DNA from: Herbaspirillum lusitanum P6-12
GTDB lineage: Bacteria > Pseudomonadota > Gammaproteobacteria > Burkholderiales > Burkholderiaceae_D
Direction of reading: 5' to 3'
NCBI RefSeq assembly: GCF_000256565.1
Contig: NZ_AJHH01000397.1
Location: 1-64,000, forward strand
DNA: 64,000 nucleotides
The notes below the pieces were generated by a model, which saw nothing but the letters and a program-made list of their open reading frames with translations, was not told the origin of the DNA and ran no database searches. Of the stretch, positions 1 through 64,000 are shown piece by piece; positions within the stretch are counted from its first letter, which is position 1, and each line of letters starts with the position of its first letter. Made by a program: the position numbers and the translations under genes.

Positions 1-1
1 C

Positions 2-172
2 CTGAAGGTCGGCGACATCGCCGACGTCTGCATCTTCGATCCGAAGACGCGCTGGACCGTCGAAGCCAAAGCACTCGCCAGCCAGGGCAAGCACACCCCG
101 TTCCTGGGTTACGAGCTGCCGGGCGTGGTCAAGGCCACCATCGTGTCGGGGCATATCGCCTTCGAGCGGTGA
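2..172 (+). CDS. pyrC: Dihydroorotase, C-terminal fragment (window edge)
   Basis: The first 56 codons read open from the left edge and end at TGA 170-172. The peptide has the closing pattern of amidohydrolase-type dihydroorotases: a G-D-x-A-D-x-x-x-F-D-P segment, then T-P-F-x-G-x-x-L-x-G-x-V and a final V-x-x-G-x-I strand. The enzyme cyclises carbamoyl-aspartate to dihydroorotate in pyrimidine synthesis. The metal-binding part lies outside the window, so the exact subfamily cannot be checked. It runs in the same direction as the acyltransferase gene that starts 115 bases downstream. Confidence 0.8.
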   Translation: MKVGDIADVCIFDPKTRWTVEAKALASQGKHTPFLGYELPGVVKATIVSGHIAFER

Positions 173-286
173 TTGCTGCAGCTTGACTCTTGCTTGATCG
201 ATGGTTGCTTTCAGGCAACCTTGATCTTGTTTTCCGCTTAAGCCGTTTTTCCGTCGACGACGACCTGATCACGACCTGATTACGCC

Positions 287-1087
287 ATGTTCGTTTTCCG
301 TTTGCTGCGCCTGATCGCGCATCTCTTCAAGGGCATGGCGGTCTGTGCCTTCCTGTTCCCGTTCACGTCCCAGCAGGGCCGCGAGGCGCATATCCGGCGC
401 TGGTCGCGCAAGCTGCTGCGCATCTGCGGCATCGCGATCAGGATCGACAGTCCCTTGCCGATTCCACGTTCGCTGCTGGTGTCCAACCACGTGAGCTGGC
501 TGGATATCTTCGCGGTCAATTCATTGCAGCCCTGCCGCTTCGTGGCCAAGTCGGAAATCCGCAGCTGGCCCCTGATCGGCTGGCTGTGCGCCAAGACCGG
601 CACGATCTTCATCTCACGCGGCAAGGCCAGCGACGTGCGCCGCATCTTCAAGGGCATCGTGGAAAGCATCGAAGCGGGCGACCGCGTGGCGTTCTTCCCG
701 GAGGGTACGACTGCAGCACAAGGCAAGCTGCTGCCGTTCCACGCCAACCTGTTTGAGGCGGCGCTGGACGCCAGGGTGCCGGTGCAGCCGTATGCGTTGC
801 GCTACCTTGATGCACAGGGGAATTACCATGCCGCCGCCGACTTCATCGGCGACACCACCATTGTGGAAAGCATCCTGGCGGTGTTGCAAGCCGGGTCGAT
901 CACGGCGGAGCTGACGCAGTTGCCGAGCATTCCGACCGACGGCGCACATCGCCGCGAACTCGCCGTGACGGCGCGCAAGGTGGTTGCCGACGGACTGGGT
1001 TATGTCCCCGAAGATCTCATGCAAACTGCTCCGCCCGCGGGCAGTCCACCTGGAACAGCGCCCGATCCTCAAGCCGCACCGCAGTAA
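287..1087 (+). CDS. plsC: 1-acyl-sn-glycerol-3-phosphate acyltransferase (PlsC family)
   Basis: This 266-residue protein should transfer an acyl chain to lysophosphatidic acid at the inner membrane, the second acylation in phospholipid synthesis. The acyltransferase signature HX4D is seen at residues 68-73 (H-V-S-W-L-D), and the second block F-P-E-G-T-T at 137-142. A hydrophobic N-terminus (residues 3-26) could anchor it. The last 25 or so residues are Pro/Ala-rich and unlike the rest. They fall exactly where the gene overlaps the 3' end of apaH on the other strand. Some family members acylate ornithine lipids or lipid A precursors, so the substrate is inferred. Confidence 0.88.
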
Positions 1088-1835
1088 GCTTGCCGCCCCA
1101 GACGCAGCCTGTATCGAGGCCGATCAGATTGGGTCGCCGCGTCAGCCCGAGCGAAGCCCAATGGCCGAAGACGCAGGTGACCCCGGCGGTTTGGCGGCCG
1201 GGCATGTCGAACCACGGCAGATAGCCATCCGGCGCCGCACCCAGTCCTTCCTTGATCTTGAAATCGATGGCGCCGTCGGGTGTGCAAAAACGCATGCGTG
1301 TGAGCGTATTGATGATGCAGCGCAGGCGGTCGTAACCTTCCAGTTCATCCGACCAGACCGCCGGTTCATTGCCATACATGTGACGCAGGAAATCAATCCA
1401 GTCCGGACCACGCAACATGGCTTCGACTTCCTGCGCCAGCGCCATGGTCTTGGCAGCATCCCATTGTGGAAACAGACCCGCGTGGAACAGCAGGTGGCCT
1501 TGTTCGAACAGCGCCAGCGGACGGTGGCGCAGCCAGTCCAGCAATTCGTCGCGGTCGGGGGCGTTGAGGATGTCGTCGAGGGTGTCGGTGCGGTGTTGCG
1601 GGCGGATGCCCTGAGATACCGCCAGCAGGTGCAGGTCGTGGTTGCCCAGCACCGCCTTGGCGCGGGAACCCAGCTCGCGCAGGCGGCGCAGGGTTTGCAG
1701 CGATTGCGGACCGCGGTTGACGAGGTCGCCGACGAACAGCAATTGCGCATCCGGCGAAGTTTTCTCGATCAGGTCGAGCAGGTTTTGCAGTTGTTGGTTG
1801 CAGCCTTGGAGGTCGCCGATGGCGTAGGTGGGCAT
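1017..1835 (-). CDS. apaH: Bis(5'-nucleosyl)-tetraphosphatase, symmetrical
   Basis: ApaH hydrolyses diadenosine tetraphosphate to two ADP and also removes Np4 caps from RNA in enteric bacteria. The calcineurin-type metallophosphatase motifs are all present: G-D-L-Q-G-C at residues 7-12, G-D-L-V-N-R-G at 36-42 and G-N-H-D at 64-67. From ATG 1835 the protein has 272 residues, normal for the family. An upstream start at 1925 would add 30 residues that resemble nothing in the family, so it was not used. The gene converges on plsC and their coding ends overlap by 71 bases. Confidence 0.93.
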
Positions 1836-2144
1836 GGAATCTTGTTCAGTTAAAGGTGCAAGGGGTGAGCCGGATGGTAGCGACTTCTTCAATACTAAAG
1901 GGTATGTCTTGGCGACGGACGTCAATATCGTGTTGTTGATGCATCAAAAGATGATCTCCGGGCATGCAATTGTCATCGGGAATGCTTATCTATGCGCCTG
2001 AGCGGACGCGTTTGGACGTTTTGCCAGTAAAATTGCGAGTTAAACTGAATATTACGTGTAAACGAGGTAAAAAATGATGTTCGTGTCTGATTCATGGACA
2101 GCGTGCCATTGCCAACCCGCGCCACCCGCGGAGCCAGCCCCCCA
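1836..2144 (+). promoter_or_regulatory. Intergenic region at the left edge of the polysaccharide island
   Basis: These 309 bases separate apaH from rfbA and must hold the apaH promoter and, reading right, the promoter of the island's first operon. By eye, a weak sigma70-like pair for the rightward operon is TTGCGA at 2033-2038 and TGTAAA at 2057-2062, 18 bases apart. Just downstream is a good ribosome-binding site (GAGG at 2064-2067) for a short leader ORF that runs into rfbA. No terminator-like hairpin or riboswitch was seen. The promoter call is a visual match only. Confidence 0.3.

Positions 2145-2148
<4 letters not shown>
2074..2148 (+). CDS. Possible 24-codon leader ORF coupled to rfbA
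   Basis: ATG 2074 follows GAGG with a six-base spacer, better than anything in front of rfbA itself. The ORF runs 24 codons with a Pro/Ala-rich second half (five Pro in the last ten residues). Its TGA at 2146-2148 overlaps the rfbA start at 2145 as ATGA. That geometry is typical of translational coupling, so ribosomes ending here could start rfbA. There is no protein homology to offer, and it could be chance in a GC-rich stretch. Confidence 0.35.
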
Positions 2149-3085
<937 letters not shown>

Positions 3086-3089
<4 letters not shown>

Positions 3090-4171
3090 GCAAAGTTGCG
3101 TTGATCACTGGCGTTACCGGGCAAGATGGCGCCTATCTGGCCGAGTTGTTGCTGGACAAAGGATATGAAGTTCACGGTATCAAGCGTCGTACCTCCTTGC
3201 TGAATACCGATCGTATCGATCATCTGTATCAGGATCCGCATGAAAAAAATGTGCGTTTCAAATTGCATCATGGCGACTTGACCGACTCGACCAGCCTGAT
3301 CCGCATCATTCAACTGGTGCAACCTGACGAGATTTACAATCTTGCGGCGCAGAGCCACGTTGCTGTTTCATTTGAAGAGCCGGAATATACGGCCAATTCT
3401 GATGCCTTGGGGGCACTCCGCATTCTTGAGGCTATTCGCATATTGGGATTGGAAAAGAAAGCCAGGTTTTATCAGGCATCGACCTCTGAACTATATGGAT
3501 TGGTGCAGGAAATGCCGCAGAAAGAAACCACGCCTTTTTATCCGCGCAGTCCTTATGCTGTTGCCAAGCTCTACGCCTATTGGATTACTGTCAACTATCG
3601 TGAAGCCTATGGCATCTACGCCTGCAATGGCATCTTGTTCAACCACGAAAGTCCAATTCGCGGCGAGACTTTTGTCACCCGCAAGATTACCCGTGCACTG
3701 GCACGAATCAAGCTGGGTTTGCAGGATTGCGTCTATCTTGGCAATCTTAATGCAAAGCGTGATTGGGGACACGCCCGTGACTATGTGGAAATGCAATGGT
3801 TGATGTTGCAGCAGGAGCAAGCTGAAGATTTCGTGATTGCCACTGGTGTGCAATATAGCGTACGCGACTTCATCAATGCGGCTGCCAAGGAAATCGACAT
3901 CGAGATCCGCTGGGAGGGCGAGGGTCTTGAGGAGAAGGGCTATGACGCAAGTGGGAAATGCATCGTTGCCGTTGATCCCCGCTACTTCCGTCCCGCAGAA
4001 GTGGAAACATTATTGGGCGATGCCAGTAAGGCCAAACAGAAATTGGGCTGGACGCCGAAGACGACGTTCGCTGAGCTGGTTCAAGAAATGATGAGAGAAG
4101 ATTTAAAGTCTGCTGAGCGTGATGAAATTGTTAAGCGTCATGGCTACAAAACCTTCGAAAACCGCGAATGA
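3086..4171 (+). CDS. gmd: GDP-mannose 4,6-dehydratase
   Basis: Gmd oxidises and dehydrates GDP-D-mannose to GDP-4-keto-6-deoxymannose, the precursor of GDP-L-fucose, GDP-rhamnose and GDP-perosamine. The extended-SDR Rossmann motif G-V-T-G-Q-D-G is at residues 9-15 and the catalytic Y-x-x-x-K at 157-161, with the S-T-S-E-L-Y-G strand just before it. Its 361 residues are normal for the family. It overlaps rfbA by ATGA upstream and lies six bases before fcl, so the three are almost certainly co-transcribed. No mannose-1-phosphate guanylyltransferase is seen in the window. Confidence 0.95.
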
Positions 4172-4177
4172 GTTGCC

Positions 4178-5116
4178 ATGTCTGCCATCGATAAACAATC
4201 CAAAATATACGTTGCCGGCCACCGCGGTATGGTGGGCTCTGCCATCACGCGACGGTTGCAGAATGATGGTTATGGCAACCTGGTCGTGCGCACGCACGCC
4301 GAGCTGGATTTGCTTGACCAGGCTCGTGTTCGGGAATTTCTGGGCAGGGAAAAGCCGGACTACATATTTTTGGCGGCGGCCAAGGTCGGCGGTATTCTGG
4401 CCAACAACACCTATAGGGCTGATTTCATTCACCAGAATCTGGTGATGCAATCCAATGTCATCTCCGGAGCGCATGAGGCTGGAGTACGGCGGCTCATGTT
4501 TCTAGGGTCTTCTTGCATCTATCCGCGTGATTGTCCGCAACCTATCCGGGAAGAGTATTTGTTGACCGGACCGCTGGAAATCACCAATGAGCCTTATGCG
4601 ATTGCCAAAATCGCTGGTCTCAAAATGTGTGAGTCCTATAACCGGCAATATCAGACCGAATATGTGACTGTCATGCCGACCAATTTATACGGACCAAACG
4701 ACAACTTCGATTTGGCAACCAGCCATGTATTGCCGGCATTGCTGCGCAAAGCACACGAAGCGAAATTGGGCGGCGAAAAACGGATGGTGGTTTGGGGTTC
4801 CGGAAAGCCGATGCGGGAATTCCTGTATGTCGACGACATGGCCGATGCCTGCGTTTTTTTGATGGAGCAGGGTGTCAGGAACGGCGCTTACAACGTTGGC
4901 ACCGGAGCGGACGTGACTATCCGTGATTTGGCACGGGCCATTTTGGAAACGGTGGGATTCGATGGGGAGTTGGCTTTTGATGCCAGCAAGCCTGATGGAA
5001 CTCCCAGGAAGCTGTTGGACGTTTCATTGCTTGCCTCATTGGGGTGGCGAGCAAAAACGATGTTGGATGAAGGATTGATAAAAACCTATCAGCACTATTT
5101 ATCTCTCAATCAGTAA
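4178..5116 (+). CDS. fcl: GDP-L-fucose synthase
   Basis: Fcl (WcaG) epimerises GDP-4-keto-6-deoxymannose at C3 and C5 and reduces it with NADPH to GDP-L-fucose. The cofactor motif G-H-R-G-M-V-G is at residues 14-20. The active site S-S-C-I-Y-P is at 111-116, and Y-x-x-x-K is at 140-144. At 312 residues it is standard length. It follows gmd by six bases, and this pair is the usual GDP-fucose cassette. A reductase of the same family could yield a different 6-deoxyhexose, but the Ser-Cys active-site pattern fits Fcl well. Confidence 0.93.
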
Positions 5117-5250
5117 TTGTTTTTTTGATAATTTACGATGAGTGTTCTGTTCGCCAAATTTCCGGCTGCTGTTTGAATTATTGCCCATCGATCCAAATTC
5201 CTCTTGATTCTATCTTGCGGCGATGGTCCAATACCAATGTTCAGTTCATG

Positions 5251-5268
5251 AACGCTGTGCGCAGCGTT
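5251..5268. repeat. Inverted repeat upstream of the MarR-type regulator
   Basis: The arms AACGCTG (5251-5257) and CAGCGTT (5262-5268) are perfect inverted repeats around four bases. They lie about 35 bases before the start of the MarR-like gene, in the 187-base gap after fcl. It has no T-run, so it is not a classical terminator; an operator or mRNA hairpin is possible. Confidence 0.3.
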
Positions 5269-5303
5269 TCTGCCATCCGGTTCATTCGCGTCTTTGGATT
5301 TTT

Positions 5304-5645
5304 ATGCTCAGTGAAGAATATCGATACAAGATTCTGAAACGTCTGGGAAGCCAGCCGGAGACCAGCCAGCGCGAACTGGCGCGGGACCTCGGTATCAGCC
5401 TCGGGAAGGTCAATTTTTGTTTGAATGCCTTGATAGAAAAAGGTTTGATCAAGGTTAACAACTTCCAGGCCAATCCCAATAAACGTGGCTACATTTACCT
5501 GCTGACACCCAAGGGCATAGAAGAAAAAACATTGATTACGATGCTATTCCTGAAGAGCAAGGTGCGTGAGTATGAAAGCTTGAGTCACGAAATCGAAGAT
5601 CTCAGATCTGAAGTTGAGCGATTGCGTCTGTCTGACAACTACTGA
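5304..5645 (+). CDS. MarR-family EPS-associated transcriptional regulator
   Basis: This 113-residue protein matches the small MarR-type winged-helix regulators found in exopolysaccharide clusters. It opens with S-E-E-Y-R-Y-K-I-L-K-R-L, then a helix-turn-helix (residues about 20-45, R-E-L-A-R-D-L-G-I-S-x-G-K-V-N) and a wing (G-Y-I-Y-L-L-T-P-K-G). A C-terminal helix (about 80-108) is heptad-like and charged, so it probably dimerises as a coiled coil. ATG 5304 was chosen because the family begins right there; the longer ORF from 5223 adds unrelated residues. It sits between fcl and pseC and is a plausible local regulator, though its target is unknown. Confidence 0.82.
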   Translation: MLSEEYRYKILKRLGSQPETSQRELARDLGISLGKVNFCLNALIEKGLIKVNNFQANPNKRGYIYLLTPKGIEEKTLITMLFLKSKVREYESLSHEIEDLRSEVERLRLSDNY

Positions 5646-5673
5646 TCGTCCTATATAACAACCACTATTGAAC

Positions 5674-6849
5674 ATGACAATTCCTTACGGTCGCCAAGAT
5701 ATCTCCGAGGCGGATATCGATGCAGTAGTAAATGTTTTACGCTCCGATTTTCTGACGCAGGGACCAGTAGTTCCTGCATTTGAAAGCGCGGTTGCCGCTC
5801 ATTGCGGTGCGGCTTACGCGATTGCCGTAAATAGCGCTACATCTGCATTGCATATTGCCTGCCTTGCTCTGGGTGTTGGTGCAGGCGACCTGGTGTGGAC
5901 AACACCCATCACTTTTGTTGCTAGCGCCAATTGCGCGCGATATTGTGGGGCGGAAGTCGATTTCGTCGACATTGACGCGGTGACCTACAACCTGAGCGTT
6001 GATCGTCTCGAAGAGAAGCTGATTCGTGCGGAGGCTGCCGGGAGACTGCCGAAGGTTGTCATCCCCGTACATTTGTGTGGTCAGCCCTGTGACATGCAAG
6101 GCATTCACGCGCTTTCAAAAAAATATGGATTCCGCATTATTGAAGACGCCTCCCACGCCATCGGTGGACGTTATAAAGAAGAACCTATCGGCAATTGCCG
6201 GTACAGCGACATCACTGTTTTCAGTTTTCATCCGGTAAAGATCATCACCACGGGGGAAGGCGGCATGGCGGTGACCAATCACCGGCAACTTGCCATTCAT
6301 ATGGCGCGCTTGAGAAGTCATGGGATCACCCGAGATCCGGCAGAAATGACGCATGCTCCTGATGGACCCTGGTACTACCAGCAGATCGAACTGGGTTTCA
6401 ACTACCGCATGACGGATATTCAGGCGGCGTTGGGTTTGAGCCAGATGCAGCGTCTGAACGAGTTCGTCGCCAAACGGCACGAACTGGCCAGGACTTACGA
6501 TGAGCTTCTGAAAGACAGGCCCGTCACGACACCCCTGCAGCACGAAGATGGCTATTCAGGGTTGCACTTGTACGTTATCCGGCTGAAGCTGGATGCGATC
6601 CATGCCACTCATCGCGAAGTGTTCGAGCGACTGCGGGTTTCCGGTATTGGTGTCAATCTTCACTACATTCCTGTTTACAGGCAGCCTTATTTTGAGCAGC
6701 AAGGATTTGATCCTGCCGACTTCCCCGAGGCTGAAAAGTACTACGCCGAGGCGATTACCTTGCCCATGTTTCCTGCGCTGACGCATGCCCAGCAAGTGGA
6801 AGTAGTGCAGCGCCTGACAACCCCGATTGGCCACCAGACACTTTTTTGA
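5674..6849 (+). CDS. pseC: UDP-4-amino-4,6-dideoxy-N-acetyl-beta-L-altrosamine transaminase
   Basis: PseC is the second enzyme of CMP-pseudaminic acid synthesis. It transfers an amino group from glutamate to C4 of the 4-keto sugar made by PseB. It is a DegT/DnrJ/EryC1 PLP aminotransferase: E-D-A-S-H-A at residues 158-163 and the PLP lysine in H-P-V-K at 189, followed by T-G-E-G-G. The start I-P-Y-G-R-Q and the length (391) match PseC rather than other DegT families. ATG 5674 is preferred over TTG 5668. PseB itself is not in the window. Confidence 0.9.
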   Translation: MTIPYGRQDISEADIDAVVNVLRSDFLTQGPVVPAFESAVAAHCGAAYAIAVNSATSALHIACLALGVGAGDLVWTTPITFVASANCARYCGAEVDFVDIDAVTYNLSVDRLEEKLIRAEAAGRLPKVVIPVHLCGQPCDMQGIHALSKKYGFRIIEDASHAIGGRYKEEPIGNCRYSDITVFSFHPVKIITTGEGGMAVTNHRQLAIHMARLRSHGITRDPAEMTHAPDGPWYYQQIELGFNYRMTDIQAALGLSQMQRLNEFVAKRHELARTYDELLKDRPVTTPLQHEDGYSGLHLYVIRLKLDAIHATHREVFERLRVSGIGVNLHYIPVYRQPYFEQQGFDPADFPEAEKYYAEAITLPMFPALTHAQQVEVVQRLTTPIGHQTLF

Positions 6850-6859
6850 TTTGTTGTTT

Positions 6860-7729
6860 ATGAATCGTCTAGCGCTTGGCACCGTTCAATTCGGTCTGCC
6901 TTATGGTATCGCTAATCATGCCGGTCAAGTTGGCCGTGAAGAGGCTTCGGCCATGTTGCGGTTGGCCGAAGAAAACGGCATCGATACGTTGGATACAGCG
7001 ATTGCCTACGGAGATAGCGAGCGCTGCCTGGGCGAGATAGGCTGTGGGTCATTCAAATTAATCACAAAGCTGCCCGGCATTCCAGACGCTTGTGCTGACA
7101 TCGGGAATTGGGTGGGAGATCAGCTTGCCAAGTCCTTTTCCCGTTTGTCGGTTGAGCGTGTCTATGGCCTCATGTTGCATCGTCCGGAGCAATTGTTGAC
7201 ACATGATGGCGCCCGGATTTTTTCTGCTTTGTCCGACATGAAGGCCGAAGGAAAAGTGCAAAAAATCGGCATCTCGGTGTATAGCCCTGCTGACCTGGAC
7301 ACGTTGATTGCCAAGTTCAATTTCGATATTGTTCAGATCCCATTCAACCTGGTTGATCGCCGGATGCATCACGCGGGTTGGTTGCGAAAGCTCAAGGAAC
7401 TGGGGATTGAGGTGCATGCGCGTTCGGCTTTTCTGCAGGGCTTGTTGCTCATGTCGGAGTCGTCCATCCCTTCCAAATTTTCAATATGGACCGGTATCTG
7501 GCAGCGATGGCATGCATGGCTGAACCAGCATGATGTGACTGCGGTTCAGGCATGTCTGGCATTTTCACTGTCTTTCCCTGAAATCGATCGCGTTGTCATC
7601 GGTGCCGATTCGACAGTCCAATTGACTGAAATCATTGCTGCGGCAAAGAGAACGGCTTCATATGACTTCCCCGATCTGAGTAGTGACGAGGAAAATTTCG
7701 TTAATCCAGCAAAATGGTCCGCTTTATGA
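6860..7729 (+). CDS. Aldo/keto reductase of the pseudaminic-acid cluster
   Basis: This 289-residue TIM-barrel oxidoreductase starts with L-A-L-G-T-V-Q-F-G-L-P-Y-G. The D-T-A-x-x-Y-G active-site strand is at about 44-51, a K in I-T-K-L-P-G at about 69-74 and L-H-R-P at about 105-108. Together these supply the Asp-Tyr-Lys-His tetrad of the aldo/keto reductase family. Such genes often accompany nonulosonic-acid loci but are not among the six canonical Pse enzymes, so the substrate is unknown. It begins 10 bases after pseC and overlaps the next gene by ATGA. Confidence 0.8.
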   Translation: MNRLALGTVQFGLPYGIANHAGQVGREEASAMLRLAEENGIDTLDTAIAYGDSERCLGEIGCGSFKLITKLPGIPDACADIGNWVGDQLAKSFSRLSVERVYGLMLHRPEQLLTHDGARIFSALSDMKAEGKVQKIGISVYSPADLDTLIAKFNFDIVQIPFNLVDRRMHHAGWLRKLKELGIEVHARSAFLQGLLLMSESSIPSKFSIWTGIWQRWHAWLNQHDVTAVQACLAFSLSFPEIDRVVIGADSTVQLTEIIAAAKRTASYDFPDLSSDEENFVNPAKWSAL

Positions 7730-9753
7730 AAATAGTCGCTTTGGTTCAAGCACGTATGGGCTCGACACGTCTCCCCAACAAGGTGATGAAACCGATGGAC
7801 GGCGTGCCGATGATTGAGTTGTTGCTGGCGCGTTTGTCTCGTTCCGAGGAAATTGATCAGATCGTGGTCGCGACATCAGTTGATGAACGCAATCGACCAT
7901 TGGTGGATCATGTTCGCCGACTGGGATATGCCTGTGAGCAAGGCAGTGAAGATGATGTTTTGGAACGTTTCGTTGATGCGGCCAAGGCGCACCAGGCTGA
8001 CGTGGTTGTGCGCATCACCGGGGATTGTCCGTTGGTGGATTTTCAATTGGTTGACGAGGTCATCCGCGGCTATAAAAATGCGAATGTCGATTATTTCAGC
8101 AACATTGCTCCACCAACTTACCCGGATGGACTGGATATTGAAGTATTTTCTTTTGAAGCCCTGACGACGGCTTTGCAAGAGACAGACACTCCGTTCGATC
8201 ACGAACACGTAACACCTTATCTGCGTAGTTCAAATCGCTTCCAAACGGCATCGTCAAGCAACGATATTGACTTGTCCGGCTTGCGCTGGACTGTAGATGA
8301 ACCCGCCGATTTTGCAGTGATTGAAAGAGTATTTACGCATTTTTTTCCCCGTATAGACTTCAGTTGGCGCGAAGTGCTTGCTCTGCAAGAATCGCAGCCT
8401 GAAATTTTTGAACTCAACCAACATTTGATTCGTAACGAAGGAGCAACAATGGGCACCGGTCAGAAGCTTTGGAAGCGCGCCAAGCAAGTCATCCCCGGGG
8501 GCAATATGCTGCTCTCCAAGCGGGCAGAGATGTTTCTCCCTGATCTGTGGCCGGCCTATTTCAGCAAAGCCAAAGGCTGCAAAGTCTGGGATCTCGATGG
8601 CAATGAGTATATCGACATGTCGATCATGGGCATCGGTACCAACACCTTGGGCTACGGCCATCCGGAAGTGGATGACGCAGTAAGGCGCACTATTGATGCC
8701 GGCAACATGTCTACCTTCAATTGCCCGGAAGAAGTCTATCTTGCCGAAAAATTGATAGAGCTGCACCCATGGGCCGATATGGCGCGTTTCGCGCGTTCCG
8801 GTGGTGAAGCAAATTCCATTGCCATCCGTATTGCGCGTGCCGCTTCCGGAAAAGACAAGGTTGCCATTTGCGGTTATCACGGCTGGCACGACTGGTACCT
8901 GTCCGCCAATCTTGGCGACGACAAGAATCTTGCAGGACATCTGCTGCCAGGCCTGGAACCAAACGGCGTGCCGCAAAGCTTGCGAGGCACGGTGTTCCCA
9001 TTCAATTACAACAATTTTGAAGAGCTTCAGGCTTTGGTCGACCAGCACGACATCGGTGTGATCAAAATGGAAGTCGTGCGCAACTTCGGTCCTGAAAATG
9101 ATTTCCTTAAAAAGGTACGTCAGCTTGCGACCGAGCGCGGTATCGTGCTGATTTTTGACGAATGTACTTCCGGTTTTCGCCAGACCTATGGCGGTATCCA
9201 CAAAATGTATGACGTCGAACCTGACATGGCAATGTTCGCCAAGGCTTTGGGTAACGGTTATGCCATCACGGCCACCATCGGCAAGCGTGAAATCATGGAG
9301 GCGGCACAAACCACTTTCATCAGCAGCACCTTCTGGACGGAGCGTATTGGCCCGACCGCTGCCCTGGCGACTTTGGATGTGATGAACCGTCTCAAGTCGT
9401 GGGAAACGATTACCAAGACAGGACTTGATATCACGGAGCGATGGAAAAAGCTGGCAGAAAAACACGGCTTGTCGATCAGCACCAATGGCCTGGCTGCGCT
9501 GACTGGATTCGGCTTCCAAAGTTCGAATGCGCTTGCCTATAAAACCTTGATTACACAAGAGATGCTGGCCAAAGGCTATCTGGCAGGAACCAGTGTTTAT
9601 GTTTGCACCGAGCATACGCCGGCAGTTGTGGATAATTTCTTTGAGGCTCTGGATCCGATTTTTGGATTGGTTAAAGAGTGCGAGGATGGTCGCGACGTAA
9701 TGAGCCTTCTCAACGGACCGGTGTGCCATGGTGGCTTCAAGCGATTAAATTAG
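7726..9753 (+). CDS. Fusion: CMP-nonulosonate cytidylyltransferase (PseF-like) plus class III aminotransferase
   Basis: One 675-codon frame carries two enzymes. Residues 1 to about 240 are an SpsF/PseF-type cytidylyltransferase with the CTP loop Q-A-R-M-G-S-T-R-L-P-N-K at 8-19 and T-G-D-C-P-L-V-D near 100. Residues from about 246 are a PLP fold-type-I class III aminotransferase of the glutamate-1-semialdehyde aminomutase type. It has D-E-C-T-S-G-F-R and the PLP lysine at residue 506 (F-A-K-A-L-G-N-G). The join is in frame and has no linker beyond a few residues. At the junction is a strong Shine-Dalgarno and an ATG (8449), so a free 434-residue aminotransferase may also be made. The start ATG 7726 overlaps the previous stop as ATGA. 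The N-domain fits activation of pseudaminic acid; the aminotransferase substrate is unknown. Confidence 0.85.
   Translation: MKIVALVQARMGSTRLPNKVMKPMDGVPMIELLLARLSRSEEIDQIVVATSVDERNRPLVDHVRRLGYACEQGSEDDVLERFVDAAKAHQADVVVRITGDCPLVDFQLVDEVIRGYKNANVDYFSNIAPPTYPDGLDIEVFSFEALTTALQETDTPFDHEHVTPYLRSSNRFQTASSSNDIDLSGLRWTVDEPADFAVIERVFTHFFPRIDFSWREVLALQESQPEIFELNQHLIRNEGATMGTGQKLWKRAKQVIPGGNMLLSKRAEMFLPDLWPAYFSKAKGCKVWDLDGNEYIDMSIMGIGTNTLGYGHPEVDDAVRRTIDAGNMSTFNCPEEVYLAEKLIELHPWADMARFARSGGEANSIAIRIARAASGKDKVAICGYHGWHDWYLSANLGDDKNLAGHLLPGLEPNGVPQSLRGTVFPFNYNNFEELQALVDQHDIGVIKMEVVRNFGPENDFLKKVRQLATERGIVLIFDECTSGFRQTYGGIHKMYDVEPDMAMFAKALGNGYAITATIGKREIMEAAQTTFISSTFWTERIGPTAALATLDVMNRLKSWETITKTGLDITERWKKLAEKHGLSISTNGLAALTGFGFQSSNALAYKTLITQEMLAKGYLAGTSVYVCTEHTPAVVDNFFEALDPIFGLVKECEDGRDVMSLLNGPVCHGGFKRLN
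8438..8451 (+). promoter_or_regulatory. Internal ribosome-binding site and start inside the pseF-aminotransferase fusion
   Basis: AAGGAG (8438-8443), five bases, then ATG (8449-8451), all in the frame of the surrounding ORF. The ATG falls exactly at the start of the aminotransferase domain. The match to the anti-Shine-Dalgarno is better than at most real starts in this island. It suggests the two domains were once separate adjacent genes, or that both a fused and a free protein are still produced. Confidence 0.6.
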
Positions 9754-9783
9754 TTGACGACGAAGATTGAAGTGGCGCATACG

Positions 9784-11358
9784 ATGAATATCGCATTTAG
9801 AGTTGATGCATCAGATCAGATTGGAACCGGACATCTGATGCGTTGCTTGACTCTTGCCGACATTTTTCTCGGAAGAGGTGTTCGGGTTCAATTCATCTGT
9901 CGTGATCATTCGGGCAATCTCGTTGCACTGCTCAAAGACCGGAATATACCGGTACTTGTATTGCCTCGACCCGCGGAGCGGGCCTCTCAGCATTCTGAAG
10001 ACTACGCAATGTGGCTTGGCGTTTCGCAAATTGAAGACGCGGGGCACAGTATCGATGCACTCAATGGAGAAATTCCTGACTGGCTGATTGTCGATCACTA
10101 TGGTCTGGATGTGGAGTGGGAAAGGAAAATTCGCCCATTTGCCAAGAAAATCATGGTGATCGATGATTTGGCCAACCGGGTCCACGAGTGTGACGTTTTA
10201 CTAGACCAGAACTATGCGCTCAATGATCAGCGCTATGTTGAATTGCTACCCGTTTCGTGCCAATCCCTATTGGGGCCGCGGTATGCATTGCTTCGTCCTG
10301 AATATCGGCAGCACCGGGAGAGTGTTTGCCGTGGCGGGACTGTTGGAAAAATACTGATATTTTTTGGCGGAACTGACTCGTTCAATTTGACGGCATTGGT
10401 ACTGACTGTATTGAGCCTCCCCGAGTTTTCTCATATCGAAGTTGACGTGATCGTCGGTGCAAACAACAAACACCGGGTACAAATCGAAGCAATCTCGAAT
10501 GCGAGACCTCGTACGGTGCTGTATGGTCCCCGCAGTCACTTGGCAGATCTCATGGCCAGTGCCGATTTGTCGATAGGTGCAGCGGGAGGGACTACTTGGG
10601 AGCGCATGTGCCTGGGACTTCCATCACTGGTGATATCTGTAGCAGAAAACCAACTTCCGGGTGCGCGATCCTTGGCAAAGCAGAAGCTCATCAAATACGT
10701 TGGGCATCATTCTGACAATGTATCGGAGGCGCTAAAGCGTGATCTACATTATTTGATCAACGATGAATCCGAGTTGAGACAACTGACAGTGCGGAACCAG
10801 CAATTGGTTGACGGAATGGGCGCAATGCGCGTTGTAGAAGCCCTGAGTCCCAGCCCCGAAAAGCAATTCAAGCTCAGGAGAGCTGCAGCTCATGATATTT
10901 TTCTCTATTACGATTGGGCGAATGATCCTGCGGTTCGTAGCAATGGATTTAGTTCGGAACCAATTGCCTGGGAGGTTCACGAACAATGGTTTCAGGGGAA
11001 AATAGAAGATGCCGGAAGCTATTTGTTCGTCCTGGAAGTCTCAGGGCTACCAGTGGGACAAGTTCGTTTCGAGCGACGTGAGGACGATTTGAATATAGGA
11101 TATTCGCTTGATACGGTCGTCCGTGGGCGGGGTTGGGGGAAAGCTTTGATTGTTCTTGGCATATATTCGTTGATGAATTTGAATTCATCTCGGCTTCGTG
11201 CTGTGGTCAAATATGAAAATTTCGCGTCCAGAGCAGTCTTTCTTGGCTTGGGTTTTTTAGAGGAACCGAACCCTTCTGGTCATCAGTTTGATTACTACTT
11301 GAACTTCACGCAGAGAGTCGAAGTAACAGAGAAATTCCTCAGGCTCGGCGATATTTGA
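9784..11358 (+). CDS. pseG: Fusion: PseG UDP-sugar hydrolase plus GNAT N-acetyltransferase (PseH-like)
   Basis: Residues 1 to about 340 match PseG, which cuts UDP from 2,4-diacetamido-2,4,6-trideoxy-L-altrose. The N-terminus has the G-T-G-H-L-M-R-C loop at 14-21, and the GT-B-like C-half carries G-A-A-G-G-T-T-W-E-R near 265-275. Residues from about 360 to the end form a GNAT acetyltransferase. Its core R-G-x-G-W-G-K-A acetyl-CoA loop and its placement here suggest PseH, which acetylates the 4-amino group just before PseG acts. In H. pylori and Campylobacter these are separate proteins. The ATG at 9784 starts the first strand; TTG 9754 would add ten residues. Confidence 0.87.
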   Translation: MNIAFRVDASDQIGTGHLMRCLTLADIFLGRGVRVQFICRDHSGNLVALLKDRNIPVLVLPRPAERASQHSEDYAMWLGVSQIEDAGHSIDALNGEIPDWLIVDHYGLDVEWERKIRPFAKKIMVIDDLANRVHECDVLLDQNYALNDQRYVELLPVSCQSLLGPRYALLRPEYRQHRESVCRGGTVGKILIFFGGTDSFNLTALVLTVLSLPEFSHIEVDVIVGANNKHRVQIEAISNARPRTVLYGPRSHLADLMASADLSIGAAGGTTWERMCLGLPSLVISVAENQLPGARSLAKQKLIKYVGHHSDNVSEALKRDLHYLINDESELRQLTVRNQQLVDGMGAMRVVEALSPSPEKQFKLRRAAAHDIFLYYDWANDPAVRSNGFSSEPIAWEVHEQWFQGKIEDAGSYLFVLEVSGLPVGQVRFERREDDLNIGYSLDTVVRGRGWGKALIVLGIYSLMNLNSSRLRAVVKYENFASRAVFLGLGFLEEPNPSGHQFDYYLNFTQRVEVTEKFLRLGDI

Positions 11359-11500
11359 ATTCGTGAAATCGAAGTTCGCCGTGAAGCCTCTGTTCCGTGC
11401 CGAGGAAGTCTCGACGGCACAAACACGGCCCGTTATCTATTGATTCGGGTTCGCGTCAAATTGTGATCCATTTTTTTGGTGTTGGTACTGAGAGAAAAGA

Positions 11501-12541
11501 ATGAAAATAGGTAATCGAGAAATAGGACTGGGGCATGCACCCTTCGTTATTGCCGAGATGTCCGGCAATCACAATCAATCGTTGGAGCGGGCTTTGGAAA
11601 TCGTCGAAGTTGCTGCCAAGACCGGTGCCCATGCGCTGAAGATTCAAACCTATACGCCGGACACCATGACGCTGGATCTTGATGAGGGCGAGTTTCACAT
11701 AGGGGATCCAAATAGTCTGTGGGCAGGGACGTCGTTATACAAGTTGTACGGTGAGGCATACACACCATGGGAATGGCATAAGGCTATTTTCGACCGTGCG
11801 CAAGAGTTGGGAATCATCATCTTCAGCACGCCTTTTGATGACACTGCTGTCGACTTTCTCGACGATTTGAATGTTCCTTGCTACAAGATTGCGTCGTTTG
11901 AAAATACAGATTTACCGTTGATACGTCGCGTCGCGGCGACCGGTAAACCAGTCATTATTTCGACCGGTATGGCAACGGTGGCCGAATTGGAAGATACGGT
12001 CAATGCCGCACGGCAAGCAGGATGCACGGATTTGATTTTGCTTAAATGCACCAGTACTTATCCTGCGACGGCAAAGAATACGAACATTTTGACAATTCCG
12101 CATATGCGCCAATTGTTCAATTGTGAAATCGGTTTATCCGATCACACCATGGGGGTTGGCGTTTCTGTCGCCAGTGTCGCGCTGGGAGCCACTGTCATTG
12201 AGAAACACTTTACGCTCAGTCGGGCTGACGGAGGTGTCGACAGTGCATTCTCAATGGAACCCGCGGAAATGGCTCAGCTGGTTTTGGAGACTGAACGTGC
12301 GTGGGAGGCGTTGGGGCGTGTGAGCTATGGCCCTACGGAGGCCGAAAAAAAATCGCTTCAGTACCGACGCACTTTGTATGTTGTCAAAGATATGAGCGCC
12401 GGAGATCTTCTTTCGTCAGACAATGTTCGAGCGATTCGGCCTGGATCCGGATTGCAGACAAAGCACTTGCCGCAGATACTGGGTAAGGCAGTCAAGAGCG
12501 CTGTGAAACGAGGCACGCCTGTCTCTTGGGATTTGATTTGA
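11501..12541 (+). CDS. pseI: Pseudaminic acid synthase
   Basis: PseI condenses the 2,4-diacetamido sugar with phosphoenolpyruvate to give pseudaminic acid. Residues about 30-275 form the NeuB-type TIM barrel, with K-I-Q-T-Y-T-P near 48 and S-D-H-T-M-G near 211. Residues about 285-346 are the C-terminal SAF/antifreeze-like domain. The length of 346 fits. ATG 11501 follows an A/G-rich Shine-Dalgarno (AGAGAAAAGA). A 142-base gap separates it from the PseG fusion. The neighbours favour PseI over sialic or legionaminic acid synthases, although sequence alone does not fully separate these. Confidence 0.9.
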   Translation: MKIGNREIGLGHAPFVIAEMSGNHNQSLERALEIVEVAAKTGAHALKIQTYTPDTMTLDLDEGEFHIGDPNSLWAGTSLYKLYGEAYTPWEWHKAIFDRAQELGIIIFSTPFDDTAVDFLDDLNVPCYKIASFENTDLPLIRRVAATGKPVIISTGMATVAELEDTVNAARQAGCTDLILLKCTSTYPATAKNTNILTIPHMRQLFNCEIGLSDHTMGVGVSVASVALGATVIEKHFTLSRADGGVDSAFSMEPAEMAQLVLETERAWEALGRVSYGPTEAEKKSLQYRRTLYVVKDMSAGDLLSSDNVRAIRPGSGLQTKHLPQILGKAVKSAVKRGTPVSWDLI

Positions 12542-12645
12542 TTCGCTTCTCTGACACCCTCAGGGAGCTCCATGAGTATATCTATTTTGCTTTTGATCGT
12601 CGGTTGTGACTGGTTAAGGCACTCTGTATTGTTTGAAAGAAGTGA

Positions 12646-13377
12646 ATGGCTTTTCTAGCTAAGATCAAAGAACGAATTCGCAAGGAGATGTTTTTACCCT
12701 CGTGTTTGGGCGTAATTGTCAATCCGTTCTACATCATTAGAAATGGGCTATACAAAGAAATAAAACATTTTTCACCTTTGATGCAGGGGCGTATTCTCGA
12801 TTTCGGATGTGGATCAAAGCCCTATGAAGAGTTGTTTGTCAACGCGGAGCAATATATTGGAGTCGACATCAAAGTGAGCGGGCACGATCATGTCGCCAGC
12901 AAAGTCGACTTCTTTTACGACGGAAAAACCTTGCCCTTTGATTCCAGCTATTTTGACGGACTGGTTTCGTTCGAAACTCTTGAGCATGTTTTTGAACCCG
13001 ACAGCATTTTTTCTGAGTTGAATCGTGTGTTGAAATCGGGTGGCAAGTTGATGTTGTCGGTTCCTTTTGTTTGGGACGAGCACGAAACCCCATATGACTT
13101 CGCGCGTTACACGAGTTTTGGAATGTTGCATTTATTGTCCAAGCACGGATTTGAAGTTCTTGAGTATGAAAAAACGACAACTTATTTTTTGACGATCTGC
13201 CAGATGTTTATTGCGTACTTGTACCAGCATGTCTTGCCAAAAAACAAATGGCTCAAGCAACTTTCTCAGCTTGTTTTTATCTTTCCGCTTACGGTATTGG
13301 CCTTGGGCCTGAACATGATTTTTCCCCGTAGATACGATTTTTTTTGTAATTCTGTAATAGTCGCCCGTAAGAATTGA
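12646..13377 (+). CDS. Class I SAM-dependent methyltransferase
   Basis: The 243-residue protein has the SAM motif I L-D-F-G-C-G-S-K-P near residues 51-59 and an acidic strand end (V-D-I) near 75. A motif F-E-T-L-E-H-V follows near 107-113. The C-terminal 45 residues are hydrophobic, interrupted by a charged segment, and may touch the membrane. It begins the block between pseI and the large membrane protein at 21.4 kb, so it may methylate a sugar or lipid-linked intermediate; the acceptor is unknown. A 104-base gap precedes it, in which I see no other gene. Confidence 0.72.
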   Translation: MAFLAKIKERIRKEMFLPSCLGVIVNPFYIIRNGLYKEIKHFSPLMQGRILDFGCGSKPYEELFVNAEQYIGVDIKVSGHDHVASKVDFFYDGKTLPFDSSYFDGLVSFETLEHVFEPDSIFSELNRVLKSGGKLMLSVPFVWDEHETPYDFARYTSFGMLHLLSKHGFEVLEYEKTTTYFLTICQMFIAYLYQHVLPKNKWLKQLSQLVFIFPLTVLALGLNMIFPRRYDFFCNSVIVARKN

Positions 13378-13592
13378 TACTAAAAAATATTCGGCATGAG
13401 ACGGAGCTTTGAACTATAAATTGCGACCAACGAAAAAAGATGGGGGATGGCAGGAATATCTTGTCCGATTGAAGGCTTGTCTTGTTGTGACGTCACGTGA
13501 GTCGCCCAAATGTTGGAATGCTGCCCTTGGCACTTCACAGGGAAATTAAATTTTTTGTTCGATGGGGTATCCCATATTTCATAATAGTTACC

Positions 13593-14588
13593 ATGCCTAC
13601 CAATCACGCTGCTCACATGCAAAACATAGCCCGACCTCTTATTTCCGTAGTCATCCCTGTATATAAGGCTGAACGTTGTTTGGATGAATTGTATCTTCGC
13701 CTGAAAAATGCCTTGGAGCAAGTTTCCTCAAGCTTCGAAATCATACTGGTGGAAGACTGCGGAGGGGATCGCTCATGGGAAATGATTGGGGCACTTGCTG
13801 CATCCGACGCGCGTGTGCGGGGTATCCAGTTCAGTCGCAATTTTGGCCAACACTATGGCATTACAGCAGGACTGGATTGCTGCAGGGGCGATTGGGTGGT
13901 GGTTATGGATTGCGACTTACAGGATCGGCCGGAAGAAATACCACGTCTCTATGCCAAGGCGCAAGAAGGCTATGATGTCGTCTTGGCCAAGAGGGGTGTG
14001 CGGCGAGATCCTTTGGTGAAGCGAATTACTTCCCACGTCTTTTACAAGCTGTTCAGTTACTTGGCAGACGTCAAATATGACGGGGATAGTGGTAACTTCC
14101 GCATCATGTCACGAAAGGTTGTAGAGAATTTTCGCCGTATGGGGGAGCAGCTTCGTTTCTTTGGCGGACTGGTGCAGTGGATGGGGTTTCCCACCTCAAG
14201 TATTGAGGTCCAGCATGCAGAGCGTTTTGCCGGGAAATCCAACTATACCTTTGCCATGTTGTGGAACATGGCTTCGGAAAATATTATTGCCCACTCGGAC
14301 AAACCGCTGCGACTGGCGGTGCGTTTCGGTTTTTTGATGGCATTGTTTTCCTTCGTTTATGGTGCCTATATTTTGGGATATTCCTTGATATACAGCTCGC
14401 CGATTCAAGGTTGGAGCAGTCTGATCGTGTCCTTGTATTTTATCGGTGGCGTGATCATTACGATTTTGGGAATTTTGGGTATTTATCTCGGCAAGACATT
14501 TGATGAGACCAAAAAACGCCCTCTCTATATCATCAGGAGCGAGGTGGGTTTTACATCAAACATGGTTCAGGAAAGTCATGAAGTCTAG
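13593..14588 (+). CDS. GT2 polyprenyl-phosphate glycosyltransferase (ArnC/GtrB-like)
   Basis: Residues about 15-235 form a GT-A domain of the DPM1/ArnC/GtrB type, with V-I-P-V-Y near 20, the acceptor strand V-E-D-C near 54 and the metal motif D-C-D-L-Q-D near 106-111. The C-terminal part has two membrane segments (about 247-271 and 281-306), the usual layout of enzymes that load a sugar onto undecaprenyl phosphate. The M at 13593 is preferred; ORF sequence upstream is not family-like. It overlaps the next gene by 11 bases. With the SMR-like protein at 18.1 kb and the large membrane protein at 21.4 kb, it fits a three-step flipping and transfer pathway. Confidence 0.82.
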   Translation: MPTNHAAHMQNIARPLISVVIPVYKAERCLDELYLRLKNALEQVSSSFEIILVEDCGGDRSWEMIGALAASDARVRGIQFSRNFGQHYGITAGLDCCRGDWVVVMDCDLQDRPEEIPRLYAKAQEGYDVVLAKRGVRRDPLVKRITSHVFYKLFSYLADVKYDGDSGNFRIMSRKVVENFRRMGEQLRFFGGLVQWMGFPTSSIEVQHAERFAGKSNYTFAMLWNMASENIIAHSDKPLRLAVRFGFLMALFSFVYGAYILGYSLIYSSPIQGWSSLIVSLYFIGGVIITILGILGIYLGKTFDETKKRPLYIIRSEVGFTSNMVQESHEV

Positions 14589-15408
14589 AGCCCTGCTAAT
14601 TACCGGCGCAAACGGATTCCTGGCGCGCGCAGTGGTTCGTCAACTTACTGGAAATTGGATACCGGCCGCGCTGGTGCGACCCGGAACGACTGCTTCACCA
14701 GACTACGACAGTAGTCACGACTCTGTGGATGATTTGGTCAGGGATTTGAAGTCGATTGACGCCATTTTGCATCTGGCTGCCTGCGTTCCGTCTCCAGCCA
14801 ATGGCGCTCCTCCCGAACTGGAAGCTGTAAATGTCGAGTTGGTCAAAAAACTTGTAAGGGAGTATCCGGACGCACACCACGTGCTCTCATCCTCGGTGTC
14901 GATATATGGAACGCCGGTATCACTGCCGTTGTCAGTGGTGTCCCAACCGAACTCGCCAAATGCTTACGGACTCTCAAAATTGAAGGCGGAGAGCCTCGTG
15001 AGGGAGACTTCGAAACACACCATCATCAGATTTTCGTCTCTGATAGGTAGCGACATGAAGCCCGGTACGTTCATTCAGGCGGTTGTGGCCTCGGCGCGAG
15101 CAGGGCAGATCAATCTTGTCGGCAATGGAGAGCGATTGCAAAACTACCTCGACCTCGATGATGCGGCGCAAATGTGTTTGCAGGGAGCTGTCAGCGAGAA
15201 GTCTTCTACTGTTCTGGGAATAGGTGCCAGATCTTACAGCAACAATGAAGTCGCCAATATATTGGCGCGGCTGACGGGGGCCGCTGTAGTTCACAGTGGC
15301 GCCGATAGCAGTCCTTCTTTCGTGTATGACGTCGACCATGCCATGGATATTGGTCGTCCTTTAATCAGCTTGGCAGATAGCCTTGAGAAAATGGTGCAAC
15401 GAGCATGA
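14578..15408 (+). CDS. NAD-dependent epimerase/dehydratase (extended SDR)
   Basis: This 276-residue SDR starts with the Rossmann motif G-A-N-G-F-L-A at about residues 9-15. It has the S-S-V-S-I-Y-G active-site strand near 105-111 and Y-G-L-S-K (Y-x-x-x-K) near 128-132. It is shorter than typical nucleotide-sugar epimerases (about 310). ATG 14578 lies inside the end of the previous gene, and the stop overlaps the ATP-grasp gene by ATGA, so the three are tightly coupled. The sugar substrate cannot be told. Confidence 0.75.
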   Translation: MKSRALLITGANGFLARAVVRQLTGNWIPAALVRPGTTASPDYDSSHDSVDDLVRDLKSIDAILHLAACVPSPANGAPPELEAVNVELVKKLVREYPDAHHVLSSSVSIYGTPVSLPLSVVSQPNSPNAYGLSKLKAESLVRETSKHTIIRFSSLIGSDMKPGTFIQAVVASARAGQINLVGNGERLQNYLDLDDAAQMCLQGAVSEKSSTVLGIGARSYSNNEVANILARLTGAAVVHSGADSSPSFVYDVDHAMDIGRPLISLADSLEKMVQRA

Positions 15409-16370
15409 AGTCTATTTTAGTAACAGGTATTGGCGGAGTGGTCGGCCAGGGGATTTTGAGAAATCTGCTCGCCATGAATCTGAACGTCCCGGTTGTGGGG
15501 ACGAATACTGTGAAGATCAGTGCTGGCAATCATCTCTGTGACCATGTCTATGAGGTCCCCTTTGCCTACGATGGGGACTACGTTGCCACGATAAAGGATC
15601 TGGTGACTCGACATGAGGTTGGCCTTGTCATTCCAAGTACCGACTATGAGGCTTACTACCTGTCGCTCAATGAAGAGGCATTGTCTTGCCGGGTCGCAGC
15701 ATCACCTCCGGAAGTTACCGGTTTTTGCCTGGATAAGTATTTGAATTTTCAAGAATTTGAAAGTGCGGGTCTGCCATTTGCACAATCGTCTCTTCCATCG
15801 GCCTATCGGGGCGAATTTGCGAAGACGGTGGTCAAGCCCCGGGAGGGGAGGGGCTCCCGCAATATCGTGATAGATCCTGCGCGGCCGACTGATTTCGGCG
15901 ATGACTATGTTGTTCAGGAATATCTCAATGGGCCAGAACTAACCACTACGTTCTACGTATTGCAGACGGGCGGTTTGCATGGCCTGATCACCATGGAACG
16001 AGAACTCGAACAAGGAAATACTGCACGCTGTGAGGTCGTTTTTGATCATGACGAAACCCTCCTTGGCATGATCAGGCGAATTATTGCGCGTTTTCCTTTC
16101 AAGGGTTCTTGTAACATTCAGAGTCGTGTCACCAGGAATGGCGTTATTCCATTTGAAATCAACTGCAGAATCTCGGGGACCAATTCGGTAAGATCGCAAC
16201 TGGGATTCAATGACGTGGCCTATACGGTACAAGAACTGTTTTTGAATCAGCTCCCTGATCAGCCTCATATTTTGAAAGGCAGTGCCATCAGAATTATTCA
16301 CGACGTCATCTATCCGGACAAATCTCTTTCGGAGATATCCAATAGCAATGACCATTTCTGGACTTTCTAG
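15405..16370 (+). CDS. ATP-grasp family protein (CarB-like)
   Basis: The 321-residue protein has the three parts of ATP-grasp enzymes. There is an N-terminal preATP domain starting G-I-G-G-V-V-G-Q-G. A central domain has the V-V-K-P-R-E-G-R-G-S-R nucleotide loop near 141-151. The C-terminal catalytic core has E-I-N-C-R-I-S-G-T-N near 250-259, where the Glu and Asn bind metal. Such enzymes join a carboxylate to an amine or other nucleophile using ATP. In polysaccharide loci they may attach an amino acid or other acid to an amino sugar, which is an inference here. It overlaps the upstream SDR by ATGA. Confidence 0.78.
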   Translation: MKSILVTGIGGVVGQGILRNLLAMNLNVPVVGTNTVKISAGNHLCDHVYEVPFAYDGDYVATIKDLVTRHEVGLVIPSTDYEAYYLSLNEEALSCRVAASPPEVTGFCLDKYLNFQEFESAGLPFAQSSLPSAYRGEFAKTVVKPREGRGSRNIVIDPARPTDFGDDYVVQEYLNGPELTTTFYVLQTGGLHGLITMERELEQGNTARCEVVFDHDETLLGMIRRIIARFPFKGSCNIQSRVTRNGVIPFEINCRISGTNSVRSQLGFNDVAYTVQELFLNQLPDQPHILKGSAIRIIHDVIYPDKSLSEISNSNDHFWTF

Positions 16371-16374
16371 TTAT

Positions 16375-17022
16375 ATGGAAATCAAAGCTATTTTTTTTGA
16401 CGTCGCCAATACACTTCTCCATAAGCCACAGTTGTATTCGACCATGCGCGACGTTTTGTTAAGTCATGGCGTTGAGGTGCCTCATGCCAAGTTGGTTGCC
16501 GCACACCGTTTTCTGTCTGAAGCAGTGGTTTTCCCGGACCGGACATCCCGGCAGTTTTATCGGGATTTCAATAGTCACCTGGTACGATCTTTTGGTGTCG
16601 TCCCCGCGGAAGAGATTTTGGATGCGCTGTTTTCCGCATGCAGCTATCTTCCCTGGCAAGCCTTTCCCGACACAGACTTTCTTCCGTCAGTCAAATTGCG
16701 AATGGGCGTGCTCTCGAACTGGGATACTTCACTCAGAGAAAAATTGCCACTCATTTCCGGAGTCCATTTTGAATGGATTCTTGGCTCGGAAGAACAGGGG
16801 CGACGCAAACCGGATCCGGATTTCTTCAAGGAAATACTGCGTGTGACAGGCCTGCAATCTAATGAGATTATCTATGTGGGCGATTCGATGCGACTGGATA
16901 TTGAGCCGGCTTTGCGTTTGGGCTTGAACGCCATATTGATTGATCGTGATGATCTTTATCCACATTCGAACGTAAAGTGCATCAAAAGCCTTCACGGAAT
17001 TGCCGGGCACCACGTGTCGTGA
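16375..17022 (+). CDS. HAD-superfamily hydrolase, motif I lacks the second Asp
   Basis: The 215-residue protein has the HAD nucleophile strand I-F-F-D-V-A-N-T (Asp9), motif II V-L-S-N-W near 108, a motif III Lys near K-P-D-P-D and motif IV Y-V-G-D-S near 164. In HAD phosphatases motif I reads D-x-D; here the second position is Ala11. That argues against simple phosphatase chemistry and is closer to dehalogenase- or REG-2-like members. ATG 16375 fits the family start; ATG 16348 would add nine residues and overlap the upstream gene. It sits four bases after the ATP-grasp gene, so the two probably act together. Confidence 0.75.
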   Translation: MEIKAIFFDVANTLLHKPQLYSTMRDVLLSHGVEVPHAKLVAAHRFLSEAVVFPDRTSRQFYRDFNSHLVRSFGVVPAEEILDALFSACSYLPWQAFPDTDFLPSVKLRMGVLSNWDTSLREKLPLISGVHFEWILGSEEQGRRKPDPDFFKEILRVTGLQSNEIIYVGDSMRLDIEPALRLGLNAILIDRDDLYPHSNVKCIKSLHGIAGHHVS

Positions 17023-17060
17023 GCCAACGGCTCCATAAGTCCTAAATTAAAGAAAATAAA

Positions 17061-17972
17061 TTGAAATCAACCGTATTTCACCAGTCGATACATTTGCTGG
17101 AGCAAGACTTGCTTGCGGCAGATGATGTTTGTCCTTTTTGCGCAGCTACTGAAAGAGTTCTGCTAACTTTGTTACAGCGGAAGCCGGATGTGGCGCTTGT
17201 GCATTGCCGTCGTTGTCATGCATCTTCGGCGTCGAGGATGCCAACATCGGAGGCTTTGGAAAAATATTATGCCAATTACTATGGTGGGAAAGACGAAAAA
17301 ATAACGGTTGATGCGCCGGCACGAATAGCACTACATATCTATAAGCATGCAAAGTTTGCTGCGACTCGTCCTGAGATATCAATTCTTGATTATGGCGGAG
17401 GCGACGGTTCCATTTCTGTGGAGCTCGCCAAGTTCTTTGTGAATCAGGGAATCAAAAAGGTAAGTATTGCCTTGATTGACTACGACCAAAGTACGCCAAA
17501 GTCAGCGGGTGAGAATATACACGTTCGTCGTTTCAGCGATCTTTCTGAAATAGAAGATCAGTCGATGGATATCGTTATTGCGAGTGCTGTGATAGAACAT
17601 GTTCCGAATCCGCGTCCTGTAATTGATAAGCTATTTGGAGTATTGAAAGTCGGTGGTGGCTTTTATGCGCGTACCCCCCATGTGTTTCCGTTGATGAAGC
17701 TGGCATCGATAGTCAATGCAAAGTTCGACTTTACCTATCCGGCGCATGTCCACGATTTGGGCGCGAAATTCTGGAATAACATCTCGGATTGCTTAACCGG
17801 TGGCGGGAAATATCAGATCATTCGTTCGACGCCGTCTCTTGTAGAGACGTCCTTTCAAGAACATTTTCTGCGTACACTGGCCGCCTACGTGCTGAAAATA
17901 CCCGGGTATGTTTTCAAGGAGCAGTACGCTTTGGTAGGTGGATGGGAAGTATTTATTCGCAGGCGGTCCTAA
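17061..17972 (+). CDS. Class I SAM methyltransferase with N-terminal zinc-ribbon-like motif
   Basis: The 303-residue protein has C-P-F-C near residues 24-27 and C-R-R-C near 50-53, a zinc-ribbon pattern. The SAM motif I-L-D-Y-G-G-G-D-G is near 109-117 and an E-H-V motif near 175. C-x-x-C-methyltransferases of this type are common in nucleotide-sugar clusters, where some C-methylate a keto sugar. The only plausible start is TTG 17061, because the next ATG lies past the first Cys pair. The nearest stop-to-start gap is 38 bases. Confidence 0.7.
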   Translation: MKSTVFHQSIHLLEQDLLAADDVCPFCAATERVLLTLLQRKPDVALVHCRRCHASSASRMPTSEALEKYYANYYGGKDEKITVDAPARIALHIYKHAKFAATRPEISILDYGGGDGSISVELAKFFVNQGIKKVSIALIDYDQSTPKSAGENIHVRRFSDLSEIEDQSMDIVIASAVIEHVPNPRPVIDKLFGVLKVGGGFYARTPHVFPLMKLASIVNAKFDFTYPAHVHDLGAKFWNNISDCLTGGGKYQIIRSTPSLVETSFQEHFLRTLAAYVLKIPGYVFKEQYALVGGWEVFIRRRS

Positions 17973-18078
17973 GCAAGCGGAAAGATCCGTCTTCCCGAAT
18001 AGACGGGGAGATGAGAAGAGATGCGCCTGACCATGGAACTCAGAAAATCAAGGCAATACAACTGACGGAATATCTTGG

Positions 18079-18447
18079 ATGAAAATTTTATTGAGTGTTT
18101 TACCGATTGCTTTGTTGGTGGCGTACAGCCAGATTGTCGTCAAATGGCGAACATCAAGTCTGGGTGCTTCTGCCTTTGATGGTCTTGGGCTGCGAGATCG
18201 CATATTGCACTATTTGTCTGACCCGCTCTTATTGTCGGCCTATGCCGCAGCGCTATTGGCATCATTCATTTGGTTATTTGTGGTTGCCAAGTTACCGCTG
18301 GCGATTGCTTTTCCTATTTACATTGGCGTTACCTTTGTTCTTGTGATCGCCGGAAGTTGGATGTTTCTATCGGAAAACATTACTCCGCTGAGATTTCTGG
18401 CGGCTGCTTTAATTCTCTCAGGAATAGCTTTGGGAGTAAGAAATTGA
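18079..18447 (+). CDS. Small four-helix membrane protein, SMR/EamA (ArnE-like)
   Basis: The 122-residue protein is almost all membrane: four predicted helices near residues 2-20, 45-70, 73-95 and 100-120, with short polar links. This size and layout fit the SMR/EamA half-transporters such as ArnE/ArnF, which help flip undecaprenyl-phosphate aminoarabinose. In its setting, after a GT2 Und-P transferase and before a large GT-C-like protein, a flippase role is reasonable but unproven. Small EamA proteins of other function remain possible. Its stop overlaps the next start (TTGA). Confidence 0.72.
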   Translation: MKILLSVLPIALLVAYSQIVVKWRTSSLGASAFDGLGLRDRILHYLSDPLLLSAYAAALLASFIWLFVVAKLPLAIAFPIYIGVTFVLVIAGSWMFLSENITPLRFLAAALILSGIALGVRN

Positions 18448-19346
18448 GTGAGGCAATGCCAAACCTGAAGTCGATCGACACATGGCTGGAGGGGGTTCGT
18501 GAGTATATTGCGGTGCAGGCGCCCGAAATTCTCGGTGTGCTTGATCTTTACATGGGTGAGGCCCGGTTTGGGCGCAAGTATATTGATAGCGATCTCGCGA
18601 CGATTTCATCGACGGCAACTATTCTGGAAGTTGGGGCAGGGTCATTGCTCCTGAGCTGTCAGTTGGTTCGTGAGGGTTTTCAGGTTTCGGCCCTGGAGCC
18701 GTTAGGCGATGGTTTTTCGCACTTTGACAAGTTACGAAATCTCATCTTGGAGCATGCTCGAATAACCGGTTGCGTGCCAACCCTGTTGAATTTGCCGGCC
18801 GAGAAATTGAGTGTGAACAGTTTTTTTGACTATGCATTCTCGATCAATGTAATGGAGCATGTCAATGACATGCCGGGTGTCGTTGTAAAAGTATCAAACG
18901 CTCTTAAGAACGGCGCCAGATACAGATTCACTTGCCCCAATTATTTGTTCCCTTACGAGCCTCATTTCAACATTCCGACGCTCTTCTCAAAGAAACTGAC
19001 AGAGCATTTCTTTGCCGGAAAAATTTTTGGTCGTCAGGATGTTCCAGATCCCGTCGGCACGTGGAAATCTCTCAATTGGATTACCGTGCCTCTGGTGGTG
19101 AGCGGCGTTAAAAAGGTGCCCGATCTGCATGTCCGCTTTAACAAGAAATTACTGGTATCCACCATTGAGCGAGTGGCGACGGATCCACAGTTTTCTGCAA
19201 GACGTTCCAAGTCAATGCGTACAGTCCTTTCAGCTTTGGTCGCATTGCGCCTGCATTCTTTGTTTGCTCTGATACCAGCTACTTTGCAACCGATTATCGA
19301 TTGCACCATAACAAAAAATCCAAATGTAATCGGAAAGACTAGCTAA
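18444..19346 (+). CDS. Class I SAM-dependent methyltransferase
   Basis: A 300-residue protein with SAM motif I-L-E-V-G-A-G-S near residues 53-60 and an acceptor-site motif S-I-N-V-M-E-H-V near 133-140. The second half is poorly defined and ends with hydrophobic stretches. TTG 18444 was chosen because it overlaps the upstream stop (TTGA) and has GGGAG eight bases ahead; ATG 18456 is the alternative. It overlaps the next methyltransferase by one base, so two distinct methyltransferases are stacked here. Confidence 0.7.
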   Translation: MSEAMPNLKSIDTWLEGVREYIAVQAPEILGVLDLYMGEARFGRKYIDSDLATISSTATILEVGAGSLLLSCQLVREGFQVSALEPLGDGFSHFDKLRNLILEHARITGCVPTLLNLPAEKLSVNSFFDYAFSINVMEHVNDMPGVVVKVSNALKNGARYRFTCPNYLFPYEPHFNIPTLFSKKLTEHFFAGKIFGRQDVPDPVGTWKSLNWITVPLVVSGVKKVPDLHVRFNKKLLVSTIERVATDPQFSARRSKSMRTVLSALVALRLHSLFALIPATLQPIIDCTITKNPNVIGKTS

Positions 19347-19960
19347 TGGCCCAAATCACCAGTGGAATCCGCTCCATATTGTCTCATCCAGCAATCTATT
19401 CCACCTTTCAGAACATCATGGGGGTGCACGCGGTACGCGCAGCCTTGGTGAGCGCTGCGATACGGCCGGAACCAGGAATGCACATTCTGGATATTGGATG
19501 CGGCCCTGCCGAGATTCTTGAATATCTGCCCGGCTCCAGGTATTGGGGATTCGATATCAGCGAACCTTACATTGAGCAGGCACGGACACGTTTTAACGAG
19601 CACGGCCATTTTTATTGCAAAATGTTCACTCCGGACGATTTGGAATATCTTCCAAAATTCGACGTGGTGCTTGCGATCGGCCTTTTGCATCACCTGGATG
19701 ATGAAACTGCACGATCACTGCTGAAATTGACCAAGGCTGCGTTGAAGAGCGGCGGCCGTCTCGTTACTCTCGATCCTTGCATCCACGCCGGACAAAATCC
19801 TATAGCCCGGTTCCTGATCTCTCTCGACAGAGGGCAAAACGTTCGCAATGAAGTGCAGTACCGGCAATTGGTATCGGGGATATATTCCAATTGCAGCGTG
19901 GAAATTCGGCAGAAGCCGGGAATCCCGTATACCCATTGCATCATGGAATGCCGGAATTGA
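19346..19960 (+). CDS. Class I SAM-dependent methyltransferase
   Basis: A compact 204-residue methyltransferase with H-I-L-D-I-G-C-G-P-A-E near residues 46-56 and the core F-D-I-S near 70. A post-motif strand V-V-L-A-I-G-L-L-H-H-L-D is near 106-117. It has no extra domain. Its ATG shares one base with the stop of the previous gene (TAATG). The substrate is unknown; O- or N-methylation of a sugar is the obvious guess from the neighbours. Confidence 0.72.
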   Translation: MAQITSGIRSILSHPAIYSTFQNIMGVHAVRAALVSAAIRPEPGMHILDIGCGPAEILEYLPGSRYWGFDISEPYIEQARTRFNEHGHFYCKMFTPDDLEYLPKFDVVLAIGLLHHLDDETARSLLKLTKAALKSGGRLVTLDPCIHAGQNPIARFLISLDRGQNVRNEVQYRQLVSGIYSNCSVEIRQKPGIPYTHCIMECRN

Positions 19961-20085
19961 AACTGTTTGTTGAAGTGGATGGCGCCGATACGGCGGCCGT
20001 TTGCGAAGACCAGGGCCTGAAAATATCTGCCCGTGGAAGTGATAACCAAGAGATACAGTGCCTGAGGGCGATAGGAACGATATGA
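19948..20085 (+). CDS. Possible 45-codon ORF between methyltransferase and aminotransferase
   Basis: The ORF starts at ATG 19948 inside the end of the previous gene and ends at TGA 20083-20085, which overlaps the aminotransferase ATG as ATGA. It fills the whole 121-base gap. I do not recognise the acidic, otherwise ordinary 45-residue peptide. It may be a real small protein, a coupling ORF, or the relic of a deleted gene such as an acetyltransferase for the RffA product. Only the geometry supports it. Confidence 0.3.
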   Translation: MPELKLFVEVDGADTAAVCEDQGLKISARGSDNQEIQCLRAIGTI

Positions 20086-21212
20086 CAATTCCATTTAATC
20101 GGCCATATATGGTCGGCAAAGAGCTGGATTACATCATCCAAGCCAAGCAAGGGAATATGCTGGCCGGAGATGGCCCTTTTACAAAGCGCTGCCATCAATG
20201 GATAGAGACCAATACCTCGTGCGCGAAAGCTCTCCTGACGCACTCTTGCACCGCGGCATTGGAAATGGCCGCGCTTCTGCTGGATATCAAACCGGGGGAT
20301 GAAATCATCATGCCTTCGTTCACGTTTGTTTCTACGGCGAATGCATTTGTATTGCGTGGTGGCGTGCCTGTATTTGTGGATATTCGTGAGGACACTTTGA
20401 ATCTTGACGAGCGTCTGATCGAAGCCGCCATTACCACTCGTACGAAAGCGATTGTCCCTGTTCACTATGCCGGAGTAGCTTGTGAAATGGATACGATCAT
20501 GGATATCGCAGTCCGTCATGGCCTGCGTGTGGTGGAGGACGCTGCCCAGGGTGTTATGTCCAAGTACAAAGGCAAGGCTTTGGGCAGCATCGGAGATTTT
20601 GGCGCATTCAGTTTTCATGAGACCAAAAATGTGATCTCGGGAGAGGGCGGGGCATTGCTGGTAAATGATAAGTCGGCAGCTTTGCGCGCAGAGATAATCC
20701 GAGAAAAAGGTACCGATCGCAGTCGTTTTTTCAGAGGCGAAGTGGATAAATACACTTGGCAGGAGGTCGGTTCATCTTTCTTGCCTGGAGAACTGATTGC
20801 TGCATTTTTATGGGCGCAACTCGAAGAATCCGAAACGATAACAGCGCGACGACTGCATAGCTGGGAGCACTATCATGCGGCGCTGGCATCGCTCGAAAGC
20901 AAGGGTGTTCTGCGCCGGCCGGTCGTTCCAGACGCATGTCAACACAACGCCCATATGTACTATGTCTTGTTGGCGCCGGGAATAAATCGTCAACAGGTGT
21001 TGGCTGAGTTGAAACGAAATCAGATCAATTCAGTATTTCACTATGTCCCACTACATTCATCGCCTGCAGGACTGCGATATGGACGAGCACATGGGGAATT
21101 GAACTGGACAGTTACGCAATCTGAGCGTTTGGTCAGATTGCCCATGTTTGTCGGACTGGAAGAATCGCAACAGGATCGGGTGGTAGATATTTTTGCTCGC
21201 GCTACCTCATGA
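20082..21212 (+). CDS. rffA: dTDP-4-amino-4,6-dideoxygalactose transaminase (RffA/WecE-like)
   Basis: The 376-residue DegT-family aminotransferase has V-E-D-A-A-Q-G near residues 151-157 and the PLP lysine at 182 in F-H-E-T-K-N, followed by S-G-E-G-G. The opening I-P-F-N-R-P and the length fit RffA, which makes dTDP-Fuc4N from dTDP-4-keto-6-deoxyglucose. RfbA is present at 2.1 kb but no dTDP-glucose 4,6-dehydratase is in the window, nor an obvious N-acetyltransferase partner. ATG 20082 has AGGA five bases upstream. A different keto-sugar substrate is possible. Confidence 0.82.
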   Translation: MTIPFNRPYMVGKELDYIIQAKQGNMLAGDGPFTKRCHQWIETNTSCAKALLTHSCTAALEMAALLLDIKPGDEIIMPSFTFVSTANAFVLRGGVPVFVDIREDTLNLDERLIEAAITTRTKAIVPVHYAGVACEMDTIMDIAVRHGLRVVEDAAQGVMSKYKGKALGSIGDFGAFSFHETKNVISGEGGALLVNDKSAALRAEIIREKGTDRSRFFRGEVDKYTWQEVGSSFLPGELIAAFLWAQLEESETITARRLHSWEHYHAALASLESKGVLRRPVVPDACQHNAHMYYVLLAPGINRQQVLAELKRNQINSVFHYVPLHSSPAGLRYGRAHGELNWTVTQSERLVRLPMFVGLEESQQDRVVDIFARATS

Positions 21213-21374
21213 CGGTGAAGGTGGCTCTCGTCAGAGGAAACACCGACGATTCGCAGCAGAAATATATTGTCCGACTTGAGTCAGAAATATAAAGTATTTC
21301 GGAGTACGTTGACAGTGTTGTCCAGGGAAGCGGGCAACGCTCAGTCGGGGTACTACAACATCCAGTAAAAAATA

Positions 21375-23348
21375 ATGAATATAGATACGTCTCACCCGGT
21401 AGCCGATAATTTGTTTCTGAAGTATGGGCTAGTCACCTTCACTTTTAGCGGGTTGTTCGTCAGTATTTTTGGCGCAGCGTTGGTTGGTCAATGGGAGCAG
21501 AAGTCAGTATTTCTTCTCGCTTCTGCTATCAACATCTATTTCGCTCTTGCCATCTGGGCTGGCGTGAAAAGGTTTCATAATTTTGGCATTGCGATACTCT
21601 TGGCGATTGTTCCATGCGTTCTGTCCCTCCTTTTCAAATTCCAGTATCTGATTCCAGCATTATCCATCCTGTATTTATATTTTCTGATTCGTTCGTTCAG
21701 CCATTCTGGCAACTTCCCTAAAGTTGCATTCATCGGGCTTCCTTTGGTTGCCGTTGGCTATGCCTTGATCATATTGGGCACTCCGCAAGCCACTGACATT
21801 TTTTTTCCATCGAAGATGTTGGTTGGGCAATTCAGTACTGACTCTTTCTTTCATATGGCAATAGCTTCGATGATTGAGCAGTTTGGGCAGGTCAGTATTG
21901 GCGCACACGGTCTTGTTCCAATCAAGTACTACACTCTCTCACATTACTTCTTTGCCTCAATCGCCTATTTGGGGGGGGTGCCGGTTCTTGCCAGTTATTC
22001 GGCAATGTACAGCATCGTGTTAATTCCCCTTTTGTTTTTGTCGATATCTGCAGTTGCAGAAGGCATCTCTGATTCCAGAAGCATTGGCGAATATATCGTG
22101 CGTCAGTTTTTCATCGGTTTGATTTTTTCGGGTTTTCTCGGCTACGGACCGAGCGATCTTTTCGCGCGCTACGCGATGTGGACCTCTTTTTTTTCGTCGG
22201 AATCGTACACGCTCTCAATCATCTTGCTGTGTGCCATGTTGTCGCTGTTGAATATCAAGCGCTTTGGAGTTCACCTGATCGCGGTTTGCGCATGCATTGC
22301 ATTGATGTGTCAGGCGAAGGCCAGCACGGCGGTAATTGCATACGGCCTATATGCGGCGCATCTTCTGTTTTTCAGTTCATTCAAATACAAGCAACGGCTG
22401 ATTGTGTTTGCGGTGTTTACGCTGGTTATATTGGTTTGTTTTAAATCAATTACACCTCAGACATCAGAAATGTTGAAAATTGATTACTTTGACTTTGTAA
22501 AAAATTATGTCCATGTGCAAGACCCCGGGATGTTGAAAGATGTCTCTCTCGGAGATTTCGGATTCTGGGGATTGCTGCTTAAATTTTCCGGTGTATTTTT
22601 TTTCTTCAGCTGGATTTGCCTTGTTCTTGTTGGCAACGCGACATTCTTTTCGCAAGGAACTCAATTGCTCAATGCGAAAGCACTCGTCTACAACGGTGTC
22701 GCTTTGTGCGGGGCGTTTGTCGCCGTAGTCTTCATGGTACTGCCAGGAGGTGCGGTATATTATTTTGCAAACGTCTCGATGTTTGTAGCATTGCCATTTA
22801 TTTTGATTTATATGGGGGCAAGCTTCCGCGTAGCAGGCCACAAACACAAGCTGTTAAGCATCTCCGCGATAATTCCGCTACTTGTGGTGTGCATTGGTGT
22901 CCATCAGTTGAAACCGCAGGCATTGGCATTCTATGACTTGGCACGACACAAATCTGAGCGCCTTCCGGTCACGGACGAGAACGCAAGATTCGCAGACTAT
23001 TTGCATCAATTGGAATCTGTACGGCAAGCAGATGAAACCAAAAAAATGCTGGTATACATTGCGAAAGACAATGTCAATTTTTGGGATGCGCCGACTACTA
23101 CGCCGTGTTTTTCCAAGACTTTTGCGATGGTCGCAGTTTCGGAGCGGCCCGCGCTATTTGGTCTTCAAGACAAATCGCGCTGTGAGGTCTTTTTCTATGG
23201 ATTTAACAGCTATCCAGACGAGCTGTACAAGCTGAGTTCTCGGCAAAAAATATCAGAGAAGGAGTTGCTCGGAGAAGCAAAGCGCTTGGGTTTCGACGGG
23301 TACGTAGAGGTCACTCAAACAGGATGGAATGCACATCGTGCGAAGTGA
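21375..23348 (+). CDS. Large polytopic membrane protein, GT-C-like (unassigned)
   Basis: A 657-residue protein with about 12-13 hydrophobic segments up to residue 510 and a soluble C-terminal part of about 140 residues. Near 156-190 is a loop with D-S-F-F-H-M-A and then Y-Y-T-L-S-H-Y, a D/H-rich pattern seen in uncharacterised GT-C-type membrane proteins that use lipid-linked sugars. That is a family-level resemblance only. A polymerase or ligase role cannot be excluded. A 162-base gap lies upstream. Its position at the end of the plus-strand block suits the final transfer step. It is convergent with the next operon, 24 bases away. Confidence 0.6.
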   Translation: MNIDTSHPVADNLFLKYGLVTFTFSGLFVSIFGAALVGQWEQKSVFLLASAINIYFALAIWAGVKRFHNFGIAILLAIVPCVLSLLFKFQYLIPALSILYLYFLIRSFSHSGNFPKVAFIGLPLVAVGYALIILGTPQATDIFFPSKMLVGQFSTDSFFHMAIASMIEQFGQVSIGAHGLVPIKYYTLSHYFFASIAYLGGVPVLASYSAMYSIVLIPLLFLSISAVAEGISDSRSIGEYIVRQFFIGLIFSGFLGYGPSDLFARYAMWTSFFSSESYTLSIILLCAMLSLLNIKRFGVHLIAVCACIALMCQAKASTAVIAYGLYAAHLLFFSSFKYKQRLIVFAVFTLVILVCFKSITPQTSEMLKIDYFDFVKNYVHVQDPGMLKDVSLGDFGFWGLLLKFSGVFFFFSWICLVLVGNATFFSQGTQLLNAKALVYNGVALCGAFVAVVFMVLPGGAVYYFANVSMFVALPFILIYMGASFRVAGHKHKLLSISAIIPLLVVCIGVHQLKPQALAFYDLARHKSERLPVTDENARFADYLHQLESVRQADETKKMLVYIAKDNVNFWDAPTTTPCFSKTFAMVAVSERPALFGLQDKSRCEVFFYGFNSYPDELYKLSSRQKISEKELLGEAKRLGFDGYVEVTQTGWNAHRAK

Positions 23349-23372
23349 GTTTTTCAGGTCGCCAAAACCATT

Positions 23373-24491
23373 CTAATTGCTGCTATCTGAACGGTGTGCA
23401 ATTGCAGCGACTTCCTTCTTGAGACAGTCTGCGCCTGCGTGGTGGCTATCTTCGAATTCGCTGGCGGTACAGCCAGGAATTTGGGGATTGCGCAAGTTGA
23501 CAAATGAAGATCCGTGCCGATAAGCCAATTCTTTCATCCGAGCATCGATGAAATTGAGCTTGCTTTGAACGTGTTCATTTGCAATCAACGAGTTGTATGT
23601 GGTCGGGTGGTAGACGGGGGCAATCAGGACAATCCTATGCCCACGCTTAGTCAGTACGTTCATGATGGTTGAAAGCCTTTGCACCACGTCAGTATCTACT
23701 TGTTGCCACTCCCGCATGCCGTGAGTGTTACGCTCCAGATAGGTACTGGACAAATAGGAAATTTGTTCTTGAGTGAGAGAAAAACGCGGACAGCCAAAAA
23801 AATGGCCGTCTTGTGCCCGCAGATAAAGTTCAGATTTCGTACTGCTGCAGAGCTTATCGAGTGAAGGGCCCACCGCTATCAATTTTGGCTTGTCCAGGTA
23901 AGTGACATCACCCAAGTGCGTCTTGAAATACAGCAGGCTCTCACGAGTTGTCACGTAGCTCAGGCGATCTTTGGCGCGACTCCAAAAAGATGAATATCCT
24001 TTGATTGATCGAAAAATATCTCCATGGTCAATTTGATATGACGTAAATGGTTGGATCGCGCTCGTCCATCGATCTGATTTTTCCTTTGCATTGAAAAACC
24101 AGGGGTCCATACCCATCCAGATTTCGAGATGCGGGCAGTTACTTTGTTCTATCAGATGTGTCGTTGCCTCAAAGTCCTCGATGGATGGCGCTGCCATCCA
24201 TCCATTGAGAAATTTTCGTTTGGGGAAATTGCTACTGTCTATTCCTCCCAGGGTGCTGCTACTCAGGATCAGCACTTCAGGACAGTCTTTGAGTTGCATC
24301 GAGTCAAAACGGGCGTTAAGCCAAATCCGTTGATCGAACAGGCGATCCCATGTCAGGACTTGATTTTCTTTTTGGCTTTGACTCAGTTCGTAAACAAAAT
24401 TACCTGATTGTTGGCCAGCGATGTCAACGTAAGTATTGAACACGAATGTGGCGAAAATGAATGAAATAAAAATTCCAAAAAAGATTTTCAT
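23373..24491 (-). CDS. SGNH/DltD-like partner of the MBOAT acyltransferase
   Basis: The 372-residue protein starts with one membrane-spanning or signal segment (residues 3-22), so most of it should be periplasmic. It has a small-residue nucleophile-like loop L-I-L-S-S-S-T-L-G near 74-82 and a C-terminal D-S-H-H near 348-351, consistent with SGNH blocks I and V. Such proteins (AlgX, DltD, PatB types) work with an MBOAT partner to pass acyl groups to a polymer. It lies 14 bases after the MBOAT gene. The overall family is not certain from motif view alone. Confidence 0.62.
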   Translation of the reverse strand: MKIFFGIFISFIFATFVFNTYVDIAGQQSGNFVYELSQSQKENQVLTWDRLFDQRIWLNARFDSMQLKDCPEVLILSSSTLGGIDSSNFPKRKFLNGWMAAPSIEDFEATTHLIEQSNCPHLEIWMGMDPWFFNAKEKSDRWTSAIQPFTSYQIDHGDIFRSIKGYSSFWSRAKDRLSYVTTRESLLYFKTHLGDVTYLDKPKLIAVGPSLDKLCSSTKSELYLRAQDGHFFGCPRFSLTQEQISYLSSTYLERNTHGMREWQQVDTDVVQRLSTIMNVLTKRGHRIVLIAPVYHPTTYNSLIANEHVQSKLNFIDARMKELAYRHGSSFVNLRNPQIPGCTASEFEDSHHAGADCLKKEVAAIAHRSDSSN

Positions 24492-24505
24492 TTATTTGTC
24501 GCTTG

Positions 24506-25915
24506 TCAAAATTGAAAATAGAGAAATCGAGACGAGTAATTCATCATCAAAACTGAAGCCGACGCAATCGCGCTGAGAGCGATGAGCTTTGAGCGGGACA
24601 GGTTTTTATATCCAATTTCCAGACTATTGTGCTGGCGCAATGCGATCCAAATGGCTATACCCTCCAATGGGGCAAGCCAAAGCAATGTCGAGCCGTGTAG
24701 TGCGGAGCCTCGAAGTCCATCGGAGCCGACCATGCTCAGGTACCATGAAAAGGTGTGAGTAAGGGAGTCTGATCGGAATGGTACCCACGCAATAACGACC
24801 AGTAGCAAGGTGAGACATCTTTGCGTGAAAGGGGTACAGCGATTCCAGGTGCCTTCTTTGCTGTGATAAAGGACGAGCATCAGTCCGTGAATTAAACCCC
24901 ATAAAGCAAAGGTCCAGTTTGCGCCATGCCACAGGCCGCCCAAAACCATGGTGATCATCAGATTGAGGCGGCGGCGAGCCGGACTGCAGCGATTTCCTCC
25001 GAGCGAAATATAGAGATAGTCGCGCAACCATTGACTGAGCGTAATGTGCCAACGTTTCCAGAAGTCTGCTGGATTCAATGCCTTGTAAGGGCTATTGAAG
25101 TTGCGCGGTAGTTCAATTCCGAACAGGCGACCAAGGCCGATGGCCATGTCCGAATAGCCGCTGAAATCAAAATAGATTTGCAGAGCAAAACCAATGAGCG
25201 CGAGCCATGCCCCGATCATGCCGGCATTGCCAATATCGGAGATCAAAGGATCAATCAGATTCGCGATGCGATCCGCAATCAACACTTTCTTTGCCAGGCC
25301 AATGGCGAACAAGTAAATACCCTCTTCCCAGCGAGGTTTGATGCCATTGTTCGCGATGAGGCTCAATTGAGGGATAAGCTGATTGTGTCGTGTCAGCGGG
25401 CCGGCAATTAGGTGGGGGAAGAACGTTACGAAAGACAAATATTTTAAAAAATTGGGCTCCGAATCAGCATCTTTTCTATAAATGTCTATTACATAAGAGA
25501 TCGTCTGAAACGTATAAAAGGAAATTCCGGCGGGGAGAACGACAGTTAGTGCGAGACGAAGATTAGTATGCAGTAGCGTAGATCCGAATAGTGCCTCGAT
25601 AGATTCTGCTGTATGCAAGAAAAGACCGGAGTATTTGAAGTAGGCCAATAGTCCGAGATTGCACACCAGGGAAATGCATAGATAGAGCTTGCGGTGAGCT
25701 TGTGTTGTCGACGTATAAATTTTCCGCCCAACCCAAAAATCCAAGCCTGTGGTGATCGCCATAGGGATCAGAAACCATATGTGCCCCGCAAATGCATAGA
25801 AAACGGCGCTGCATACCGTGAGCCAGAACAGAAGGGCATTTCTTCTTAGTGCCGCAGCGACCAATAGCGAGAGCGGTAGAAAAACAAAAATAAAATCAAG
25901 CGAATTGAATAACAC
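24506..25915 (-). CDS. MBOAT-family membrane O-acyltransferase (AlgI-like)
   Basis: The 469-residue protein has the typical opening F-N-S-L-D-F-I-F-V-F-L-P and about ten membrane segments. The conserved signature G-L-W-H-G-A-N-W places the catalytic histidine at residue 330, with a second His (G-L-I-H-G) about 11 residues on. MBOAT proteins move acetyl or other acyl groups across the inner membrane onto polysaccharides. The start is GTG 25915. The SGNH-like gene downstream is the likely periplasmic transferase, and two unknown proteins precede it in the same operon. Confidence 0.88.
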   Translation of the reverse strand: MLFNSLDFIFVFLPLSLLVAAALRRNALLFWLTVCSAVFYAFAGHIWFLIPMAITTGLDFWVGRKIYTSTTQAHRKLYLCISLVCNLGLLAYFKYSGLFLHTAESIEALFGSTLLHTNLRLALTVVLPAGISFYTFQTISYVIDIYRKDADSEPNFLKYLSFVTFFPHLIAGPLTRHNQLIPQLSLIANNGIKPRWEEGIYLFAIGLAKKVLIADRIANLIDPLISDIGNAGMIGAWLALIGFALQIYFDFSGYSDMAIGLGRLFGIELPRNFNSPYKALNPADFWKRWHITLSQWLRDYLYISLGGNRCSPARRRLNLMITMVLGGLWHGANWTFALWGLIHGLMLVLYHSKEGTWNRCTPFTQRCLTLLLVVIAWVPFRSDSLTHTFSWYLSMVGSDGLRGSALHGSTLLWLAPLEGIAIWIALRQHNSLEIGYKNLSRSKLIALSAIASASVLMMNYSSRFLYFQF

Positions 25916-26038
25916 TTAACTATGCCTGCAGTAGGATTTGAAATGCAAATGAGGTAGCGAGGAAAAACCTTGATATTTGGTGCGTCTTTTCTTTATCTGA
26001 ACACAAAGATTTTTTCGATCGGTGGAAGAGACACGGCT

Positions 26039-26854
26039 TCACGAATGACTCATGCTGAATTTGTTGTCCGCATACATGCGGCAAAGCATGGGTTTGCTGT
26101 TGTCCGACGGCAGCGTGTCAACCCCGACAACGACCATGGGCGGCAAATTCTTCACTGCACTCATAGCAAAGTCGACACGTCTTGTACTAGAGGGCGGTAA
26201 CACAGTCTGAGTTGTGGCAACAGGTGAGCCAGTCTCTGCATCTAGCAAGGAGTGCCACATATTGTGGGGTGCAGAAGATGGGTTGCATTGATAGAGAATG
26301 ATACTTTGCAAGTTTGCCGTCGCAATATGTTGATTACTGATCCACGGGCCGAATGGTTTATTGTCCGGATCCGCCAAGGATGACGGATGAATCATTGAAA
26401 CCGAGCCATATGCATTTTTAAAAAACTGAAAAAAATGAGCAGAGCTTGGGCCAAATCGCTTGTAGACCTTGCGGCGTGGATGGGCCGGACGCAATTGAAC
26501 CGTGACAACGCCAAGATCTGATTTGATGTTATGCGTTGCGAAAGTCTCATGCACATCAACAAAACGAGATTGAAACTGTGTCAGGCGCTCCTTCAGTTTC
26601 AGGATCTTTCGGCCTTCCGCATCAAAGAATACGATTTCCAGATTGGCTGTGGTGTTTGTGGCAGCAGCCAGGAACGAATAGAAATTGTTGATACATACGT
26701 GGGATGAGATTTCTCCGTCGTCGATGTACATTTGCAGGACAGGTGCGGTCAACGTCAGAGGCGAGACCAGTTGCTTCCATTCTTTCAGCTTGTCCATGGC
26801 AGGCTTGGGAAGCAATTGGCGCACAGCTTCTTTGGTGATAGATACGAGACTCAT
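26039..26854 (-). CDS. Unknown protein with two beta-rich repeat units (B)
   Basis: A 271-residue soluble protein of unknown function, with no signal peptide or membrane segment. It can be divided into two similar-looking parts, each a beta-rich stretch built as a hydrophobic strand, D/N-x-x-G turn, polar strand and then V-D-F/V (for example F-D-A-E-G-R-K then F-V-D-V; L-D-A-E-T-G-S then V-D-F). The same layout occurs twice in its neighbour at 26.9-27.8 kb, which overlaps it by ATGA. The resemblance suggests a small Ig-like or jelly-roll domain family. No enzyme motif is visible. Confidence 0.6.
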   Translation of the reverse strand: MSLVSITKEAVRQLLPKPAMDKLKEWKQLVSPLTLTAPVLQMYIDDGEISSHVCINNFYSFLAAATNTTANLEIVFFDAEGRKILKLKERLTQFQSRFVDVHETFATHNIKSDLGVVTVQLRPAHPRRKVYKRFGPSSAHFFQFFKNAYGSVSMIHPSSLADPDNKPFGPWISNQHIATANLQSIILYQCNPSSAPHNMWHSLLDAETGSPVATTQTVLPPSSTRRVDFAMSAVKNLPPMVVVGVDTLPSDNSKPMLCRMYADNKFSMSHS

Positions 26855-27762
26855 TGCAGAATGTCCTTGAAGAAAGGGAGTTGGCTCAACTCACGCAATG
26901 TCGCCAGTCTCGTCGCGCCGCCGATTTTTTTTCCGTAATAGATGGGGGGCAGTGAATGTTCCGCCGCGAGCGTTTGCTGAACCTCGTCCGTATTGAGAAC
27001 AAGGGGAAGCACTGTTGCGTCAGGACATACCACGTATAGCGTGAAAAATTGAACATCATCGGCAGGACGGAATGCAGCCTGCTCTCGCAGTATCTTTTTG
27101 AAATCAATCAGAATTGCCTGAAATGGGCTGACTATTTCGATCCATTTCGCAACGCAATGTCCATCCGGATTCAGCAGCACGCAATGCAGGCGTGCGTCTT
27201 TTGTGTAGTTTGTCGTGAAAGACGTGTGAATCACACTGAGATAGGTATTGAGCGTATTCGAGATACAAATTTTTGGCGCTTGGATGAGTGTCGACCAGTC
27301 CTTGGCCACTTTGTCATAATTCATCGCGCCACATTGATACAGCACGCCACTGGCAAAGCCGTCGTCACGAAAATATTCCACGTAGTGGTCCTGGGCGCCG
27401 ATCAATGCCCAGATTTGCTTTGGTTCGATATCGACGGTTTGCCGATCTTGACTGATATTTTGTAGCCGAGTAGGGATGAGGTGAAAGATGATGATCCGGT
27501 CTGCGTCATCGGATTCCCATTGTCGGCAATCCAGCAATATGGAAGTACCTGCTGCCAGGTGGGCAATTCCTGTTATTTTTTTCTCTGCAGTTTGTTGTGG
27601 CCCATAGACAGTCAAATCAATTTGATAGTCACATGCGAAACCGTGGGTTTCATCTGACTTATTGAGTAGCGTAACGCGAGTATGGAATCCGAGCGAACGA
27701 AGTGTTCTGATCTGGAATGTGTGTATGGCATCAAGTCGGAAGTCATGTAGGGCTGCGCTCAC
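26851..27762 (-). CDS. Unknown protein with two beta-rich repeat units (A)
   Basis: The 303-residue product opens the minus-strand operon. GTG 27762 has GGAG ten bases upstream; no ATG lies near. It has no export signal or membrane helix. Like the next gene it shows two repeats (residues about 20-90 and 165-250) with a strand, G/N turn and closing strand ending in D-F or D-C (for instance L-N-P-D-G-H-C then I-L-I-D-F). I do not recognise a family. Its partners, an MBOAT and an SGNH-like protein, suggest a role in polymer modification. Confidence 0.6.
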   Translation of the reverse strand: MSAALHDFRLDAIHTFQIRTLRSLGFHTRVTLLNKSDETHGFACDYQIDLTVYGPQQTAEKKITGIAHLAAGTSILLDCRQWESDDADRIIIFHLIPTRLQNISQDRQTVDIEPKQIWALIGAQDHYVEYFRDDGFASGVLYQCGAMNYDKVAKDWSTLIQAPKICISNTLNTYLSVIHTSFTTNYTKDARLHCVLLNPDGHCVAKWIEIVSPFQAILIDFKKILREQAAFRPADDVQFFTLYVVCPDATVLPLVLNTDEVQQTLAAEHSLPPIYYGKKIGGATRLATLRELSQLPFFKDILQ

Positions 27763-27970
27763 GGGAATGCTACTCCATATTCAGGTCTGCGTTGATGAGG
27801 CCGCATTTTATCAGAGTTAAGTTCCCTATATTTGGTCCTAAAGCACCTCTAAACCGCAGGTTTGATCTAAGAATTTCCACGGTAACGGTTTCCTATTTAC
27901 GCCGATTCCTTATCAAATTGGTTAAAATGGAGGGTTGCCGGTAATGGGTTGGGTACTTAACTAAAACGCA
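27763..27970. promoter_or_regulatory. Divergent intergenic region between the minus-strand operon and the plus-strand glycosyltransferase genes
   Basis: These 208 bases are AT-rich and lie between the GTG start at 27762 on the minus strand and the ATG at 27971 on the plus strand, so promoters for both directions should be here. No obvious consensus pair could be chosen by eye, and no repeats were noticed. It is the only divergent promoter region inside the island. Confidence 0.4.
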
Positions 27971-29257
27971 ATGAAAAAAAGAGCTTACATTTCTGGATTT
28001 GACTCGAATATCGTACTGCATCTCAAGAAGTTTATGGATGTTCGCGTTTGGATGCATGACGAGGCCGGTTGTACCCACCATGTTGGTAAATTGACATCGT
28101 TGGATTTCCCAATCGAATCTTTGCCGGCTTCGCCTGTGGATCGTGACTGCTATCACAATGTATATGGAAGTTTGCCGGTCTTTATCGATATCTATTCTCG
28201 CAGCTTTCCCTACTACGAAAAAAGTTATCACGGCTTGCTCAATGCTTTCAATTTGCTATTTGGGTATTGCTACCGGCTTCTGACATCGGAGCGTATCGAA
28301 TATGTGGTTTTTGCCAATATTCCGCATGAAGCGGTTGACTTCATTGTCGAGAGAATTGCCCGCTATCTCAAGCTTCCTGTGTTGATGTGCCATCAAAGCC
28401 CATTCCCGGATCGTTTCTGGGTATTGCGAGATTTGAATGATTTTGGCCGATTTGCCGAGATTCCTGAGCTTTCTTCCAATGAGCACTACCGGCTGGAGCG
28501 TGAGTTCAACTGGTTCTACATGCAGACTGGAGACTACCAATACGGTGCTAAGAAGCTGTTAAAGGACATCCTTGTGGCGCCGCTGTCTTTTCCGTATGCA
28601 TTTTACAAATATAAGAAGGCGTTCGATTTTCGGCGAAATCTTGAGCGTCGTATTGCGCCGAATATCAGTTTGGATTGTAAATATGTCTATTTCCCTTTGC
28701 ATTTGCAGCCTGAGCTGACGACGTCGGCCTTGGGTGGTATTTATTCCGATCAGTTGCTGGCGCTTGAGCGTCTTGACGAGGTTTTGCCTGCCGATTGGCT
28801 GATTTACGTGAAAGAAAATCCGAAGCAAACTGACATGCAGCGAGATGCTGAATTTTTTCAGCGGCTTGAGATGTTGCGAAATGTTCGGATTGTTCCAATG
28901 GCGACAAATTCGCTGGAGTTGATTCGCGCTTCGCAATTCGTCGCGACAATCACAGGGACCGCAGGATGGGAGGCGATATCGCTTGGCAAGAAAACGCTTG
29001 TCTTCGGTTTGCCCTGGTACCGATATCTGCCGGGAGTTTTTCGTTTCGACGCAGGGTTTTCTATCGATACCCTTTGCGCTGCAGAAACCGCTGATCCGCT
29101 GGTTCTGGAGGCAGCCGTCAGGAAGCTGCTGGGCAAAGCAGCGGAGGGAGTTGTCGATCCTTTGTACTGCGTTCTAGTGGAGGCATATGCCAACGAGAAA
29201 AATGCGCTGAAGGTAGCGCGTGCTGTCGAGGTACTGGTCTGCAGTGATGAGGCGTAA
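27971..29257 (+). CDS. Capsule-type glycosyltransferase, GT-B-like
   Basis: This 428-residue soluble protein has the pattern of surface-polysaccharide transferases. Strand K-Y-V-Y-F-P-L-H-L-Q-P-E is near 237-248, then Y-V-K-E-N-P near 278-283. A late G-T-A-G-W-E-A-I-x-x-G-K loop is near 327-338, the usual donor-binding region of capsule synthesis GT-B enzymes of the KpsC/KpsS type. The sugar is unknown. It is the first of two related genes; the next starts 88 bases downstream. Confidence 0.65.
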   Translation: MKKRAYISGFDSNIVLHLKKFMDVRVWMHDEAGCTHHVGKLTSLDFPIESLPASPVDRDCYHNVYGSLPVFIDIYSRSFPYYEKSYHGLLNAFNLLFGYCYRLLTSERIEYVVFANIPHEAVDFIVERIARYLKLPVLMCHQSPFPDRFWVLRDLNDFGRFAEIPELSSNEHYRLEREFNWFYMQTGDYQYGAKKLLKDILVAPLSFPYAFYKYKKAFDFRRNLERRIAPNISLDCKYVYFPLHLQPELTTSALGGIYSDQLLALERLDEVLPADWLIYVKENPKQTDMQRDAEFFQRLEMLRNVRIVPMATNSLELIRASQFVATITGTAGWEAISLGKKTLVFGLPWYRYLPGVFRFDAGFSIDTLCAAETADPLVLEAAVRKLLGKAAEGVVDPLYCVLVEAYANEKNALKVARAVEVLVCSDEA

Positions 29258-29345
29258 GTAAGGCCCATCGGTTGAGTTTATTTTTCTGTCTCCGCATATA
29301 CAGCCACGTGGAGATGAATTCGTAAGGTCTAGAGGAGTTTGTTCG

Positions 29346-30962
29346 GTGGGAATTGCAAGTGTAATGTCCAGCATGAAACGAAAAATTGCCGGTCTGGTGG
29401 GGCAATATCGTTTGTCCGACACAGAGCGTGCTTATTTCAACGTGCTCAAAAATATGAGCAAAAAACATGCTGGGCCAGCGGCTCCGGTAGTTTTGCTGCA
29501 ATGTGTTGAAGATTACTATTATCTGGGATTGTTCGCACTCATTGCAACCCAATTGCGGCAGCTGAAAAGTGTTTCTATTGAACAGTATGTAGTTCGGAAC
29601 CTGAGACCTGGTGCCTCGGAGTCAATTCGCAACGTAATTCGTGCGTTTGTTTTTGTAAATTGGTTTACTGACGGCAAATGGGTTCGGTTGTATTCATCAT
29701 TTTGTGATCGGGTGGCTTTCCGCAATGTAGGCTTGTTCGTGTCTTTGTTTGATATTCCGAACGCACTGCGCGCCTTCAGGCTCTGGAAAAGTTTGGATAC
29801 CAAACATGATCTCCTCAAGTTGCATATCAATGGTATCTCCGTTGGCGATCTCGTTTATGACAGTTATTTGAGATTCAAGCCGGCAGCCACCGTCAATTTG
29901 AAGGACGTCTATCTGTGGATCATCATCTGGCAAGCGTACCGTAATGTCCGCGTAAGCGAGAAATATTTTATACGTGCAAAGCCACTACTGTTCTTTGCGT
30001 CCTACAGCTCCTATATCCAGCATGGCATTCCGGTGCGGGTTGCTTTGAATATGGGCATCGAGGTATTCACGCTGGGGAACTATCAAGAGCTGGCCAAACG
30101 ATTGTCTTTGCAGGATTGGTTTCATACTCGTGCGCACGAACAATACCAGCGTGAGTGGCTGCGGCTGAGCGATAAGGAGAGGAAAATCGCAGACGCTGAG
30201 CAAGGCCTGGCAGCGCGATTGGCGGGCGGAGTCGATGCCGCTACTGCCTATATGCGGGCTTCTGCCTATGCCAACACTGGGGAGTCGGTGCCAGATGTTC
30301 ACGGTGCACTCGTGATCTTCATGCATGACTTTTTCGACAGCCCACATTGTCATCAATGGATGTTGTTTCCGGATTTTTTGGAGTGGGTCGAGCACACAAT
30401 CAGGATTGCCGAAAAGTATAATTTGAAGGTTTTCTGGAAGCCGCATCCCAATCAGATTGCCGCCAGTGCTGACGTTGTCTCGGCGTTGATGATCCGTCAT
30501 CCCGGTGTGAAATTTCTGTCCTCTCGCATTACCAATCGGCAATTGGTTGACGCCGGCATTATTTGCGCATTGACGGTATATGGTACCGTCGCTCATGAAA
30601 TTGCTTACCTTGGTGTACCGGTTATTGCGTGCGGTGATCATCCGCATATCAGTTTTGATTTTTGTTTTACGGCGACGACCATCAATGAATATGACCGGTT
30701 GTTGCAAAACTATGCCCGCCTGGAATTCGACCTGAATGACATGCGGCGTCAATGCCTGGAATTTTATTTCATGCACAGTCTGAATGTGTCCTCGGCTGAG
30801 CAGATGCTGCTGAACGCCATTGGGCGGTACAGGACGGCGTTTTATTCCGACGCAATTCCACCTGATGCCGCAAGATTCCAGGTCTTGTTGTCTGCAATCA
30901 GTGAGCAAGATGTTTTCCGTGAGCAGGTACGGAGCTGTCTTCTTTTAGCAGAGCCGGTTTGA
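29346..30962 (+). CDS. Capsule-type glycosyltransferase-like protein
   Basis: A 538-residue protein whose C-terminal half resembles the previous gene's. There is a strand V-F-W-K-P-H-P-N-Q near 363-371, T-V-Y-G-T-V-A-H-E-I-A near 411-421, and a loop G-V-P-V-I-A-C-G-D. The N-terminal half (about 300 residues) is not recognised. GTG 29346 was chosen for its good Shine-Dalgarno (GAGGAG at 29332-29337, eight-base spacing). It probably extends the glycan chain next to the ABC transporter gene. Confidence 0.6.
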   Translation: MGIASVMSSMKRKIAGLVGQYRLSDTERAYFNVLKNMSKKHAGPAAPVVLLQCVEDYYYLGLFALIATQLRQLKSVSIEQYVVRNLRPGASESIRNVIRAFVFVNWFTDGKWVRLYSSFCDRVAFRNVGLFVSLFDIPNALRAFRLWKSLDTKHDLLKLHINGISVGDLVYDSYLRFKPAATVNLKDVYLWIIIWQAYRNVRVSEKYFIRAKPLLFFASYSSYIQHGIPVRVALNMGIEVFTLGNYQELAKRLSLQDWFHTRAHEQYQREWLRLSDKERKIADAEQGLAARLAGGVDAATAYMRASAYANTGESVPDVHGALVIFMHDFFDSPHCHQWMLFPDFLEWVEHTIRIAEKYNLKVFWKPHPNQIAASADVVSALMIRHPGVKFLSSRITNRQLVDAGIICALTVYGTVAHEIAYLGVPVIACGDHPHISFDFCFTATTINEYDRLLQNYARLEFDLNDMRRQCLEFYFMHSLNVSSAEQMLLNAIGRYRTAFYSDAIPPDAARFQVLLSAISEQDVFREQVRSCLLLAEPV

Positions 30963-31034
30963 TCCACAACCTTGTTGTGTCGACGGCCAAGTGATGTGGG
31001 CAGAGAAATTGTCTGCTATTTGAAAATTTACGTA

Positions 31035-32819
31035 ATGAATAAAAAACATTCACAGTCTTTCACGTTTTTGAGCAGTTTTGTTGGTCGAAAGACCGGGATA
31101 GCGCTATTGCTATCGGTGTTATTGATGTCCGTCCTGGATTTGATTGGCATTGCGATTATTTTCCCCTATCTGCAAATCATATCCTTGCCGGGTGAGTTCG
31201 CGCAGAAATGGTTGCCAGTTGGAATGAGGGATATTTCGGCACGAGCGCTATTGTTTTGGCTGAGCGGGGGATTGGCGCTTTTCTATATCGCAAAGAATTT
31301 CCTTCAAATGCGGCTGACCAGATACCAGTTCAAAAGTGCTGCTGAACTAACTCAGCGTCTGACGGATGACACCATTTCCTTGGTGCTGGGAGCACGCTAC
31401 GCTACTTTTCAAAAATTCCCTGCCTCCGAAATTGTCGGCATCGCTTCTTCAAACACTGTACATGCCACATTGGTGTTTCAGGCTCTACTGCAAATCATCA
31501 ACGAAATTGTTTTTTTAAGTTTGTTACTCTTGGCGATATTCAAGATCAATTTTTCGCTGGGCTGTGCGTCTGTGGTCATGATCGTTCTTTTGACAATTGG
31601 ACTGTACTTCTCCGTTATCAAACGCACCCAGCAACTGGGTTATGTTCAGGCAGTTGCCAACCGGAAGCGTTACGAGTTGCAGTTTTCTATCGTCACCGCG
31701 ATCCGCGATATCAAGGTGATGGGATTGGCTGTGCTATTTGATCGGCGTAGCAGAAAAATATCCGAGTCTTTTGCCGACGTTACCTGGAAATATGGATTGA
31801 ATGGCGTACTTCCGCGGCTGTATATAGAGCTCTTCATGTTGTTGGCGTTTGTCTGCGCAATTGTGCTGCTGGTATTGTCCGGAGGGGATCTGAAATCAAT
31901 GGTGCCCGTACTCGGGGTTATCGCCATTACTGCCATCAGGGCCATTCCGTCATTCTCGCGCCTCATCGTCGGAGTCAATGCTGTAAGGTATTCGCTCTCC
32001 TCGATGGAGGATCTGATCCTGACGCGCGATACTTTGGTTCAATCCGCACATGTGAGAAGTGTTGATCAAATCACCTTCGAGCGGGAAATTGAGTTGCGCA
32101 ATGTCTCTTTCAACTATGGCGACAGTCCTATTCTCAGAAATGTGAATTTGCGTATCCCGCGTGGTGGTGCAATTGGCATAGTAGGTCCATCAGGTTCGGG
32201 CAAGACAACGCTGCTGGATATCATTACGGGCCTTCAGGAGGCTGATTCCGGAGCAATATATGCTGACGATCGGCAATTCAATCCATTTACCAGTCACTCC
32301 CTGGAGCAGATGGTGGGTTATGTCCCGCAGGCGATTACTCTGCTCAATGAGTCCATCGCCTTCAACATCACATTTGAACAAGAGTACGACGGACAGCGGC
32401 TTGCCAAAGTGTTGAGTATCGCCAATCTCGACGCGTTTATCGAGGGGCTTCCGGATGGGGTTATGACGCTTGCCGGAGAAGATGGGCTGCGTCTTTCCGG
32501 CGGGCAGCGACAACGCATTGGTATTGCCCGGGCCTTGTACCGGGATCCCCAGTTGTTGGTGTTTGATGAGGCCACCAGTGCATTGGACACGATCTCCGAA
32601 GATGAAATATCAAAGGAAATCGAGCAGCTGCGGAAGACGATAAGCATTGTCATCGTGGCTCATCGATTGTCTACCGTCGTAAGTTGCGATGTGATTTACG
32701 TGATGGCGCACGGCTATGTTGTAGACGCCGGATCTCATCAGGAGCTTTTGGCGCGTTGTGCCCTTTATCGCGAGATGCATGTCCTGCAGGCGCAATCCGG
32801 ATCTGAACACACGAATTGA
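31035..32819 (+). CDS. ABC-type lipid-linked oligosaccharide flippase (PglK-like half-transporter)
   Basis: The 594-residue protein joins about six membrane helices (residues 1-330) to an ATPase. Walker A is G-P-S-G-S-G-K-T-T at 384-392, the ABC signature L-S-G-G-Q at 487-491, and Walker B with D-E-A-T-S-A-L-D follows near 508-516. Half-transporters of this type, such as PglK, flip lipid-linked oligosaccharides; others export toxins or lipids. Its place inside a glycosyltransferase cluster supports a flippase. A second, Wzx-like, flippase domain occurs at 43.5 kb. Start ATG 31035 is preferred to the longer ORF at 30972. Confidence 0.82.
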   Translation: MNKKHSQSFTFLSSFVGRKTGIALLLSVLLMSVLDLIGIAIIFPYLQIISLPGEFAQKWLPVGMRDISARALLFWLSGGLALFYIAKNFLQMRLTRYQFKSAAELTQRLTDDTISLVLGARYATFQKFPASEIVGIASSNTVHATLVFQALLQIINEIVFLSLLLLAIFKINFSLGCASVVMIVLLTIGLYFSVIKRTQQLGYVQAVANRKRYELQFSIVTAIRDIKVMGLAVLFDRRSRKISESFADVTWKYGLNGVLPRLYIELFMLLAFVCAIVLLVLSGGDLKSMVPVLGVIAITAIRAIPSFSRLIVGVNAVRYSLSSMEDLILTRDTLVQSAHVRSVDQITFEREIELRNVSFNYGDSPILRNVNLRIPRGGAIGIVGPSGSGKTTLLDIITGLQEADSGAIYADDRQFNPFTSHSLEQMVGYVPQAITLLNESIAFNITFEQEYDGQRLAKVLSIANLDAFIEGLPDGVMTLAGEDGLRLSGGQRQRIGIARALYRDPQLLVFDEATSALDTISEDEISKEIEQLRKTISIVIVAHRLSTVVSCDVIYVMAHGYVVDAGSHQELLARCALYREMHVLQAQSGSEHTN

Positions 32820-32827
32820 TTTTTCCA

Positions 32828-33769
32828 ATGGATATTGAAATTACTCTTCTTGCCCCGATTGTTCTTTTTGTCTACAACCGGCCAGAACATACCAGAAAAG
32901 CGATAGAAAGCCTCCAGCAAAACGATCTTGCCGGTGACAGCGATCTGTTCATATATTCTGATGCAGCAAAAAATGAACTTGCCGGGCCGGCAGTGCAGCA
33001 AGTGCGTGAATACTTGAAAACGATTTCTGGCTTCAAGAGCGTGACGGTAGTTGAACGCTCCCGCAACTGGGGATTGGCTCGTTCCATCATTGATGGCGCA
33101 AGTACGCTCAGCAGCCAGTTTGGACGGGTCATTGTGCTCGAAGATGATTTGGTCACATCGCGCCATTTCCTTCGTTTCATGAACGAAGCGTTGACACTGT
33201 ATGCGGACGATGACCGGGTCATTTCCATTCATGGCTATGTCTCGCCGGTAAAAGGTCCGCTGCCGGAGACCTTTTTCCTGCGTGGAGCAGACTGCTGGGG
33301 ATGGGCGACCTGGCAGCGGGGGTGGAACGAGTTTCAGCCAGACTCTGCCCAGCTGTTGGCAGAGCTGACGCGCAGAAAACTCACCGGAACGTTCGACTAC
33401 GATGGCGCCTACCCCCATACCAATATGCTCAAGATGCAGATGACCGGGCGCGTCGATTCATGGGCAATTCGTTGGCACGCGAGTGCATTTCTGAAAGACA
33501 AGCTCACCCTGTACCCGGGTAAAAGTCTGGTTGCAAACATTGGCAACGACAGTAGCGGCACGCATTGCGGCGCAACTGACATGTTTTCGGGGGAAATATC
33601 ATCTGACCGGCTTCATGTCGGCGACATAGCGGTACAGGAAAGTCAGGTCGGACGAGCCGCGATGCGCGATTTTTATAGCGCTCACAAGATTTCCCTGTTC
33701 CGGCGCATCGTCAGGAAGCTCGGAACGCTCTACCGAAAGAGTGTTATTTCATTGGGGTTTGCCGGTTAG
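32828..33769 (+). CDS. Glycosyltransferase, GT2-like with DD metal motif
   Basis: The 313-residue protein has V-L-F-V-Y-N-R-P near residues 12-19, S-R-N-W-G-L-A near 75-81 and the acidic metal motif L-E-D-D-L near 101-105. It has an unusual D-C-W-G-W-A-T-W-Q block near 152-160. This pattern recurs in putative sugar transferases of O-antigen clusters. The start is ATG 32828; TTG 32816 would overlap the ABC gene. The substrate is unknown. Confidence 0.7.
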   Translation: MDIEITLLAPIVLFVYNRPEHTRKAIESLQQNDLAGDSDLFIYSDAAKNELAGPAVQQVREYLKTISGFKSVTVVERSRNWGLARSIIDGASTLSSQFGRVIVLEDDLVTSRHFLRFMNEALTLYADDDRVISIHGYVSPVKGPLPETFFLRGADCWGWATWQRGWNEFQPDSAQLLAELTRRKLTGTFDYDGAYPHTNMLKMQMTGRVDSWAIRWHASAFLKDKLTLYPGKSLVANIGNDSSGTHCGATDMFSGEISSDRLHVGDIAVQESQVGRAAMRDFYSAHKISLFRRIVRKLGTLYRKSVISLGFAG

Positions 33770-33802
33770 GCAATTTATCGTATCCGTAATTGAGGAAATA
33801 TC

Positions 33803-34693
33803 ATGGTCTGTCCGTTGTGCTCCGAACAAAAATACATGACATTAAGTCAAGTGGATGTAGCCGTCCTTGCTGATCGATGGAAGCTGAATTTTGGGTTCGA
33901 TCCATTTGTCGGAAAATTTACTGAAAAGACGATTGACCGAAGGCAATGTGTCGACTGTGCATTGATCTATCATTCCCCCGAGTTTTTGGGAGATGCAGAT
34001 TTTTACGCACAGCTGTCCAAGCACGACTGGTACTACGAAGCTGAAAAGTGGGAGTTTCATCGCGCTCTTGACGTTATCAAATCTGCTCGTCCTGAAACCT
34101 TGCTGGAACTCGGATGTGGCGCGGGAGAATTCTTGCTGAAGGCTGCGACTGCGGTCAATTATTCTCTTGGCTTGGACATCAATCCAGATGCTTTGGAAGC
34201 CGCGCGTAAAAGGGGCCTGAATGTTCGGCAGGACGACATAGAAAAATTGCAGGAGAAGTTTGACATGATCGTCATGTTCGAAGTTTTGGAGCACTTGTAT
34301 CGACCATCTCAAATCTTGCAGGCCTTGGCCGGCGTACTCAATCCCGGTGGCGTATTGCTCGTATCGGTGCCCAATCCGGACGGCTATTTGAAAGATGTCG
34401 ATCTCGCATTGTTGGATATGCCTCCACATCACAATACTGCCTGGAAAAAAGAGACCTTCGAGTTTTGTGCTCGGAAACTGGGATTGGAAATTGTGCGATA
34501 TGAGACGGAGAGCCTGCGCTACGTTCATTACCGAGGTCTGCTGTCGTCATTGATTCATCGTGAAACGAAGAACAAATATTTGCGCAAGGTGCAGCAATTG
34601 ATTGCGATCTTGATGGCGCCGGTCTTGTTCATCTCAGGTGGAAACAAGATCGTGGGACAAACGCACCTGGCGGTATTCAAGAAAAGTATTTAG
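33803..34693 (+). CDS. Class I SAM methyltransferase with zinc-ribbon-like N-terminus
   Basis: A 296-residue protein with C-P-L-C at 3-6 and C-V-D-C near 50-53. SAM motif L-L-E-L-G-C-G-A-G-E is near 97-106 and F-E-V-L-E-H-L near 157-163. The C-terminal third is basic, with a hydrophobic segment near 260-275. It is the same type of protein as the one at 17.1 kb (the Cys pairs precede the Rossmann fold in both), though the two are clearly diverged. GAGG precedes the ATG. Likely acts on a sugar nucleotide or lipid-linked glycan. Confidence 0.72.
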   Translation: MVCPLCSEQKYMTLSQVDVAVLADRWKLNFGFDPFVGKFTEKTIDRRQCVDCALIYHSPEFLGDADFYAQLSKHDWYYEAEKWEFHRALDVIKSARPETLLELGCGAGEFLLKAATAVNYSLGLDINPDALEAARKRGLNVRQDDIEKLQEKFDMIVMFEVLEHLYRPSQILQALAGVLNPGGVLLVSVPNPDGYLKDVDLALLDMPPHHNTAWKKETFEFCARKLGLEIVRYETESLRYVHYRGLLSSLIHRETKNKYLRKVQQLIAILMAPVLFISGGNKIVGQTHLAVFKKSI

Positions 34694-34769
34694 TCGCTTA
34701 TCCAGGGATTGCATCACTTTTGTACGCTCCGAAATTTGCAAGACCTTTACTCTCTGAAATGATCTGTTC

Positions 34770-34850
34770 GTGAATTTATTAATCGTCAATACATTTGATA
34801 ATCAAGGTGGCGCTGCGTTGGCGACCTACCGTTTGCATTCGGGGGAGTGA
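34770..34850 (+). pseudogene. Detached N-terminus of the frameshifted GT4 gene
   Basis: GTG 34770 begins a 26-codon frame that reads like the first strand and glycine loop of a GT4 glycosyltransferase (L-L-I-V-N-T-F-D-N-Q-G-G-A-A). It then stops at TGA 34848-34850. The rest of the enzyme continues in another frame from 34847. In the usual layout of these enzymes a few more residues join the two parts, so a small deletion of about 14-17 bases with loss of frame is the simplest reading. The stop overlaps the GTG of the next frame as GTGA. Confidence 0.72.
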
Positions 34851-36004
34851 ATTCTCGCATGCTTGTTCAAACTAAAAAGACAGATGATTTTAGCGTCACA
34901 GGGCCAGATGGGAAGTGGAAAAAAGCCGTGGTAGCAGTTCGCCCCGCTTTGGAGGAACTGCGTCTGCGTTCATACCGTGGCCGGAAGAAATTGCTGTTTT
35001 CTTCTGCGTGGCTTCCAGGAGACTGGTTATCAAGAGTAAATAAAGCCAATCCGGACATCGTACATTTGTTCTGGGTAAACGGTGGGTTCTTGAGAATTGA
35101 ACACCTGAAGCACGTCAATCGACCCATAGTCTGGACATTGCACGATATGTGGCCATTTACCGGCGGCTGTCATTATGACGATGAGTGCGGAGCATTTCGC
35201 GAGTCTTGCGGCCAATGCCCTCTGTTAAATTCGGAACAAGAGCAAGATCTGTCCCGAAAAGTCTGGTCCCGAAAGAAAGCTTCGTGGAGCAATGTACCCA
35301 TGGTTATCGTCGCCACCAGTCATTGGTTGGCGGATATGGCAAGGGCCAGTTCGCTGTTCCGGGATCAGCGCATAGAAGTGATTCCAAACGGGATCGATAC
35401 CGACAAATACAAGCCGCTCGACAAAGCCGCAGCGCGTGCTGCTTACAACTTGCCCCAGGACAAGCGACTGATCTTGTTTTCAGCAGTTAATGCCGTGTCT
35501 GACAAACGCAAGGGCGGTCAATTTCTGATACCTGCTTTGCAGAGCTTGGCGGCCAATGGATGGAGTGACAGCGCCGAGCTTGTCATCATTGGAGCATCCA
35601 GGCCAGAGATACCTTTGGATCTTGGGCTGCCAGTACACTATGTGGGGCATCTTCACGATGAAATCAGTCAGGTGCTACTCTATTCTGCCGCTGATGTTGT
35701 AGTCGCGCCTTCAGTACAGGAAAATCTGTCGAACACGGTTCTGGAGGCCTTGGCGTGCGGTATTCCGGTCGTCGCATTTGATGTCGGGGGCATGCCGGAC
35801 ATGATTGACCATCAGAGTAACGGTTATCTGGCAACGCCATTCCAAGTGGACGACCTGGTCAATGGGATTGCCTGGGTATTGGAGAACGATGTACGTCATG
35901 GCTTACTGTCAAAGACTGCGCGTGACATCGTCCTTGATCGCTACGATTTGCCCAAGATCGCCAAGCGCTATTCTGAGCTCTATGAAAGTATTACTCTTCT
36001 TTGA
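34847..36004 (+). CDS. Glycosyltransferase family 4, N-terminally truncated by frameshift
   Basis: The 385-residue frame lacks the first beta strand and G-G-A-A loop of its family, which lie in the other frame at 34770-34850. What remains is a normal GT4: H-D-M-W-P-F-T-G-G-C near 97-106, a zinc-like C-x-x-C, I-P-N-G-I-D near 176-181, and E-N-L-S-N-T-V-L-E-A-L-A near 289-300 in the donor site. The glycine loop is usually needed, so activity is doubtful unless both parts are joined by slippage. GTG 34847 overlaps the fragment's stop, so re-initiation could make this truncated protein. No frame change is needed downstream. Confidence 0.75.
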   Translation: MNSRMLVQTKKTDDFSVTGPDGKWKKAVVAVRPALEELRLRSYRGRKKLLFSSAWLPGDWLSRVNKANPDIVHLFWVNGGFLRIEHLKHVNRPIVWTLHDMWPFTGGCHYDDECGAFRESCGQCPLLNSEQEQDLSRKVWSRKKASWSNVPMVIVATSHWLADMARASSLFRDQRIEVIPNGIDTDKYKPLDKAAARAAYNLPQDKRLILFSAVNAVSDKRKGGQFLIPALQSLAANGWSDSAELVIIGASRPEIPLDLGLPVHYVGHLHDEISQVLLYSAADVVVAPSVQENLSNTVLEALACGIPVVAFDVGGMPDMIDHQSNGYLATPFQVDDLVNGIAWVLENDVRHGLLSKTARDIVLDRYDLPKIAKRYSELYESITLL

Positions 36005-36007
36005 AAG

Positions 36008-36712
36008 GTGACTTCGTTGATTATTGGCTCGGGCTTGTTGGCCACTGCGTTTTCGACTTCATTTTCGGCACGTGCGGGCATCTGTATTTATGCTGCAGGC
36101 GTATCCAATTCGGGATGCACCGATGTCAAAGAGTTTGTGCGCGAACGCCTGCGTTTGGAGCAGGCATTGTCGCAAATTTCGAGCGAGACTGTCTTCGTCT
36201 ATTTTGGAACATGCAGCATCGCGGATCCGGATTTGAAAAATGCACCTTATGTTTTACACAAATTGGCGATGGAGAACATAGCGCGGGAACATCCTCTGCA
36301 CTTGATTTTGCGCTTGCCTCAAGTGGTGGGAAAGACGCCCAATCCACATACACTGCTGAATTTTCTTTTCTCTCGCATTTCTCGCAGCGAGGGATTCAAG
36401 CTGTGGCATAAGGCGAAACGAAACATCATCGATGTTGCAGACGTTGTCAAGATCACCGAACAGTTGCTGATGCTCGAGTCATCGCAGGGTTCTACCTTCA
36501 ACATTGCCAATACCTCGGCGGATTCCGTTGCCGATATCGTCAAAGCGATGGAGAGTGCGCTTGGCAAGCCAGCAGTGTTTGAGGATGTGGATCTGGGCTC
36601 GGAATATGCGATAGATACGAGTGCCATTGTCCCTTTGTTAAGCCATGCCGGGGTGTGCTTTGATTCCGCTTATCTGCAGAGAGTTGTCAATAAATACTAT
36701 CGAAACGTTTAG
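36008..36712 (+). CDS. SDR/NAD-dependent epimerase-like protein, short
   Basis: The 234-residue protein has an opening strand L-I-I-G-S-G-L-L-A-T-A-F and ends with a substrate-domain-like region. It has no clear Y-x-x-x-K in the usual place (a Y-V-L-H-K occurs near 81-85), and it is about 70 residues shorter than typical epimerases. The GTG start at 36008 is three bases after the previous stop. It may be a reductase of the RmlD kind or a diverged non-catalytic member; the substrate is unknown. Confidence 0.6.
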   Translation: MTSLIIGSGLLATAFSTSFSARAGICIYAAGVSNSGCTDVKEFVRERLRLEQALSQISSETVFVYFGTCSIADPDLKNAPYVLHKLAMENIAREHPLHLILRLPQVVGKTPNPHTLLNFLFSRISRSEGFKLWHKAKRNIIDVADVVKITEQLLMLESSQGSTFNIANTSADSVADIVKAMESALGKPAVFEDVDLGSEYAIDTSAIVPLLSHAGVCFDSAYLQRVVNKYYRNV

Positions 36713-36773
36713 CATCGCGTGTGTGTAATGGCGTTGAATTTAGTGCTTACCTATAAATCAAGAATTGCGCACT

Positions 36774-37709
36774 ATGTATGAAGTCACTTGCGTGGATCCG
36801 GCTTTTAGTACGACTCGCCGGCTCACGCGTAATCCACCGGCGCCTGCCGATTTCGCCAATGGGAAATTTGAATTTTCCTTGCGCTTTTCCCAGTCTGGCC
36901 TACCCTCCGCAGAGGGGGGATTGAGGACGCGAGGATATTTCAAGCGCAGCACCGCCAATGATGAGCGCCGTCCGCTGATTACGATCATTACTGCAGTTTT
37001 CAATGCTCAAAAGACTTTGGCCGCCACCATTGAAAGCGTCATCAATCAGTCTTACGACAACATCGAATTTATTATCGTGGACGGTGGATCTACGGATGCT
37101 AGCGTCGATATCATGAGGAAATACGATCAATACATCGACTACTGGGTCAGCCAGCCGGATGCCGGCATTTATGATGCATGGAATCGGGGCGTCAAATTGG
37201 CAAGTGGTGATTGGCTTGCTTTTCTGGGCGCGGATGACGCCTACCTCAGCGGCGCCATAGACGGTTATGTGGATTTTCTCGCAAACCATCCTTCAGGCAC
37301 GCTTGAGTTTGTTTCCTCAAAGGTGAGTCTGGTTAAGGATACGAAAGTATTGCGAGAAGTCGGCCACGCCTGGCGTTGGTCAATATTCCGACAATATATG
37401 GGAGTTGCGCATGTGGGCGCCATGCATCGACGCACGCTGTTTGAAAAATATGGATTGTTCGACGACAGTTTCAAGATTTGCGGCGACTACGAGTTGCTGC
37501 TGCGTCCTCGCGATCGCCTTGGTGCAGACTTTTTTGACGAGGTGACAGTGAACATGGAAGTCGGGGGCGTTAGCGATGCGAATGTCAGGGTCTTTGACGA
37601 GGCCGCGAGGGCAAAAATTCTGAGCGGAAAGAGAAGCGTCCTGCTGAGCCACCTGGAAAAGCATTGGGCGAAACTGAAATGGCGCGTTCGTAAATATTTG
37701 TCTAAATGA
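36774..37709 (+). CDS. Glycosyltransferase family 2
   Basis: Residues about 65-280 are a GT-A domain with I-T-I-I-T-A-V-F-N-A near 67-76, I-I-V-D-G-G-S-T-D near 99-107 and F-L-G-A-D-D-A near 146-152. The first 60 residues include the stretch G-K-F-E-F-S-L-R-F-S-Q, a known N-terminal variant in enteric-type transferases. Start ATG 36774 is preferred over TTG 36765. The product is 311 residues, and the enzyme should add one sugar from a nucleotide donor to the growing chain. Confidence 0.8.
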   Translation: MYEVTCVDPAFSTTRRLTRNPPAPADFANGKFEFSLRFSQSGLPSAEGGLRTRGYFKRSTANDERRPLITIITAVFNAQKTLAATIESVINQSYDNIEFIIVDGGSTDASVDIMRKYDQYIDYWVSQPDAGIYDAWNRGVKLASGDWLAFLGADDAYLSGAIDGYVDFLANHPSGTLEFVSSKVSLVKDTKVLREVGHAWRWSIFRQYMGVAHVGAMHRRTLFEKYGLFDDSFKICGDYELLLRPRDRLGADFFDEVTVNMEVGGVSDANVRVFDEAARAKILSGKRSVLLSHLEKHWAKLKWRVRKYLSK

Positions 37710-37808
37710 TATTTTTGGCCTCCTGCGAGGAATTTCCAGATGAACACCCCCCCCGGGAGGCGGGAATATCTTTGTCACTTGTTGCGCATCGGTATATACG
37801 TAGGCGGA

Positions 37809-37829
37809 TTTCAAGTATTTGACTTGAAA
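37809..37829. repeat. Inverted repeat in the gap before the GT4 gene
   Basis: The arms TTTCAAGT (37809-37816) and ACTTGAAA (37822-37829) are perfect inverted repeats around a five-base loop. They lie in the 271-base gap between 37710 and 37980, which holds no gene I can support. The repeat has no T-run, so it may be an operator or an mRNA hairpin rather than a terminator. Confidence 0.35.
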
Positions 37830-37980
37830 ATAACCGGTCTGCGTTCTCGAATGCACTAGAATTGCGTGTGTTTTTTGCTCAGTGCTGGAGTGCCATCATT
37901 AATATCCTTCCAATTTGCGTATTGGTCCGCGTTGCGGGCAATACGATTCCCCATGCCTGTGGCGTGATACGGAGTCTGGT

Positions 37981-39045
37981 TTGACACGCAGGTTGTTCAT
38001 TCACGCTACGAACGTTCATCAAGGCGGTGGTCTTACTCTTCTGAATGCTTTACTCGCCGTGTTGCCTGAGGGCATGCAAACTGTACTGTCTTTGCACGAG
38101 CGGGTTGTACTTTCAGTCGAATTGAGCCAGGGCAGGGTCGTGCGGCGTGCGCCGCCAACAATTGTCGGTCGCTTCATGGCGGAGATGTGGTTGCGCCGCA
38201 GTGTGGGAACGGCGGACATCCTCTTGTCGTTTGGCAATCTTCCTCCACTGTTCAAAAATCGGGGATACGCCGTTGTCTTTGTTCAGAACCGTTATCTGGT
38301 CAATGACGTGGAGCTTGATTCCACCTCGTTCAAGACATGGTTTCGGCTTTTTTTCGAACGGTTGTGGCTGCATTCGCGCATCACAAATGCCGATCTCCTG
38401 ATTGTCCAGACACCATCGATGAAGAGGGCGCTGGAAGCATTGACCAGAAATCGGGTGCTGGTTTCCACCTTGCCGTTTGTGGCGGATCCCGCAGGATACG
38501 TCCGACAGGCGGTGCCGGTCTCCCTACGTGAAAAAAAAGAGACCGACTTCATTTATGTCGCCTCCGGCGATCGGCACAAGAATCACCGGCGCCTGATTGA
38601 GGCGTGGTGTTTGTTGGCGGCAGAAGGTTTTTATCCATCGCTGACTCTTACGCTCGATAGCGGCAATTTTGTAGAGCTTTGTGGCTGGGTGATGCGCAAA
38701 ACCAAAGAACATGGACTGCGCATCAATAATGTCTCGGTCATCGCGCATGACAAGATCGGCGAGTTATATAGCAGGGCGGGAGCCTTGATCTATGCGTCGA
38801 CAATGGAATCGTTTGGTTTGCCTCTGATTGAGGCCCGGCAGGCGGGGCTGCCGATATTGGCGTCAGAACTGGACTATGTGCGGGACGTTGTGGATCCGGA
38901 GCAGACGTTTGATCCGGAATCACCGATATCGATAGCGCGGGCGGTCAGGCGGTTCATGGGATGGGAAGCGCCGGCAGCCAAATTGCAAGACGCTCGCACC
39001 TTCCTTGACCACGTGCTTAAAAGCGCCGAAAACAATCAGGATTGA
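37981..39045 (+). CDS. Glycosyltransferase family 4
   Basis: A 354-residue GT-B enzyme with an N-terminal N-V-H-Q-G-G-G-L-T-L-L loop near 11-21 and the donor-site run E-S-F-G-L-P-L-I-E-A-R-Q-A-G near 277-290, so the E-x(7)-E pattern is intact. TTG 37981 was chosen because GGAG (37971-37974) lies six bases upstream and it starts the first strand; the ORF from 37915 adds 22 unrelated residues. The sugar donor is not known. Confidence 0.78.
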   Translation: MTRRLFIHATNVHQGGGLTLLNALLAVLPEGMQTVLSLHERVVLSVELSQGRVVRRAPPTIVGRFMAEMWLRRSVGTADILLSFGNLPPLFKNRGYAVVFVQNRYLVNDVELDSTSFKTWFRLFFERLWLHSRITNADLLIVQTPSMKRALEALTRNRVLVSTLPFVADPAGYVRQAVPVSLREKKETDFIYVASGDRHKNHRRLIEAWCLLAAEGFYPSLTLTLDSGNFVELCGWVMRKTKEHGLRINNVSVIAHDKIGELYSRAGALIYASTMESFGLPLIEARQAGLPILASELDYVRDVVDPEQTFDPESPISIARAVRRFMGWEAPAAKLQDARTFLDHVLKSAENNQD

Positions 39046-39128
39046 AGGTGCTCTCAGAGGAGGCTCTCGGAACAGGCCGCAGCCTTGTCTGATTTCCCTG
39101 CGGATCTTTTGATTTTGAATCTGTCGAA

Positions 39129-40376
39129 ATGAAAATATTGATTGTCAGCCAACATTTCTGGCCGGAAGGTTTTCCCATCAACGACATGGCGAAAGCGTTG
39201 GCGGCCAAGGGATTGGACGTAGATGTCCTGACCGGCAAGCCAAATTATCCCGATGGAGAGTATTTTCCGGGCTATAAGGGATTCGGTTGTCAGCAGGAGG
39301 CAATCGACGGCGTCACGGTCTATCGCGTGCCGCTGGTGGCCAGAGGGAATCGCAGCGCCGTCAGGTTGGTGCTGAACTATTTGTCCTTTATCGCCGCCGC
39401 TTGCATCTTTGGCCCTTGGTTACTGCGCCGGCGTCGCTATGACGCTATTTTCGTCTATGCAACATCCCCCATGCTGCAAGCGCTGCCGGCTTTGTTTTTC
39501 GGTTTTCTCAAGCGAACCAGAGTGACGGTCTGGGTACAGGATTTATGGCCGGAAAGTCTGGCTGCTACGGGGTATGTCAAAAGCCCTTTCGTCTTGAGGT
39601 GCCTTGCAAAAGTCATCGGGTTCATCTACCGCCATACTGACCTGTTGCTGGTTCAGTCGGAAGCATTCAGGCAAAGCGTGCAGGCTCTCGCGCCGGGAAA
39701 GCAGGTGATTTATTATCCCAACTCAGTGGATGCCATGTTCAGTACCGAACAACCTGATCTCCTATCCAGCGTGGATGCACCGATGCCGACGTTGCCGGAG
39801 CGGGGATTCTCAGTCGTTTTTGCCGGGAATATCGGCGCCGCCCAGGCGGTAGAAGTGATTGTCGGTGCTGCCGAGTTGCTGCGTCATCGCACCGACATTT
39901 CTTTTCATGTTTTCGGCAAGGGCAGCAAGTGGGATTGGCTGGCTGAAGAAGTGGGTAAAAGGGGATTGAACAATCTGCATTTGCCGGGTCGTTTTCCGGT
40001 TGAAACCATGCCGCGCCTTATGCGACAGGCATCTGCGTTGCTGGTGACGCTGGCGGATGAGCCGATTTTCGCCGCAACAGTGCCAAGCAAGGTGCAGGCA
40101 TACATGGCTGCGGGTCGGCCGATTATCGCCAGCCTCAACGGTGAAGGCGCCCGTCTGGTAACGCAGGCGCAAGCCGGTCTGGCAGTTCCGGCCGAAGACC
40201 CTGTTGCATTGGCCGATGCCGTCCTGCGGCTCGCAACGATGGCGCCTGAAGAGCGGGAACAACTGGGTAGTCGCGGTAAAATGTTCTCCCGGCAACATTT
40301 TGATCGGGAGAAGTTAATCGAACAATTGATCATCTATTTATCGGATGCGGCTGGCAATGCCGCAAAAGCGGAATGA
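39129..40376 (+). CDS. Glycosyltransferase WbuB-like (GT4; probable FucNAc-type transferase)
   Basis: The 415-residue enzyme opens with I-V-S-Q-H-F-W-P-E-G-F-P-I-N-D-M, the recurrent start of WbuB-type transferases. It has V-Q-D-L-W-P-E-S near 137-144 and the donor region T-V-P-S-K-V-Q-A-Y-M-A-A-G-R-P near 319-333. WbuB of E. coli O26 adds N-acetyl-L-fucosamine. The next three genes make a UDP-N-acetyl-6-deoxy-L-hexosamine, so the match in position supports that type of donor. It overlaps the next gene by ATGA. Confidence 0.8.
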   Translation: MKILIVSQHFWPEGFPINDMAKALAAKGLDVDVLTGKPNYPDGEYFPGYKGFGCQQEAIDGVTVYRVPLVARGNRSAVRLVLNYLSFIAAACIFGPWLLRRRRYDAIFVYATSPMLQALPALFFGFLKRTRVTVWVQDLWPESLAATGYVKSPFVLRCLAKVIGFIYRHTDLLLVQSEAFRQSVQALAPGKQVIYYPNSVDAMFSTEQPDLLSSVDAPMPTLPERGFSVVFAGNIGAAQAVEVIVGAAELLRHRTDISFHVFGKGSKWDWLAEEVGKRGLNNLHLPGRFPVETMPRLMRQASALLVTLADEPIFAATVPSKVQAYMAAGRPIIASLNGEGARLVTQAQAGLAVPAEDPVALADAVLRLATMAPEEREQLGSRGKMFSRQHFDREKLIEQLIIYLSDAAGNAAKAE

Positions 40377-41239
40377 AGATTTTAGTCTTGGGTGCAACGG
40401 GAATGCTGGGCAACGCAATGATGCGTGTGTTGAGTGAGGCCGTTGATTTCAATGTGCTTGGAACAATGCGTTCCGAAGCGGCAAAGCGCTTCTTTGCACC
40501 GGAGATCGCCTCACATCTCATCAGCGGCATTGATGTCGCGGACACTAATGTTCTCGCCGACATTTTCCACAAGCACAAACCCGATGTGGTGATCAATTGC
40601 ATCGGCTTGATCAAGCAACTGGCGCAGGCGGAAGATCCTGTGGAGGCCATCACGATCAATTCTTTGCTGCCTCAGCGACTGAAAAAACTCTGTGACGCGG
40701 CGCACATTCGCCTGATTCATTTCAGCACCGATTGTGTTTTTAGCGGTTCGCGCGGGGGCTACTCCGAAGATGAACTTCCGGATGCTCGTGATCTTTACGG
40801 CCGGTCCAAATTACTGGGTGAGGTTGACGGAGAAAATGTCGTGACATTGAGGACCTCCATCATCGGGCACGAACTTGTGGGCGCACACAGTTTGATAGGA
40901 TGGTTTCTGGCGCAGCAAGGGCAATGCACGGGATACAAAAAAGCCATTTTCTCGGGATTGCCAACGCCGGTCATGGCCGCTATCGTTCGTGACCACGTGA
41001 TCCCGGCTCCCGATTTGCACGGTTTGTATCATGTGGCGGCAGAGCCGATTTCCAAGTTCGATCTTCTGACTCTCGTTGCGGACGTATACGGAAAGCGTAT
41101 CGACATCATTCCCGATGAGAGCCTGGTCATCAATCGTTCGTTGAGCGCCGATCGGTTTGCCGGGAAAACGGGATTTCGCGCCGCACCCTGGCGCAAATTG
41201 ATCGAGGCAATGCACTCGCGCTACAAGGCATCAGACTAA
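40373..41239 (+). CDS. SDR reductase of the RmlD-like type (UDP-4-keto-6-deoxy sugar)
   Basis: The 288-residue SDR has G-A-T-G-M-L-G-N at residues 6-13, S-T-D-C-V-F near 121-126, and Y-G-R-S-K (Y-x-x-x-K) near 142-146. In L-hexosamine pathways it would reduce the 4-keto intermediate made by the FnlA-type enzyme. It lacks the C-terminal cupin of Cap5F/FnlB, so UDP-L-RhaNAc or UDP-L-QuiNAc (WbvR-like) is as possible as UDP-L-FucNAc. Confidence 0.8.
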   Translation: MKILVLGATGMLGNAMMRVLSEAVDFNVLGTMRSEAAKRFFAPEIASHLISGIDVADTNVLADIFHKHKPDVVINCIGLIKQLAQAEDPVEAITINSLLPQRLKKLCDAAHIRLIHFSTDCVFSGSRGGYSEDELPDARDLYGRSKLLGEVDGENVVTLRTSIIGHELVGAHSLIGWFLAQQGQCTGYKKAIFSGLPTPVMAAIVRDHVIPAPDLHGLYHVAAEPISKFDLLTLVADVYGKRIDIIPDESLVINRSLSADRFAGKTGFRAAPWRKLIEAMHSRYKASD

Positions 41240-41319
41240 GCCCTTTGGGGTTGAACGAACTGACGTCACAGACATCGCATCAATAAACCATCTATTCATT
41301 GTTGAAACCGAGAAATTAT

Positions 41320-42330
41320 ATGTTTGATAATAAAGTACTGATGATCACAGGTGGCACCGGCTCTTTCGGCAACACCGTCCTGAAACGTTTTCTTGACACC
41401 GCCGTGCGTGAAATCCGCATCTTCAGTCGCGATGAAAAGAAGCAGGAAGACATGCGTATTGCACTGAAAAACGACAAGGTCAAATTTTATATCGGTGACG
41501 TACGCAATTACGACAGCATTGCCCAGGCCATGGTTGGCGTCGACTTCGTTTTCCACGCGGCGGCATTGAAGCAAGTTCCGTCCTGCGAGTTCTATCCGAT
41601 GGAGGCGATTCGCACGAATATCCTCGGTACCGAAAACGTGCTGAATGCAGCTATTGCCTCGAAGGTAAAGCGGGTAGTCGTGTTGAGTACCGACAAGGCG
41701 GTTTATCCTATCAATGCAATGGGTATTTCCAAAGCCATGGCCGAGAAACTTGTTACCGCAAAGTCGCGCGGCATTCCGGCCGATGGGCCGCGGATTTGCG
41801 CCACACGCTATGGCAATGTGATGGCATCGCGCGGTTCGGTGATTCCGTTGTTTGTATCGCAGTTAAAAGCGGGGCAGCCGCTCACGGTCACGGATCCGAA
41901 TATGACACGCTTTCTGATGTCACTGGAGGATTCTGTCGATCTGGTGTTGCATGCATTCGAACACGCGCAACAAGGCGATTTGTTCGTACAGAAAGCGCCG
42001 GCGTCGACGGTCGCTGATTTGGCTCAGGCATTGCGCGAATTGTTCAAGCTCGACAATCCTGTGAAGGTAATCGGCACTCGCCATGGCGAAAAATTGTATG
42101 AATCGTTGATTTCCCGGGAGGAGATGGCCAAGGCGGAAGACATGGGGCGGTACTATCGTGTGCCGGCCGACAATCGGGACCTCAACTACAACAAATATTT
42201 CGTCGAGGGCGAGTCGCATATTTCTGAATTGGACGACTACACTTCGCACAATACGCAGCGCCTCAATGTCGAAGAAATCAAGACGCTGTTATTGAAGCTG
42301 CCGGAAATTCGGGAGGCGCTTGATGCTTAA
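41320..42330 (+). CDS. fnlA: UDP-N-acetylglucosamine 4,6-dehydratase (FnlA/WbjB/CapE type)
   Basis: A 336-residue inverting dehydratase and epimerase. The Rossmann motif T-G-G-T-G-S-F-G-N is near 9-17, K-Q-V-P-S-C-E-F-Y-P near 87-96, and the triad is completed by S-T-D-K-A near 121-125 with M-G-I-S-K-A replacing the usual Tyr, as in the family. The Q-V-P-S-C-E motif and the S-H-N-T-Q-R-L ending fit FnlA/CapE rather than PseB, so this is not the missing first step of the Pse pathway. The ATG at 41320 is preferred to TTG 41299. Confidence 0.88.
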   Translation: MFDNKVLMITGGTGSFGNTVLKRFLDTAVREIRIFSRDEKKQEDMRIALKNDKVKFYIGDVRNYDSIAQAMVGVDFVFHAAALKQVPSCEFYPMEAIRTNILGTENVLNAAIASKVKRVVVLSTDKAVYPINAMGISKAMAEKLVTAKSRGIPADGPRICATRYGNVMASRGSVIPLFVSQLKAGQPLTVTDPNMTRFLMSLEDSVDLVLHAFEHAQQGDLFVQKAPASTVADLAQALRELFKLDNPVKVIGTRHGEKLYESLISREEMAKAEDMGRYYRVPADNRDLNYNKYFVEGESHISELDDYTSHNTQRLNVEEIKTLLLKLPEIREALDA

Positions 42331-43450
42331 GGTCATGACGTTGGTTGGAACGCGTCCGGAGCTGATCAAAATGAGCCGGGTGATCGCCGAGTGCGATCGC
42401 CAGTTCAATCACGTGCTGGTGCATTCCGGACAGAACTACGACTACGAATTGAACCAGATCTTTTTCAATGATCTCGAAATTCGTCAGCCGGATTTTTTTC
42501 TGGAGGCTGCTGGTGAAACCGCGGCCAAGACAATTGCGGCAGTGATTGAAAAATCCGACGCGTTGTTTGCTCAGGAAAAACCGGATGCGCTGCTTCTGTA
42601 CGGCGACACCAACACTTGTCTGGCGGTGATCTCGGCAAAGCGAAGAAAGATTCCCGTGTTTCATATGGAAGCGGGCAATCGCTGTTTTGATCAACGTGTT
42701 CCGGAAGAACTCAATCGCAAGGTTCTTGATCATCTGTCCGACATCAACATGGTGTTGACTGAGCATGCGAGGCGCTACCTGATCGGCGAGGGCATCAAGC
42801 CAGAAACGATCATCAAGACCGGCTCGCACATGCGTGAAGTGATTGACCACTACCGCCCGAAAATTGAAAACTCGGATGTCTTGTCGCGCTTGAATTTCGA
42901 GCCCGGGAAATTCTTTGTGGTCAGTGCGCACAGGGAGGAAAATGTCGATTCACCGGAAGCGATCAAGGACTTGCTCGAAACACTGCAGGCGCTGGTGCGC
43001 AAGTACGGACTGCCGATCTTTGTGTCGACGCATCCCAGAACACGCAAGCGTCTTGAAGAAATCGGGTACGAAGAACTGGATTCTCGTATTGTGTTTTCCA
43101 AGCCGTTGGGTTTTTTTGACTACATGAAACTCCAAATGAATGCGCTTTGCGTGTTGTCTGACAGCGGAACGATTACAGAGGAGGCCTCCTTGCTCAATCT
43201 TCCCGCCATCACAATACGCAACGCACATGAGCGTCCTGAAGGCATGGATGTCGGAACATTGATCATGGCAGGGCTTAAGGCAGAGCGTGTCATTGACGCG
43301 ATTGAAATCATCGCTTCTCAACGTAAGCGCAAAAGTCAACCGGTGCTCCCCGTTGCAGATTACGAAAATCCCAATGTATCGAAGCAAGTCGTCCGCGTGG
43401 TAGCTAGTTATGTTGACTACATCAATCGCGTAGTCTGGTCCAAGCCCTGA
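42323..43450 (+). CDS. wecB: UDP-N-acetylglucosamine 2-epimerase family (WecB/FnlC type)
   Basis: The 375-residue enzyme opens V-G-T-R-P-E-L-I-K and has the W-e-c-B-family H-M-E-A-G-N-R motif near 112-118, S-A-H-R-E-E-N near 204-210 and S-D-S-G-T-I-T-E-E near 279-287. It should epimerise C2 of a UDP-HexNAc-type sugar. As the third gene of an FnlA/RmlD-like/epimerase trio it would act at the last step. GGAGG at 42312-42316 supports ATG 42323, eight bases before the fnlA stop. Confidence 0.88.
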   Translation: MLKVMTLVGTRPELIKMSRVIAECDRQFNHVLVHSGQNYDYELNQIFFNDLEIRQPDFFLEAAGETAAKTIAAVIEKSDALFAQEKPDALLLYGDTNTCLAVISAKRRKIPVFHMEAGNRCFDQRVPEELNRKVLDHLSDINMVLTEHARRYLIGEGIKPETIIKTGSHMREVIDHYRPKIENSDVLSRLNFEPGKFFVVSAHREENVDSPEAIKDLLETLQALVRKYGLPIFVSTHPRTRKRLEEIGYEELDSRIVFSKPLGFFDYMKLQMNALCVLSDSGTITEEASLLNLPAITIRNAHERPEGMDVGTLIMAGLKAERVIDAIEIIASQRKRKSQPVLPVADYENPNVSKQVVRVVASYVDYINRVVWSKP

Positions 43451-43547
43451 GATACTCGTTCAAGTATTGAACCTACGGGTGTGATTGCAGTCCTAGACCT
43501 CAGCAGGTCGCCGTTAATAATTATTTTGACAATGGAAGAAATACGGA

Positions 43548-45989
43548 TTGCGTTACTCATTTCCCTTGGCGTTCATGGCGAATACGTTCGCTGTGACGGT
43601 GCTTCTCATTGTTCTCGGTCTCGCCGGGCATCAGGTCATGGCGGCAGAGGTCGGTGTCGTCCAGGCCGCTACGCTGGCTTTGCTCTACGCCTTCTCGGCG
43701 AATGCGCGCAGCCTCATCCTCAGCAAGACTTCCGGTGTCTCCGCGTATGCGGTCATGTCGGGGCGGTTGCTGCTAATGGCCCCGCTGGCGGTGGCGTCAT
43801 ATTGGCTGAGCGCCGATGTGGCGGGCGCAGAACCTTTGTTTGCCGTCATCTTGATTGCACGTCGTTGCATCGAGTGGATCGGCGAGGTGCATTTGAGCGA
43901 GATGGAGCGTCTTGGCAAACAACGTGTAGCCAAGGACTATGTTGTCTTGCAATCATTCTTGTTGTTCGGTGTCCTGGTCTGGATTGTCGGCGACTTTCCC
44001 CTTCCGTTGGTGGGCCTGTCTTTATGGGCGGGCGTGCCGTTGCTCTTCAGCGCCAGATTCCTGGTGGGCTTGCGCAGTCTGGCAGGCAACCCGCTGCGAG
44101 GCTCCGTGCGCAAGATCCTGCCGAATCTTGGATCGACCGCGATCATCGGCATCACAGTCTATGTATTTCGGGTGTTGATTCTGCTGGTGACGACCAAGGA
44201 GGTGGCCGGAGACCTGTTTACCGCGTTTGCTATTGGCGGCGCCATCGGCTCGATCTTTGCTAATGCTCTTGGCGCGAGCATCGCTCTGCATGAGCAGAAT
44301 AGTGGCAAACCTCATCAGCCCCTGTTTCTACGGCTCGCACTGACCCTGTTGCTATTTTCCGGGCTTTGCCTGACGGTGATGGCACTTCTGCAACTGCCGA
44401 TTCTGGAGTTGACCAAGAAATCCTTCTTTTTCTGGCAGGCAACGGGGTTATCCATGATCGGTGGCGTCATCATGGTCCATGCCCAGAGAACACGCTTCCG
44501 TCTATTGCAGCATGATGCCGAACATGATGTCTTCGGTCCTGACGTGCTGATGAATATCCTTATCTTCGCCGTAGTGCCATTTTCATTCTATCTGTTTGGC
44601 CTGCAGGCGCTGAGCGCCTTATACCTAGCCAGTTCATTGATGGCGTACGTGTTCTACTTCAGCGCGAAGAAGGAAAAGCAGGAAAACATGGGCGGGCAGG
44701 TGTGGTCTGTCACGACCGACCGGACATTGCGCATGGCGATTGCGGCTTTGTTGCTGTTGCCTCTGTTTCTCCAGATCGGCCATGGTGTATTCCATAGCGA
44801 TTCAGCCATGTATGACTCAGGGGGAAGAATCACGGATCTTCCCATTCCATTTTCCGCGTTGTGCTGCTATCTCGGGATTCTGTTGTTGGGCACCTATCGG
44901 CGCGCGTTTTTGTCGTTCAGCTATATCTTCATGACCTGTGTCCTGATGATCATGTCGGCTATTATTCTCACGCAAAATATTCCTGACCAGCAGCAAGCAA
45001 AATTCCTTCTGCTGATCCAGCTTTTGCTGCCGATGTTTGCTCTGGTATTGGGGCAAGTGTTTGAGCCCCGGGATGTCGTCAATGAAGACATATATCCCAA
45101 AGCATTCTTCTGGGTGCTGATCGTTACTGTCCCACTCCAACTGATCTATACCTGGCAGTCTGGAAGTGGCTATCTGTCTCCGAGGCTGGGGTTGTTTTCC
45201 GCTTACCAGGCGCTCGAGTATGTGCCGCTTGTGTTTGTTGCCGCGTACATCGTCGCCTTGTTTAGTTTGTGGAAGTTGCCGCAATACAGGCCTGGTTTCT
45301 TTGTGCTGTCAATTTGCATGGCCCTCTATGCGGTGGCGTCATCCTCGATTTTAAGCTGTCTGTTGTTGTGCATCGGAACGGTTGTTTTCTCTTGGCAGCG
45401 CACACAGCGCAATGCCGTCCTGCCGATGTTGCTGTTGATCAGCGTTCTAGTCGGTGGTGGGGCGTACGCGACATATGCAGCGCATCTGACGACACGGGCT
45501 GCTTCCTATGCCGCAGTTTCGATCGCCAAGGACGGCACCGCTCCCTCAGCGAATCCCATTTCTCTAATCGAAATGCAGACCCGTTTTTCTGAACGCATCA
45601 AGTATTGGGACTTTTACTTCAACGGAGTGACCTCCGGCATCAAGTCACTTTTACTGGGAGCAAGTAGCGCGCCTGAACGCAACCGCTATCCGAGTGCGCA
45701 TAACTACTATCTGGATTTTCTCTACAACTTCGGACTGATCGCTTTGCTGCCGACGTTGCTGCTCATTGGTGTCACGGTGAAGAGAATGCATGGTATGTGG
45801 CATGAAATCAAAGATTCGCCGGCCTTGTTGTCGCTCAGCTTGGTGGTCCCGTATCTGGTGATTGTCGACAACACCGTCAAGGTCAGCATGCGACAGCCCT
45901 ATTCAGGGGTTTTCATTTTCTTCCTGTGGGGGTTGTTGATCACGAAATTATCAAAATTGCGTATGAGGGCTCCTGATGCAGCAGCATAG
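43548..45989 (+). CDS. Probable fusion of a Wzx-like flippase and a Wzy/WaaL-like polymerase or ligase
   Basis: An 813-residue integral membrane protein. Residues 1 to about 385 look like a MOP/MATE-type flippase: about 10-12 helices with small polar-lined segments and, near the start, A-A-E-V-G-V-V-Q-A-A-T-L-A-L-L. Residues about 400-813 add a second group of about 10-12 helices and end with H-N-Y-Y-L-D-F-L-Y-N-F-G-L, the typical C-terminal motif of O-antigen polymerases and ligases. The only start I can support is TTG 43548, with GGAAGA ahead. The gene overlaps the next by 14 bases. A fused flippase-polymerase is unusual and the exact activities are unproven. Confidence 0.72.
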   Translation: MRYSFPLAFMANTFAVTVLLIVLGLAGHQVMAAEVGVVQAATLALLYAFSANARSLILSKTSGVSAYAVMSGRLLLMAPLAVASYWLSADVAGAEPLFAVILIARRCIEWIGEVHLSEMERLGKQRVAKDYVVLQSFLLFGVLVWIVGDFPLPLVGLSLWAGVPLLFSARFLVGLRSLAGNPLRGSVRKILPNLGSTAIIGITVYVFRVLILLVTTKEVAGDLFTAFAIGGAIGSIFANALGASIALHEQNSGKPHQPLFLRLALTLLLFSGLCLTVMALLQLPILELTKKSFFFWQATGLSMIGGVIMVHAQRTRFRLLQHDAEHDVFGPDVLMNILIFAVVPFSFYLFGLQALSALYLASSLMAYVFYFSAKKEKQENMGGQVWSVTTDRTLRMAIAALLLLPLFLQIGHGVFHSDSAMYDSGGRITDLPIPFSALCCYLGILLLGTYRRAFLSFSYIFMTCVLMIMSAIILTQNIPDQQQAKFLLLIQLLLPMFALVLGQVFEPRDVVNEDIYPKAFFWVLIVTVPLQLIYTWQSGSGYLSPRLGLFSAYQALEYVPLVFVAAYIVALFSLWKLPQYRPGFFVLSICMALYAVASSSILSCLLLCIGTVVFSWQRTQRNAVLPMLLLISVLVGGGAYATYAAHLTTRAASYAAVSIAKDGTAPSANPISLIEMQTRFSERIKYWDFYFNGVTSGIKSLLLGASSAPERNRYPSAHNYYLDFLYNFGLIALLPTLLLIGVTVKRMHGMWHEIKDSPALLSLSLVVPYLVIVDNTVKVSMRQPYSGVFIFFLWGLLITKLSKLRMRAPDAAA

Positions 45990-47466
45990 AATTTTACCTC
46001 AATTGATCACGAGGATTTTTGTCTTCGTCTTTGTGGCTATCATGCTGGTATTGGCGGTTATTACCTTTCATGAATATCCCGGTAGCGGCTATATCTATTT
46101 GCTTTTCACGGTGATATCGAACTATCTTCTATGGCTCGGGTTCCGAAGGAACGCGATCTATTTTGATACCTTCATCGGGGTTCTTTTTTATCTTGGTTTC
46201 TGGCTCAAGTTGAGCATTCGCGTCGCGTTTACCGAAGGTCGATTCGTTGAACAGACTGGAAACTTCGACGGATCCGGCGCGGCCTTTGACCGCGGACTTC
46301 TGGTTGCTTCCTGCGGATTGTTTGCATTAGTGACGGTTTCCCTGGTGCGTGAGCGCTTGTTCCAGTATGACAAGAAGCCATCGGCCGTGCCGAGCCACCT
46401 AGGAACATATTGTTTCTATCGAAAGCACCGCAAACTTCTACTGGCCACCTTTGCCGTCCTATGCCTGAGCGTTGCCATTACGAATATTGTGTTGGGCATT
46501 TATCAACGTGGACAAGTGTCCCAGATCGTCTTGCCCCTCGGCTTGAATGGAGTTTACAAATGGCTTCTGCAGTTTGGGCTTGCCTCGTTCGGCGCATTGA
46601 TTCTGCACTATGAATACGTCGTCGCGCAACGAACTTCGATTACCGGCTGGCTGTTTGCCCTGCTTGAAGGCTTTACCTCCAGTGTTTCCTTGTTGAGTCG
46701 AGGAATGGTGCTGAACTGGAGTGCCTTGTTCTTCGGATTTTTTCGTAGTGTGCAATTCAATCGACTTAAGATAAAACCAACTTTCCTCGTCGTCGTCGTC
46801 TTGTTGTTCGTGCTGTTATTTGGAAGCTCCGTTTTCTCTGTCAACTATCTGCGTCTTCAAGGGGCGTTCGCGCATGTTGCGCAAGAATTCTCTTCAGATC
46901 GGGATTGGGGGTGGCGAGGCAACGGCTCGTCAGAAAATGCCCGCATGGTCAACAACATGGGGAAATCCCTTTTCATTGACCGTTGGGTCGGGATGGAGGG
47001 AGTGCTTGCTGTAACAAGTTCCGGGAGGGAAAGCTGGGATCTCTGGATGCAGGGGTGGCGGGAGCAATATTTCGAGAATCGTACCAGTTTCTTTGATTTG
47101 AACATGGTGGATTCTCCGTACCTCAAAGCGGACAGCTCGGTTCATCACTACATTTCCTTGCCAGGCATCATTGCGTTCTGTTTTTATTCCGGTTCGTTTG
47201 TACTGTTGTTCGGGTGCATGCTTCTGGTGGGGGCAATAGGGGCCGTAATTGATGTCGCGGTATATCGTCTGGGCGGCAAGAATCTGATTTTGTGCTCACT
47301 CTTTGCGCAAGTCGTTGCTTATCGTTTTTCTAGTTTTGGTTACGTTCCCTCGCAGTCTTACCTGCTTTTTGGGTCCTTGTTTTTGAACCTGGTGATCATT
47401 TTTGGCGTGGAAAAATTGTTTGCGCATAAATTGAATCATGTATCGGGAGATGCTCAGTCAGGATAA
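45976..47466 (+). CDS. O-antigen polymerase-like membrane protein
   Basis: The 496-residue protein has about ten hydrophobic segments and a periplasmic-like loop near 275-360 that is rich in polar residues and contains S-S-D-R-D-W-G-W-R-G-N-G. No strict signature exists for Wzy; membrane layout and position are the evidence. It starts at ATG 45976 with GAGGG six bases upstream, inside the previous gene's end. With the fused protein upstream, one of the two is likely the ligase or polymerase. Confidence 0.6.
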   Translation: MQQHRILPQLITRIFVFVFVAIMLVLAVITFHEYPGSGYIYLLFTVISNYLLWLGFRRNAIYFDTFIGVLFYLGFWLKLSIRVAFTEGRFVEQTGNFDGSGAAFDRGLLVASCGLFALVTVSLVRERLFQYDKKPSAVPSHLGTYCFYRKHRKLLLATFAVLCLSVAITNIVLGIYQRGQVSQIVLPLGLNGVYKWLLQFGLASFGALILHYEYVVAQRTSITGWLFALLEGFTSSVSLLSRGMVLNWSALFFGFFRSVQFNRLKIKPTFLVVVVLLFVLLFGSSVFSVNYLRLQGAFAHVAQEFSSDRDWGWRGNGSSENARMVNNMGKSLFIDRWVGMEGVLAVTSSGRESWDLWMQGWREQYFENRTSFFDLNMVDSPYLKADSSVHHYISLPGIIAFCFYSGSFVLLFGCMLLVGAIGAVIDVAVYRLGGKNLILCSLFAQVVAYRFSSFGYVPSQSYLLFGSLFLNLVIIFGVEKLFAHKLNHVSGDAQSG

Positions 47467-47602
47467 AATCGGGCCTATCGTCAGGATTCGCTTTTAAACT
47501 AGGCATTTTCGGCACAATCCGCGCTGCAGGTTCTTGATATGCTCTTCCTCCGAATCAGCATGCGTGCGCAACCAATACTAATTAGCTAAAAGCCAAGCCA
47601 CC

Positions 47603-48700
47603 ATGTCATCGCTATTCATCAGTTTCCTTATTTCGGCCGTCATGACATTGCTCGTTATCCGATATTCGAGCTTGCATGATGGCATGCTGGACTCCGACTT
47701 GGATGGTGTGCAAAAGGTGCATGTTCATGCCGTGCCACGTATCGGTGGCCTCGGGATATTTCTTGCCGTCATTTGCGGCAGCGTTTATTCGGCTTGGCGT
47801 CAGCCCGATATCGCGCGAAGTATCGGACTGGTGCTTGTTTGTGCGAGCGTTGCTTTCGGCGGAGGCATTGTCGAGGACTTCACCAAAAGCGTGAGTCCGA
47901 AAAGACGGCTGCTGCTGACGATGCTCGCTGCGTTGCTGGGGTTCTGGCTGCTTGATGCTCGTATTGACCGGATTGATCACTTTTCCGGAAGCTGGGGTCT
48001 GAACTACACATGGATCAGCCTTCCGCTGACGGTTCTTGCTGTAGCGGGAATTGCCAACGCCATCAATATCATCGACGGTTTCAATGGACTGGCCAGCATC
48101 GTTGCGTTATGCATGTTGTTGTCTCTTGGTTACGTGGCGCTGCAAGTTGGCGACTCCTTCGTTTTGATCACAGCGCTGCTGGTGGCCGGTGCGGTGGCCG
48201 GCTTCTTTATCTGGAACTATCCGGCTGGATTGATTTTCATGGGAGACGGTGGCGCGTACTTCCTCGGTTTCATGTTGGGGGAGCTGGCGATTTTGCTGGT
48301 GATGCGCAATCCACAGGTGTCAACATGGTATCCGGCGCTGTTGCTGATCTATCCCTGTTTTGAAACCGTGTTTTCAGCATATCGGCGTTTCTTTCTGCGG
48401 GGACAGTCTCCCGGCATGCCGGATGGCATTCACTTGCACAGTTTGATTTTTCGCCGTCTCGTCCTGTGGGCCGTAGGGAGACGTGACGCGCGTACCTTGA
48501 CGCGGCGCAATTCGCTCACTTCGCCCTACCTCTGGCTGTTGTCGCTGATGGCGGTTGGGCCTGCAACGTTGTTGTGGCGTCATACCTGGGCGCTGATGCT
48601 GTGTTGTGCCCTGTTTGTACTAAGCTACGTCTGGTTGTATTCGCGCATTATCCGGTTCAAGTCTCCACGTTGGCTGATTCTGCGGAAAAAGCATAAATAG
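47603..48700 (+). CDS. Undecaprenyl-phosphate sugar-1-phosphate transferase (WecA/WbpL family)
   Basis: This 365-residue integral membrane protein has the initiating-transferase motifs. A loop V-H-A-V-P-R-I-G-G-L-G is near 38-48, the D-G-F-N-G-L-A-S metal/nucleotide motif near 156-163 and G-D-G-G-A-Y-F-L-G-F near 214-223. It transfers a HexNAc-phosphate or similar from a UDP-sugar to Und-P and so starts the chain. WbpL in Pseudomonas uses UDP-FucNAc, and the trio upstream could supply a similar donor. It is the last gene of the island before the GC-rich core genes. Confidence 0.85.
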   Translation: MSSLFISFLISAVMTLLVIRYSSLHDGMLDSDLDGVQKVHVHAVPRIGGLGIFLAVICGSVYSAWRQPDIARSIGLVLVCASVAFGGGIVEDFTKSVSPKRRLLLTMLAALLGFWLLDARIDRIDHFSGSWGLNYTWISLPLTVLAVAGIANAINIIDGFNGLASIVALCMLLSLGYVALQVGDSFVLITALLVAGAVAGFFIWNYPAGLIFMGDGGAYFLGFMLGELAILLVMRNPQVSTWYPALLLIYPCFETVFSAYRRFFLRGQSPGMPDGIHLHSLIFRRLVLWAVGRRDARTLTRRNSLTSPYLWLLSLMAVGPATLLWRHTWALMLCCALFVLSYVWLYSRIIRFKSPRWLILRKKHK

Positions 48701-48735
48701 ACTCGACGACATTGACGCTGACAAGAGAACGATTC

Positions 48736-50112
48736 ATGACCACTATTGCTCCTTCCATCTTCAAAGCCTACGACATCCGCGGCATCGTCGGCCAGACTCT
48801 CAACGCCGAGGTGGCGAAACAAATCGGCCAGGCCTTCGGCAGCGCTGCCCTTGCCAAGGGCCAGACCTCAGTCGTGATCGGCCGCGACGGTCGCCTGTCC
48901 GGCCCTGAGCTGACTGCCGCCCTGGCTACCGGATTGCAATCGGCCGGCATCGACGTCATCGACCTCGGCGTGGTGGCCACCCCCATGGTGTATTTCGGTA
49001 CGCACGTGCTGGGCACGCAATCCGGCGTGATGGTCACCGGCAGCCACAATCCGCCCGACTACAACGGTTTCAAGATGGTGCTGGCCGGCGAGGCGATCCA
49101 TGGCGAAACCATCCAGGCCCTGTATCACGCCATCGTGGAAAACGAGTTCGCCAGCGGCACCGGCGCCTATCGTACCCACGATATCCGCAAGCAATACATC
49201 GACCGCATCGTTGGCGACGCCAAGCTGGCGCGCCCGATGAAGATCGCCGTCGACTGCGGCAACGGCGTGGCCGGCGCATTTGCCGGTGAGCTGTACCGCG
49301 CGCTCGGTTGCGAAGTCACGGAATTGTTCTGCGAAGTCGACGGCACCTTTCCCAACCATCACCCCGATCCGGCCCATCCGGAAAACCTGCAGGACCTGAT
49401 CCGCTGCCTGCAGGAGACCGACAACGAGATCGGCCTGGCCTTCGACGGCGACGGCGACCGCCTGGGAGTGGTCACCAAAGACGGCCAGATCATTTATCCG
49501 GACCGGCAGCTGATGCTGTTCGCGGCCGACGTGCTGACGCGCCATCCCGGTCGTGAAATCCTCTACGACGTCAAGTGCACGCGCCATCTGGCGCCGTGGA
49601 TCAGCGCACGCGGCGGACAACCGCTGATGTGGAAGACCGGCCATTCGCTGGTCAAGGCCAAGCTGCGCGAAACCGGCGCGCCGCTGGGCGGCGAGATGAG
49701 CGGACACGTGTTCTTCAAGGACCGCTGGTACGGTTTCGACGACGGCCTGTATGCCGGCGCGCGCCTGCTGGAGCTGCTCAGCCGCGAAGCCGATCCGTCG
49801 GCGATGCTGAACGCCTTGCCGCAATCGATCAGCACGCCCGAATTGCAGTTGAAGCTGCAGGAGGGCGAGAACTTCGCCCTGATCGGCAAATTGCAAAACG
49901 ATGCAAAATTCCCCGGCGCCGAACAGGTCATCACCATTGACGGCCTGCGCATCGAATACGCCGACGGCTTCGGCCTGATGCGTTCCTCCAACACCACGCC
50001 GGTGGTGGTGCTGCGCTTCGAGGCCGAGACGGAGCAAGCGCTGGCGCGCATCCAGGATGAGTTCCGGCGCGTGATCCTGGCGGCCCGGCCGGATGTAGCC
50101 TTGCCCTTTTGA
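48736..50112 (+). CDS. manB: Phosphomannomutase/phosphoglucomutase
   Basis: A 458-residue alpha-D-phosphohexomutase. The phosphoserine is S103 in T-G-S-H-N-P-P; the metal loop D-G-D-G-D-R is near 242-247 and the sugar loop G-E-M-S-G-H near 325-330. It makes mannose-1-P for GDP-mannose (for gmd) and possibly glucose-1-P for rfbA. Codon use is much more GC-rich than the genes just upstream. The start ATG 48736 follows AAGAGAAC; TTG 48712 would add eight residues. Confidence 0.92.
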   Translation: MTTIAPSIFKAYDIRGIVGQTLNAEVAKQIGQAFGSAALAKGQTSVVIGRDGRLSGPELTAALATGLQSAGIDVIDLGVVATPMVYFGTHVLGTQSGVMVTGSHNPPDYNGFKMVLAGEAIHGETIQALYHAIVENEFASGTGAYRTHDIRKQYIDRIVGDAKLARPMKIAVDCGNGVAGAFAGELYRALGCEVTELFCEVDGTFPNHHPDPAHPENLQDLIRCLQETDNEIGLAFDGDGDRLGVVTKDGQIIYPDRQLMLFAADVLTRHPGREILYDVKCTRHLAPWISARGGQPLMWKTGHSLVKAKLRETGAPLGGEMSGHVFFKDRWYGFDDGLYAGARLLELLSREADPSAMLNALPQSISTPELQLKLQEGENFALIGKLQNDAKFPGAEQVITIDGLRIEYADGFGLMRSSNTTPVVVLRFEAETEQALARIQDEFRRVILAARPDVALPF

Positions 50113-50124
50113 AAGGGGTAAGAT

Positions 50125-50156
50125 GCTGGCCCACAGACAAATAATAGTGGGTTAGC
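50125..50156 (+). repeat. Stem-loop just upstream of waaC
   Basis: The arms at 50125-50134 and 50147-50156 can pair over ten positions (two of them G-U) around a 12-base loop. The second arm ends one base before the TTG start of waaC and covers its only weak Shine-Dalgarno (GTGGG). The hairpin could reduce translation of waaC. It lies in the 45-base gap after manB and has no T-run. Confidence 0.45.
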
Positions 50157-50157
50157 C

Positions 50158-51153
50158 TTGAACATCCTGATCGTCCGCGTTTCGTCCCTAGGCGACGTGG
50201 TGCACAACATGCCCATGGTCGCCGACATCCGGCGCCATTATCCGGATGCCAACATCGACTGGGTGGTGGAAGAGGCCTATACGAGCCTGGTGCGGCTCAA
50301 CCCGCACGTCCGCCGGATCATCCCCATCGCCCTGCGGCGCTGGCGCAAGAGCCTCGGCTCGGCCGCCACCCGCGCTGAAATCGCCGGATTCTATCGCCAG
50401 CTGCGCAACGAGGCTTACGATATCGTCTTCGATACGCAAGGCTTGCTCAAGACCAGCGTCGTGATGCGTCTGGCGCGTCTGGCGCCGGGCGGCAAGCGCG
50501 TCGGGTTGGCCAACGCCACCGAGGGTTCGGGCTACGAGCCTCTTTCCAGGATTTTCCATACGCAGAGCGTGCCGGTCGGTTTGCATACGCATGCCGTGCT
50601 GCGTGCGCGCACCGTGGCCGCGGTTGCGCTCGATTATTCGTCGGATGACACGGCGGATTTTGGATTGGGTGCGCCGCCGCCAGCCGAATTACCTGACTGG
50701 CTGCCGCAACATCCCTATGCCCTGTTTTTCCACGGCACGGCACGCGCCGCCAAGCAATGGTCGCCCGAGAACTGGGTCGCCGTGGCGCAGGCGCTGCATG
50801 CACGCAATCTGCCGGTCTTGCTGCCGTGGGGCAATCTGAAAGAAAAACAAGCTGCCGAGCGCCTTGCCGCGTTGATGCCACAGGCTACGGTCCTTCCTGC
50901 GCTGTCGCTGATGGAGGCGGTGACGCTGGTTCGACGGGCCACGCTGGTGGTCGGGCTCGATACCGGTCTCACACACATTGCCGCCGCCTACTGTCGGCCT
51001 ACCGTCGAACTGTACTGCGACTCCCCGCGCTGGAAAACCGAAGGAAACTGGTCGCCTTTCATTGCCAATCTGGGCGATATCGGCCAGGCTCCTGATGTAG
51101 CGCAAGTACTGCTCGCCATTGATGGCGTATTGTCGGCGCAGGCTGCCGCGTAG
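50158..51153 (+). CDS. waaC: Lipopolysaccharide heptosyltransferase I
   Basis: WaaC adds the first L-glycero-D-manno-heptose to Kdo of the lipid A core. The 331-residue GT9 protein opens V-R-V-S-S-L-G-D-V-V-H at about 5-15 and has a late G-L-D-T-G-L-T-H-I-A-A motif near 263-273, typical of heptosyltransferases. TTG 50158 is the only start that keeps the first strand. A Kdo hydroxylase and waaA follow, so this is the core-assembly operon. Confidence 0.9.
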   Translation: MNILIVRVSSLGDVVHNMPMVADIRRHYPDANIDWVVEEAYTSLVRLNPHVRRIIPIALRRWRKSLGSAATRAEIAGFYRQLRNEAYDIVFDTQGLLKTSVVMRLARLAPGGKRVGLANATEGSGYEPLSRIFHTQSVPVGLHTHAVLRARTVAAVALDYSSDDTADFGLGAPPPAELPDWLPQHPYALFFHGTARAAKQWSPENWVAVAQALHARNLPVLLPWGNLKEKQAAERLAALMPQATVLPALSLMEAVTLVRRATLVVGLDTGLTHIAAAYCRPTVELYCDSPRWKTEGNWSPFIANLGDIGQAPDVAQVLLAIDGVLSAQAAA

Positions 51154-51190
51154 CGCGGTGGCGCACGGAACAACGAGGCATAATATCGAC

Positions 51191-52060
51191 ATGGAATCGC
51201 AAATTATCGAAATCGGCGTCACCGACTGGCAGGTGGTGGAGCCGAATCCCGCATGGATCGCCGGCCTGGAGGCCGGCAAGGTGCTGTATTTCCCGCAACT
51301 GCCGTTTGAATTGTTGCCGGAAGAGAAAGTCTTGCTGAAGCCTGAAATTCGCGATCCCAAGGTTCGCAACATCAGCCTGGACGCCCGCGGCCACATCAAG
51401 GGCGCCGCTGGCGACGCCGAGCAGCAGTTGGCGCTGGCCGCCATGGTCGGACGTTTCCGCGAGCAGGCGCTTGGGCTGGTGCATTCCCTGCTGCCCAAAT
51501 ACAGCGACGCGCTGCGGGTAGCGCCCACCAGCTACCGCCCGATGCAGGTCGAGACCCGCGCCCAGTCCTGGCGTGCCGATGACCGCCGCATGCATGTGGA
51601 TGCCTTTCCCTCCCGTCCCAACTATGGTGAGCGCATCCTGCGCGTGTTCAGCAACATCAATCCCGACGGCGTGCCGCGCGTCTGGCGCGTCGGCGAGCCG
51701 TTTGAAACCGTGGCGCGCAAGTTCGTGCCGCGCGCCAAGCCGTATGTGCCGTGGCAGGCCAAGGCGCTCAAGGCGCTGCACGTGACCAAATCACTGCGCA
51801 GCGAATACGACCACCTGATGTTGCAGCTGCATGACGGCATGAAGGGCGACATGGCCTATCAGGAAAGCGCCGGCCAGGTCACCATGCCGTTCGCGGCCGG
51901 CTCGGTCTGGGTGTGCTTCTCGGATCAGGCTTCGCATGCCGTGATGTCCGGTCAGTACATGCTGGAGCAGACCCTGCACCTGCCCGCTGAAAAGCAATAT
52001 GACCCCGCCGCCAGTCCGCTCGCCATCCTGAGCAAGCTCACCGGACGTCAGCTGGTCTGA
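51191..52060 (+). CDS. Kdo hydroxylase (KdoO family)
   Basis: The 289-residue protein resembles the Fe(II)/2-oxoglutarate-dependent enzymes that convert Kdo to Ko in the core of Burkholderia and Yersinia. It has the facial-triad motif H-V-D at residues 135-137 and a further His near 247 (S-H-A-V-M-S-G), consistent with the third ligand. It lies between waaC and waaA, where this family is usually found. The ATG 51191 is preferred; upstream codons overlap waaC. Its stop shares one base with the waaA start. Confidence 0.8.
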   Translation: MESQIIEIGVTDWQVVEPNPAWIAGLEAGKVLYFPQLPFELLPEEKVLLKPEIRDPKVRNISLDARGHIKGAAGDAEQQLALAAMVGRFREQALGLVHSLLPKYSDALRVAPTSYRPMQVETRAQSWRADDRRMHVDAFPSRPNYGERILRVFSNINPDGVPRVWRVGEPFETVARKFVPRAKPYVPWQAKALKALHVTKSLRSEYDHLMLQLHDGMKGDMAYQESAGQVTMPFAAGSVWVCFSDQASHAVMSGQYMLEQTLHLPAEKQYDPAASPLAILSKLTGRQLV

Positions 52061-53334
52061 TGCGCCTGCTTTATTCTGCGCTGTGGTGGGTCGGCTTGCC
52101 GTTCGTGTTGCTGCGTTTGTGGCGGCGCGGCCGCAAGGAGCCGGGTTATCGGCAACACATCGGCGAGCGCCTCGGCTTTTATGATCAGTTCCGTCAGCGC
52201 GCTTTGTCGCCGCTGATCTGGGTGCATGCCGTTTCCGTCGGCGAGACGCGTGCGGCGCAACCCCTGATTGAGGCCTTGCTGCAAACCTATCCGCAGCACA
52301 CGATCCTGCTCACGCACATGACCGCCACCGGTCGTGCGACCGGGCAGCAGTTGTTCGCTGCGCACGGCGAACGCGTGATCCAGAGTTATTTTCCCTACGA
52401 CACCGGCTGGATGTGCGCGCGCTTCCTGCGGTATTTCAAGCCGCGGATCTGCATCCTGATGGAAACCGAAGTCTGGCCTAACATGGTGCGCCAATGCGTA
52501 CGCGCAGGCGTACCGGTGATGCTCGCCAACGCTCGCCTGTCGGCGCGTTCGCTGCGGCGCGGCCAGCGCTTCGGCGCCATCCTGCTGGAAGCGGCAGCGG
52601 GCATCGATTGCGTCGCGGCGCAGTCGGAGCAGGATGCCGAACGATTGCGCCTGTTCGGCGCACGCCAGGTCCACGTGACCGGCAGCATCAAGTTCGATGT
52701 CGAAGCGCCGGCTGAGATGGTTGCGTTGGGACGACAATGGCGCGCGCAGTTCGGCGAACGTCCGGTGCTGTTGTGCGCGAGCACGCGCGAAGGTGAAGAA
52801 GCGTTGATCCTTGACGCGCTCCGCGGGGTTGCGAATCGCGATTTCCTCACCGTGATCGTGCCGCGCCACCCGCAGCGTTTCGATGAAGTGGCTGCTCTGG
52901 CGACAACACGCGGGTTTGCGACGCAACGCCGTTCCTCGCTGGGCACGGCATCGGTCGCAAGGGCGGTCGATGTCGTCCTGGGTGACTCGATGGGGGAAAT
53001 GTTCGCCTATTACGCTGCGTGCGACGTCGCTTTCATCGGCGGCAGCCTGCTACCGCTCGGGGGGCAGAATCTGATCGAGGCATGCGTGCTAGGCAAGCCG
53101 GTGATGATCGGCGCGCACACCTTCAACTTTCAGGTCATCAGTGAACAGGCAGTCGCGGCCGGGGCAGCCGTCCGTATTGCAGACGCCGACGATCTGTTGC
53201 GCGCCGCAGTGAAATTGTTGGCGCAAGCTGAGCCGCGCGAAACCATGAGCGGGCATGCTGCTGCATTTGCGCGACGCCACCGCGGCGCCACACAGCGTAC
53301 GCTGGGCCTGGTCGAAGGATTGCTCCGTCACTAA
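52060..53334 (+). CDS. waaA: 3-deoxy-D-manno-octulosonic acid transferase
   Basis: WaaA (KdtA) transfers one or more Kdo units from CMP-Kdo to the lipid A precursor. The 424-residue GT30 protein has a membrane anchor at residues 3-18, V-S-V-G-E-T near 56-61 holding the catalytic Glu, and the donor region G-G-Q-N-L-I-E-A near 333-340. Its start overlaps the previous stop by one base (TGATG). Confidence 0.93.
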   Translation: MRLLYSALWWVGLPFVLLRLWRRGRKEPGYRQHIGERLGFYDQFRQRALSPLIWVHAVSVGETRAAQPLIEALLQTYPQHTILLTHMTATGRATGQQLFAAHGERVIQSYFPYDTGWMCARFLRYFKPRICILMETEVWPNMVRQCVRAGVPVMLANARLSARSLRRGQRFGAILLEAAAGIDCVAAQSEQDAERLRLFGARQVHVTGSIKFDVEAPAEMVALGRQWRAQFGERPVLLCASTREGEEALILDALRGVANRDFLTVIVPRHPQRFDEVAALATTRGFATQRRSSLGTASVARAVDVVLGDSMGEMFAYYAACDVAFIGGSLLPLGGQNLIEACVLGKPVMIGAHTFNFQVISEQAVAAGAAVRIADADDLLRAAVKLLAQAEPRETMSGHAAAFARRHRGATQRTLGLVEGLLRH

Positions 53335-53489
53335 ATCGACCGCACACCAGGATGTTGCGGAGGTGTTTCCGATCCTGCTCAAGGCGGCGACACGTCCTCA
53401 CGCAAGGTCTGGCCCGGTCGTGAGTCCGTGAGGTTGAGGACCAGTTTCTGCTTGCTGACAAAAGCCGAATCGCGGTCGAGCAGAATATA

Positions 53490-55469
53490 ATGCCGCCTTT
53501 ACGTTTCTTTTGCCGCCTCATGCCGCCTCAAGCCGACAGCGTCGCCCATCCTCTGCATAACCATCCTATCTATCGTCCCGACATCGACGGCATGCGCGCC
53601 CTCGCCGTGGTATCGGTCGTGCTATTCCATGCTTTCCCGGACTTGCTGCGCGGTGGATTCGTCGGCGTTGATATCTTCTTCGTCATCTCGGGATACCTCA
53701 TCAGCGGGATCTTGTTCAACGATCTGAAGCGAGGATCGTTCAGCATCCTCGATTTCTACGTTCGCCGCATCAAGCGGATCTTCCCGGCGTTGATCCTTGT
53801 CATGCTCACCTGTTTCGTGCTCGGCTGGTTCTCTTTGCTAGCCGAGGAGTTCCGACAACTCGGCAAGCATATGACGGCTGGCGCCGGTTTTGTTTCCAAC
53901 ATTGTTTTGTGGAGCGAGGCCGGTTACTTCGATACGTCAGCCGACACCAAGCCCTTGCTCCATTTATGGTCGTTGGGTGTGGAAGAGCAGTTTTACCTGA
54001 TCTGGCCCCTGCTGCTCTGGGCGGTCTGGAAGCGGCGCTGCGGGGTGGTTTTTATCGTGATCGCGCTCTTGTCGTTCGGCGTGAATATCGCAACGGTGCA
54101 GACCGACAGCGCCGCAGCGTTTTACCTTCCGTTCTCTCGGTTCTGGGAACTCACTGCCGGCGCGCTCCTGGCATATCTTTCTTTTCGCAAACCGGGGTTT
54201 GTTCTTCCGGGAGCGACTGTCTTTTCCTGGGTCGGTCTTGTCGCCGTGGCGGCAGCGATGGGCCTGGTGACAAAAACTCACGCTTTCCCGGGATGGTGGG
54301 CCATTTTTCCGGTGCTGGGCGCCTGGCTGATACTGGCGTCCGGCCCGCAAGCCTGGCTCAATCGTCGGGTCTTTTCGGCGCGTGCGATGGTCTGGATCGG
54401 ACTCATCAGTTATCCGCTCTATTTGTGGCACTGGCCATTGCTGGCATTGGCCCGTCTGCTGGTAGGGCAGACGCCGCCGGCGACAATCCGGATCGCGGCG
54501 GTTTGCCTGGCCATTGCGTTGGCCTGGCTGACCTATCGGTTCGTCGAGCGTCCCATCCGTGTCGGCGCTCGTGGGCGACGTATTGCCGGTGTTCTGGCTT
54601 GCCTCATGCTGTTTGTCGGCTATGTGGGCTACTACACCGTGCAGCGCAACGGCATGGAGTTTCGCGACATGGGCCGGATCACCAAGCTCTTTAACGCGGA
54701 TGTTGAACAAGTCGCCGTGTTGAATCGCTTTGAATTGCCGCATCCCTCTTGTGACCAATTAGTCGGCGCCGCCCATCCGCGCGACTGGTGTACCAATGCC
54801 GTGGCGCCGTCGCAGGAGCCTGCATTTCTGCTGATCGGCGACAGTTATTCGGGCGCGTATGCGCCCACATTCGCCAGCTTGTATCGGTCGAAGCCGGTGC
54901 CGGATCAGGTCTTCCGGCAATTCGCCCGGGGCGCGTGTCCTTCCCTGCTGGAATATGGCCTCGATTATTGCCGTGAAATCAGCGGCAAGATTGCCGAGTA
55001 CGTCAAGCGTACAGCCTCCATCAAGACAATCGTGCTGGCAGAGAACTGGCCTGGCTACTATCTTGCCGACGGCGAGCAGTTCACACAGGCGCTGGAGCGT
55101 ACGGTGGTGTTCTATCGTCAGTTGGGCAAGCGTGTCGTCATTCTGTTGTCGCCGCCAAACGGCGCCAATCCCAAGGCATGCATCATGCGCGCAGTGCGTC
55201 TGTCGGATGCCAATTTCTGCGACTTGCCGCTGGCGCGCGCGGAACAATTCGACACCCATTACCGGGACACCTTGCTGCCTCAGATGCAGCGCTTGAAGGT
55301 GCCGGTATTCGACCCTTATCCCTATTTTTGCAGTAAGGATGGCTGCAAGGTCATCGACGGCCCGCGTATCCTGTACTACGATCCGGGTCACCTGAGCGCC
55401 TATGGCGCCGAATTTCTGGCTACCCGGGCGTCTGAGGAATTATCTGCATTGATCGCGGTGTCGCACTGA
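53490..55469 (+). CDS. OafA/YrhL-type acyltransferase 3 with C-terminal SGNH domain
   Basis: This 659-residue protein joins an acyltransferase-3 domain (about ten helices, residues 30-380) to a periplasmic SGNH domain (about 440-655). The first begins with Y-R-P-D-I-D-G-M-R-A-L-A. The second has G-D-S near 450-452 and a late D-P-G-H near 630-633. It should O-acetylate a surface glycan, the acetyl group crossing the membrane through the first domain. ATG 53490 and ATG 53520 are both possible; a TATAAT at 53486-53491 would favour the latter if it is a promoter. Confidence 0.88.
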   Translation: MPPLRFFCRLMPPQADSVAHPLHNHPIYRPDIDGMRALAVVSVVLFHAFPDLLRGGFVGVDIFFVISGYLISGILFNDLKRGSFSILDFYVRRIKRIFPALILVMLTCFVLGWFSLLAEEFRQLGKHMTAGAGFVSNIVLWSEAGYFDTSADTKPLLHLWSLGVEEQFYLIWPLLLWAVWKRRCGVVFIVIALLSFGVNIATVQTDSAAAFYLPFSRFWELTAGALLAYLSFRKPGFVLPGATVFSWVGLVAVAAAMGLVTKTHAFPGWWAIFPVLGAWLILASGPQAWLNRRVFSARAMVWIGLISYPLYLWHWPLLALARLLVGQTPPATIRIAAVCLAIALAWLTYRFVERPIRVGARGRRIAGVLACLMLFVGYVGYYTVQRNGMEFRDMGRITKLFNADVEQVAVLNRFELPHPSCDQLVGAAHPRDWCTNAVAPSQEPAFLLIGDSYSGAYAPTFASLYRSKPVPDQVFRQFARGACPSLLEYGLDYCREISGKIAEYVKRTASIKTIVLAENWPGYYLADGEQFTQALERTVVFYRQLGKRVVILLSPPNGANPKACIMRAVRLSDANFCDLPLARAEQFDTHYRDTLLPQMQRLKVPVFDPYPYFCSKDGCKVIDGPRILYYDPGHLSAYGAEFLATRASEELSALIAVSH

Positions 55470-55494
55470 TTGATATCGTCTTGTTGGCAGAAAC

Positions 55495-55524
55495 AAAAAA
55501 CGCCCCTCGAAAGGGGCGTTTTCA
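55495..55524. terminator. Bidirectional rho-independent terminator
   Basis: The arms around 55499-55506 (AACGCCCC) and 55513-55520 (GGGGCGTT) form a perfect GC-rich stem with a six-base loop. An A-run precedes it and T-residues follow it. It lies between the convergent acyltransferase gene and the outer-membrane efflux gene and should end both transcripts. Confidence 0.85.
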
Positions 55525-55541
55525 TTGGCGGTCGGGGCCGC

Positions 55542-56942
55542 TTACTTTGCTGCCGCAGCCACCGTCGTCTCATTCAACCCCCCACCCAGCGCACGATACA
55601 AATCGATCGCATTGTTCAGGCGCAGTTGACGCGCCTGGATCAATGCTTGCTGCGCCGAGAACAGATCGCGTTGCGCGTCGAGCTGGTCGAGCGAGGAGGC
55701 GATGCCGTTCTTGTAGCGCAGGTCGGTGAGGTTCAGGCGTTCCTGTTGCGCTTTCAGGAAGGCTTCCTGGGCTTCGATCTGTTCGTCCAGCGTGCCGCGT
55801 GCCACCAGCGCATCGGCAACTTCGCGGAAGGCCGTTTGTATGGTCTTTTCGTACGTCACGATTGCCTGGTTCTTGCGCACTTCCGCTACATCCAGGTTGG
55901 CGCTGTTGCGGCCGAAGTCGAAGATCGGCAAGCTCAACTGCGGGCCGTAGGACCAGGCGCCCGAGCCGGAATCGAATAAACCTCCCAGCGAGTTGCTGGC
56001 GCTGCCGAAGGAGCCGGTCAGGCTGATGCGCGGGAAGAACGCCGCACGCGCCGCGCCGATGTTGGCGTTGGCGGCCAGCAGCTTCTGTTCCGCCGAACGG
56101 ATGTCAGGACGACGCGTCAGCAGATCCGACGGCACGCCGGCAGGAATGTCGGTGACGATGTTCTGCAGCGACAGGTCCTGGCCTGCAGGCAGGTCCTTGA
56201 CGTTGGTGCCGACCAGCAGCGTCAGGGCGTTTTCCGCCTGGGCGCGCTGGCGCAGCAGCGTTGCTACCGACGTGCGCGCCGATTGCACCAGCGTGTCGGA
56301 CAGGCGCAGGTCGAGCGCCGACGAGGCGCCGACGTCGAAACGTTTCTGCGCCAGGCCGAGGTTGGACTGACGGCTTTCCAGGGTCTGTTGCGCCAGCTTC
56401 AGTTGCTCGGCATAGGAGCGCTCGGTCAGATAAGCCTGCGCAACCTGGGATACCAGGCTGATTTGCACCGATTGCCTGGCTTCTTCGGTCGACAGGTATG
56501 TCGACAGCGCGGCGTCCTTCAGGCTGCGAACGCGGCCGAAGAAGTCCAGTTCATACGCAGGAATCGCCAGGCCGACCTGGTAGCTCTTGGTGATCAGCGG
56601 TGCGCCGGTGGTCGACTGGCTGGCCGACAAACGGGTGCGTGATTCGCTGCCGGTGGCGTTCAGTGTCGGCAGCAAATCGGCACGGGCGATCTGGTACTGC
56701 GCGCGCGCTTCTTCGATGTTCAGTGCCGCAGTGCGCAGATCACGGTTGTTTTCCAGCGCGGCTGCGATCAGTGCCTGCAGGCGTTGATCAGGGAAGAACT
56801 GGCGCCAGCCGAGAGTGGCGGCGTCATACTGGCCCTTGGCGTCGGCCGGATAGCTGCCTTCGACCGGCGCTTGCGGGCGCTCGTAGGTTGGCGCCAGCGT
56901 GCAGCCGGACAAAACACCGACCACCAGCATGGCTGCGCTCAA
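55542..56942 (-). CDS. RND efflux outer-membrane lipoprotein (OprM/NodT family)
   Basis: The 466-residue protein has two repeats of the outer-membrane efflux protein family and G-C-T-L-A-P-T-Y near the start, a lipobox that would be cut before Cys14. It forms the outer-membrane channel of the RND pump. The natural start appears lost: ATG 56974 is followed by a frame that stops after eight codons because one base is missing compared with the intact copy upstream. The usable starts are TTG 56942 or ATG 56930, which leave a shortened signal peptide without its basic N-terminal residues. Confidence 0.85.
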   Translation of the reverse strand: MSAAMLVVGVLSGCTLAPTYERPQAPVEGSYPADAKGQYDAATLGWRQFFPDQRLQALIAAALENNRDLRTAALNIEEARAQYQIARADLLPTLNATGSESRTRLSASQSTTGAPLITKSYQVGLAIPAYELDFFGRVRSLKDAALSTYLSTEEARQSVQISLVSQVAQAYLTERSYAEQLKLAQQTLESRQSNLGLAQKRFDVGASSALDLRLSDTLVQSARTSVATLLRQRAQAENALTLLVGTNVKDLPAGQDLSLQNIVTDIPAGVPSDLLTRRPDIRSAEQKLLAANANIGAARAAFFPRISLTGSFGSASNSLGGLFDSGSGAWSYGPQLSLPIFDFGRNSANLDVAEVRKNQAIVTYEKTIQTAFREVADALVARGTLDEQIEAQEAFLKAQQERLNLTDLRYKNGIASSLDQLDAQRDLFSAQQALIQARQLRLNNAIDLYRALGGGLNETTVAAAAK

Positions 56943-57051
56943 CTGCTTCAGGCGCAGGGTGGGAAACTTAACATTGTGGTCCTCCGCATCGATTTTGTGA
57001 TGGGCGGCGTCCAGCTTGCGCTGGCGTTCGCTGCCTTTGAAGATTTTGCGC
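56829..57051. repeat. Tandem duplication, copy 1 (acrB 3' end, junction, oprM 5' end)
   Basis: About 223 bases are repeated at 57070-57292, displaced by 241-242 bases. The unit holds the last codons of the RND pump gene, the gap and the first 50 or so codons of the oprM-type gene. The copies differ at about a dozen positions and by one base in the start codon region (this copy lacks an A on the plus strand), so this is an old event rather than an assembly repeat. Confidence 0.9.
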
Positions 57052-57216
57052 TGGACTCAAAAGAGCCGCCTGGCCCTTGGCGTCGGCCGGATAGCTGCCT
57101 TCGACCGGCGCTTGCGGGCGCTCGTAGGTCGGCGCCAGCGTGCAGCCGGACAATACGCCGACCACCAGCATGGCTGCGCTCAACTGCTTCAGGCGCAGGG
57201 CGGGAAACTTAAACAT
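56968..57216 (-). pseudogene. Truncated duplicate of the oprM-type gene 5' end
   Basis: ATG 57216 opens the intact start of an OprM-family lipoprotein (M-F-K-F-P-A-L-R-L-K then the G-C lipobox). It matches the main gene for about 48 codons. It then runs out of frame into duplicated acrB sequence and stops at 56968-56970. The start overlaps the acrB stop by eight bases with a good Shine-Dalgarno (GGAGGA), so the fragment is probably still translated as an 82-residue lipopeptide. Confidence 0.8.
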
Positions 57217-57292
57217 TCTTATCCTCCACATCGATTTTGTGATGGGCCGCGTCCAGCTGGCGCTGACGTTCGCTGCCTTTGAAGATCTTGCG
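57070..57292. repeat. Tandem duplication, copy 2 (acrB 3' end, junction, oprM 5' end)
   Basis: This copy contains the real end of the acrB-type gene and the intact ATG of the oprM-type lipoprotein. It is thus the original-looking junction; the long oprM gene instead sits behind the altered copy at 56829-57051. Confidence 0.9.
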
Positions 57293-60200
57293 CACGACGA
57301 CGAAGAAGATCGGGACCAGGAACACGGCCAGTACGGTTGCCGTGATCATCCCGCCCATCACGCCGGTACCGATGGCGCGTTGGCTGGCGGAGCCGGCGCC
57401 GCTGGCGATGACCAGCGGCAGCACGCCGAGGATGAACGCCAGCGAGGTCATGATGATCGGACGGAAGCGCAGGTGCACCGCTTCCAGCGTCGCTTCGATC
57501 AGACCCATGCCTTGTGCTTGCAGATCCTTGGCGAACTCGATGATCAGAATCGCGTTCTTCGCCGACAAACCGACCACCGCAATCATGCCGACCTTGAAGT
57601 ACACATCGTTAGGCATGCCGCGCAGCGTCACGCCCAGCAGTGCGCCGAGAATGCCCAGCGGCACCACCAGCATCACCGCCAGCGGGATCGAGGTGCTTTC
57701 GTACAGCGCAGCCAGCACCAGGAACACGGCGATCAGCGACAGCGCATACAGTGCCGGCGCTTGCGAGCCCGAGGTCTTTTCTTCCAGCGACTGGCCGGTC
57801 CACTCGAAACCGAAGCCTGGAGGCAGCTTGGCGACGAATGATTCCATTTCTGTCATGGCGTCGCCGGTGCTGCGGCCAGGTGCTGCACCGCCGGCGATCT
57901 TCATTGCCGGATAGCCGTTGTAGCGAATCAGCTGCACGGGACCATTGATCCACTTCGACGTCGTGAAGGCCGAGAACGGCACCATGGTTCCGCCGCTGTT
58001 GCGGGCATACAGGCCGGCCAGATCTTCCGGTTGCAAACGACGCTTGGCATCGGCTTGGACGATCACGCGCTGTTGACGACCCTGATTCGGGAAGTCGTTG
58101 ACGTAGGACGAACCCAATGCCGTCGACAGCACGCTGTTGATGGTCGAGAACGGCACGCCCAATGCATTGGCCTTGTCGCGGTCGATGTCCAGTTGCAGCT
58201 GCGGCGCATCTTCCAGACCTTCAGGACGGACACCTGCCAGCACCTTGCTTTGCGAAGCCATGCCGAGGATCTGATTACGTGCCTGCACCAGCGCAGCGTG
58301 TCCCAGACCGGCGCGGTCCTGCAGACGGAAGGTGAAGCCGGTGGCGTTACCCAGTTCAGGGATAGGCGGCGGGTTCAACGGGAACACGATCGCATCCTTG
58401 ATCTGCGAGAAGGCGCCGAAAGCGCGACCGGCGACGGCGTCAGCCGATTGCGTCTTGTCGCGCTCGCTCCAGTCCTTCAGCGGCGTGAACACCAGACCGG
58501 CATTCTGACCGTTACCCGAGAAGCTGAAGCCGGCAATCGCAACGACGTGCTCGACGGCGGGTTGTTTCAGGTAATAGTTTTCGATGGTCTTGATCACTTC
58601 CAGCGTGCGACCGGTGCTTGCGCCCGGCGGCAACTGCACGTTGGTGATGATGTAGCCCTGATCTTCGTTCGGCAGGAACGAAGCCGGCAGGCGCACATAC
58701 AGCAAGCCTACACAGCCGACAATCAGCGCATACACGATCATGTAACGGCCAGTCTTGGTCAGCATCTTGCCGATGAAACCCTGATAACCGGAAGCAGTCT
58801 TGTTGAAGCGGCGATTGAACCAGCCGAAGAAGCCGCTCTTCTCGTGATGATGACCTTTTTCGACCGGCAGCAGGATGGTTGCGCACAATGCCGGCGTCAG
58901 CGTGAACGCCATCAGCACCGAGAACACCATCGAGGCCACCATCGCCAGCGAGAACTGGCGATAGATCGCGCCAACCGCGCCGCCGAAGAACGCCATCGGG
59001 ATGAATACGGCGATCAGCACCAGCGTGATGCCGATCAGCGCGCCGGTGATCTGGCCCATCGCCTTGCGGGTTGCTTCCTTGGGCGACAAACCTTCTTCGC
59101 TCATGATGCGTTCGACGTTCTCCACCACCACGATCGCATCATCGACCAAGATACCGATCGCCAGCACCATGCCGAACATGGTCAGCACGTTGATCGAGAA
59201 GCCGAAGACGAACAAGGTTGCAAAGGTGCCCATCAGCGCCACCGGCACGACGATGGTCGGGATGATGGTGTAACGGATGTTTTGCAGGAACAGGAACATC
59301 ACCAGGAACACCAGCACGATCGCTTCGATCAGGGTCTTGACCACTTCTTCGATCGAGATCTTGACGAACTTGGAGGTGTCGTAAGGGATGGTGTACTTCA
59401 CGCCGGCCGGGAAATACCTGGCCAACTCTTCCATCTTCTTGTGCACGGCGGTAGCGGTGCCCAGCGCATTCGCGGTCGGCGACAATTGCACGCCGATGAA
59501 CGAGCTTGGCTTGCCGTCGAGGCGGCCGGAGGTGTCGTACGACTGGCCGCCGACTTCGATGCGGGCGACGTCGCGCATGCGCACCGATGAACCGTCGGCG
59601 TTGGCGCGCAAGACGATATTGCCGAACTGTTCCGGGCTGGTCAGCTGGCCGTTCACGACCACGGTCGCAGAGATCTGCTGCGAGGTCGGGCTTGGCAAGG
59701 CGCCCAGCGTACCGCCGGCAACCAGCGCATTTTGTGCGGTGATGGCGGCAGTCACGTCGGCTGGCGTCAGGTTCAGGCCGATCAGCTTGTTCGGATCGAT
59801 CCAGATGCGCATCGCGCGTTCGGTGCCGAACAACTGCGCCTGGCCGACGCCGGGAACGCGTTTGACTTCGTTGAGGACGTTACGCGACAGATAGTCGCCC
59901 AGCGCCACCGGATCGAGTTTGCCGTCGGTCGACGACAAGCCGATGAACAGCAGGAAGTTGCTGCGCGACTTGGTGACCTGCACGCCTTGTTGCGTCACGG
60001 CTGCCGGCAGACGTGCTTCGACGCGCTTCAAGCGGTTCTGCACGTCCACTGCGGCCAGGTCGGCGTTGGTGTCGGGCGAGAAGGTCACCGTGATTTGCAC
60101 CTGGCCGTTGGCCTGGCTTTGCGACTCCATGTATTGCAAGCCGTCGGCGCCGTTCATTTCCTGTTCGATCAGGCTGGTCACCGAATCGTCGAGGGTTTGC

Positions 60201-60361
60201 GCGGTCGCGCCCGGATATGTCGCCGTGACCACGATGGTCGGCGGCGCAATGCTCGGATACTGGGAGACGGGCAGGCCGGTAATGGCCAGCGCGCCCGCCA
60301 GTATGATGAAGATTGCTAGCACCCACGCAAATACGGGGCGATCAATAAAGAACTTTCCCAT
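57209..60361 (-). CDS. acrB: RND efflux pump, inner-membrane transporter (AcrB/MexB type)
   Basis: The 1050-residue HAE1-family transporter starts M-G-K-F-F-I-D-R-P-V-F-A-W. Proton-relay residues are seen in helix 4 (V-D-D-A-I-V near 405-410) and helix 10 (the Lys of G-L-S-A-K-N-A near 938). Two large periplasmic regions separate the helices, as expected. It should expel hydrophobic and amphiphilic drugs as a trimer with the acrA- and oprM-type proteins. It starts 11 bases after the acrA-type gene. The stop overlaps the start of the truncated oprM duplicate. Confidence 0.95.
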   Translation of the reverse strand: MGKFFIDRPVFAWVLAIFIILAGALAITGLPVSQYPSIAPPTIVVTATYPGATAQTLDDSVTSLIEQEMNGADGLQYMESQSQANGQVQITVTFSPDTNADLAAVDVQNRLKRVEARLPAAVTQQGVQVTKSRSNFLLFIGLSSTDGKLDPVALGDYLSRNVLNEVKRVPGVGQAQLFGTERAMRIWIDPNKLIGLNLTPADVTAAITAQNALVAGGTLGALPSPTSQQISATVVVNGQLTSPEQFGNIVLRANADGSSVRMRDVARIEVGGQSYDTSGRLDGKPSSFIGVQLSPTANALGTATAVHKKMEELARYFPAGVKYTIPYDTSKFVKISIEEVVKTLIEAIVLVFLVMFLFLQNIRYTIIPTIVVPVALMGTFATLFVFGFSINVLTMFGMVLAIGILVDDAIVVVENVERIMSEEGLSPKEATRKAMGQITGALIGITLVLIAVFIPMAFFGGAVGAIYRQFSLAMVASMVFSVLMAFTLTPALCATILLPVEKGHHHEKSGFFGWFNRRFNKTASGYQGFIGKMLTKTGRYMIVYALIVGCVGLLYVRLPASFLPNEDQGYIITNVQLPPGASTGRTLEVIKTIENYYLKQPAVEHVVAIAGFSFSGNGQNAGLVFTPLKDWSERDKTQSADAVAGRAFGAFSQIKDAIVFPLNPPPIPELGNATGFTFRLQDRAGLGHAALVQARNQILGMASQSKVLAGVRPEGLEDAPQLQLDIDRDKANALGVPFSTINSVLSTALGSSYVNDFPNQGRQQRVIVQADAKRRLQPEDLAGLYARNSGGTMVPFSAFTTSKWINGPVQLIRYNGYPAMKIAGGAAPGRSTGDAMTEMESFVAKLPPGFGFEWTGQSLEEKTSGSQAPALYALSLIAVFLVLAALYESTSIPLAVMLVVPLGILGALLGVTLRGMPNDVYFKVGMIAVVGLSAKNAILIIEFAKDLQAQGMGLIEATLEAVHLRFRPIIMTSLAFILGVLPLVIASGAGSASQRAIGTGVMGGMITATVLAVFLVPIFFVVVRKIFKGSERQRQLDAAHHKIDVEDKNV

Positions 60362-60372
60362 CTGACAGCCTC

Positions 60373-61605
60373 TTAGTTAGCTTTGGTTGCGGCGTCCTGC
60401 TTGGCTGGCGCCCGACCAGGTGCAGCGGATGCACCTGCCGGGGCAGCGCCGGCATCAGCGGCCGGACCCTTCCAGGGCACCGGCTTGACCGGTGCGCCCG
60501 GCTTGGTCTTCTGAATACCTTCGACGATCACGCGATCGCCGGCTTTCAGGCCGTCCGTGACGATCCAGCTGTTGCCTTGGGCGGAGCCGGTCTTGACCGG
60601 ACGCGCTGCCACCTTGTTGTCGTCGCCGACCACAAACACCGACGAACCGTTCAGGTCGCGCATGACCGCTTGTTGCGGCACCACGATGGCGGATTCGTTG
60701 ACTGCTTGTTCAAGTTGCGCGCGCACATACATGCCCGGCAACAACGTGCGGTTCGGATTCGGGAACTCGGCGCGGATGGTCACTGCGCCGGTGGTCGCGT
60801 CAACCGTGACGTCCGAGAACAGCAGCTTGCCCGGCAGTGGGTAAGGACGGCCGTCGTCGGTCACCAGCGTGACCTTGGCCTTGCCTTGGCCGACTGTCTT
60901 CAACTGGCCGCTGGCCATGGCTTGCTGCAGTTTGAGCAGGTCGGTGCTCGATTGCGTCAGGTTGACGTAGATCGGGTCGAGCTGCTGCACCACGGCCAGC
61001 TGCGTTGCGTCGCCCTGGCCGACCAGTGCGCCTTCGGTCACCAATGCACGGCCGATGCGGCCGGAGATCGGCGAGGTCACGGTGGCGTAGCCCAGGCTCA
61101 GGCCGGCGGTCTGCACTGCTGCCTTGCCGGCGGCGACATCGGCTTCCGCTTGCTTCTGCGCGGCGACGGCGTCGTCATATTCCTGCTTGCTGACGGCGTT
61201 GACTTCGACCAGCGGCTTGTAGCGTTGCGCCTTCAGAGAGGCTTGCGTCAGCGAAGCCTGGCTCTTTGCCAGCGTGGCCAGTGCACTGTCGTAGTTGGCT
61301 TTGAACGTGGCCGGATCGATGCGGTAGAGCACCTCGCCGGCCTTGACTTCGCTACCCTCGCGGAAAGTGCGCTTGAGGATGATGCCGGCCACGCGGGCGC
61401 GGACTTCGGCCACGCGCGTGGCTTCCAGACGGCCCGGCAGTTCGTTGCTGATGGTGACGCGCTCCGGCGCGATGGTGACGACGGACACTTCGCCTGGCGG
61501 CATGCCTGCGCCGGCCTGGGCGTTCGGTTTTTGACCGCATGCCGCAAGGGCGGCCGCGGCAACGACAGTAAGGGTAAGGCGCGTGAAACGACTAACTGAG
61601 CTCAT
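60373..61605 (-). CDS. acrA: RND efflux periplasmic adaptor lipoprotein (AcrA/MexA type)
   Basis: A 410-residue membrane-fusion protein. The signal peptide ends in a lipobox (A-L-A-A-C near 18-22). The lipoyl-like domain (R-V-A-G-I-I-L-K-R near 68-76), a helical hairpin (about 100-170) and a beta-barrel then follow, as in AcrA. The last 35 residues are Ala/Pro-rich and low in complexity. ATG 61605 was chosen because it gives a proper signal peptide; ATG 61641 adds 12 residues. It heads the efflux operon, opposite the TetR-type gene. Confidence 0.93.
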   Translation of the reverse strand: MSSVSRFTRLTLTVVAAAALAACGQKPNAQAGAGMPPGEVSVVTIAPERVTISNELPGRLEATRVAEVRARVAGIILKRTFREGSEVKAGEVLYRIDPATFKANYDSALATLAKSQASLTQASLKAQRYKPLVEVNAVSKQEYDDAVAAQKQAEADVAAGKAAVQTAGLSLGYATVTSPISGRIGRALVTEGALVGQGDATQLAVVQQLDPIYVNLTQSSTDLLKLQQAMASGQLKTVGQGKAKVTLVTDDGRPYPLPGKLLFSDVTVDATTGAVTIRAEFPNPNRTLLPGMYVRAQLEQAVNESAIVVPQQAVMRDLNGSSVFVVGDDNKVAARPVKTGSAQGNSWIVTDGLKAGDRVIVEGIQKTKPGAPVKPVPWKGPAADAGAAPAGASAAPGRAPAKQDAATKAN

Positions 61606-61633
61606 AAATATCTCGCACGGTAGGTAAAGTTGA

Positions 61634-61649
61634 AGCTGCACATGCAGCT
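61634..61649. repeat. Inverted repeat near the acrA start
   Basis: AGCTGCA and TGCAGCT (61634-61640 and 61643-61649) form a palindrome around two bases, 29 bases before the acrA start on the minus strand. It could fold in the mRNA or bind a protein. No T-run follows. Confidence 0.35.
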
Positions 61650-61890
61650 GGTGATTCGAATACGGTAATTAAATTGCTATTTAAATTACTGACATTGCGG
61701 AATATAGCTTTGGAACAATTACGGAGTGATTACGGAATGAATCCAGAAACGGGCTTGAAAAATAATGGTGCTGCGGCAGAACCAAGAAGATAACGCAAAA
61801 ATTGTTGCAGTGCAGAAAAGACAGCAGACAGGTGAAACAAAAGAAAGCAAGCGTAAAACGCCCAAGCGGCCATTGAAATCCGGTGCTATT

Positions 61891-61916
61891 ATACATACAT
61901 TCTTGTATGTATGTAT
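61891..61916. promoter_or_regulatory. Candidate AcrR-type operator
   Basis: ATACATACAT (61891-61900) and ATGTATGTAT (61907-61916) are perfect inverted repeats around six bases, close to the TACATACA-type operators of AcrR and TtgR regulators. A minus-strand TATAAT at 61893-61888 overlaps it, so a bound repressor would cover the efflux promoter. The TetR-family protein encoded next door is the likely ligand. Confidence 0.75.
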
Positions 61917-62000
61917 TTGATTGATGTATCGCAATATGTCGAAATGCAATTCAGCGATACTTTCAGAAACATGCAAAACATGCAGATTTTCGCGAAAACG

Positions 62001-62017
62001 TCTCTTTGTCAAAGAGA
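62001..62017. repeat. Inverted repeat upstream of the TetR-type gene
   Basis: TCTCTTTG and CAAAGAGA around one base form a perfect 17-base palindrome about 97 bases before the regulator's start. It may be a second operator or a hairpin in its leader. Confidence 0.4.
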
Positions 62018-62113
62018 ACTGCGGCAGTCTGTCTTTACCGCACAACGAAAGTGCACGGAGATTGCAATGAATCCACTATTTATGATCACAACATCCTACT
62101 CGGACTGCTGACG

Positions 62114-62746
62114 ATGGCCCGTTCCACCAAGGAAGAAGCCCTCGAAACGCGTTCACGCATTCTCGATGCGGCCGAACAAGTTTTTTACGAGCGCGGCGTT
62201 TCGCATACCTCGCTGGCCGACGTCGCCAAGGCCGCCGACGTCACGCGCGGCGCAATCTACTGGCATTTCAAGAACAAGAGCGACCTGTTCGACGCCATGT
62301 GCGAGCGCGTGCGCCTGCCAATGGAAGCCATCATGGAAGCGAACGCCGACGAGCGCGTCACCGATCCGCTCGGCGAGTTCATCAAGGGCGGCGTGTACGT
62401 ACTCAGGCAGGCCGCGACCGATCCACGTTGCCGCAAAGTCTTCGACATCATTTTCAACAAGTGCGAATTCGTCGACCACAACGATCCCATCCTGATGCGC
62501 CAGCGCGAATGCAAGATGCAAGGCATGCTGCGCATGGAGCAAATTCTCGCCAACGCAATCTCTCGCGGACAGTTGCCGCCCAACCTGAATATCCGTCGCG
62601 CCTGCCTGATGGCGCATGCCATGTTCAGCGGCTTGCTGGCCGACTGGTTCTTTTCGCCAGACAGTTTCGATCTGGAGCTGGAGGCTGAAAGCGTGCTTAC
62701 CGCCTGCATTCACGCCATCAAGACGGCGCCGACCCTGCTCAGCTGA
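62114..62746 (+). CDS. acrR: TetR-family transcriptional repressor (AcrR type)
   Basis: The 210-residue protein has an N-terminal TetR helix-turn-helix (residues about 12-56: I-L-D-A-A-E, then T-S-L-A-D-V-A-K-A-A-D-V-T-R-G-A-I-Y-W-H-F). A larger ligand-binding region similar to AcrR and TtgR follows, with W-F-F-S-P near 176. It should repress the divergent efflux operon and release it when drugs bind. ATG 62114 was chosen as the family start; an in-frame start at 62006 would add 36 residues. Confidence 0.9.
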   Translation: MARSTKEEALETRSRILDAAEQVFYERGVSHTSLADVAKAADVTRGAIYWHFKNKSDLFDAMCERVRLPMEAIMEANADERVTDPLGEFIKGGVYVLRQAATDPRCRKVFDIIFNKCEFVDHNDPILMRQRECKMQGMLRMEQILANAISRGQLPPNLNIRRACLMAHAMFSGLLADWFFSPDSFDLELEAESVLTACIHAIKTAPTLLS

Positions 62747-62764
62747 GCCAGCACAACCAACCCG

Positions 62765-64000
62765 TCAGGGAGAGGGAGCGCCCAGCAGCAGGTTGATTTG
62801 CGCGAGGTCCTCTTCCTTCAGGCTGCCGGCGGCCGACTTCAGTTTCAATCCGTTCATCAGCGTGTCGTAACGCGCCCGGGCCAGATCGCGCCGGGTTGAA
62901 AACAGTTGTTGTTGCGCGTTCAGCACGTCGATGTTGATGCGCACGCCGACTTGATAGCCGAGGCGATTCGATTCCAGCGCCGACAGGCTCGAGACTTCCG
63001 CCGCTTCATACGCCTTCACTTGCGACAAACCGTTGCTCACGCCGAGATAGGCCTGGCGTGCATTGAGCACGGCGGTGCGGCGCGCATTTTCCAGATCCGA
63101 GCGGGCCTTGTCGGCCAGCGCGATCGATTCATCCACCTTGCTGCTGACGCTGAAGCCCGAGAACAGCGGGATATTCCATTGCACGCCAATCGAGTTGGCG
63201 TAGCCGCGGCCGTTGGTATAGGGCGTCAGCTGGCTGTTCTGGTTGATGTAATTGCGGCCCGCCACGAGGTCGACCGTGGGCGTGTGGCCGGCGCGATTGC
63301 GGCGGATTTCGCTCTGGGCGATTTCCAGCGAGACCTGCTGCGCCACCACGCTGTAATTCTGCTGCTCGGCGCTGGCGATCCAGGGATCGATCATGGCCGG
63401 TTGCGGCAAGCTCAATTGCACGTTCGGACGCAATGCCGACAGCGGCGTCGGCGGCTGGCCGATGATCTGCTGCAATTTGCTCAACGCCACTTCGAGGTCG
63501 TTCTGCGCGGCGATTTCCTGGGCGCCGGCCAGGTCGTAGCGCGCCTGCGCTTCATTGGTGTCGGTGATGGTGGCGGTGCCGACTTCGAAGTTGCGTTTGG
63601 CCGAGGCCAGCTGCTCCGAAATGGCGATTCTTTGCGCGCGCAGGAAGCCCAGCGCATCCTGCGCCGCCAGCACGTCGAAATAAGCCTGTCCGACGCGCAG
63701 GATCAGGTCTTGCTGGGCCTGGGCGAATTGCGCTTCGCTCACGGCCACCGACAATTTTCCTTGCTGGTAGGTTTCCCAATTGGCCCAGCGCAGCAGTGGT
63801 TGCGTCAGCTGCAGCGTGTAGGTGTTGGACGAATTCTGCATGGTGTCGCCGGAGCGTGTGTAGCTGCCGCCCACGCCAACGGTCGGCAGGATGGCGGCGC
63901 GGCCCTGCGTGATCTTTTCTTCGCCGGCGCGCAGCGCGTAGCGCGCGCTCTGGTAGATGGGATCGTTTCCCAGCGCCTGCTGATAGACCTGCACCAGATC
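62765..64000 (-). CDS. TolC-family outer membrane protein, 5' end beyond window
   Basis: At least 411 codons are open up to the right edge, so the start and signal peptide are missing. The two repeats of the outer-membrane efflux fold are seen, with D-P-I-Y-Q-S-A-R near the left repeat and N-R-L-G-Y-Q-V-G-V-R-I-N-I-D-V-L-N-A-Q near the end, typical of TolC itself. The protein would be a trimeric channel for type I secretion or drug efflux. It is convergent with the TetR-type gene and 18 bases away, so it may not belong to the RND operon. Confidence 0.88.
   Translation of the reverse strand, partial: DLVQVYQQALGNDPIYQSARYALRAGEEKITQGRAAILPTVGVGGSYTRSGDTMQNSSNTYTLQLTQPLLRWANWETYQQGKLSVAVSEAQFAQAQQDLILRVGQAYFDVLAAQDALGFLRAQRIAISEQLASAKRNFEVGTATITDTNEAQARYDLAGAQEIAAQNDLEVALSKLQQIIGQPPTPLSALRPNVQLSLPQPAMIDPWIASAEQQNYSVVAQQVSLEIAQSEIRRNRAGHTPTVDLVAGRNYINQNSQLTPYTNGRGYANSIGVQWNIPLFSGFSVSSKVDESIALADKARSDLENARRTAVLNARQAYLGVSNGLSQVKAYEAAEVSSLSALESNRLGYQVGVRINIDVLNAQQQLFSTRRDLARARYDTLMNGLKLKSAAGSLKEEDLAQINLLLGAPSP

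Follow-up and report, generated by a model that had tools for sequence, protein, structure and literature searches.

A conserved fusion of probable MOP-like and Wzy_C-like membrane halves in a polysaccharide gene cluster of Herbaspirillum lusitanum P6-12

A polysaccharide region of Herbaspirillum lusitanum P6-12, whose genus belongs to the Oxalobacteraceae, contains one long membrane-protein gene that raises the question of whether a flippase and an O-antigen polymerase or ligase may be joined here in a single chain. A preliminary description of the window (the whole stretch of 64,000 nucleotides that was analysed) had proposed such a fusion. Our results show that the fusion is genuine and conserved and that its halves are probably MOP-like and Wzy_C-like, and coupled flipping and polymerising is plausible.

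The fusion gene and its homologues

Positions 43548-45989 hold a real, single gene (Table 1), whose TTG is preceded by a GGAAG stretch that finishes 9 bases upstream. The frame is free of stops and its product has two hydrophobic halves, as the preliminary description had claimed, with the join near residue 378; the HNYYLD motif occupies residues 718-723. That description had placed the boundary at residues 390/395, some 10-15 residues beyond the point where the first half finishes (about 375-378); the first helix of the second half starts near residue 393. It had also considered that the whole protein might belong to one family of about 800 residues, and no Pfam or NCBIfam family was found to span it.

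Table 1. Features of the fusion gene and its neighbours in the window (cluster counts refer to the 17 clusters with a fusion gene)
Feature	Positions	Strand	Properties
WcaI-family glycosyltransferase	39129..40376	+	relative at at least 40% identity in 12/17 clusters
RmlD-like reductase	40373..41239	+	relative at at least 40% identity in 13/17 clusters
UDP-GlcNAc 4,6-dehydratase/5-epimerase, FnlA-like	41299..42330	+	at least 40% identity in 13/17 clusters
WecB-family UDP-GlcNAc 2-epimerase	42320..43450	+	relative at at least 40% identity in 14/17 clusters
Fusion gene	43548-45989	+	TTG start; 813 aa; stop-free 813-codon frame
N-terminal half, residues 1-378	43548..44681	+	12 predicted TM helices; MOP (Wzx/MurJ)-like; more conserved half
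Basic linker between halves, about residues 374-392	44667..44723	+	predicted cytoplasmic
C-terminal half, residues 379-813	44682..45986	+	about 12 TM; Wzy_C superfamily; large predicted periplasmic loop with R683 and H718-N719
Companion multi-TM protein	45976..47466	+	496 aa; ATG overlaps fusion gene end; no known family
WecA/WbpL-type initiating transferase	47603..48700	+	Glycos_transf_4

For the topology, lysine and arginine residues were counted in the short loops, with helix limits taken from low-confidence models and by eye, without a topology predictor. The counts were higher inside than outside in 17/17 sequences, with the same inside-out pattern throughout, and the linker reached the top value among the short loops (mean K+R of 4.3). 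An N-terminal half (N-half) of 12 transmembrane (TM) helices with both ends inside fits this bias and the 12 helices of a low-confidence model. Likewise, about 12 TM helices and a large periplasmic loop in the C-terminal half (C-half) fit the charge pattern.

Full-length, single-frame homologues were found in 17 genomes, including our own. Judged by the genome handles, these represent 11 genera in 10 families, and one belongs to another class. The preliminary description had suggested counting the fusion in related genomes, and the count shows conservation beyond what could be known from the window. As 16 other genomes carry a full-length single-frame homologue, the frame is neither accidental nor a product of misassembly. 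The search sets overlap and gave 9 holders among 198 relatives, 6 among 399 genomes of the order, 4 among 369 of the class, 3 among 398 of the phylum, and 1 among 78 of the class of genome G886. The order count omits a match in G171, which was dropped as chance (E=0.006, 16 bits, internal stop), and the class count omits G866, which has a C-terminal remnant only and is outside the 17. That remnant of the C-terminal end (L046 6852-7211) is flanked on both sides by glycosyltransferase genes, and its cluster has a separate Wzx. Within the genus the fusion is patchy, occurring in 5 of about 34 genomes (G000-G033; the denominator is inferred). Identity to the window protein ranges from 37 to 83% for the N-half and from 28 to 69% for the C-half; the closest named relative, Herbaspirillum sp. 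CF444, shares 75% identity over residues 1-812.

The two halves share a common history. In 8/8 accepted genomes, the frame detected with the N-half profile spans 808 codons or more, and no stand-alone N-half was found in the order, the phylum, or the class of G886. The C-half occurs alone once, on contig C22 of G153, where a companion gene adjoins it and the stretch holds no trace of an N-half; this supports residue 378 as the approximate position of a true limit between domains. G153 carries this pair of companion and stand-alone C-half (L020 613-3539) in addition to the fusion. The N-half and C-half distances correlate (Mantel r=0.86, 0/5000 permutations), and the well-supported clades are identical in both trees, so the halves have evolved side by side ever since they were joined long ago. 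Divergence was lower in the N-half than in the C-half for 123 of 136 pairs. This slower divergence, together with the many charged residues invariant in the 17 N-halves (R54, R73, R105, R106, E109, E113, R208, R316, and D332), argues for a working domain under constraint.

We also looked for independent Wzx-Wzy fusions in eight stretches chosen among longer frames, six with Wzy_C matches and two with MOP matches; none of the eight joins both families (Pfam was run on six). A 979-codon frame of G002 (L230 738-3674), in which about 480 residues of an unassigned membrane protein precede a MurJ-family domain (PF03023, E=3.5e-24), may be another flippase fusion. Additionally, the Wzy-like proteins encoded by L227 2067-5441 and L228 1513-4140 are long and carry large loop insertions, and a VanZ domain starts the L227 protein.

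Ancestry of the two halves

For the first half, read as a MOP-type flippase in the preliminary description, a relationship to MOP emerges from comparison with broad profiles and not from the family libraries. The Pfam MOP models (PF13440, PF01943, and PF03023) matched 0/9 N-halves and 0/2 consensus sequences, with chance-level rows only; no MOP family of NCBIfam fits the window N-half, and the PDB sequence search returned no meaningful match for it. The profile of the N-half was compared by HHalign with a merged MOP profile built from 44 Wzx sequences and 17 of MurJ. The local alignment gave E=1.3e-4 (54%), and the global alignment gave E=5.8e-7 (86%) and was collinear over residues 1-377, whereas control profiles (MFS, Wzy, companion, and C-half) reached E=0.03-0.8 against the same merged profile. 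None of 100 helix-block shuffles was as good as the real N-half, and reversed sequences lose the MOP signal with both the Wzx and the MurJ profiles.

The signal depends on the profile used. With the 44 Wzx alone, E was 0.0049 in the local mode (2/100 shuffles as good) and 1e-4 in the global mode (0/100); in an earlier run of 60 shuffles against Wzx alone, the best shuffle outscored the real order in both modes. The MurJ-only profile gave E=0.013 locally and no global match, and the signal was absent against five in-cluster Wzx alone (E=0.22) and against E. coli WzxE alone (E=0.58). Adding WzxE to the merged profile weakened the result to 7.1e-4 in the local and 4.1e-6 in the global mode. A clean separation from the shuffles was thus obtained with the merged Wzx and MurJ profile only. 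Most of the MOP signal lies in the second lobe, the first lobe alone giving E=0.054; an internal repeat was not seen when the lobes of the N-half were compared with each other (E=0.28), whereas the MOP profile shows its own repeat (7.5e-7).

Other approaches were less informative. HMMER with its filters on found no match for the N-half in pooled Wzx, MurJ, MFS, Wzy, and companion sequences; with the filters off, MurJ took the first six places (E=0.06-0.32), ahead of MFS at about E=1, a ranking that is suggestive at most for MOP kinship. Two AlphaFold models, built from the window and Herbaspirillum sp. CF444 sequences only, had confidence too low for use as structural evidence (pLDDT 40.6 and 35.6); the first shows 12 helices. 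Foldseek with this first model returned noise: the best E was 0.43, with no MOP-superfamily flippase among the best 50 of 237 matches. From the profile-profile comparisons with broad profiles, we consider a MOP ancestry of the N-half probable.

The second half, as judged by its sequence, is a divergent protein of the Wzy_C superfamily, in agreement with the preliminary description. The window C-half matches Wzy_C (PF04932) at E=6.4e-5, below the curated cut-off; the consensus of the family reaches 36.6 bits and passes the cut-off of 31.7, and HHalign against Wzy_C proteins of relatives gave 96-98% probability. Among ten members, five have Wzy_C matches at E<=1 (best 2.4e-9), and the member of G163 has no Wzy_C row at E<=0.01. 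In the loop, R683 is present in 15/17, H718 in 12/17, and N719 in 16/17 sequences; H718 is replaced by Y, Y, R, F, and Y in L005, L007, L029, L038, and L039, respectively. Near the C-terminus, an RQPY-x-G motif is invariant in the 17. In MagA, the Wzy_C polymerase of K. pneumoniae K1, R290 and H323 are required, and two Klebsiella Wzy homologues have Asp in place of this His (PMC3485256). R683 and H718 are apparent counterparts of MagA R290 and H323, and the loss of His in 5/17 is a caution and not a refutation, since the Klebsiella homologues have Asp there.

A Wzy_C protein over the cut-off is present in 41/41 genomes examined, our own included, while the fusion itself is below it. The fusion is not the sole candidate ligase of the Wzy_C family in its own genome, which encodes two further Wzy_C proteins that pass the cut-off; the one on contig C812 (L048) adjoins a GT8 transferase and is a better WaaL candidate than the fusion. 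In 4/17 genomes (G153, G163, G886, and G199), the stretch that holds the fusion also contains a separate WaaL-like gene. The presence of these other proteins makes a polymerase more likely than a ligase for the C-half.

The surrounding cluster and the proposed function

The genes upstream of the fusion suggest an L-FucNAc pathway. We take the WcaI-family transferase to be WbuB-like, the RmlD-like reductase to be FnlB-like, and the WecB-family epimerase to be FnlC-like; the FnlA-like, RmlD-like, and WecB-like genes would presumably form a UDP-L-FucNAc set. The FnlA-like protein scored 569.5 bits, under the equivalog cut-off of 730. The window cluster continues into genes of the LPS core, which encode heptosyltransferase I (waaC) and Kdo transferase (waaA). 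The same polysaccharide region also has pseudaminic acid genes PseC, PseG, and PseI (window 5668-12541; NCBIfam above cut-off) and encodes a multi-TM protein of 657 aa that lacks a match in Pfam (window 21375-23348).

The companion gene is probably translated together with the fusion, as the end of the fusion overlaps the companion ATG (45976). Homologues of the companion (about 490 residues) lie near 13/17 fusions, with a distant relative near a fourteenth (G206), and none was seen near the fusions of G163, G199, and G153. The fusion of G153 is at a contig end, and the companion in that genome adjoins the stand-alone C-half instead. The companion has many invariant residues, including the stretches SRGM and RWVG, and it may be a polymerase itself or a partner.

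Six of the 17 fusion clusters (G425, G731, G1210, G886, G206, and G163) also have a stand-alone Wzx, encoded on the same strand; therefore, the fused N-half is not everywhere the missing flippase. No separate Wzx was found in the remaining 11 clusters, within stretches from 17 kb (G031) to 64 kb (the window). Elsewhere in our own genome, contig C324 encodes a Wzx-like protein and C463 a MurJ. Genome-wide, PF13440 gave one match of MurJ size in each of G008 and G748 and zero in G153; the same search missed the Wzx of G163 and G731, which a MOP profile built for this analysis detected, so it cannot prove that another Wzx is absent. The window cluster also encodes an ABC exporter (30972-32819) with an ATPase domain and no recognised membrane family. 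It resembles the PglK-type flippases and could be an alternative flipping route.

One member of the family is larger. The frame of G163 has 1238 codons (L019 7745-11443), with a GT2 domain (PF00535, E=5.9e-29) in front of the N-half, in the same open frame and predicted to lie in the cytoplasm. Since translation might also begin at a start codon just ahead of the MOP half, synthesis as one chain is deduced from the open frame. The C-half of G163 is about 100 residues longer through a loop insertion without counterpart in the other 16, for which a carbohydrate-binding module is a guess. This cluster is among those with a separate Wzx.

The best single explanation, which we put forward tentatively as falling a little short of an even chance, is one polypeptide with about 24 TM helices in a Wzx/Wzy-type O-antigen route that couples flipping and polymerising. 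The repeat unit would be made with L-FucNAc by the neighbouring genes and, finished and linked to undecaprenyl diphosphate, would be moved across the inner membrane by the 12-TM MOP-like half. The end of this half would emerge in the cytoplasm and lead into the short basic linker; the Wzy_C-like half, with its Arg/His loop toward the periplasm, would polymerise the unit, and the companion encoded next door would probably join in. Flipping, polymerising, and a direct hand-over by the fusion are what we infer. The 17 single-frame genomes, the merged-profile MOP match, the Wzy_C match, and the shared history of the halves support this explanation, as do the 11/17 stretches with no separate Wzx, the UDP-L-FucNAc-type neighbours, the nearby waaC and waaA, and the GT2 domain of G163. 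The wider proposal of a single-chain assembly line for the O-unit, with flippase and polymerase permanently joined and, in G163, a GT2 domain that would covalently link three consecutive steps, is possible and rather doubtful.

Several observations weaken a simple Wzx-Wzy fusion: the separate Wzx in 6/17, the replaced His in 5/17, the lost Arg in 2/17, the companion as a second polymerase candidate, and the ABC exporter that could flip. The separate Wzx and the ABC exporter fit an alternative in which the N-half is MOP-derived and non-flipping or auxiliary, docking or receiving the lipid-linked unit while the Wzx or the exporter translocates it. The C-half and companion without any N-half on contig C22 of G153 fit it as well. 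We regard this alternative as unlikely, given that 11/17 clusters have no other Wzx over the 17-64 kb searched and that the N-half, unlike a decaying domain, is better conserved than the C-half and retains numerous charged residues. The MOP part of the preferred explanation is itself weakened, because no Pfam or NCBIfam family matches and the signal hangs on the choice of profile. A 12-TM domain unrelated to MOP flippases, in a two-domain polymerase of a new family, would account for the missing family-library and PDB sequence matches, for the little or nothing obtained with narrow Wzx profiles and single WzxE, and for the poor predicted model (low pLDDT). However, the broad-profile HHalign signal is MOP-specific, collinear over the full length, unreached by helix shuffles with the merged profile, and lost on sequence reversal with the Wzx and MurJ profiles, which leaves an unrelated domain improbable.

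The C-half could instead be a ligase or oligosaccharyltransferase (WaaL/PglL-like) with the companion as Wzy, making the protein a flippase-ligase fusion. The Pfam name of the family, 'O-Antigen ligase', the invariant stretches of the companion such as SRGM and RWVG, and a locus adjoining waaC and waaA all suit this possibility. Nevertheless, the C812 protein beside GT8 is the better WaaL candidate, every one of the 41 genomes has a Wzy_C protein over a cut-off that the fusion does not reach, a separate WaaL-like gene lies near the fusion in 4/17, and the His is replaced in 5/17; we assign a ligase function a low probability.

Relation to known systems and significance

Compared with the Wzx O-unit flippases (PF13440/PF01943), the N-half shares the 12 TM helices, the best profile match, and many invariant Arg residues, and Wzx genes are normally found in this type of cluster, as the fusion gene is. 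The N-half differs in lying below Pfam detection, in being part of a fused protein, and in a first lobe that is barely recognised. The lumen of WzxE is lined by two arginine pairs (PMC11706664), to which R54, R105/R106, R208, or R316 of the N-half might correspond. With Wzy_C polymerases such as MagA, for which 10-11 TM are predicted (PMC3485256), the C-half shares the PF04932 match, a loop with Arg and His-Asn, and about 12 TM; it differs in sitting behind a 12-TM half, in the replaced His (5/17), and in the RQPY-x-G invariant in 17. The WaaL O-antigen ligases belong to the same Pfam family as the C-half, but the genome has another, better-placed Wzy_C protein and the His of the fusion is variable. 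MprF, described as synthase and flippase in one protein (PMC8131360), is an earlier case of a lipid flippase joined to an enzyme from its own pathway, although its families are unrelated and its substrate is an aminoacyl phospholipid.

A 2015 model paper treats Wzx, Wzy, and Wzz as one complex as an open question, with only the Wzy-Wzz contact confirmed (PMC4863624). The passages on fusions and on Wzx in a 2025 Wzy review mention no Wzx-Wzy fusion (PMC12004945). Among the titles and abstract openings covered, with subscription papers and preprints outside this scope, none reports a Wzx-Wzy or flippase/polymerase fusion; this silence is not proof of novelty. In a survey of Oxalobacteraceae O-antigen clusters, the Wzx-Wzy route could not be confirmed for lack of wzy genes, and its clusters are apparently without Herbaspirillum, which is named only in the introduction and references (PMC9834719). 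Fusion-type proteins, which lie below the standard model cut-offs, are of the kind that wzy searches such as those of PMC9834719 would miss.

The weight of the finding rests on the architecture of the protein. A natural fusion across 10 families would fix a 1:1 ratio of the two activities and provide a handle for structure and genetics. The physical link between flippase and polymerase, long suspected, would become directly testable.
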